Positions 1 to 20,528 of a stretch of DNA of 20,528 bases are shown here, piece by piece. Under the pieces are notes generated by a model. It was not told where the DNA came from and did no database searches. It worked only from the letters and a program-made list of their open reading frames with translations. This DNA comes from a virus, in IMG/VR virus record IMGVR_UViG_3300043427_002552, positions 1 through 20,528 of that record; one strand, given 5' to 3'. The translations under genes and the position numbers were made by a program. Position 1 is the first letter of the stretch. Each line of letters starts with the position of its first letter.

Positions 1-260
1 GTTCTACCACACTTAATAGCGACGGTACACTCACAGTTTCAACATTGAACGCAAGTACTGGTGGAACAATTGGCGGATGGACTATTGGTGCAAGTAGCTT
101 GACCGGCGGTTCTACTACACTTAATAGTAACGGCACACTCACAGTTTCAACATTGAACGCAAGTACTGGTGGAACAATTGGCGGATGGACTATTGGTGCA
201 AGTAGCTTGACCGGCGGTTCTACTACACTTAATAGCGATGGTGCGATTACGTGTGCAAAT
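1..260 (+). repeat. 108-bp tandem repeat in the tail-fibre gene
   Basis: The repeat period is 108 bases (36 residues). One full unit is 45-152; the next begins at 153 and is identical for 83 bases (45-127 equals 153-235) before diverging. Bases 1-44 are the end of an earlier unit with four differences from 109-152. Each unit encodes GGTIGGWTIGASSLTGG followed by a Thr/Ser-rich stretch, and a degenerate copy of the motif (AGTIGGWTI) follows the last unit. The array continues upstream of the window, so the total copy number is unknown. Confidence 0.92.
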
Positions 261-959
261 CTGACCGCTAATACCGCCGGTACCATCGGCGGTTGGACTA
301 TTACATCTACAGGACTTCAGGCGACAGGAAATGGATCTTCTAGAATAACTGGTAATGGATTAAACATTGACGCAAGTACAAATCAAGCAACTATAGGATT
401 GAGTGGTACTTATAGTGCCACGTTGACTGGAGGAACTGCTGCCGCAGGCATAACTCTTGGTACAGGAGGATCGGCAACAAAGTTGTTTGATAACGGTACA
501 TTAACTCTTGCTGGAGCAACACTCACTTATAGTGGAGGAAAATTTAATTTTGGATCCGGTGCAGCGACTGTTACGTGTGGTAGAATTGAAATTGGCTCTG
601 GTGGATTAGATTGTGCTGGAGGAGGGTCATTCTCTGGCGCCGTGGGGGCAGCATCGTTCAATAGCACATCATCCAGAAAATATAAGACCAATATTAAAGA
701 TTTGACAAATGGGTTAAATATGCTAAACAGATTAAGACCGGTTACATTTGACTGGAAGAATAATAAAACACATAATGACATTGGTATGATTGCCGAAGAA
801 GTAAATGAAATATTCCCAACCATAGTATATAAAAACTCTGACGGAGAGATAGAGGGTCTGGAATATGGAAAACTTGTAACCGTTTTGGCGGCGGCATTAA
901 AAGAACTATCAACTGAAGTTCAAGAACTAAAGCGGCAAATAAAAGAATTAAGAAAATAA
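1..959 (+). CDS. Tail fibre protein with C-terminal peptidase-S74 chaperone domain (5' partial)
   Basis: The reading frame is open from the first bases, so the true start lies upstream; the TTG at 45 is not taken as the start. The N-terminal part carries GGTIGGWTIG-type repeats rich in Gly, Ser and Thr, followed by more Gly/Ser/Thr-rich beta-type sequence. The last ~100 residues (from about base 660) match the peptidase-S74 intramolecular chaperone of phage tail fibres and endosialidases: an S-S-R-K-Y-K-T-N-I motif (canonical S-D-x-x-x-K-x-N-I), then PVTFDW, IGMIAEEV, P-T-I-V, LEYGKLV and a C-terminal coiled coil rich in Leu, Glu and Lys. In the family this domain trimerises the fibre and then cleaves itself off by a Ser/Lys mechanism. 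The Ser and Lys are kept here; the usual Asp after the Ser is Ser. It probably forms the distal receptor-binding fibre. The next gene starts 1 base after the stop. Confidence 0.9.
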   Translation, partial: STTLNSDGTLTVSTLNASTGGTIGGWTIGASSLTGGSTTLNSNGTLTVSTLNASTGGTIGGWTIGASSLTGGSTTLNSDGAITCANLTANTAGTIGGWTITSTGLQATGNGSSRITGNGLNIDASTNQATIGLSGTYSATLTGGTAAAGITLGTGGSATKLFDNGTLTLAGATLTYSGGKFNFGSGAATVTCGRIEIGSGGLDCAGGGSFSGAVGAASFNSTSSRKYKTNIKDLTNGLNMLNRLRPVTFDWKNNKTHNDIGMIAEEVNEIFPTIVYKNSDGEIEGLEYGKLVTVLAAALKELSTEVQELKRQIKELRK

Positions 960-960
960 T

Positions 961-1290
961 ATGGCATCAGGTTATACAGTAGACGTTGACGGAACACCCG
1001 TCGATTTGGATTCTATATTTAGACCAAAAAGCGCGGCTACTGAAAAAGCAGGTAATGTAAATTATAAAGTTTCTAACATAGATATTTCCAATAGATACGA
1101 AAAAATAACCGTGGAGGGACAGCAATGGGATAGAAACACGAATTTTTTGGCGTATGGCGGAGATTTGGCATCTATATTCGCCGTCACAGATGCGCCAACA
1201 CCAACGCCCACAAAATCGCTGACTCCATCTTTATCATTTTCGCCAACACCGTCAGAAACTCCACCAATTACACCGTCGGTTTCATATTAA
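961..1290 (+). CDS. Small virion-type protein with Pro/Thr/Ser-rich C-terminal tail
   Basis: This is a 109-residue protein that I cannot assign to a named family. Residues 1-76 look like a small folded domain (VDVDGTPVDLDSIF near the N-terminus, then YEKITVEGQQWDRNTNFLAYGGDL). Residues from about 77 to the end are almost entirely Pro, Thr and Ser, with repeated TPT/TPS units such as APTPTPTKSLTPSLSF. There is no signal peptide or membrane segment. It begins 1 base after the tail-fibre stop, so the two are almost certainly co-transcribed, suggesting a tail or fibre accessory protein. Such mucin-like tails are plausible O-glycosylation acceptors, and glycosyltransferase genes follow immediately; that link is inference. 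Confidence 0.7.
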   Translation: MASGYTVDVDGTPVDLDSIFRPKSAATEKAGNVNYKVSNIDISNRYEKITVEGQQWDRNTNFLAYGGDLASIFAVTDAPTPTPTKSLTPSLSFSPTPSETPPITPSVSY

Positions 1291-1314
1291 TTATACAATA
1301 AAAATTTAAATGTT

Positions 1315-2481
1315 ATGAATATAAAAATACCATACAAAGAATTGGGAAACATATCAAACGCAGCATATGTTGCGGTAATTTTAGATAAAAATAATAATCC
1401 CATATACAGAAGAGATTATAGTCGCGTGTCAGACCCTTGGTTTTTTTCTAAAACAAAAACTAAGCTACCCATAGAAAATAAATTATACGAATTATGCGAC
1501 AGCGTAGTGTTTTATCCGTATTACAATAACACTGGTTGGGGTAATAGAATCGTGATAAAAAAAGAGAAAAACGAGTTGCCAGATAATAGTAATAAAAGTT
1601 TAGAATATATTAAAAACTCAGGCAAACCCGTAGATTTAAATTCGTTGAAAAAATGGATATTTACGGGCTCTAAATTTCCCATAAAAACTAATGTAATCGG
1701 CGATAAAAATTTGATATACTTTACCGCGTTTGGAAACAATGAATATATTGCCTTGTTAAAATTATTGCTAAAAGGATTGAAGAATCAACCGTATAGAAAT
1801 TTTGATATATTGTTTATAACAGATGCATCTACTAAACGAACCATAAATAAAATAGCCGATTTAAAACATTTTAATGTAGATTTTCACGTAATTAAACCTA
1901 TAACTGACCCCGTGCGTGCATCAATGCAAAAATTAAAAATACATGAATATAAAAAAATAAAACAATACAAAAAGATATTGTTTTTAGACATGGATATATT
2001 GGTGCTCGGGAATTTATCCAAAATCTTCGATGAAGAGATTAGGCCGAATAAGTTGTATAGCGGAATACAAAAGTTTGAAATGTCTATGCATAATACTGCG
2101 TTTCATTGTATTAACGAATATACCAGTGAATACTTGGATTTCTTTTCCAAGCGCGGAATATTTCCATTTAACGCCGGTCAATTTATGTTTTTGAACACAC
2201 CGACTATGATAAAGCATTTTAAGCATATAGACAAATTTGCACATAAATGGAAAGGTCCGTTTTTCTTTGAGCAAAGTTTTCTTAATACATATTTTAATGT
2301 ATTATGTATGTCGGATGTATTTAAATTCAAAAATGAATTCGGATTTATATCAATAAACATGAATGATACTGGTTATAAACCAAACGAGGACACTGTGTTT
2401 GTGCATTTTATGGGGAGCATAGGAAAGCCTGATGGGAAATTAAAATTTATTAAAAAATATTATAAAAGTTTAATTGCGTGA
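1315..2481 (+). CDS. GT8-family-like glycosyltransferase with an unassigned N-terminal domain
   Basis: This is a 388-residue protein. From about residue 125 it has the GT-A fold order of GT8 enzymes (glycogenin / LgtC type): a start like NLIYFTAFGNNEYIALLKLL, the metal-binding D225-M-D227 in LFLDMDILVLGN, FNAGQFMFLN with the conserved N-A/S-G, and the C-terminal H364-x2-G367-x3-K371-P372, which matches the HxxGxxKPW signature. These point to a retaining transferase that moves a sugar from a nucleotide donor; the sugar and acceptor are unknown. Residues 1-120 are extra relative to the family and not recognised. The gene is markedly AT-rich (9 G+C in the 60 bases 1921-1980) compared with the terminase gene. 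It overlaps the next gene by 4 bases. Confidence 0.85.
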   Translation: MNIKIPYKELGNISNAAYVAVILDKNNNPIYRRDYSRVSDPWFFSKTKTKLPIENKLYELCDSVVFYPYYNNTGWGNRIVIKKEKNELPDNSNKSLEYIKNSGKPVDLNSLKKWIFTGSKFPIKTNVIGDKNLIYFTAFGNNEYIALLKLLLKGLKNQPYRNFDILFITDASTKRTINKIADLKHFNVDFHVIKPITDPVRASMQKLKIHEYKKIKQYKKILFLDMDILVLGNLSKIFDEEIRPNKLYSGIQKFEMSMHNTAFHCINEYTSEYLDFFSKRGIFPFNAGQFMFLNTPTMIKHFKHIDKFAHKWKGPFFFEQSFLNTYFNVLCMSDVFKFKNEFGFISINMNDTGYKPNEDTVFVHFMGSIGKPDGKLKFIKKYYKSLIA

Positions 2482-3242
2482 AATTTACCATAATTACTTC
2501 GCTATACGGCACATTACCTGTAGTCAAGGAGTGCATCGATAGTTGGCTTCCTTTGCCGCCGAATTGGAATTTGATTGTATATAACTCGGCGGTGTCCTCC
2601 ATCGATGGTACTACAGACTATATTCGTCAAAAGCAAAAAGAGCATAATTTTTTGTTGATAGAAGACGGAAAGACGAGGTCACATACTTCGGCTATAAAAA
2701 CAATAATACCAAGCATTGATGGAGATTGGGTATTACATCTGGATTCAGACGCCAAGTTATTAAATAAGTTTTTTTTCTTGTGGGCAGAAGCTACCGCAAA
2801 AAGCAAAAAATATAAAGTTTATGGCAAAGTAGATAAAAGAATATCGGCAAGAATTGCTATCCGAGAACGGTATATTCACAATAATACAGTGAATGAGATG
2901 TATTTGCCACGCTGTCATCAATGGTTAATGATGTTTGAGAAAGAATACTTCATTCAAAAAAATATAAGTTTTGACGACATAATAATGACGGCAAAAATAA
3001 CATCTCATGGTAAAAAGTTAGCATCACAGGATGGAACAAAAAATTACGACCACGGTGATGAAATATTCATATTTGGAGACACAAGCTGGCAATTGTTTTG
3101 GGAATCTATTGGAGACGATTTGTTTTGTAGTTTTCCAGACGAGGCATATAATTGCTGGAAACATCTCAATAATCAATCATGTAAGTGGGATAGAGTAAAC
3201 AGAGAACTTATATTAAGTGGAAGTTTTCATAGAGTTTCTTGA
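2478..3242 (+). CDS. GT2-like (GT-A fold) glycosyltransferase
   Basis: This is a 254-residue protein starting at a GTG whose last bases overlap the upstream TGA (GTGA junction), indicating translational coupling to the GT8-like gene. The N-terminus FTIITSLYGTLPVVKECIDSW resembles the first strand of GT2 enzymes, and DGDWVLHLDSDAKLL holds a DxD metal/nucleotide-binding motif (D89-S-D91). The rest shows no membrane segment, so it is probably a soluble cytoplasmic transferase. Length is normal for a single GT-A domain. Acceptor and donor cannot be read from the sequence. A 60-base AT-rich gap follows, so this gene may end the transcript that begins with the tail fibre. Confidence 0.75.
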   Translation: MKFTIITSLYGTLPVVKECIDSWLPLPPNWNLIVYNSAVSSIDGTTDYIRQKQKEHNFLLIEDGKTRSHTSAIKTIIPSIDGDWVLHLDSDAKLLNKFFFLWAEATAKSKKYKVYGKVDKRISARIAIRERYIHNNTVNEMYLPRCHQWLMMFEKEYFIQKNISFDDIIMTAKITSHGKKLASQDGTKNYDHGDEIFIFGDTSWQLFWESIGDDLFCSFPDEAYNCWKHLNNQSCKWDRVNRELILSGSFHRVS

Positions 3243-3302
3243 GATGTCATATATATTATAACAACCTGATAATATTTGGATTTCTGTATATATTTATAGT
3301 AT
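3243..3302 (+). promoter_or_regulatory. AT-rich intergenic gap with candidate promoter motifs
   Basis: This 60-base gap contains TCATATATAT at 3247-3256 and GTATATATTTATA at 3286-3298, just before the ATG at 3303. Both strings recur exactly in the gap before the portal gene (16960-16969 and 16937-16949), and the first also recurs before 6230. Recurrence only in front of genes suggests a phage promoter, but low GC makes chance matches possible. No Shine-Dalgarno sequence is visible before 3303. Confidence 0.35.
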
Positions 3303-6197
3303 ATGGACAAATTCACACAACAGATCATAGAGCAGTTATATAACGAAATCGTAAATGCCAATCAGGTATATGCTATATATCCTGGTCGCTTCCATCCAGC
3401 AGGACCACATCATTACAAGGCATATAAGTATCTTGCCGATAAGTTTGGGGTACAAAATACATTTGTTGTTACATCAGACAAGGTTGAATTGCCAGATAGT
3501 CCATTAAGTTTTGCTGAAAAAAAAGCAGTATGGATAAAATACGGTGTTCCTGCCGATAAAATAATACAGGTTAAAAACCCGTATGTTGCTACAGAAGTAT
3601 TGGATATGCTTCCCGAAAATTCTGCGGTTGTGTTTGGATTTGGCAAGAAAGATTCTGAAAGATTTAGTGTAGGCGGTGTCAAAAAGGACGGTTCTCCATC
3701 ATATCTTCAGTTCTATGAACAGAACAAAAATGATCTACAAGACCTTACTAAGCACGGCTATCTTATAATTATTCCTCATTTTTCTTTAAAAGTTGATGGT
3801 AAGGAATTAAGCGGCACAGAAATACGCAATATGATTGCCGCTAATCCAAACAAAGAAACCTTCGATAAGATATTCGGGTGGTATGATCCAAAGATAGCAC
3901 AACTACTGTCTGATAAATTTAAAGAAGCGTCAAGTTATGTGCCGCCAGAAAAGCCAGTCAAGAAAAAGCTAAAAGAAGGTGGCAATATGTTTGATGTTGA
4001 TGCTTCAATGGTCAAACGTGAAAATCTTGATTCAACCATCCAAAAAGTTCTAAAAGATAATGGACTTGGTAAAGTACAATACTCAAAAATCGGAAATTTT
4101 AGCAAGCCATTGTTGGGGGACATTGATATTGCCATTGATACCAAAGATATGTTGAAGTTTTTAAAACTTCCGCCAACTGCCGACAAAGATACGTTATTTA
4201 AAGAGATAGAAGCAAAGTTTCCAGGCGGAAAAACTGCCAAAGGATTATATCAGTTTCATTTGCTTGGTAAAGCAGACAATCAACCATTTATAAACAAAGA
4301 CGGTAGTGAAGATGATACCAAAGAACCATTTGTTCAGGTTGATGTCATGTTGGGCGTTAGAGGTTGGAGAGAAAAGTTTTATTCAGGTGCACCATCGAGC
4401 CAATATAAGGCAAAGTTCAGAAACTTGTTTATTTCTGAAATATTGTCCAAGATTATAGAAGATGCTGGACCGGGTGGGTTGAAGCAAAAATATCTGCTTT
4501 CTCCAGCAGAAGGATTCTTCTTGCAAAAATTTACTATTGACGCGAAGGGAAAGCGTAAAGAAGTAAGCAGAGAACTAAAGTCCACCGATATGGATTTTGT
4601 AGCAAAGTTCTTGTTTGGAGAAGATAAGACATTTGCAGATATAGATACATTTGAAAAGGTGTATGCTTTATTCAATTCGAAGTCATTCAAGTTCCCACAG
4701 TTTAAGAAAGAAATATTGGATGCATACAAGGAAAATTTGGCAAAGAGCCAAGCAGCGGAACCAGATCTTCTTCATCCAAAGCTGGAAGAAGCTAACAAGC
4801 TGTCTATTCAGCGTTTTTCAGGTGCCAATGAAATGACCGACGCCGAGTTTTTGAATTTTCTACGTCGTATTCAGCCACTGGTAAAACAAGGTAAAATGGA
4901 TTTGAGTGTGTCTGACAACGCATCTGTAACAGAAAAGTTGGACGGATCTCCGTGTAAATGGGGATTAAATGCTGCTGGTCAATTTTTTGTAGAATCGGCA
5001 AACAGCGGCGAAGTAACTATAGCAAATGCCGAAAAGTTGAACAATCCATTCACCGTTCACTTTTATGAAGCTATAAAGTTTTTGAATAGCTATAAGCCAT
5101 TTCAGGCAAAGTTACAAGCAGTCAAAAAGAAGCACGGAGCATTTAAAGTTACTTCCGAAATGTTTCCGGTATTGACTCATAAAGGAGACGATTTGGGAGA
5201 CATTGTATTTGCATCAACTAAATACAACAAATCCAAGCTTGGAAACAAGGGTGCATTTGTATGCTTTAACGCCACCTGCGAAAAGCACGGTGATGAAGGT
5301 TCAGATGAAATTCTTGATATGGTTGAAAACACATCCGATCCCGAATGGAAGATATATAACATCAATAAGCACGGTACTTTAAGCAGAGAAGGACTGGTAT
5401 TTAATATTGCTGGAATACAAAAGCTCGTATCTGACCCAGCCAAACTGGCTCAAGCGGAAACACTACTTAAGTCAAGAAAAGATAGTCCAGAAAAAGATGC
5501 ATTAAAGAAAATCATACGCAACCTCAAAGACCAGATGCAGGATATATTAAACAAATATGCTGAACGCATTAATACATTCTTGAGTTCAGACGCCTCAAGA
5601 AAATATCCAGTAGAAGGTGTTGTATTAAAAATCAATCTACCGGACGAACCTGTATTTATAAAGGGAACATCTGAAATATTCCACAAAATTGCTGAAAAGA
5701 CTTGGGGAACTCGTAAGGCGGTTGGTAATGCCGAAAAAGTGTTTGATGGAGCATTTCTTACCAAGGTTCTTGGTATGACAACCGGTCACGCCGCTACACT
5801 AAACAAGAATATTGCAGCAGCAAAAGCAAAGGTCGGAGATGTTACAGATGAAGTATCTGCTAATAAAGTTGCGTTAGAAGTATATAATACACTAAAGGCT
5901 CAAGGTATTGATGCTTCTCCTACCGCCGTAAAAACTCGTGCCAATGAAGTTATAGCTGCTGCCAAGAAAGAGTTTGCGGATATACAAGCCAAATGGGAAC
6001 AGGTAAAAGCTACAGGCGAAGTTGACCCAGACAGTACGTCTAAAACCGAAAGCCAGATAAACTTCTTACAGCAAAAGCTAAATAATATATCTCAAGCGGT
6101 TCTTACAGACAAGTACAGCGGAGAGGCATATATTGTATATCTTTTAAGACTTTTTATAGATAAAAGATTACGCAGTAATGCAGAAACCGGAGACTAA
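3303..6197 (+). CDS. Multidomain cytidylyltransferase-like / PolX-like / KxDG ligase-like protein
   Basis: This 964-residue protein has three nucleotidyl-transfer modules. Residues ~20-210 resemble the cytidylyltransferase/NMN-adenylyltransferase fold: YPGRFHPAGPHH (residues 26-37, where HxGH is expected) and SGTEIR (170-175, matching the ISTEIR-type motif). Residues ~230-480 resemble a DNA polymerase X nucleotidyltransferase: KIGNFSKPLLGDIDIAI with D273 and D275, a third acid D347 in VQVDVML, and a YSGAPSSQYKAKFRN segment. Residues ~495-800 look like a covalent nucleotidyltransferase ligase: motif I E-K545-L-D-G-S, an E619 motif-III-like SEMFP, and motif IV E771-G-V-V-L-K776. The C-terminal ~170 residues are helical. 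A plausible role is gap-filling and sealing in DNA or RNA repair, with the first domain perhaps handling NAD or another nucleotide cofactor; that is inference. A zinc-ribbon gene follows. Confidence 0.72.
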   Translation: MDKFTQQIIEQLYNEIVNANQVYAIYPGRFHPAGPHHYKAYKYLADKFGVQNTFVVTSDKVELPDSPLSFAEKKAVWIKYGVPADKIIQVKNPYVATEVLDMLPENSAVVFGFGKKDSERFSVGGVKKDGSPSYLQFYEQNKNDLQDLTKHGYLIIIPHFSLKVDGKELSGTEIRNMIAANPNKETFDKIFGWYDPKIAQLLSDKFKEASSYVPPEKPVKKKLKEGGNMFDVDASMVKRENLDSTIQKVLKDNGLGKVQYSKIGNFSKPLLGDIDIAIDTKDMLKFLKLPPTADKDTLFKEIEAKFPGGKTAKGLYQFHLLGKADNQPFINKDGSEDDTKEPFVQVDVMLGVRGWREKFYSGAPSSQYKAKFRNLFISEILSKIIEDAGPGGLKQKYLLSPAEGFFLQKFTIDAKGKRKEVSRELKSTDMDFVAKFLFGEDKTFADIDTFEKVYALFNSKSFKFPQFKKEILDAYKENLAKSQAAEPDLLHPKLEEANKLSIQRFSGANEMTDAEFLNFLRRIQPLVKQGKMDLSVSDNASVTEKLDGSPCKWGLNAAGQFFVESANSGEVTIANAEKLNNPFTVHFYEAIKFLNSYKPFQAKLQAVKKKHGAFKVTSEMFPVLTHKGDDLGDIVFASTKYNKSKLGNKGAFVCFNATCEKHGDEGSDEILDMVENTSDPEWKIYNINKHGTLSREGLVFNIAGIQKLVSDPAKLAQAETLLKSRKDSPEKDALKKIIRNLKDQMQDILNKYAERINTFLSSDASRKYPVEGVVLKINLPDEPVFIKGTSEIFHKIAEKTWGTRKAVGNAEKVFDGAFLTKVLGMTTGHAATLNKNIAAAKAKVGDVTDEVSANKVALEVYNTLKAQGIDASPTAVKTRANEVIAAAKKEFADIQAKWEQVKATGEVDPDSTSKTESQINFLQQKLNNISQAVLTDKYSGEAYIVYLLRLFIDKRLRSNAETGD
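3973..3989 (+). promoter_or_regulatory. Possible internal ribosome-binding site and in-frame ATG
   Basis: AGAAGGTGG lies 4 bases before an in-frame ATG at 3987 (Met229). That ATG falls on the boundary between the cytidylyltransferase-like and PolX-like domains. Starting here would give a 736-residue PolX-ligase protein. The site matches a Shine-Dalgarno sequence better than anything before the main start at 3303. It could equally be a chance result of the Lys-Glu-Gly-Gly linker codons. Confidence 0.3.
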
Positions 6198-6229
6198 TTC
6201 ATATATATAACCAACAAAGGTTATACACT
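6198..6229 (+). promoter_or_regulatory. Intergenic stem-loop holding the ribosome-binding site of the next gene
   Basis: TATAACC (6206-6212) and GGTTATA (6219-6225) form a perfect 7-bp stem with a 6-base loop, AACAAA. The likely Shine-Dalgarno AAAGG (6216-6220) is partly in the loop and partly in the stem, 9 bases before the ATG at 6230, so folding could limit translation. The left part also contains TCATATATAT (6199-6208), shared with two other gaps. Confidence 0.4.
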
Positions 6230-6871
6230 ATGAAGAGAGCACAAGGCAAAAGTAATATTGATATCATTAAAGGTTATGTGGCGGGCGAACGTCCGTTCCT
6301 ACAAGTAGGATATACAGGAGACGCAGACAAGTATATCATACGTAAAGAAGGTGAAACTTGGAGCGATGCGAGCGGTAAGCAGTGGATACAAACAGCAAGT
6401 GGCCCACAAGCAGTTACTCGCATTATGGACATTGTGCGCGAAGAGATGAATGATAAATGCTCTTGTTGCAACAGAGAAGTACGATGGGGCACAAAGCAAG
6501 ACCGCAAGATGTATAATCGCACAAAAAAGTGCCTTGATTGTGTTGCCAAGGAAGAAACGGAACTGAGAATCAAAGGTCAATTCAAGCTGTATGAAACTAA
6601 GAAGTTGATAGAAAATGAACTATCATATTTGTTGGACATAAAACAAAAGCTACGCGAAAGTAAGGACTATTTGGAAAGTGACGCATCAAAAACACTTACT
6701 TGGGCAAATCAAACAGGTATGGTAGAAGAATGGAGCAACGAAGCAAGAGGCGAACTAAAAAAGAATATACAAAAAGACTGGGTTACTTGTTTGAAGAAAA
6801 TAAAAGCCGCAGAAAAAGAGCTAAAGAAAGTAAACACAGAAATTGATAAAGTACTAAATAAAAAAGATTGA
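6230..6871 (+). CDS. Zinc-ribbon protein with coiled-coil C-terminus, function unknown
   Basis: This is a 213-residue protein of no family I recognise. The N-terminal 70 residues are a compact domain (RPFLQVGYTGDADKYIIRK). A four-cysteine zinc-binding pattern follows: C77-x2-C80 (with C79 between) and C101-x2-C104. Residues ~105-213 are strongly charged and helical, rich in Lys, Glu and Leu, and likely a coiled coil. The zinc ribbon suggests nucleic-acid or protein binding. A possible Shine-Dalgarno AAAGG sits 9 bases before the ATG. It lies between the multidomain repair-like protein and the sugar gene block; the spacing is compatible with co-transcription with the former, but a partnership is only a guess. 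Confidence 0.7.
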   Translation: MKRAQGKSNIDIIKGYVAGERPFLQVGYTGDADKYIIRKEGETWSDASGKQWIQTASGPQAVTRIMDIVREEMNDKCSCCNREVRWGTKQDRKMYNRTKKCLDCVAKEETELRIKGQFKLYETKKLIENELSYLLDIKQKLRESKDYLESDASKTLTWANQTGMVEEWSNEARGELKKNIQKDWVTCLKKIKAAEKELKKVNTEIDKVLNKKD

Positions 6872-6901
6872 CGTGGGGAGCAAATCTTTTAATATAAGAT
6901 T

Positions 6902-9487
6902 ATGAAGATTTTATATATTGCTCCGCATCTATCAACTGGCGGTTGTCCGCAATACTTGCTTAAGAAGATACAAGTATTGGTAAAAGAGCACGAAGTATAT
7001 TGCGTGGAATATTCTAATCATGGCGGATTTACCGTACAAAGAAATCAAATCAAAGAAATACTAAAGGATAGATTCTTTGAGTTGGGCGAGAACAAGATGC
7101 AAGTAATGGATATTATAAATAAAATAAATCCAGAAGTTGTACATCTTGAAGAAATGCCGGAATATTTTATGGATGGTAATCTTGCCATTGAATTGTATTC
7201 AAAGGATAGAAAATACAAACTGATAGAAACTTCTCACGATAGCAGTTTTAATCCACAGAGTAAAACAATGTTTCCCGATAAGATATTGTTTGTAAGTAAA
7301 TATCAAATGGAAACTCTTAAATCTTTGGATGTACCTATGGATGTATGCGAGTATCCAATAGTAATAAACCCAAGAAAGCCGCGTGAAGAAGCACTAAAGG
7401 TGCTTGGATTAGATCCGAACAAGAAACACGTTATAAACGTTGGGTTATTTACGCCAAGAAAAAATCAGGCAGAAATAATAGAATATGCCAAGCAACTTAT
7501 TAACTATCCTATTCAGTTTCATTTTATAGGAAATCAAGCAGACAATTTCAAGTTTTATTGGGAACCTTTGCGGAAAGATTTTCCGCCAAATTGTACGTGG
7601 TGGGATGAACGAAAAGATGTACATAACTTTTATCAGGCAGCAGATCTATTTCTATTTACTTCTCGCGGCACAAATAACGACAAAGAAACCAGCCCACTTG
7701 TAATACGTGAAGCAATATCATATAACATACCATCGTTGATATACAACTTACCCGTGTATCTTGGTATGTATGACAAATATGAAAATATCGAATATTTGGA
7801 TTTTGACTCAAACAAAAACAATATAATTAAAATACTGAAAAAATTAAATATGCAAATTGATGATGCGAAACTATTTAGAGAGCAATTTTATTCAAAAGAA
7901 GATGTAAAATTTAATGTTGCATATGATAATACTCAAAATAAAATTTTATTTTCAACAAATACGTTGGTAGAGGATTTGCTTGTTTCTATAAAAGAATTAG
8001 ACTCTCGTGCCGTTGTATGGTCTGCTCATTATGATTCCATGCCAGCAAATTCTGAATTTTGGATTATACCTACCCCAAAAGATTTTATAGATTTTGAAAA
8101 AGATCCTTATATAGGAGGTCTTCTTGTCGAGTTTTATAGCAAAGAAAAATTAATAGATAGTAAATCTATAAGAATAAAGCCTGCAATACCAAATAAACAT
8201 CGGTCAACATTGAAAAATAATAAAGAGCCGATGTATATGAATTATACAGAATTTTTTGTGGATAGAATATATGATGAGTTTGTTAAAAACAAAAAATTTG
8301 ATACTGTTGTGGACGTTGGGGCAAATATAGGTCTATGGACCGAGTACATATTACACTCGGCTAAATGTAAAACAGTTTATGCGATTGAACCTAACAAATC
8401 TGCATTAGAAGTTTTGGAAAAATCATTTGGAGATAATGTAACAGTAGTTAAAAAAGCACTATCCGACGTTGATGGGCATATTGAATTTTTCGTGGATAGT
8501 GAGAATTCGACAGTATCTTCTATCGCAAATGTAAATAAAAATGATAAAGGATATGCAGTTGAATCAATAAAGTTCAAGACATTTATCAATCAATATAGTA
8601 TAAAAAAGATAGATTTAATGAAAGTGGATATTGAATCGGGGGAATATCCTCTATTTTCTTCGTTGGATGATTCTGATATTGGCATCATAGATAATATTTT
8701 GATGGAATATCATACGCTAGGTGGGAGGACATATGAAAAAGATGCGATGCAAATAATAAACAAGTTGAAGTCGCACGGATTTACGGTTTCTATTAAAAAT
8801 ATGCATCCCGCTGGCGGATTTATATATGCTACAAAAAACGCTAATGTAGTGGACAAAAGAAATGATGCAATGATTTCATTTTTGAATATAAATAAATGTC
8901 CAGACAAAAGAGATATCGCCGCGATTGTGAATAAATTATTTCCTGATGGAACTGGTGTAGAAATCGGTGTGTTGCGAGGAGATTATTCAAAAATTATATT
9001 AGAGCGTTGGAAACACGGTCAAATGTATCTGATAGACACTTGGCGACATTTGAGTGAATATGTTGATATGAATGGACAAGATGATAAATATCATTACGAT
9101 TGTATTGTAAAAACTTGTGAAAATATAAAGCCTTGGCAGAATAGAGCACACATGATTCGAATGGATAGTGCATTGGCTGCAAATTTATTTCCAGACGAGT
9201 TTTTTGACTTTGTTTATATTGACGCGGACCATTCATATGATGGAGTCGTGCGAGACTTGAAAGCATGGTGGCCAAAAGTAAAAAGGGGCGGGCTATTTTG
9301 CGGAGATGACTATATTCCACAAGATGGAGATATATGGCTTACAATTGAAGGACAACCGCCAAAGTATGCAGGAAAGTTTGGTGTAAGAAAAGCGGTAAAC
9401 GAGTTCACAGCCAAAAACAATTTAAAATTATATGAAACCACAAACGAGCCTTATTGGAAACAGTGGTATACATTTAAACCTTTTTAA
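6902..9487 (+). CDS. Fusion: GT-B glycosyltransferase, FkbM methyltransferase and a second class I methyltransferase
   Basis: This is an 861-residue three-module protein. Residues 1-~325 resemble a GT4-type GT-B transferase: start ILYIAPHLSTGGCPQYLL, donor-side INVGLFTPRKNQ, and E262-x7-E270 in KETSPLVIREAIS. Residues ~440-660 match FkbM-type methyltransferases: SAM-binding VDVGANIG (470-477), the ribose-binding acid E496 in IEPN, and KVDIESGEYPLF (D576, E578). Residues ~665-861 are another SAM-dependent methyltransferase with GVEIGVLRG (E687), YIDADHSYDGVVRDL, WWPKVKRGG and CGDDY. FkbM enzymes usually O-methylate sugars or small hydroxylated substrates, so the protein could transfer a sugar and then cap it by methylation. 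Base composition is uneven along the gene, with the centre more AT-rich, consistent with assembly by domain shuffling. No Shine-Dalgarno close to the ATG. The next gene begins 5 bases after the stop. Confidence 0.85.
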   Translation: MKILYIAPHLSTGGCPQYLLKKIQVLVKEHEVYCVEYSNHGGFTVQRNQIKEILKDRFFELGENKMQVMDIINKINPEVVHLEEMPEYFMDGNLAIELYSKDRKYKLIETSHDSSFNPQSKTMFPDKILFVSKYQMETLKSLDVPMDVCEYPIVINPRKPREEALKVLGLDPNKKHVINVGLFTPRKNQAEIIEYAKQLINYPIQFHFIGNQADNFKFYWEPLRKDFPPNCTWWDERKDVHNFYQAADLFLFTSRGTNNDKETSPLVIREAISYNIPSLIYNLPVYLGMYDKYENIEYLDFDSNKNNIIKILKKLNMQIDDAKLFREQFYSKEDVKFNVAYDNTQNKILFSTNTLVEDLLVSIKELDSRAVVWSAHYDSMPANSEFWIIPTPKDFIDFEKDPYIGGLLVEFYSKEKLIDSKSIRIKPAIPNKHRSTLKNNKEPMYMNYTEFFVDRIYDEFVKNKKFDTVVDVGANIGLWTEYILHSAKCKTVYAIEPNKSALEVLEKSFGDNVTVVKKALSDVDGHIEFFVDSENSTVSSIANVNKNDKGYAVESIKFKTFINQYSIKKIDLMKVDIESGEYPLFSSLDDSDIGIIDNILMEYHTLGGRTYEKDAMQIINKLKSHGFTVSIKNMHPAGGFIYATKNANVVDKRNDAMISFLNINKCPDKRDIAAIVNKLFPDGTGVEIGVLRGDYSKIILERWKHGQMYLIDTWRHLSEYVDMNGQDDKYHYDCIVKTCENIKPWQNRAHMIRMDSALAANLFPDEFFDFVYIDADHSYDGVVRDLKAWWPKVKRGGLFCGDDYIPQDGDIWLTIEGQPPKYAGKFGVRKAVNEFTAKNNLKLYETTNEPYWKQWYTFKPF

Positions 9488-9492
9488 ATATC

Positions 9493-10311
9493 ATGGTCAT
9501 CTTTCTATACAGTGATAAAAACTGCGAGTATCAGGCAATATCGTGCATTAAATCCTTAACTCACAAAATAACTGACGATGTTGTCGTTTTGTATTACACT
9601 ATAGGATTTGATAGTGCGTTTGAATTCAAGAATTTGAGAAAAATAAGAATTGAACCAAAAGCATATTTTCCAACTTTTCATTATTATAAATCCGAGTTGT
9701 CGTTGTTGACAATGCAGCTATATCCTAACGATTATTATTTCTTTACGGATACAGATGTGTTGTTTTCTCGCAACTTCAATTTCGCCGATCATAGATATAA
9801 CACACCATATCCTATGGCAAGTTTTGGTCCGCACGAATTTCCATTTATTTGGGAAGAAGTTAATGGTACTCGTATAATATACGACGAAAGCAAAACAATG
9901 AAGTACTTTGGAGTAACAGAAAGAAGCATGAGATACTGCTGGTCTTGTTTTTACACATTCAATCCAGATTGTAAGGACTTTTTTGAAGAGTATGTATCTA
10001 TGTGTCAAAATCAGTATTTGATGCAAAGACGAAAGCACTTCTTTCCATATGCGGACGAGACTGCGTTCAATGTTTGCTTGTGGAAAAGAAATGCAACAAA
10101 AAATTTAGGGTTCTCTTTTGTAAATACCCATTTATTGGATACCGTCAAGTTGGTTGAAGAAAGAAGAGCAAAGAATGCACACATAGAAGGTAATGTGGAT
10201 GCTTTTGGACAAAATTGGCAATACGTGGAAAATCCTGATAATGTATTGCTGTATCATGGGTTTAAAAGTCCGCACGATATTGATCCAACACTGGAATATT
10301 TAATAAAATAA
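9493..10311 (+). CDS. GT-A-type glycosyltransferase
   Basis: This is a 272-residue soluble protein. The N-terminus VIFLYSDKNCEYQAISCIKSL is the first strand and helix of a GT-A fold. YYFFTDTDVLFSRNF contains D86-T-D88, the expected DxD. Further family-like points are CWSCFYTFNP, YADETAFNVCLW (a D-E pair typical of the catalytic region) and a late LLYHGFKSP, which may do the job of the C-terminal His motif of GT8-like enzymes. I cannot place it in one CAZy family; GT8-related or an unclassified phage family is most likely. It sits 5 bases after the preceding fusion gene and 25 before the next, within the sugar block. Confidence 0.7.
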   Translation: MVIFLYSDKNCEYQAISCIKSLTHKITDDVVVLYYTIGFDSAFEFKNLRKIRIEPKAYFPTFHYYKSELSLLTMQLYPNDYYFFTDTDVLFSRNFNFADHRYNTPYPMASFGPHEFPFIWEEVNGTRIIYDESKTMKYFGVTERSMRYCWSCFYTFNPDCKDFFEEYVSMCQNQYLMQRRKHFFPYADETAFNVCLWKRNATKNLGFSFVNTHLLDTVKLVEERRAKNAHIEGNVDAFGQNWQYVENPDNVLLYHGFKSPHDIDPTLEYLIK

Positions 10312-10336
10312 AATTAGGTATTTTGAAACGACGCAT

Positions 10337-11116
10337 ATGATTTATATCTGGAAAGATGAATATCCTGTGTTTTTGGAGTTGGCAAATCTTATATCAAGCG
10401 AATTGGATATGCCTAACGAAATCACAAATGATTTGAGCAAAGAAGGAACGTGGATAATATTTTTTGAATCTTTTATAAATCATCGGCATATATTTGAAAA
10501 GAGAAAATATATAATGGTTCAAACCGAAAATATACTTGAATCGGTGCGCCTTGATTCGCCTAACCTTAGACAAGAATATCAAAATTTTTTACGCAATGCG
10601 TATGCGGTGTGGGATTATACAAAAAATTTTAGACTAGGTTATTCTAAATATTATCAAATTCAATACGAACAGTCTAAAGATATGGATGTATTTTTTTATG
10701 GAAGTATAAACCCACGAAGAAAACATATCTTGGACCAAATACCAAACTTATCGACAGTCTCTGCTACTTCAGATATTAAGGTTGATTTTTTTCCTGCATT
10801 ATGGAATTATGTTCGAAGAAGCAAAATAGTCTTGTGCATAAATTACTACGAAAACTCAAACACGGACGTTATACGCCTTGCCCCGCTTTTGACAAATCGT
10901 ACATTTTTTATAGCAGAAAAAACTATCGACCCCTCTCACAATAACCGTACAGAATATGTAGTATCAGATTATAATAATATTCCAGCACTCTGTAAATACT
11001 ATCTAGAAAATCCAAAAGAAAGACTAAAATATATAGAAAGTGGATATAACTATATAAAAAATAATCCAATATTGTTGCCGGATATTTATTCAGAGCGAAA
11101 TATCAATTACGTATAA
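10337..11116 (+). CDS. Putative GT-B-like glycosyltransferase (divergent)
   Basis: This is a 259-residue protein recognised only weakly. The order of elements recalls CgeB-like or other single-chain GT-B glycosyltransferases that have lost much of the N-terminal domain: KYIMVQTENIL, then AVWDYTKNF, a second-domain start DVFFYGSINPRRKHIL, and a conserved-looking ALWNYVRRSKIVLCINYYE followed by DVIRLAPLLTNRTFFIAEK. The last section (ALCKYYLENPKERLKYIESGY) resembles the C-terminal helix of such enzymes. No membrane segment. The next gene begins 5 bases after the stop. Its position among clear glycosyltransferases supports the call, but a non-catalytic role is possible. Confidence 0.55.
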   Translation: MIYIWKDEYPVFLELANLISSELDMPNEITNDLSKEGTWIIFFESFINHRHIFEKRKYIMVQTENILESVRLDSPNLRQEYQNFLRNAYAVWDYTKNFRLGYSKYYQIQYEQSKDMDVFFYGSINPRRKHILDQIPNLSTVSATSDIKVDFFPALWNYVRRSKIVLCINYYENSNTDVIRLAPLLTNRTFFIAEKTIDPSHNNRTEYVVSDYNNIPALCKYYLENPKERLKYIESGYNYIKNNPILLPDIYSERNINYV

Positions 11117-11121
11117 AGGTT

Positions 11122-13239
11122 ATGAAAATCATAAACATCAATCCCGGTCTATTACCCATTCCTCCAAATGGCTGGGGAGCAGTTGAAAAAATCATATGGG
11201 ACTACCATCAAGAAATGCTTAATATTGGTCTTCGCAGCGAAATCAGATATACAGACGAAGTGCAGTACGATGATAGTTGTGTGGTACATGTACACGTAGC
11301 AAATTTAGCAAACTTGCTACACGAACGTGGCATACCTTATATTTTTACTATTCACGATCATCACGCATATTTGTACGGCAAAGATTCCCAGCTATTCAAA
11401 GAAAATCTAAAAGCGATTGAGAACAGCGTATTTTCACTTTCTCCTTGCAAATATCTTGTGCCATACTTTGGCAGCAAAAAACTTAGATACTTCAGTCACG
11501 CTGTAAATACAGATATTTTTACATTCAATAATCGCCAGAGACACAAAAACTTGAAGTTGCTTTGTGTAGCGAACAACGGATATGCATATGACCAGAGCAT
11601 AGATAGAAAAGGATTCAAGATTGCAATACAGGCAGCAAAGACGCTCGGCTTACCAATTACGATTGCTGGACCAAGAAACAATGACAATTTCTTCAAGACG
11701 CTTGAGCCAGAACTAAACGGTTATACTGGTCTTACTAAGTTATACGATCTTGATGAAAAATGGCTAACTCATTTGTACAATGAAAATGATGCGTTTCTTC
11801 ACTTTTCGGAACTTGAAGCCGGTCATCCTAACCTTACATTACTTGAGGCTATGGCGAGTGGATTGCCAGTCATAGGTACATTCGAAGAAGATACATACAA
11901 CGGTATGGCAGTATGCAAACGAGATTTGGACGAGGCAATTGCTGCAATAAAGAACGTTGACGAAAACTATGATAAATTTAGAGCAGATGCACTCGCGAAC
12001 GCAAAATCAAATTCATACAAAAACAGAGTTCATGAATTAGTTGGGTTGTATAGTGAATATAGAGAACGTATTTTTGGAAATAAACTCATCGAGTGCTACT
12101 CAAACTGTGAAAAAGTAGTCAAGGAAGCAAAAAATAACATTTTGATCAATTTTCCACAAGGCCCAAAGGTAGAAATACTTGGACCAATAAGCAGAAAACA
12201 TAAGATAAAGTTTATTGATACAGACAAAAATCAGATAGTATATGAAACAATCATCGGAAATAATATGTGGGCTACAAGCAGCATAAAATATTTCTGTAAA
12301 TGGAAGATAGAAGTATACGAAATGGTTGGAGAAAACTGGGAGAGGCTGATACACACTCATTTATATAACGCAGAGGGTAAAGACGTAAAAGTTATACTTG
12401 ATACAGAAAGTGTGGGAGATCTTATTGCGTTTATTGGGTCGGTTGAAGAGTTTAGAAAACAACATAAATGTAAAATGCATTGTGTTGTATTTTCTAAGCC
12501 TTTGCGCGAGTTATTTAAAAAGTCGTATTCAAATATCAACTTCTTGGATAAAAACCCAAGCGATGATGCATATTATGCAACATATAACATAGGATATTTT
12601 GAGGAATGGAAAGACCGACTAATTACGAACCCGAAAAGATTATCTCTTCCGCACATAGCATCACAAATACTTGGATTTGGAAACAAGGAGTTTAAACCAA
12701 TACTACAGTATGATAAGCCTTCTCCACCAAACAAAAAATATGTGTGTATATTTACACAGAGTACTGCTCAATCAAAATATTGGAATAATGAAGACGGATG
12801 GAAAACTGTAATAAATTATTTGAACAAAAAAGGATATGAAGTATGGTGCATAGACAGATATAGTTCTTTTGGAACTAAAACAAAAATGAACTATATCCCG
12901 CCCGGCGCAATCGATAAGACAGGCGATTATAGTCTTGAAATAAGAATGCAGCAAATACACAACGCCGAGTTCTGCATCGGATTGAGTTCTGGATTAAGTT
13001 GGCTTACTTGGGGAGTAAATAAGCCCGTCATACTTATTAGTGGATTTACAGAAGAATTCAATGAATTTGAAACGCCATATAGAGTAATCAACAAAAATGT
13101 ATGCAACGGCTGTTGGAACGATGTTAATTGTAAATTTGATAAAGGCGATTGGTTGTGGTGCCCAAGAAACAAAGATTTTGAATGTACCAAGAAGATATAT
13201 CCACAAAATGTTATAGATGTTATAAATAAAATAATATGA
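11122..13239 (+). CDS. Fusion of a GT4 glycosyltransferase and a TibC/AAH-type O-heptosyltransferase
   Basis: This is a 705-residue protein. Residues 1-~320 are a GT4-type GT-B transferase: NPGLLPIPPNGWGAVEKIIW at the start and a donor motif with E232 and E242 in EAGHPNLTLLEAMASGLPV. Residues ~345-705 match the autotransporter O-heptosyltransferase family (TibC, AAH): QSKYWNNEDGW, YEVWCIDRY, CIGLSSGLSWLTWGVNKPV, SGFTEEFNEFETPYRVIN, and a C-terminal cysteine cluster C661-x2-C664-x15-C680-x7-C688 (C670 lies between). From memory, TibC binds iron through a C-x2-C-x15-C-x19-C cluster; the first three spacings agree. Known members transfer heptose from ADP-heptose to Ser of repeat-containing adhesins and are single-domain. 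The donor here is not proven to be heptose. The stop overlaps the next ATG by 4 bases. Confidence 0.86.
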   Translation: MKIININPGLLPIPPNGWGAVEKIIWDYHQEMLNIGLRSEIRYTDEVQYDDSCVVHVHVANLANLLHERGIPYIFTIHDHHAYLYGKDSQLFKENLKAIENSVFSLSPCKYLVPYFGSKKLRYFSHAVNTDIFTFNNRQRHKNLKLLCVANNGYAYDQSIDRKGFKIAIQAAKTLGLPITIAGPRNNDNFFKTLEPELNGYTGLTKLYDLDEKWLTHLYNENDAFLHFSELEAGHPNLTLLEAMASGLPVIGTFEEDTYNGMAVCKRDLDEAIAAIKNVDENYDKFRADALANAKSNSYKNRVHELVGLYSEYRERIFGNKLIECYSNCEKVVKEAKNNILINFPQGPKVEILGPISRKHKIKFIDTDKNQIVYETIIGNNMWATSSIKYFCKWKIEVYEMVGENWERLIHTHLYNAEGKDVKVILDTESVGDLIAFIGSVEEFRKQHKCKMHCVVFSKPLRELFKKSYSNINFLDKNPSDDAYYATYNIGYFEEWKDRLITNPKRLSLPHIASQILGFGNKEFKPILQYDKPSPPNKKYVCIFTQSTAQSKYWNNEDGWKTVINYLNKKGYEVWCIDRYSSFGTKTKMNYIPPGAIDKTGDYSLEIRMQQIHNAEFCIGLSSGLSWLTWGVNKPVILISGFTEEFNEFETPYRVINKNVCNGCWNDVNCKFDKGDWLWCPRNKDFECTKKIYPQNVIDVINKII

Positions 13240-14369
13240 AAAATATGATACAACTGTTCAAAGTTTACATGAGTCAAAATGCCAAAATTGAGGTTGGAAA
13301 AGTATTAGACAGTGGTTATATCGGTCAAGGTCCAAAGGTAGAAGAGTTTGAATGTGCGTTGAGGTCGTTTTTAAATAACGACAGAGTTCTTACTCTAAAT
13401 GCCGGAACATCCGGATTGCACCTTGCTCTTCATATGCTCAAAGCGAACGGTAGCATCAAAAATGATGACGAAGTCTTGGCTACTGCTCTTACGTGTACGG
13501 CGTCAAATTGGCCAATATTAGCTAACAATCTACGTATAAAATGGGTAGATATAGATCCAAAAAATTTAAATATGGATTTGGATGATTTGGAAAGAAAGAT
13601 TACACATAAAACAAAGGCAATAATTGTTGTACATTGGGGAGGATATCCAGTAGATTTGGACAGATTAAAAGCTATACAAGAAAAAGCATATAATATTTAT
13701 GGATTTAGACCGGCAATAATAGAAGACGGAGCACATGCGTTTGGTACAGAATATAAAGGAAAAAAATTAGGAAACCACGGTAATATTGTAATGTATAGTT
13801 TTCAGGCTATAAAACATATAACTTCAGTAGATGGTGGGTTATTGGTTCTACCCAACCAAGAATTATACCGCAGAGGAAAATTACTAAGATGGTATGGTAT
13901 AGACAGAGACGGAAATCGAAAAGACTTTAGATGCGAAGCCGACATTGAAGAGTGGGGATTTAAGTTTCATATGAATGATGTATGTGCTACCATTGGTCTA
14001 GAAAACTTGAGATTTGCGGATAGCATTATAGGAAAGCATAGAAATAACGCAAAATTTTATGACAATCAATTGGTAGATACTTCTGGTCTTACTCTTCTAG
14101 AAAGGAATAAAGATTGTAATTCGGCGTTTTGGATATACAGTATGCTGGTTGAAAACAGAGACGATTTTTATCGTTATATGAAAGAATGCGGGATTGTTGT
14201 ATCGCAAGTACACGAAAGAAATGATAAGCATACCTGTGTGAAAGAATATCGCTCCGCATTACCAACTTTGGATAAAATAGTACCAAAATTGGTGTCTATT
14301 CCGGTTGGATGGTGGGTGACTGAAGATGACCGTCAATATATCGTCGATTGTATCAAGAAGGGTTGGTAA
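13236..14369 (+). CDS. DegT/DnrJ/EryC1/StrS-family sugar aminotransferase
   Basis: This is a 377-residue PLP enzyme of the family that aminates nucleotide-linked keto-sugars. Family motifs appear in order: SGYIGQGPKVEEFE near the N-terminus, LNAGTSGLHLAL for the phosphate-binding region, the acid-rich IIEDGAHAFGTEYKGKKLG, and SFQAIKHITSVDGG with the Schiff-base Lys at K193. Length is normal for the family. The ATG at 13236 overlaps the upstream TGA (ATGA); an alternative Met lies 3 codons in (13245). With the following acetyltransferase it could make an N-acylated amino-sugar donor, but no dehydratase or epimerase is in the window, so the keto-sugar precursor must come from the host or from elsewhere in the phage. 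Confidence 0.9.
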   Translation: MKNMIQLFKVYMSQNAKIEVGKVLDSGYIGQGPKVEEFECALRSFLNNDRVLTLNAGTSGLHLALHMLKANGSIKNDDEVLATALTCTASNWPILANNLRIKWVDIDPKNLNMDLDDLERKITHKTKAIIVVHWGGYPVDLDRLKAIQEKAYNIYGFRPAIIEDGAHAFGTEYKGKKLGNHGNIVMYSFQAIKHITSVDGGLLVLPNQELYRRGKLLRWYGIDRDGNRKDFRCEADIEEWGFKFHMNDVCATIGLENLRFADSIIGKHRNNAKFYDNQLVDTSGLTLLERNKDCNSAFWIYSMLVENRDDFYRYMKECGIVVSQVHERNDKHTCVKEYRSALPTLDKIVPKLVSIPVGWWVTEDDRQYIVDCIKKGW

Positions 14370-14863
14370 TGAACCTATCTTTCAGAAAAATAACCGAAGC
14401 CGACCTCGCGTTTTTAAATGAAACAAGGAATATTTATGCAGAAGAGTTTTTGCACGATAGTAGAATATTCAGTTTAGACGAAACAATCCATTGGTTCAAA
14501 ACAACAAATCCAGATTATTGGATGATAAGAGACGATGATATAAATGAAACGGTGGGATATTTCAGACTATCAAATTATTCTAAAGCAAATAAAAACATAT
14601 ACATCGGGGCAGATATAGCACCTAAGTTTAGAAGAAAAGGATATGCTACCGCTGCATATAAAAAATTTATTCCATTGCTCTTTGGATTTTATGACTTGAA
14701 CAAAATAAGCCTAGAAGTTTTGACCACGAATACTAATGCTATTAAATTATACGAAAAGTTGGGATTTATAAAATATACAGAAATGGGTAAGGATGTATTG
14801 AAAAAAACGGGTGTTGTGGGTTCTATCAAAATGTATATACTGAGTTCTCGGTTGGTAAAATAA
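14369..14863 (+). CDS. GNAT-family N-acetyltransferase (likely amino-sugar N-acetyltransferase)
   Basis: I place the start at the ATG at 14369, which overlaps the previous stop (TAATG) and has AAGAAGGG (14355-14362) 6 bases ahead; a TTG at 14348 in the same frame is less likely. The 164-residue product is a single GNAT domain: FRKITEADLAFLNETRN at the start, the acetyl-CoA-binding RRKGYATAAYKKF region, and the C-terminal NAIKLYEKLGF. The sequence is of the RimJ/RimL/PseH type. Directly after a DegT aminotransferase, the natural role is acetylating the new amino group of a nucleotide-sugar, as in PseC/PseH or FdtB/FdtC pairs. A protein acetylase cannot be excluded. Confidence 0.85.
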   Translation: MNLSFRKITEADLAFLNETRNIYAEEFLHDSRIFSLDETIHWFKTTNPDYWMIRDDDINETVGYFRLSNYSKANKNIYIGADIAPKFRRKGYATAAYKKFIPLLFGFYDLNKISLEVLTTNTNAIKLYEKLGFIKYTEMGKDVLKKTGVVGSIKMYILSSRLVK

Positions 14864-14888
14864 TATAACTTTCGTATATATATTAGAT
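14864..14888 (+). promoter_or_regulatory. Short AT-rich gap with a promoter-like motif
   Basis: The 25 bases before the ATG at 14889 contain TCGTATATAT (14872-14881), one mismatch from the TCATATATAT found in three other gaps. No ribosome-binding site is seen. This marks the switch from the sugar block to packaging genes. Confidence 0.25.
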
Positions 14889-15260
14889 ATGGACTTAGCC
14901 GGTGCTATATCACAAAATGACCTTATATCTGCTTTATGTATGAGAATACAGGGCAAATATCCAAGCAATCCACAAGGATATTGTGCTCCTATGACCAATG
15001 AACTGTGTAAAGAACTGTCCAAGTATGGTATAAAAAGCAGAAAAGTTGAAGGCTTGTTTTTGCTTGATGGTCCATATGCTGGCAAGTTTATTACACACTA
15101 TGATGATGAATATGAAGTGCCGCACGATTGGTTAGAGCACGAAGGTAAAGTATTGGATATTTCCGCCAAAATGTTTCGTAAATATGTTGATGATCAAATA
15201 CCAGACATTGTGTATATCAATCATACTTCGCCATTATACAACAGATACAAACATATCTAA
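14889..15260 (+). CDS. Small protein with a Cys-His-Asp pattern, possible papain/transglutaminase-like fold
   Basis: This is a 123-residue protein with no sure assignment. C32 lies in GYCAPMTNELCKEL at the start of a helix, H79 in VPHDWLEHEG, and D90 in KVLDISAKMF. The Cys, His, Asp order, the W after the His, and a beta-hairpin between His and Asp are features of papain-like and transglutaminase-like folds. It could be a peptidase, an amidase or a catalytically silent relative. It sits 3 bases before the terminase gene, suggesting it is expressed with packaging genes. I infer the fold from motif order only. Confidence 0.55.
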   Translation: MDLAGAISQNDLISALCMRIQGKYPSNPQGYCAPMTNELCKELSKYGIKSRKVEGLFLLDGPYAGKFITHYDDEYEVPHDWLEHEGKVLDISAKMFRKYVDDQIPDIVYINHTSPLYNRYKHI

Positions 15261-15263
15261 AAT

Positions 15264-16913
15264 ATGGCAGCAACGCAAAATCTAAAAGATGTTATAAAGT
15301 TGGAATACGCCAAGTGTCTCAAAGACCCTGTGTATTTCATGAAGAAATATGTAAAGATACAACATCCTACACGCGGCACATTGCCATTTCTTACATATCC
15401 TTTTCAGGATGAAGCATTGGAAGATTTCGTAAAACACGACCAGAATATCATATTGAAGAGTCGCCAAATGGGTATTACAACTCTTGTATCTGGTTATGCG
15501 ATTTGGCTCATGACATTTCATACAGACAAGCAGATTTTGTGCTTGAGCATTACACAAGAAACATCCAAGGCGATTGTTACAAAAGTTAGATTTGCCAATG
15601 ATAATCTGCCAAGTTGGCTAAAAGTGCCTGCTGTAGAAGACAATAGATTGTCATTGAAACTAAGAAACGGCTCTGAAATCAAGGCGGCGAGCAGTGCGGG
15701 CACATCTGGTCGTTCAAGTGCGTTGTCATTGCTGGTGGTTGACGAAGCGGCGTTCATTGACAATATTGAAGAAATATGGCTGTCTGCTCAATACACACTA
15801 TCTACCGGTGGTAAGGCAATCATACTATCTACACCAAACGGCGTAGGCAACTGGTTCCATAAGATGTGGACAGAATCTGAAGCAGGTCAGAACAACATGA
15901 ACCGCATCAGTTTACCTTGGCATCTACATCCAGAACGAGACCAAAAATGGAGAGATGAGCAAACAAAACTGTCTGGTGAGAGAGGTGCGGCTCAAGAATG
16001 TGATTGTGAATTTAGCACATCCGGCAATACCGTCATAGATATTCCAACGCTACAATGGTATGAAAAAACACATGTATGTGAGCCATTGGAAAAACGCGGG
16101 ATAGACAAAGGTTATTGGATATTCAAGTATCCAGAAGCAGGTAAATCATATATGGTGTCTGCCGACGTTGCTCGTGGCGATGCCAGCGACTATAGTGCCG
16201 CTCAAATACTTGATATAGAAACAATGGAACAGGTTGCTGAATATAAAGGTAAGTTGCCGACCAAGGAATATGCACGAGCATTAATGACAATGGCAACAGA
16301 ATATAATAACGCATTGCTTGTTGTAGAAAATGCCAATGTTGGTTGGGCAGTAATACAAGAAGTGCTTGATGCCAACTATCCAAATCTTTTCTATAGTTCC
16401 GCTGACCTACAATATGTTGATGTAGAAAATCAAATGACCAACAAGTTGAATAGAGAAGAACGTAAAATGACACCCGGCTTTACTACATCACACAAATCTC
16501 GCCCGCTGCTAATATCAAAATTAGAAAGTTATTTCAGAAACAAAGAAGTTATTATACACAGCAAGCGGCTTATAGAAGAACTACAAGTTTTTATATGGAA
16601 AAGCGGAGCAGTATCTGCCAAAGCAGAAGCAATGGATGGATATAATGACGACCTTGTTATGGCAATGGGTATATCTTTATGGATAAGAGATGTAGCATTG
16701 CGGCTTAGAAAAGAAGCAGATAGTGTTACACGCACAATAATAGACAGAATAGGAGTAGCGTCGCCACAACAAATGATAAACAATATGAAGACGCTAAATG
16801 GTGATAAAGGAGTAAATCCATTCGGCGTATATAACAACCCGTGGCAAATGCACGTTGGTGGGCCTGGTATGCACGGTGCCAAGCCAGAAGACCTAACTTG
16901 GCTGCTACGATAA
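15264..16913 (+). CDS. Terminase large subunit (T4 gp17-like)
   Basis: This 549-residue DNA-packaging motor protein has an ATPase half and a nuclease half. The ATPase part shows a terminase-type Walker A K65-S-R-Q-M-G-I-T-T73, Walker B LLVVDEAAF with D160-E161, and the coupling motif S189-T-P-N-G193. The RNase-H-like nuclease part has its three acidic positions: D301 in VSADVARGDASDYSA, E355 in LLVVENANVGW, and D462/D463 in DGYNDDLVMAMG. Length and order are typical of T4-like terminases. It drives DNA through the portal, encoded next, and cuts concatemers at headful. It begins 3 bases after the previous stop, with no clear Shine-Dalgarno. Base composition is richer in G+C than that of the glycosyltransferase genes. 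Confidence 0.97.
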   Translation: MAATQNLKDVIKLEYAKCLKDPVYFMKKYVKIQHPTRGTLPFLTYPFQDEALEDFVKHDQNIILKSRQMGITTLVSGYAIWLMTFHTDKQILCLSITQETSKAIVTKVRFANDNLPSWLKVPAVEDNRLSLKLRNGSEIKAASSAGTSGRSSALSLLVVDEAAFIDNIEEIWLSAQYTLSTGGKAIILSTPNGVGNWFHKMWTESEAGQNNMNRISLPWHLHPERDQKWRDEQTKLSGERGAAQECDCEFSTSGNTVIDIPTLQWYEKTHVCEPLEKRGIDKGYWIFKYPEAGKSYMVSADVARGDASDYSAAQILDIETMEQVAEYKGKLPTKEYARALMTMATEYNNALLVVENANVGWAVIQEVLDANYPNLFYSSADLQYVDVENQMTNKLNREERKMTPGFTTSHKSRPLLISKLESYFRNKEVIIHSKRLIEELQVFIWKSGAVSAKAEAMDGYNDDLVMAMGISLWIRDVALRLRKEADSVTRTIIDRIGVASPQQMINNMKTLNGDKGVNPFGVYNNPWQMHVGGPGMHGAKPEDLTWLLR

Positions 16914-16976
16914 TATATTTTATAAAAATACTATAGGTATATATTTATACTTTAGGCGCTCATATATATACACACT
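16914..16976 (+). promoter_or_regulatory. AT-rich gap before the portal gene with shared promoter-like motifs
   Basis: The gap contains GTATATATTTATA (16937-16949) and TCATATATAT (16960-16969), both exactly as in the gap at 3243-3302 but in the opposite order. The minus-strand reading of the first includes TATAAATA, the T4 late-promoter core, but pointing away from the gene. No terminator-like GC stem with a T-run is seen. Confidence 0.4.
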
Positions 16977-18884
16977 ATGGCAGAAACAAAAGACTTATTT
17001 AGCAGACTAAAGAAAATGTTTTCTACGGACGTTATCGTTCGTAATGTGGGCGGCAAAAAACTAAAGATTGTTGACACAGATGAAATACAATATGCTACAG
17101 ACAGAAATAGCCTAAGAGACCGTTTCAATCGTCTACGCAGCAGCACATTCAACTTACATAATCGTGACATGAGTATGGCTTATCAAGCAAGCCGACTTGA
17201 GTTGTTTAGAGATTATGACGTTATGGATATGGATCCTATTATCGCAAGTGCGTTGGACATATACAGCGATGAATGTCTTGTGCCAAGCGAGTTTGGTAGA
17301 GTATTGACCATACGCAGCAAAAATGAAAACGTAAAAAAGATTTTGGAAAATCTTTTCTATGACATCTTGAATGTTGAGTTCAATATGTGGAGTTGGACAC
17401 GCAATATGTGTAAGTATGGTGACTTTTTCCTACGTATGGAGATCTCTCCAGAATATGGTGTATATCTTGTTCATCCAATTAGCCCATATGAAATCACTCG
17501 TATAGAAGGTAGTGATCCACAAAATATCAACTATGTAAAGTATCAGCACGATGGTATGGGCGGTGGTATGGAATATGAAAACTTTGAAATCGCGCATTTT
17601 CGTTTATTGAGCGACAGCAACTTTTTGCCATATGGTAAATCAATGATTGAACCAGCACGCCGTGTATGGAAGCAACTAAGTTTGATGGAAGACGCAATGC
17701 TTATTCATCGCATCATGCGTGCTCCTGAAAAGCGTATATTCAAGGTTGATGTAGGAAATATTCCTCCTGCCGATATTGATGCGGCCATGCAGAAGATTAT
17801 TAGTCAAGTAAAGAAGGTTCCATATATTGACGAACGCACAGGTGATTATAACCTACGCTTCAATTTGAATAATATGGTTGAAGATTTTTATCTACCAGTT
17901 CGTGGCAGCGATAGTGGCACAAACATAGATACATTGCCCGGAATGGATTTCACAGGCATCGATGACTTGGAATATATTCGTAATAAGATGATGGCGGCAC
18001 TCAAAATTCCAAAGGCGTTTTTAGGCTACGAAGAAGGATTGTCTGGTAAAGCAACTCTTGCCGCCGAAGATGTTAGATTTAGCAGAACAATCGGTAGAAT
18101 ACAGCGTATCATCGTGTCTGAACTAACAAAGATTGCTATCGTTCATTTGTATGTACAGGGTTATCAGGACGCTACACTTGTTGATTTTGAACTTGAACTA
18201 AGCAATCCAAGCACCATCTTTGAACAAGAAAAGTTGGAAATCTGGCAAAATAAGATCAGTCTTGCGTCAGATATGATGGAAAGCACTATGTTCAGCAAGA
18301 ACTGGATATATAATCAAGTATTCAACTTGTCCGAAGATGAAGTTGAACAAGTTCAGTTGGATGTTATCAAAGACAAAAAGCAGGCGTGGCGTATGGAACA
18401 GATTACGTCCGAAGGCAATGATCCTGCCACAAGCAATCAAAAGATGGGCGATGCAGGACCAGAAGACCTTGGTGGTGGGGGCGGTGGTGACCTTGGTGGC
18501 GGAGGTGATACTGGTGGAGGTGAAGAAGCGGGCGGTGGCGGGGGTGGTGACGAAGGTGGATTGCCGCCGCTTGAAGAAGAAACACGCAAAGACCGCGAAC
18601 GTGGTAACAGAGACCAAACAGGAAACAAGGAAAAATATACATCATCACATACCAAGAACTTTGGTGAAGACCCCCTTGGCAACAAGGAAAATAAAGAAAA
18701 GTCAAAAACAGAGCGTTCAACCCGCCATATATATAGAGGCGGTGCATTATCAATGGACGAAGATCTAAAGAGTATAAAAACTGCCCTAAAAGCAAGATAT
18801 AATAATAAGCACAAACAGGTTATAACTGAAAAAAAATCTATATTAGATGAATCAAACCTGATAGAAGAAGACAAACAGCAGTAA
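16977..18884 (+). CDS. Portal vertex protein (T4 gp20-like)
   Basis: This is the 635-residue dodecameric head portal through which DNA enters and to which the neck attaches. Family-typical stretches include DMDPIIASALDIYSDEC, YGDFFLRMEI, PYGKSMIEPARRVWKQLSLM, RAPEKRIFKVDVGNIPP, MVEDFYLPVRGSDSGTNID and MMAALKIPKAFLGYEEG, then an ATLAAEDVRFSRTI core. After the conserved core (about residue 485) comes a low-complexity, glycine-rich linker (residues ~498-528) followed by a charged tail ending in EEDKQQ. That extension is unusual for gp20 and may be disordered or processed. Terminase lies directly upstream; the tail-sheath and tail-tube genes that separate the two in T4 are absent here. Confidence 0.96.
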   Translation: MAETKDLFSRLKKMFSTDVIVRNVGGKKLKIVDTDEIQYATDRNSLRDRFNRLRSSTFNLHNRDMSMAYQASRLELFRDYDVMDMDPIIASALDIYSDECLVPSEFGRVLTIRSKNENVKKILENLFYDILNVEFNMWSWTRNMCKYGDFFLRMEISPEYGVYLVHPISPYEITRIEGSDPQNINYVKYQHDGMGGGMEYENFEIAHFRLLSDSNFLPYGKSMIEPARRVWKQLSLMEDAMLIHRIMRAPEKRIFKVDVGNIPPADIDAAMQKIISQVKKVPYIDERTGDYNLRFNLNNMVEDFYLPVRGSDSGTNIDTLPGMDFTGIDDLEYIRNKMMAALKIPKAFLGYEEGLSGKATLAAEDVRFSRTIGRIQRIIVSELTKIAIVHLYVQGYQDATLVDFELELSNPSTIFEQEKLEIWQNKISLASDMMESTMFSKNWIYNQVFNLSEDEVEQVQLDVIKDKKQAWRMEQITSEGNDPATSNQKMGDAGPEDLGGGGGGDLGGGGDTGGGEEAGGGGGGDEGGLPPLEEETRKDRERGNRDQTGNKEKYTSSHTKNFGEDPLGNKENKEKSKTERSTRHIYRGGALSMDEDLKSIKTALKARYNNKHKQVITEKKSILDESNLIEEDKQQ

Positions 18885-18933
18885 AAATGGAGTTTTTATC
18901 ACACAATAACATATTTATAAATAATAAAAATAT
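18885..18933 (+). promoter_or_regulatory. AT-rich gap with a T4-late-promoter-like TATAAATA
   Basis: TATAAATA on the + strand lies at 18916-18923, matching the T4 late-promoter core. It overlaps ATATTTATA (18911-18919), a 9-mer also present before 3303 and 16977. The core is only 10 bases from the ATG at 18934, which would give an almost leaderless message, and no Shine-Dalgarno is seen. Promoter identity is therefore uncertain. Confidence 0.35.
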
Positions 18934-19809
18934 ATGAAGAAGCTGAAACACTCCAAGTATAAAAATGCGGGTATATTATTTGAACTACTTGTTCGTCAAG
19001 TCACCGCCGATATACTAAATGGAAAAGATGACTCAAAAGCGAACAATATGCTACGTAAGTATTTTTCGGAAAATACAGAATTAGGAAGAGAGAATGCGTT
19101 GTATAGAGTGATACTTGAAGAAAAAACAAAAGACCAAGTTTCTGCTGATAGATTATTAGACACTGTATTGCGTACACGAAAGAAGTTGAATGAGCGTTCA
19201 TTGAATCTTCAGAAGTATGAACTTATCAAAGAAATCAAGCAGCATTATCCACTTGATGATTTTCTAAAGGGCAGTATATCAAACTATAAGTTGCTTGCCA
19301 GTATATACAAGGTTTTTGAAGATACTGTCAATGAAGTACAAAGCGATCCTCGTGAAATGTTCAAGGCCAGAAATTGTATTGTTGAAAGCATTGTTGCTTC
19401 CAAGACGCCAACAAGAGTAATATCCGAAGAAGAAAAGAAAGACCTGGTCAAAGTATATCAGCAGCAAAATGAAGATGTTCGTTTGCTTGCTTATAAGTTG
19501 CTGGTTGATTCATTCAATGAAAAATACAAGGGATTGGATGAAAAGCAAAAGGTTCTTATTCGTGAATATATCAACAACATCAGCAATACCAACTCTCTTC
19601 GTCAGTATATCAATGCTGAAGTTCCTGAAGTTAGAAAGCAAATCAGCGAACTAAAGAGCGTGGTGAATAATGAAGTTGTAAAAATCAAGATTGATGAAAC
19701 GCTCAATCAACTTGATAAGATTACCAAAGGAACTCTGGTAAAGGAAAATCAAATCATGGCTCTGATGTTGAGTTATGAACTTATCAAGGAACTTAAAAAT
19801 ATCAAATAA
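18934..19809 (+). CDS. Conserved T4-like phage head-region protein, function unknown
   Basis: This is a 291-residue, almost wholly helical, charged protein starting KHSKYKNAGILFELLVRQVT. I recall similar proteins next to portal genes in marine T4-like phages, but none with a proven function. There is no membrane segment or signal peptide, and no catalytic motif stands out. Its place after the portal, where T4 encodes prohead core, protease and scaffold proteins, suggests a head-assembly role. Weak L/I-x-E sequences occur, but they are too common in such a helical protein to argue for proteolytic processing. Confidence 0.75.
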   Translation: MKKLKHSKYKNAGILFELLVRQVTADILNGKDDSKANNMLRKYFSENTELGRENALYRVILEEKTKDQVSADRLLDTVLRTRKKLNERSLNLQKYELIKEIKQHYPLDDFLKGSISNYKLLASIYKVFEDTVNEVQSDPREMFKARNCIVESIVASKTPTRVISEEEKKDLVKVYQQQNEDVRLLAYKLLVDSFNEKYKGLDEKQKVLIREYINNISNTNSLRQYINAEVPEVRKQISELKSVVNNEVVKIKIDETLNQLDKITKGTLVKENQIMALMLSYELIKELKNIK

Positions 19810-19820
19810 AAAGGAATAAT

Positions 19821-20090
19821 ATGACACGCAAACAACTCAAACAACTGATCAGAGAAACCATCGAAGAAGTAATGGAACAACAAGCTACTGAAAACTTTGT
19901 AGTCAATGGTAAACAAGTTGACGTACAAAGCATTCAAATCGATGGCGTTCGTGCTGGCGATTATTCTGATGCACACATTTCTTCAGCAACATTTACAAAT
20001 GGTGCTGAGTTGAATGACAAAGAACTTGACCAACTAAATAGTATGGCAGGCGACTGGATCGCCCAAAAGGCCATTGAGGGTGACGTATAA
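19821..20090 (+). CDS. Small acidic protein with a KQLIRE leader, possible prohead component
   Basis: This is an 89-residue acidic protein with a clear AAGGA ribosome-binding site (19811-19815), 5 bases before the ATG. The first 20 residues (RKQLKQLIRETIEEVMEQ) are a helical leader nearly repeated at the start of the next protein. The rest has VVNGKQVDVQSIQIDGV, then an acidic helix (ELNDKELDQLNSMAGDW). No known family is recognised. In T4-like phages several proteins in this position are internal head components cleaved by the gp21 protease after L/I-x-E; IRE and IEE in the leader would fit. Its TAA overlaps the next ATG (TAATG). Confidence 0.7.
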   Translation: MTRKQLKQLIRETIEEVMEQQATENFVVNGKQVDVQSIQIDGVRAGDYSDAHISSATFTNGAELNDKELDQLNSMAGDWIAQKAIEGDV

Positions 20091-20528
20091 TGAAAGACGC
20101 CAAACAACTAATCCGCGAACTTGTTGAAGAAGTCATTGAAGAAATGACAGGTACTGGTGCTGTTGCGGGATACATGACCCCAGCAGCATTTCGTGGTAAA
20201 AAGAGCAAAAAGAAATCGGCAGAAAAAAGTATGCCTGGTGGTAAAGTTGTTGGCAAAGAAGATACAGATGATACAACGATTGGTGAATCAGAAAATGAAA
20301 GCCTACCAACAGTACGTCGTGATTTGAATATAATGGAAGCTCGCAGCCGATATAGAAACTTCAAGGAAAGTGATATGATGAAAAATCACGCCAAGATTTC
20401 TTATGGCATCAATCAAGCCAAGAAAATGCTTGGTGAAGTTGAATATCTTATAAACATTTGCGAACGCCTAAAGACGGAATGTGGATATACCAACGAAAAT
20501 CTGTGGGCAAGAACTCAGCCAGACATGA
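20090..20528 (+). CDS. Conserved phage head-region protein with a KQLIRE leader (3' partial)
   Basis: The ATG at 20090 shares its first base with the previous stop, and the frame stays open for 146 codons to the end of the window, so the C-terminus is missing. The N-terminal leader KDAKQLIRELVEEVIEEM closely matches that of the previous protein. It is followed by TGTGAVAGYMTPAAFRGKK and a lysine-rich run, a combination I recall from proteins near head genes in marine T4-like phages. The visible C-terminal part (MKNHAKISYGINQAKKML, then EVEYLINICERLKTECGYT) is helical. A structural or scaffold role is likely from context; no enzymatic motif is seen. Confidence 0.75.
   Translation, partial: MKDAKQLIRELVEEVIEEMTGTGAVAGYMTPAAFRGKKSKKKSAEKSMPGGKVVGKEDTDDTTIGESENESLPTVRRDLNIMEARSRYRNFKESDMMKNHAKISYGINQAKKMLGEVEYLINICERLKTECGYTNENLWARTQPDM

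Follow-up and report, generated by a model that had tools for sequence, protein, structure and literature searches.

The window analysed here, a 20.5-kb IMG/VR fragment (20,528 nucleotides) of the incomplete genome of an uncultured T4-like phage, contains a genuine sugar-modification island (positions 1-14863) that includes a heptosyltransferase domain of the BAHT family. On balance, the island appears to serve the phage's own virion fibre, as a late-region cassette whose enzymes O-glycosylate it in the cytoplasm. Virion self-glycosylation is probably the best reading of the sequence comparisons because the bacterial neighbours of BAHT genes, a search that started from repeats, and synteny within the window's own clade all support a link between BAHT domains and (SGT)n repeats. 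The main acceptor probably lies outside the window, since all close relatives whose sequence reaches so far have an (SGT)n fibre 16-30 kb downstream.

Gene content of the island

Every gene in positions 1-14863 lies on the + strand (Table 1). Genes for a T4-type portal protein and a terminase follow; the nearest cultured relatives of the terminase are those of Microcystis phage Mel-JY01 (53%) and Flavobacterium phage immuto (51%). The original prediction, made from this DNA alone, had counted at least six glycosyltransferase domains; five are supported, namely one GT8, one GT2, two GT4 and one GT9-type. The GT4 domain at the N-terminus of the GT4-FkbM protein exceeds the Pfam cut-off; the GT4-like part that precedes the GT9-type (BAHT) domain scores slightly below it (24 bits), with a PHROG glycosyltransferase match at 4e-8. 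Two further products, of 272 and 259 aa, match no glycosyltransferase family above threshold (Pfam, PHROG and NCBIfam for the former). A PDB search with the 272-aa family gave no meaningful match, no relatives of the 259-aa product were found, and the AlphaFold models of the two (pLDDT 49 and 34, respectively) are too poor for fold use. The two predicted methyltransferase domains are both present, in one and the same protein; the predicted amino-sugar pair is present too. CalS13 is among the nearest solved structures for the DegT-type aminotransferase, which also has a PseC-like NCBIfam match below the cut-off, and its GNAT partner probably acetylates the amino sugar. The 964-aa and 213-aa proteins encoded between the GT2 and GT4-FkbM genes belong to the conserved T4-like background, because relatives of both occur in contigs that have no BAHT. 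Thus, the description of positions 1-14863 as a sugar-modification island does not hold for 3303-6871.

Table 1. Genes and domains of the 20,528-nt window, with the matches on which each assignment is based
Feature	Position	Strand	Evidence
Tail fibre, C-terminal part: 36-aa Ser/Thr/Gly-rich repeats, then S74 intramolecular chaperone	3..959	+	
109-aa protein, Pro/Thr/Ser-rich last third	961..1290	+	No relative by search
GT8-type glycosyltransferase	1315..2481	+	Pfam PF01501 27 bits, cut-off 24.3; homologues in G002, G015
GT2-type glycosyltransferase	2478..3242	+	Pfam PF00535 31.8 bits, cut-off 23.3
964-aa adenylyltransferase/nucleotidyltransferase/ligase-like protein and 213-aa CxxC protein	3303-6871	+	
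GT4 (HLSTGG type), FkbM methyltransferase and Methyltransf_24, 861 aa	6902..9487	+	Pfam, NCBIfam
Possible glycosyltransferase, DTD motif, 272 aa	9493..10311	+	25 relatives, in GT islands
Possible glycosyltransferase, orphan, 259 aa	10337..11116	+	Sub-threshold Pfam match only
GT4 (residues 1-330) fused to BAHT O-heptosyltransferase (331-705)	11122..13239	+	TIGR04414 and TibC matches
DegT-type nucleotide-sugar aminotransferase	13236..14369	+	Pfam 250 bits; PDB 427 bits
GNAT acetyltransferase, PseH-like	14348..14863	+	Pfam 60 bits; NCBIfam PseH 51 bits, cut-off 93
Terminase_6N	15264-16913		
Portal_T4	16977-18884		

The BAHT domain

The C-terminal part of the GT4-BAHT product (residues 331-705) matches TIGR04414 (hepto_Aah_TibC) with 352 bits, the curated cut-off being 200, over model positions 3-374 of 374, and matches TibC in the PDB (4rap/4rb4) at about 1e-70; the adhesin-type heptosyltransferase is thus firmer than first claimed. 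The N-terminal β-barrel model (TibC_1st, Pfam PF21129) reaches 18 bits (cut-off 27), with TIGR04414 aligning over its full length. Conserved and important residues of TibC comprise D110, T226, K230, R286, W305 and the four cysteines of the Fe-finger (Yao et al. 2014, PMC4358343). The five have as their equivalents D433, T548, K552, R608 and W627 in the window, and C661, C664, C680 and C688 align with TibC C339, C342, C358 and C370. D433, K552, W627 and the Fe-finger cysteines are invariant in all 41 phage BAHTs of the alignment; the position of T548 is Thr in 32 rows and otherwise Ser, and that of R608 is Arg in 30. At the position of TibC Pro-300 the window BAHT has Ser, as does AAH, which accepts both heptose isomers (PMC4358343). 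On these sequence grounds, the domain can be assigned firmly to the BAHT family, with catalytic residues and Fe-finger intact. It is classed as a BAHT domain and not as an autotransporter modifier, because the window contains no autotransporter passenger gene and the clade of the phage BAHTs stands apart from the autotransporter-linked one.

The identity of this domain also bears on host-surface remodelling, in which the transferases would change LPS or capsule during infection, excluding other phages or freeing progeny. Enzymes of the GT8, GT2, GT4 and GT9 families take part in LPS synthesis as well, and a related transferase of G006 bears the PHROG label "GtrB-like O-antigen conversion"; moreover, host O-antigen modification is the published reading of the transferase genes beside tail-fibre genes in pelagimyophages, in the sections of PMC7029224 that concern them. 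However, the window heptosyltransferase, with its 352 bits as a protein-modifying BAHT, scores only 23 bits as LPS heptosyltransferase I, and its clade is tied to (SGT)n proteins in bacteria and phages alike. Furthermore, no island protein has a transmembrane segment by hydropathy (maximum KD19 1.32), and with no hydrophobic segment in these proteins, the flippase and multi-spanning transferase of Gtr-type O-antigen conversion were not found among them. Remodelling of the host surface is a possible but less likely function for the island.

Acceptors proposed within the window

Adjacent to the island are the two proteins that the original prediction had named as acceptors. The Ser/Thr-rich repeat fibre was confirmed: a 108-bp tandem repeat in 2.8 copies precedes a Peptidase_S74 chaperone (Pfam PF13884, 57 bits, cut-off 22), the 5' end of the gene falling outside the window. 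The Pro/Thr/Ser-rich small protein is also present, at 109 aa, and has no relatives in 34 related records or by IMG/VR scan. Its only partner is an 826-aa Ig-repeat protein, which is encoded at the same position in L182/G036 and shares the motif GTPVDLxxIFR. A tail-tip accessory is a better reading of it than a mucin, and it is probably a small tail-tip protein encoded after the fibre; as a conserved acceptor it was ruled out, having no relatives.

The GT4-BAHT fusion or a relative occurs at 25 loci, and homologues of the GT4-FkbM protein, its conserved partner, adjoin BAHT at many phage loci. Six close relatives (G006, G007, G009, G014, G021 and G028) have the island after genes for primase, SbcCD and a ~700-aa protein. 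All six retain the GT4-FkbM and GT4-BAHT genes, and in none does the island include the S74 fibre or the Pro/Thr/Ser-rich protein; retention of the transferases by relatives with neither acceptor is the outcome that was to count against the two named proteins, and it is what was found at the level of the locus. In the nearest relatives, G002 and G015, contig ends remove the upstream side. L002, L003 and L020, also nearest relatives, lack the DegT/GNAT pair, and others have an alternative pair in which, as assigned by eye, a short DegT-like protein is combined with a protein resembling hexapeptide acetyltransferases. The constant part of the island is therefore GT4-FkbM plus GT4-BAHT, and its remaining genes vary. 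The ~700-aa protein (c17) encoded upstream was considered as an acceptor and rejected: it also occurs in the BAHT-less contigs G029 and G030, and it matches no PHROG.

It is thus quite improbable that the S74 fibre, the 109-aa protein or both are the specific acceptors, even though the L182 protein corresponds to the 109-aa orphan in motif and position, and the acceptor first named is probably not the main one. That an S74 fibre generally adjoins BAHT was rejected as a rule, since the window's clade does not follow it. The fibre may nevertheless be a second, secondary acceptor, a candidacy it keeps because its homologues adjoin BAHT in the sister lineages L177 and L178 (5e-32) and L182 (3e-19).

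Association of BAHT domains with (SGT)n repeats

Bacterial BAHTs form two clades (100/99 support). The TibC-like clade comprises 8 loci, which adjoin genes for Ser/Thr/Gly-rich, autotransporter-like proteins of 400-2900 aa. The second clade is shared with phages: 31 of 32 phage BAHTs fall into it, apart from the TibC/autotransporter type, and one, L217c, groups with the autotransporter type. Twelve of the 14 bacterial BAHTs in the shared clade, which are mostly from Methylococcales and so represent few independent lineages, lie near a gene whose product, either a secreted protein or a lipoprotein, carries (SGTSGT)n repeats, the distance being 154 bp or less for ten of them and up to 1 kb for two; the exceptions, with no neighbouring (SGT)n protein, are L256 and L390. 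The (SGT)n idea came from inspection of BAHT neighbours, and its support is partly post hoc; among the clade members fetched after it arose (L390-L393 and L399), four of five conform.

The repeat-first test approached the association from the opposite side. Forty viral contigs of at least 30 kb were chosen solely by a DNA pattern for (G-S/T-S/T)7; BAHT was found in 19 of them, including 9 of the 12 contigs of at least 100 kb, versus 1 of 10 T4-like controls (Fisher P 0.03). Normalisation per Mb removes the significance (P 0.23), as there are few T4-like controls. No BAHT was seen in about half of the (SGT)n contigs, many of which are fragments.

Within the window's clade, a same-strand ORF for an (SGT)n collagen-like protein lies downstream of BAHT at the distance given above in 7 of the 7 contigs that extend so far (G001, G015, G006, G007, G014, G021 and G028), and one is also present in G033. 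In G015, (SGT)n sequence occupies 34768-37248. The ORF is often at a contig end, with the contigs of many relatives stopping inside it, as expected if repeats break assemblies. No such ORF was found in BAHT-less G029 (97 kb) and G030 (52 kb) or in the complete genome of Flavobacterium phage immuto. The repeat therefore accompanies BAHT in 8 of 8 cases and is present in none of the 3 without it (Fisher P 0.006, with kinship not corrected for). The general idea of self-glycosylation of a repeat fibre has thus gained from three comparative tests, and the specific acceptors that came with it have not. More broadly, it is quite possible, and proposed here tentatively, that this large clade of phage and bacterial heptosyltransferases O-heptosylates (Ser-Gly-Thr)n collagen-like repeats, and that many large aquatic phages thereby, sometimes with 2OG-Fe(II) oxygenases alongside, make glycosylated collagen-like tail fibres. 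Our literature search found no paper linking phage BAHTs, or BAHTs in general, with collagen-like (SGT)n proteins.

BAHT domains in other phages and in bacteria

BAHT domains are common in phages: an IMG/VR scan with the BAHT alignment yielded at least 523 BAHT-encoding stretches. Using phage-biased patterns, only 17 bacterial/archaeal BAHT loci were found in 84,980 genomes. Among Gammaproteobacteria, a broad search gave BAHT in only 2 of 369 genomes; as this would not suffice for an extensive comparison of neighbours, that comparison drew on the order to which Methylobacter belongs.

A trio of HLSTGG-type GT4, WGAIEK-type GT4 and BAHT recurs in phages; in many lineages it has giant collagen-like fibres of the (SGT)n/(SGS)n kind on one side and the genes for tail sheath and tube on the other, and some BAHTs of other lineages are directly upstream of the tail sheath gene. 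The gene for a 1226-aa GT4-methyltransferase-BAHT protein in Mel-JY01 adjoins that of a 508-aa Ser/Thr-rich structural protein, with an (SGT)n ORF at a distance of 1.7 kb. Two transferase genes of the 735-kb phage LR756501 (one a GT4-BAHT fusion) adjoin a Ser-Gly-rich fibre, and the genes after BAHT in G018 encode structural proteins and a pair of collagen-like fibres with S74 domains. Near the BAHT of LR756504, a phage of 636 kb, there is no fibre.

Distances were compared in 28 dereplicated contigs, the exclusion of contigs with no fibre-like gene favouring an association. In the other lineages, the distance from BAHT to fibre-like genes is shorter than that from random genes (median 3.6 versus 9.3 kb, P about 0.008); in the window's clade it is not (P = 0.97), this split by clade having been chosen after the data were seen.

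A proposed model for virion glycosylation

The island proteins are all soluble by hydropathy, and TibC-type enzymes act in the cytoplasm, which is also the site of virion protein assembly. There, the BAHT domain would transfer heptose from host ADP-heptose to Ser/Thr side chains in a fibre built of repeats. No adenylyltransferase domain of an ADP-heptose synthase was found in the phages tested; phage-made ADP-heptose was rejected on this basis, and the donor would therefore come from the host. The fused GT4, the GT4-FkbM-methyltransferase protein and the variable transferases (GT8, GT2 and the unplaced candidates) may then extend and methylate the glycan, with the DegT/GNAT pair supplying an N-acetylated amino sugar. 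Most likely, the main acceptor would be the downstream (Ser/Thr-Gly-X)n collagen-like fibre. We infer transfer to a phage protein from the sequence associations; the scheme likewise predicts that the sugar is heptose, in which order the glycan is extended, which protein accepts it and what the phage gains, either shielding or alteration of the fibre.

A different target for the transferases would be phage DNA in which a base has been modified. T4-like phages glucosylate hydroxymethylcytosine. In other lineages, phage transferases hypermodify DNA (Pyle et al. 2024, as cited in PMC12619734). Yet a BAHT domain is of the protein O-heptosyltransferase type, and no thymidylate synthase/hydroxymethylase homologue was found in G006 (185 kb), G021 (297 kb), G014 or complete Mel-JY01. 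DNA glycosylation, which these relatives speak against for a window whose own genome is incomplete, was set aside as very improbable indeed.

Implications and comparison with known systems

Transferases beside tail fibres are common in aquatic phages and have hitherto been read as host-surface modifiers, and heptosyltransferases of the BAHT type have until now been known solely as modifiers of autotransporters. If glycosylation of the virion fibre is correct, host recognition, shielding and the evolution of receptor binding would have to be reread for hundreds of contigs; the BAHT family would gain a class of acceptors, (SGT)n repeats; and the glycosylated fibres would be a bacterial-virus counterpart of collagen glycosylation.

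We know of no BAHT in mycobacteriophage virion glycosylation. Phage transferases there are thought to glycosylate the phage's own virion proteins (Freeman et al. 2023, as cited in PMC12619734); unlike the collagen-like fibre favoured here, the acceptors reported there are the C-termini of capsid and tail tube subunits. The arrangement of the window is also like that of the pelagimyophage cluster, in which, according to the relevant sections of PMC7029224, glycosyltransferases adjoin tail-fibre genes in marine T4-like phages; those sections propose no target on the virion. Flavobacterium phage immuto (MW353177; TerL 51%) has a similar island at 49-60 kb, where WecE-like aminotransferases are accompanied by transferases, a methyltransferase and a gene of acetyltransferase type; unlike the window, it has no BAHT and no (SGT)n fibre, and its island is distant from the terminase. 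Finally, the window BAHT resembles the members of its family, TibC of ETEC and AAH of DAEC (PMC4358343), in its full-length domain, its catalytic Asp, Lys and Trp, and its four Fe-finger cysteines. In contrast to TibC and AAH, it is phage-borne, fused to a GT4, placed in a separate clade, unaccompanied by an autotransporter, and tied to (SGT)n collagen-like proteins.

Neighbours of the heptosyltransferase domain

In some methanotrophs and other bacteria, the adhesin O-heptosyltransferase domain (BAHT) is directly adjoined by secreted proteins or lipoproteins with (SGTSGT)n repeats (loci L250, L252, L253, L257, L258, L260, L391-L393, and L399). Several phages have 2OG-Fe(II) oxygenases near BAHT and collagen-like fibres (see table), and PF13640 was assigned to both of the two tested among them. 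These phage enzymes might hydroxylate the fibre ahead of glycosylation. One 297-kb relative, G021, contains a second, shorter BAHT-like ORF (a 302-aa open frame, 212 bits).

Within the window's phage clade, contigs recurrently end within an (SGT)n ORF (G006, G001, G007, G014, G015, G021, and G028). Thus, assembly from short reads probably breaks off at the repeat, and metagenomes may under-represent fibre genes.

Other genes

The 964-aa protein encoded between the GT2 and GT4-FkbM genes had no profile match. Read by eye, it seems to have three parts: an NMN-adenylyltransferase-like N-terminus, a nucleotidyltransferase-like middle (motif GDIDIAID), and a further, ligase-like part (EKLDG and EGVVLK). 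A 1300-aa protein adjoining the island in relatives (e.g., locus L011) has the same parts in a different order.

Positions of the features discussed
Feature	Locus or contig	Position
2OG-Fe(II) oxygenase	L177	6624-7187
2OG-Fe(II) oxygenase	L025	4453-5677
2OG-Fe(II) oxygenase	L222	2393-2989
2OG-Fe(II) oxygenase	G055	about 40.9 kb
964-aa protein	window	3303-6197
Second BAHT-like ORF	G021	179758-180573
Sugar island, phage immuto	MW353177	49128-59944

Flavobacterium phage immuto, a cultured relative that lacks BAHT, also has a sugar island. Besides transferases and a methyltransferase, this island encodes an epimerase, two WecE-like aminotransferases, and a "pilin glycosylation protein".

Follow-up and report, generated by a model that had tools for sequence, protein, structure and literature searches.

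Related phage proteins and domain families

Processing of head proteins is known from the phages T4, phiKZ and SPN3US (PMC9026906, PMC10052503), and in T4 the prohead protease gp21 cuts after L/I-X-E, a site at which the 10-residue capsid-targeting leader of the internal proteins is also removed (PMC9026906). Multi-enzyme chains encoded in a late-gene context and proposed to enter the host together with DNA have furthermore been described as polyvalent proteins (Iyer et al. 2017, PMC5512222), whose parts include, in the sections of that paper relied on here, Pol-beta nucleotidyltransferase and ParB domains. Pairing of a Pol-beta nucleotidyltransferase (RlaP, PF10127) with RNA ligases of the Rnl type is likewise known (PMC7824862), and in cyanophages the NMNAT-like 'cytitidyltransferases' and the ligase-like DUF6267 (PF19782 / PHROG 455), which carries KWDG, are found adjacent or fused. 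Indeed PHROG 455 spans both, with DUF6267 at positions 19-341 and the cytidylyltransferase at 418-678, while in Prochlorococcus phage P-HM1 the two are neighbouring separate genes. The bifunctional enzymes NadM and NadR, finally, combine a HIGH-superfamily fold and an SxTxxR motif with a Nudix or kinase partner.

The protein considered here, 964 residues long and encoded at 3303-6197 on the plus strand of the window (the whole stretch of 20,528 nucleotides that was analysed), has something in common with each of these. It resembles T4 IPI-III and Alt in following the L/I-X-E rule, in a candidate short N-terminal leader and in going with a T4-type head gene cluster, which in relatives includes Peptidase_S77, and as for these proteins ejection with the DNA is predicted; however, it would be a three-enzyme precursor with internal sites and not a single protein losing its propeptide, and its cargo enzymes are unrelated to the T4 internal proteins or Alt. 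Like the polyvalent proteins it is the product of a late gene and unites several enzymatic domains, but in addition its processing is predicted to take place between the domains, at sites of the prohead protease. Pfam detected none of the polyvalent hub domains MPTase, ArdC-N and MuF, either in this protein or in those relatives that were scanned, one of which matched ParB_N only, and the NMNAT/ligase combination was not found among the polyvalent proteins described in those sections of PMC5512222. The cyanophage modules are distant in sequence, and for DUF6267 only motifs suggest a ligase. The NMNAT-like domain shares fold and SxTxxR motif with NadM and NadR but is fused to a nucleotidyltransferase and a ligase, and its HxGH motif is degenerate. 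In the open-licence literature we found no description of a precursor that combines NMNAT, Pol-beta and ligase modules, nor of such enzymes being connected through prohead-protease sites.

A probable precursor processed in the prohead

The explanation that we favor, with a probability of roughly 0.6 for the whole, is that the reading frame encodes a precursor polyprotein rather than a single trifunctional enzyme. The precursor would enter the core of the prohead and be cut there after L-K-E225 and L-E-E496, and perhaps after I-I-E10, by a prohead protease of the T4 type (gp21/Peptidase_S77), yielding three products: the NMNAT-like enzyme, the nucleotidyltransferase with its Pol-beta fold, and the ligase. 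Carried inside the head, these would reach the host cell along with the phage DNA. Once in the host, the nucleotidyltransferase and the ligase would most likely mend and close broken ends of nucleic acids, and the NMNAT-like enzyme would work independently of them, on NAD or on some other nucleotide conjugate. That the protein is head cargo processed by gp21 appears, taken by itself, a shade more secure than this full course of events. We also lean, somewhat more cautiously, towards the wider view that the heads of environmental T4-like phages carry a pre-formed nucleotidyl-transfer kit (NMNAT-like, Pol-beta and RNA-ligase-like) cut from a polyprotein by the capsid-maturation protease, for which L/I-x-E↓G sites (arrow, predicted cut) act as a plug-in code that lets modules be added, rearranged and brought into the host together with the DNA. 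If so, the proteolysis that matures the head would at the same time process a polyprotein into enzymes for injection, the cleavage motif may be a sequence tag for ejected effectors among uncharacterised T4-like phage proteins, and both NAD-type metabolism and the repair of nucleic acid damaged by the host or by restriction could start at the very outset of infection, before phage gene expression. Roles are thereby suggested also for DUF6267/PHROG 455, which is widespread in T4-like cyanophages.

Organisation of the reading frame and its surroundings

The window comes from the genome of a T4-like phage and has a tail-fibre end including an S74 chaperone, glycosyltransferases and, in a head/packaging cluster, a T4-type large terminase (15264-16913, plus strand) and a portal protein (16977-18884, plus strand). 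The reading frame at 3303-6197 is intact, with an ATG start, 964 codons, a stop at 6197 and no internal stop. Its AlphaFold2 model has a mean pLDDT of 80 and a pTM of 0.39, and pLDDT falls below 50 at aa 12-18, 215-226 and 496-502. The chain begins with a candidate capsid-targeting-type leader, MDKFTQQIIE (aa 1-10; 3303-3332), so named from its I-I-E ending, the comparison with the T4 leaders and the pLDDT profile, and it closes with an all-helical, confidently modelled C-terminal region (aa 805-964; 5715-6194) that also stands after the ligase in two relatives (L160 and L104). The same order of three modules recurs in five independent IMG/VR contigs (L001, L002, L003, L005 and L104), whose proteins align along their whole length at 58-87% identity. 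When Pfam, PHROGs and PDB were searched with the 964-residue sequence, no module received a useful match; weak matches to Cep57, DUF1366 and phrog_4623 were coiled-coil or composition-like and were discarded.

The initial annotation had proposed three nucleotidyl-transfer modules in one chain, and this is borne out by the motifs and, for the first two, by Foldseek matches: SGTEIR lies at aa 170-175, and D273, D275, D347, K545, E771 and K776 are the residues it had named. We therefore hold it to be very probable that a single reading frame contains all three. Downstream, a gene at 6230-6871 (plus strand) encodes a 213-residue protein with a zinc-binding-like CxxC...CxxC pattern, for which family searches gave nothing informative; its counterpart lies directly 3' of the NMNAT-ligase gene in all clades examined.

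The NMNAT-like and Pol-beta modules

The first domain (aa 21-207; 3363-3923) has the Rossmann-like fold of the HIGH superfamily, Foldseek matching the AlphaFold model to the NadM NMN adenylyltransferase 2r5w (E 2.3e-4, prob 1.00). PF01467 does not match the window protein but does match relatives, for example L012 with E 1.5e-8. The sequence reads PGRFHPAGPHH, GKKD and SGTEIR, and among 67 family members PGRF is kept in all, GxKD and SGTxxR in nearly all, and [ST]xTxxR or a close form in 66. The HxGH motif is however absent from the window protein, which has GPHH and thus lacks the first histidine, and the same is true of the family at large, where 65 of the 67 members have GxHH or AxHH and only two HRGH. 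This loss could mean that the domain has given up its role as a nucleotidyltransferase and serves as a ligand sensor or scaffold, but we find this improbable, since the second histidine, GxKD and SGTxxR are almost invariant over deep divergence, which suggests that catalysis, or at least nucleotide binding, is retained. Furthermore, PPAT works with TxGH. Conservation of catalytic residues across homologues, on which the initial annotation had made its proposal depend, holds for the NMNAT set almost throughout, the first histidine excepted, and without exception for the Pol-beta and ligase sets.

The second domain (aa 226-486; 3978-4760) has the Pol-beta nucleotidyltransferase fold, its model matching the DNA polymerase beta catalytic domain 3k75 (E 7.4e-5, prob 1.00). 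The pattern hG[GSTN]...DxD...D is present as G...GDIDIA...QVDVM, with G264, D273, D275 and D347, and 24 relatives, with identities down to about 21% and many of them parts of other proteins, all keep the glycine and the three aspartates. A PDB profile search with the alignment found nothing. The domain had been called PolX-like; the triad stands and the Pol-beta catalytic fold is supported by the model, but the label is too narrow. The pairing with an RNA-ligase-type enzyme recalls RlaP, although the RlaP model (PF10127) failed to match the window-type domain at E<=1 in contigs carrying that domain, and membership was rejected; one contig (G010) has RlaP and the window-type domain at separate loci. 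Among 84,980 bacterial and archaeal genomes, searched with one degenerate peptide pattern, no relative of the domain was detected.

The ligase-like module and its possible substrate

In the third domain (aa 501-804; 4803-5714) KLDG, SEMF, GAFVCF, EGVVLK and FIKG follow each other in the order of a ligase, giving motifs I (KxDG, K545), III (E619), IV (EG, E771) and V (K787). K545, D547, G548, E619, E771, G772, K776 and K787 are invariant in seven ligase relatives, and the equivalent catalytic set is so in 19 proteins of the NMNAT-ligase clade. The residues originally put forward for the ligase (K545, E771 and K776) are thereby upheld as conserved, but the motif V lysine is more likely to be K787 in FIKG than K776. 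Structure prediction of the whole chain, suggested at the same time, recovered the first two folds but left the ligase region poorly resolved and without a Foldseek match, and a PDB profile search with the ligase alignment found nothing. The window ligase profile does reach other phage proteins, namely L129 (E 7e-6) and the ligases L113-115 (E 2e-4 to 2e-3); hhalign links it to L113-115 with a probability of 81% and E 1.1e-5, and L114 in turn covers nearly the whole Pfam RNA_ligase model, at an E of 0.0016 that is below cut-off. Furthermore, the model of a related NMNAT-ligase (L057, pLDDT 86) resembles RNA ligases, with T4 Rnl2 (1s68, prob 0.98) followed by 5cou (0.96) and 2hvq (0.94). Direct comparison of profiles did not group the window ligase with L057 and its NMNAT-ligase clade (probability 11%) or with DUF6267 (4%), and for the latter a ligase identity is therefore only suggested by motifs. 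From its motifs, these weak profile links and the RNA-ligase folds of a relative, we take aa 501-804 to be ligase-like.

Since related ligase domains have an Rnl2-like fold, RNA ends are likelier substrates than DNA ends, and repair of RNA ends may tentatively be put forward as the main task of the nucleotidyltransferase and the ligase, although we would give this somewhat less than even odds. The enzymes could also be head cargo that acts on the incoming phage genome, filling and sealing its ends or any nicks and gaps in it, as might be thought from the DNA polymerase beta catalytic domain being the closest solved fold of the middle domain and from the ParB-like domain in one relative (L012). 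This is however rather unlikely, as the related ligase domains are nearest to RNA ligases (T4 Rnl2 and the nick-sealing RNA ligase of Naegleria) and RNA_ligase provides the only Pfam signals for them, although the Microcystis phage Mel-JY01 encodes another annotated RNA ligase.

Shuffling of the modules

The three modules are by no means confined to one arrangement. NMNAT and ligase without the Pol-beta domain account for at least 571 confirmed contig matches, a count for which the ligase motifs were checked in about 80 loci, and variants of this pair include additional ParB (L012), zeta-toxin/PNK-like P-loop kinase (L094) or PAP2 (L098) domains. The Pol-beta domain stands alone in L105, L118 and L140, is joined to a HAD nucleotidase-like domain in L112, follows a ligase in L113-115 and L120, and precedes DUF6267 in L133 and L138, whereas L160 has the reversed order of a ligase and then a C-terminal NMNAT-like domain (phrog_395 at aa 754-828). 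The modules thus occur alone, reordered, fused or adjacent, which indicates that three activities have been repeatedly linked and do not form one fixed enzyme.

These observations bear on whether the protein is instead an intact trifunctional enzyme made during infection, in which the Pol-beta domain fills or tails, the ligase seals, and the NMNAT domain supplies or senses NAD. The five relatives that keep the module order at 58-87% identity agree with such an enzyme, PolX plus ligase is a known gap-filling logic, and jumbo phages are known to carry RlaP nucleotidyltransferases together with RNA ligases (PMC7824862). That the modules are also found alone, reordered or in neighbouring genes, and that protease-type sites and disorder are found exactly at both joints, nonetheless makes it an unlikely explanation. 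The initial annotation had likewise suggested that the protein may be a repair or tailing/ligation machine, and a reading of it as one machine of fixed order is probably wrong; repair of nucleic-acid ends is on the other hand a plausible theme, because some relatives add a P-loop kinase, HAD nucleotidase or ParB domain.

Cleavage-type motifs at the domain joints

Support for a processed precursor comes from the joints. The window protein contains exactly two [LI]xE[GAS] motifs in 964 residues, and both are at domain junctions: L-K-E↓G (aa 223-226; 3969-3980) between the NMNAT-like and Pol-beta domains and L-E-E↓A (aa 494-497; 4782-4793) between the Pol-beta and ligase-like domains, each a predicted prohead-protease site with E225 or E496 at P1. 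Both fall in disordered segments of the model (aa 215-226 and 496-502), and with inter-domain gaps of about 30 and 17 residues the chance of finding both there is approximately (47/964)^2 = 0.002. The putative leader site I-I-E10 is weaker, since its P1' residue is Q.

Across the relatives L/I-x-E↓G/A/S precedes most modules, and the signal stands before unrelated folds. Pol-beta and ligase domains mostly follow L/I-x-E↓GG, several NMNAT domains follow LxE↓A, as in MKLTE↓AVKPRVVAILPGRF, and short leaders, for example MLRFKEYIKE↓GG and MKFKQLIKE↓GG, are found at the start of standalone Pol-beta proteins. Where P1 is E, L or I is found at P3 in 37 of 37 joints before the ligase of the NMNAT-ligase clade and in 30 of 31 joints before the Pol-beta domain, and P2 is unconstrained in both. 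At the pre-ligase joint of the window clade we find LEE↓A, LGE↓A, IGE↓A, INE↓G and LTE↓D, so that L/I-x-E is kept though its position drifts. In 32 representatives at 50% non-redundancy the motif was counted 56 times in linkers against 19.1 by shuffling (2.9x) and 11 times in cores against 17.2 (0.64x; linker versus core, Fisher 6e-10), and D-, K- and N-variants and the reversed motif showed no linker enrichment in this set. Enrichment was seen as well for the spacer-2 variant [LI]xxE[GAS] (2.2x), probably since L or I is frequent at P4 too. Sites inside one homologous clade are not independent, and at 30% non-redundancy (12 proteins) the signal was weaker, with 26 motifs in linkers against 11.0 (2.4x, Fisher p 0.03) and cores not depleted. 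In the NMNAT-ligase joint E is replaced by M or C in 10 of 47 distinct sequences, and such joints may stay uncut. In phage Mel-JY01 the motif occurs 80 times over 40,529 residues, about 2 per 1000, and the stricter [LI]xEGG is confined to 2 of its 147 proteins, in one of them at the NMNAT-ligase joint.

The motif could in principle be a structural domain cap or linker preference, as its nearly fixed distance before each core and the retention of GG in the joints with M or C would allow, but this is quite improbable, since the P3/P1 constraint with a free P2 recurs before unrelated folds, control patterns show no enrichment, the motif is also found in capsid, scaffold and protease proteins encoded by the same phages, and the pre-ligase motif of the window clade persists despite drifting in position and residues. 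As the joint sites match those of the head-maturation protease, the precursor is probably packed, cut and injected with the DNA.

Head proteins and virion proteome

The window record ends before the gp21 and major capsid genes, and the protease is seen in relatives, Peptidase_S77 being encoded on the contigs of L001, L104, L080, L027, L129 and L118. In the first four of these contigs the scaffold has ALEE↓AF near its N-terminus, and in three of the four the protease itself has an N-terminal motif (LTE↓A, LSE↓A or IQE↓S). The major capsid protein has the motif near residue 61-65 in all three contigs that cover its gene.

In the virion proteome of the cyanophage S-CREM2 the cytidylyltransferase gp154 was detected with 3 unique peptides and gp156 with 6 peptides, for which the authors consider co-purification possible (PMC10665884). 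The sequence of gp154 starts MKNFSSFLTE↓A, and its neighbour gp156, which contains GGNANYNYTPYSDIDLHLVVD, passes the NTP_transf_2 cut-off by a narrow margin; gp154 and gp156 are distant relatives.

Joint variants and the Pol-beta domain in other proteins

In one relative (L027:4998-7700) a ROS/MUCR plus HNH-like insertion occupies exactly the NMNAT-ligase joint, where the close relative L019 has ITE↓GG (the arrow marking the position at which a T4-type prohead protease is predicted to cut joints that have the glutamate). Several relatives have a joint devoid of the glutamate there, reading LLxC-GG or LLLM-GG. The window-type Pol-beta domain is furthermore found C-terminally, preceded by an LTE↓GG joint, in a 1416-aa chain truncated at its 5' end (L117:1-4248), which also contains CCA-enzyme-like and HD regions. 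A single phage contig, G010 (that of L118), carries a genuine RlaP NTase (128925-129755) and a window-type Pol-beta NTase (69275-70096) at separate loci.

Genomic neighbourhood

In all clades examined the NMNAT-ligase gene is directly followed by a partner gene (window 6230-6871), the 213-aa product of which has an invariant CxxC...CxxC pattern and a coiled C-terminus, and matches no known family. The partner gene lies immediately upstream of the large terminase in locus L080, and in L104 the terminase follows it almost directly, so that the glycosyltransferase/FkbM methyltransferase/aminotransferase cluster flanking the precursor gene on either side in the window (1315-3242 and 6902-14863) is variable. 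Small core-like proteins adjoining the portal (window 19821-20527) have LIRE(T/L)xEEV as their N-terminal helices; in relatives, genes of the head cluster repeatedly encode leaders resembling these.

DUF6267 (PHM1_161, L179:3980-5182), which many T4-like cyanophages encode, adjoins cytidylyltransferases and displays the ligase-like motifs KWDG...EG[YF]V...KLV; profile comparison gave no confirmation of a ligase. The window also includes a tail-fibre gene with tandem 108-bp repeats (1-302), the terminal domain of which is an S74 chaperone.

Follow-up and report, generated by a model that had tools for sequence, protein, structure and literature searches.

What might a protein O-heptosyltransferase of the TibC/AAH type do in a phage, joined to a second glycosyltransferase in a single polypeptide? 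Direct O-heptosylation of serine is, to our knowledge, a route so far known only for bacterial surface adhesins. The gene that raises the question lies at positions 11122-13239 of a virus record of 20.5 kb (20,528 nt), the whole of which was analysed and is called the window here. PHROG tail-fibre/baseplate matches mark the end of a tail fibre upstream of the gene, and a T4-like terminase and portal are found downstream by PHROG. The source of the fusion gene is a freshwater T4-like phage. Judged by terminase, its closest relatives in culture are Microcystis phage Mel-JY01 (53%), also the single cultured phage found to bear a TibC, and Flavobacterium phage immuto (51%). A cyanophage origin was considered through psbA and rejected, the gene being absent from 15 of 15 records. 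Genes of the bacterial autotransporter heptosyltransferases (BAHT) usually, though not obligatorily, have a partner autotransporter gene next to them. Pfam and PHROG annotation found no autotransporter partner gene in the window; the neighbours are phage genes and sugar genes:

3..959, + strand: tail-fibre end lacking its 5' part; Ser/Thr-rich GGWTI repeats of 36 aa (PHROG)
961..1290, + strand: 109-aa protein with a Ser/Thr/Pro-rich C-terminal tail, PTPTPT/SPTPS (sequence)
1315..3242, + strand: two genes, GT8-like and GT2-like glycosyltransferases (Pfam matches)
6902..9487, + strand: cassette partner of 861 aa, GT4 plus FkbM methyltransferase plus class-24 methyltransferase (Pfam/NCBIfam)
9493..11116, + strand: two cassette genes, of 272 aa and of 259 aa, the latter with a weak glycosyltransferase hint (no or weak Pfam match)
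11122..13239, + strand: GT4-TibC fusion gene, 705 aa, ATG start (open frame)
13236..14863, + strand: movable module of a DegT-type sugar aminotransferase (250 bits) and a GNAT acetyltransferase (60 bits)

Related cassettes also contain homologues of the 272-aa protein. A further window protein, of 964 aa (3303-6197), begins like a nucleotidyltransferase and carries a KLDG motif resembling that of RNA ligases; Flavobacterium phage immuto has, near its terminase, a protein annotated as an NMN adenylyltransferase.

Within the fusion gene, we distinguish the following parts:

11122..12075, + strand: GT4 domain, residues 1-318 (near-cut-off Pfam, fold, invariant motifs)
12130..12381, + strand: TibC-type N-terminal beta-barrel, about residues 337-420 (model strands 339-414, weak TibC_1st Pfam match)
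12382..13236, + strand: heptosyltransferase catalytic domain, about residues 421-705 (TIGR04414, TibC alignment)
12865..12894, + strand: beta-hairpin thumb, residues 582-591 (two strands in the model)
13102..13185, + strand: iron-finger cysteines C661, C664, C680 and C688 (aligned to TibC C339, C342, C358 and C370)

That this protein is a GT4 glycosyltransferase fused to a TibC/AAH-type O-heptosyltransferase is close to certain. Residues 331-704 match the TIGR04414 model hepto_Aah_TibC with 351.9 bits against a curated cut-off of 200, and the solved TibC chains 4rap and 4rb4 match the C-terminal half with E about 1e-70. The LPS heptosyltransferases (RfaC/RfaF) were rejected as the best family, scoring 23 bits or less against 352 for TIGR04414. 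Chance or artefact is ruled out by the 352 bits together with conservation in about 50 fused loci. Over its whole length the protein has counterparts in viral contigs at 62-97% identity, and the 735 kb phage LR756501 carries an end-to-end homologue of the fusion at 39% identity.

An AlphaFold2 model of the 705-aa protein was built from 40 aligned sequences. Its mean pLDDT is 89.5 but its pTM 0.58, so that each domain is well predicted and their mutual placement poorly. The modelled C-terminal half overlays TibC residues 21-387 (Z 43.3, 2.2 Å over 360 residues), and this predicted overlay, starting at TibC residue 21, takes in the beta-barrel. For residues 1-318, Pfam GT4 scores fall narrowly below their own cut-offs (26.9 against 27 and 24.4 against 26.4), so that filing this half as GT4-like rests on its fold, a full GT4-type GT-B fold in the model with Z up to 27.5 over about 300 residues. 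Structural matches include 6kih, 9v0l, BshA, MshA and the peptide-binding form of SdgB (Z 25). The motifs H78-D79-H80, R162-K163-G164, E230 and E232...E242 are invariant in 13 relatives. The phage half thus shares with GT4 enzymes such as BshA, MshA, the sucrose-phosphate synthase tll1590 and SdgB a GT-B fold over residues 1-318 and the HDH, DRKG and glutamate motifs; it differs in being compact and in having E-x9-E in place of the usual E-x7-E. The first-pass annotation, made from the letters alone, had placed a TibC/AAH-family half behind a complete-looking GT4 domain in a phage. The terminase, portal and fibre genes, the above-cut-off match to hepto_Aah_TibC and the GT-B heptosyltransferase arrangement seen in the overlay on TibC all agree with it.

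In TibC, the catalytic base is D110, the donor is contacted by T226, K230, R286 and W305, and P300 selects the epimer, a position at which AAH has S294 and accepts both ADP-heptose epimers (PMC4358343). The alignment with TibC shows that the tested catalytic, sugar-binding and iron-site residues are all kept in the window protein: D433 corresponds to D110, T548 to T226, K552 to K230, R608 to R286 and W627 to W305, and S622 stands at the P300 position, as in AAH. Across 89 phage domains the equivalents of D110 and W305 and the four cysteines are invariant (89/89), and most donor-binding residues stay conserved over this divergent clade. The TibC iron ligands C339, C342, C358 and C370 form the pattern C-x2-C-x15-C-x11-C (PMC4358343), and the iron finger predicted from the window sequence reads C661-x2-C664-x15-C680-x7-C688. 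The first spacings are therefore those of TibC, as first noticed. The last does differ, but the x19 first given for TibC should be x11, which makes the loop shorter by four residues and not by twelve. A spacing of x15/x7 is the commonest among phage domains (44/89), while bacterial domains have x15/x11 in 87 of 90. Since all four cysteines are invariant and x7 is common in phages, the spacing is no sign of a broken metal site, and the suggestion that metal binding may be changed is not borne out.

The thumb departs further from TibC. There, the tip residues F265-V266 make the contact that builds the dodecamer, and F265D and V266D abolish activity (PMC4358343). The window protein has T-K at these positions, so that a contact needed for TibC activity is absent, which counts against the reading we prefer below. 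Two hydrophobic tip residues occur in 42 of 91 bacterial domains and in 4 of 89 phage domains, and none in 68 of 89 phage and 24 of 91 bacterial domains. Judged by these tip residues, the phage enzymes likely form an oligomer different from the TibC ring. Compared with TibC/AAH (BAHT, TIGR04414), then, the window protein has the family score, the beta-barrel and GT-B fold, iron finger and thumb hairpin of the model, the catalytic Asp, the Thr/Lys/Arg/Trp donor residues and the four cysteines in common; unlike them, it sits in a phage, behind a GT4 domain and in a separate clade, with x7 in place of x11, a non-hydrophobic tip and no autotransporter partner.

We scanned IMG/VR with the phage alignment and obtained at least 598 encoding stretches, from which 80 loci were retained; a scan of GTDB genomes gave 429 encoding stretches, again with 80 loci retained. 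Sampling began from phage patterns and covered bacterial diversity in part. A maximum-likelihood tree was built from 102 thinned domains; a fully supported branch in it separates 56 of the 57 viral domains from the 45 bacterial ones. The lone viral exception, L175 (9833-11137), sits among Lentisphaerota, and its contig could be a prophage or bacterial DNA filed as viral. Among 398 Pseudomonadota genomes, 8 have TIGR04414 members above the cut-off, with frames of 408-569 aa and thus none of GT4-fusion size. The first-pass annotation had treated the phage fusion as a departure from bacterial, single-domain enzymes. The fusion in a phage is real, but this premise was too narrow, as the window protein is a member of a large phage clade. 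The literature searched, from which subscription journals were largely absent, names no BAHT enzyme in a phage.

The pairing of the two activities was surveyed in 101 phage loci with 106 TibC-type ORFs. Fusion to a GT4 domain is found in 59 of the 106, comprising 52 with the GT4 type of the window protein (4 of these also fused to FkbM) and 7 with the type of its GT4-FkbM neighbour. A further 28 lie directly 3' of a GT4 gene; the two genes overlap or are at most 2 nt apart, with an overlap of 3 to 28 nt in most pairs. The same models, built on phage sequences, detected GT4 in 0 of 80 bacterial TibC loci. About 10 changes of fusion state are needed on the tree, so fusion and separation have recurred. 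This repeated coupling argues that both activities act on one product, and the earlier idea that one protein attaches a first sugar and extends it with a second gains independent weight from the phages that keep the halves as separate, overlapping genes. Other arrangements were also seen. In L024:9047-11140 the TibC domain is fused to the GT4 type of the GT4-FkbM protein, a case of GT4 swapping. Giant multi-domain proteins of 1314-1891 aa (L161:2440-7113, L162:2059-7734, L173:7142-11086 and L187:1115-5110) combine a domain of the 272-aa type, a divergent TibC-like domain, in some cases FkbM, GT4 and a full TibC domain. In L125:9020-11410 and L126:1652-4081, two copies of the N-terminal barrel region of TibC type stand between the GT4 and catalytic domains.

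Taken together, we consider it probable that the fusion is a two-headed phage enzyme for protein O-glycosylation, placing heptose on Ser of a phage protein with repeats and extending it through the GT4 half. What is catalysed, from which donor, on which acceptor and in what order is here read from family, fold, pairing and context; protein O-heptosylation by this enzyme is likely on the strength of sequence and model. The TibC-type half would take heptose from an ADP-heptose donor, which in this phage group the host appears to supply, and would attach it to serines in the repeats of a phage protein, most probably a tail fibre. The N-terminal GT4 half would add a second sugar onto that heptose, and the cassette neighbours, namely the other glycosyltransferases, FkbM-type methyltransferases and the DegT/GNAT amino-sugar module, may lengthen or cap the glycan.

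A phage-borne ADP-heptose pathway in the window's group was considered and rejected, as 12 records of this group gave no match to the HldE adenylyltransferase domain. Neither HldE transferase nor GmhA nor an HldE-type kinase was found in the nearest long relatives of the window within their contigs, so their donor would be host-made. Other TibC-bearing phages do carry pathway genes: LR756504 encodes a phosphoheptose isomerase GmhA (251.5 bits, above cut-off), and LR756501, which has the full fusion, an HldE-type heptose-7-phosphate kinase scoring 306 bits, below its cut-off of 345. A separate observation concerns record G013, where L204:2698-10867 is a nucleotide-sugar cluster of an aminotransferase, a reductase, epimerases and a degenerate HldE-like kinase, the last being the sole heptose-pathway candidate in that cluster; separate GT4, FkbM and TibC genes lie elsewhere on the contig.

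Within repeats, TibC modifies Ser and not Thr (PMC4358343). The phage TibC loci encode collagen-like fibres of Gly-X-Y triplets in which Y is mostly Ser (2667, followed by Asn with 525) and X most commonly Thr or Ser, and the start of such a fibre follows the TibC gene at a distance of 46 bp in L193 and 10 bp in L191. The enzyme of L023 shares 64% identity with the window protein, and the same contig encodes a fibre of 3412 aa that contains the triplet G-[ST]-S 462 times. We then reversed the search and looked in viral contigs for seven codon triplets of the form G-[ST]-[ST], without regard to TibC. TIGR04414 was present in 16 of 38 multi-match repeat records and in 0 of 50 controls (Fisher p 1.5e-7), the controls being 16 records with repeated Gly-Pro matches and 34 others. 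Control contigs are GC-richer than the repeat contigs. For contigs of 60 kb or more the counts are 11/13 and 0/17. A local reading, confined to short stretches, gave 8 of 120 repeat loci against 0 of 120 AT-rich control loci. In Flavobacterium phage immuto, in which TibC was not detected, no such fibre triplets were found in 49 kb with tail genes. A shared phage lineage may partly explain this association. The conserved GT4-TibC pair and the frequent serine-rich fibres suggest that these phages coat their own fibres with sugar, and we favour the phage's own fibre as the target, with somewhat better than even confidence. No G-[ST]-S fibre lies in the window itself. The fibre it does encode is truncated and built on a different type of repeat, a 108-base tandem repeat, so the acceptor of the window enzyme is not seen directly. 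The tail fibre at 3..959 is a possible acceptor and the 109-aa protein at 961..1290, for which no relatives were found in the phage collection, a possible second one.

The genes around the enzyme change faster than the enzyme itself. The GT4 type of the 6902..9487 protein is present in 69 of 101 phage TibC loci and FkbM in 59. The DegT/GNAT module (window 13238-14855, 1.6 kb) is absent with clean ends from the near-identical phages L001, L002, L019 and L021, whose DNA identity to the window is 90-98% in the fusion gene and about 94-97% downstream; some upstream glycosyltransferase genes also differ in these four, where upstream sequence exists. The outer part of the presumed glycan would thus change quickly while the GT4-TibC enzyme stays, and so quick a turnover among near-identical phages suggests selection on the appearance of the glycan.

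The cassette might instead modify the host surface, decorating its LPS or surface proteins in the course of infection, for instance to keep other phages out; this is the main rival, though we judge it unlikely. Heptose is an LPS core sugar, and GT8-, GT4- and GT9-type enzymes serve LPS synthesis. Pelagimyophages offer a parallel as T4-like phages with glycosyltransferases beside tail fibres in a hypervariable region and rfaE among LPS-related genes; in the accessible portion of that paper BAHT enzymes go unnamed, and its authors favour modification of host LPS (PMC7029224). The window enzyme, however, falls in the protein-modifying branch (352 bits for TIGR04414 against 23 for LPS heptosyltransferase I), and it retains the beta-barrel and iron finger, with which TibC handles its protein substrate and assembles (PMC4358343). 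The co-occurrence with Ser-rich fibres, with the TibC gene sometimes directly upstream of the fibre, also speaks against a host target.

Somewhat less likely still, the two halves could act at different steps or on different acceptors, the GT4 half initiating on protein or working elsewhere and the TibC half adding heptose later. GT4 enzymes of the GtfA/SdgB type modify Ser directly, and the peptide-binding form of SdgB is among the structural matches noted above, both of which count for initiation by GT4. Yet the GT4 half has a compact 318 residues against about 490-500 in SdgB chains, so that no extra peptide-binding module is evident, and the characterized BAHT members initiate on Ser (PMC4358343). 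The lacking dodecamer contact raises the further idea that the TibC half survives as a relic with a structural or regulatory role, leaving the GT4 half as the active one. The polar tip of the window protein, the prevalence of such tips in phages and the loss of activity in TibC F265D and V266D would fit; conservation of the catalytic base and most donor-binding residues over a divergent clade, and the 24 of 91 bacterial members that likewise lack a hydrophobic tip, make this very improbable. We therefore retain the reading of a phage protein-O-glycosylation enzyme that attaches heptose and extends it.

Phages that glycosylate their own particles have a precedent in mycobacteriophages (Che8 and relatives), whose own glycosyltransferases are thought to decorate their own virions (Freeman et al., 2023, as cited in PMC12619734 and PMC11256854). 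Those glycans are reported on capsid and tail-tube subunits, whereas fibres are the target proposed here, and the accessible portions mention no BAHT-type enzyme. Whether the phage sequences as a whole form a large separate branch of protein O-heptosyltransferases with a GT4 extender, glycosylating serine-rich collagen-like fibres and rapidly exchanging modules for the outer sugars, we hold to be an even matter. If true, Ser-O-heptosylation known from bacterial adhesins would be widespread in phages, with an acceptor that can be named and tested, and the fusion would provide a soluble two-step enzyme for O-glycosylation. It would also explain the glycosyltransferase islands near fibre genes and give a reason for Gly-Ser-rich collagen-like fibres, which would serve as scaffolds for sugars.
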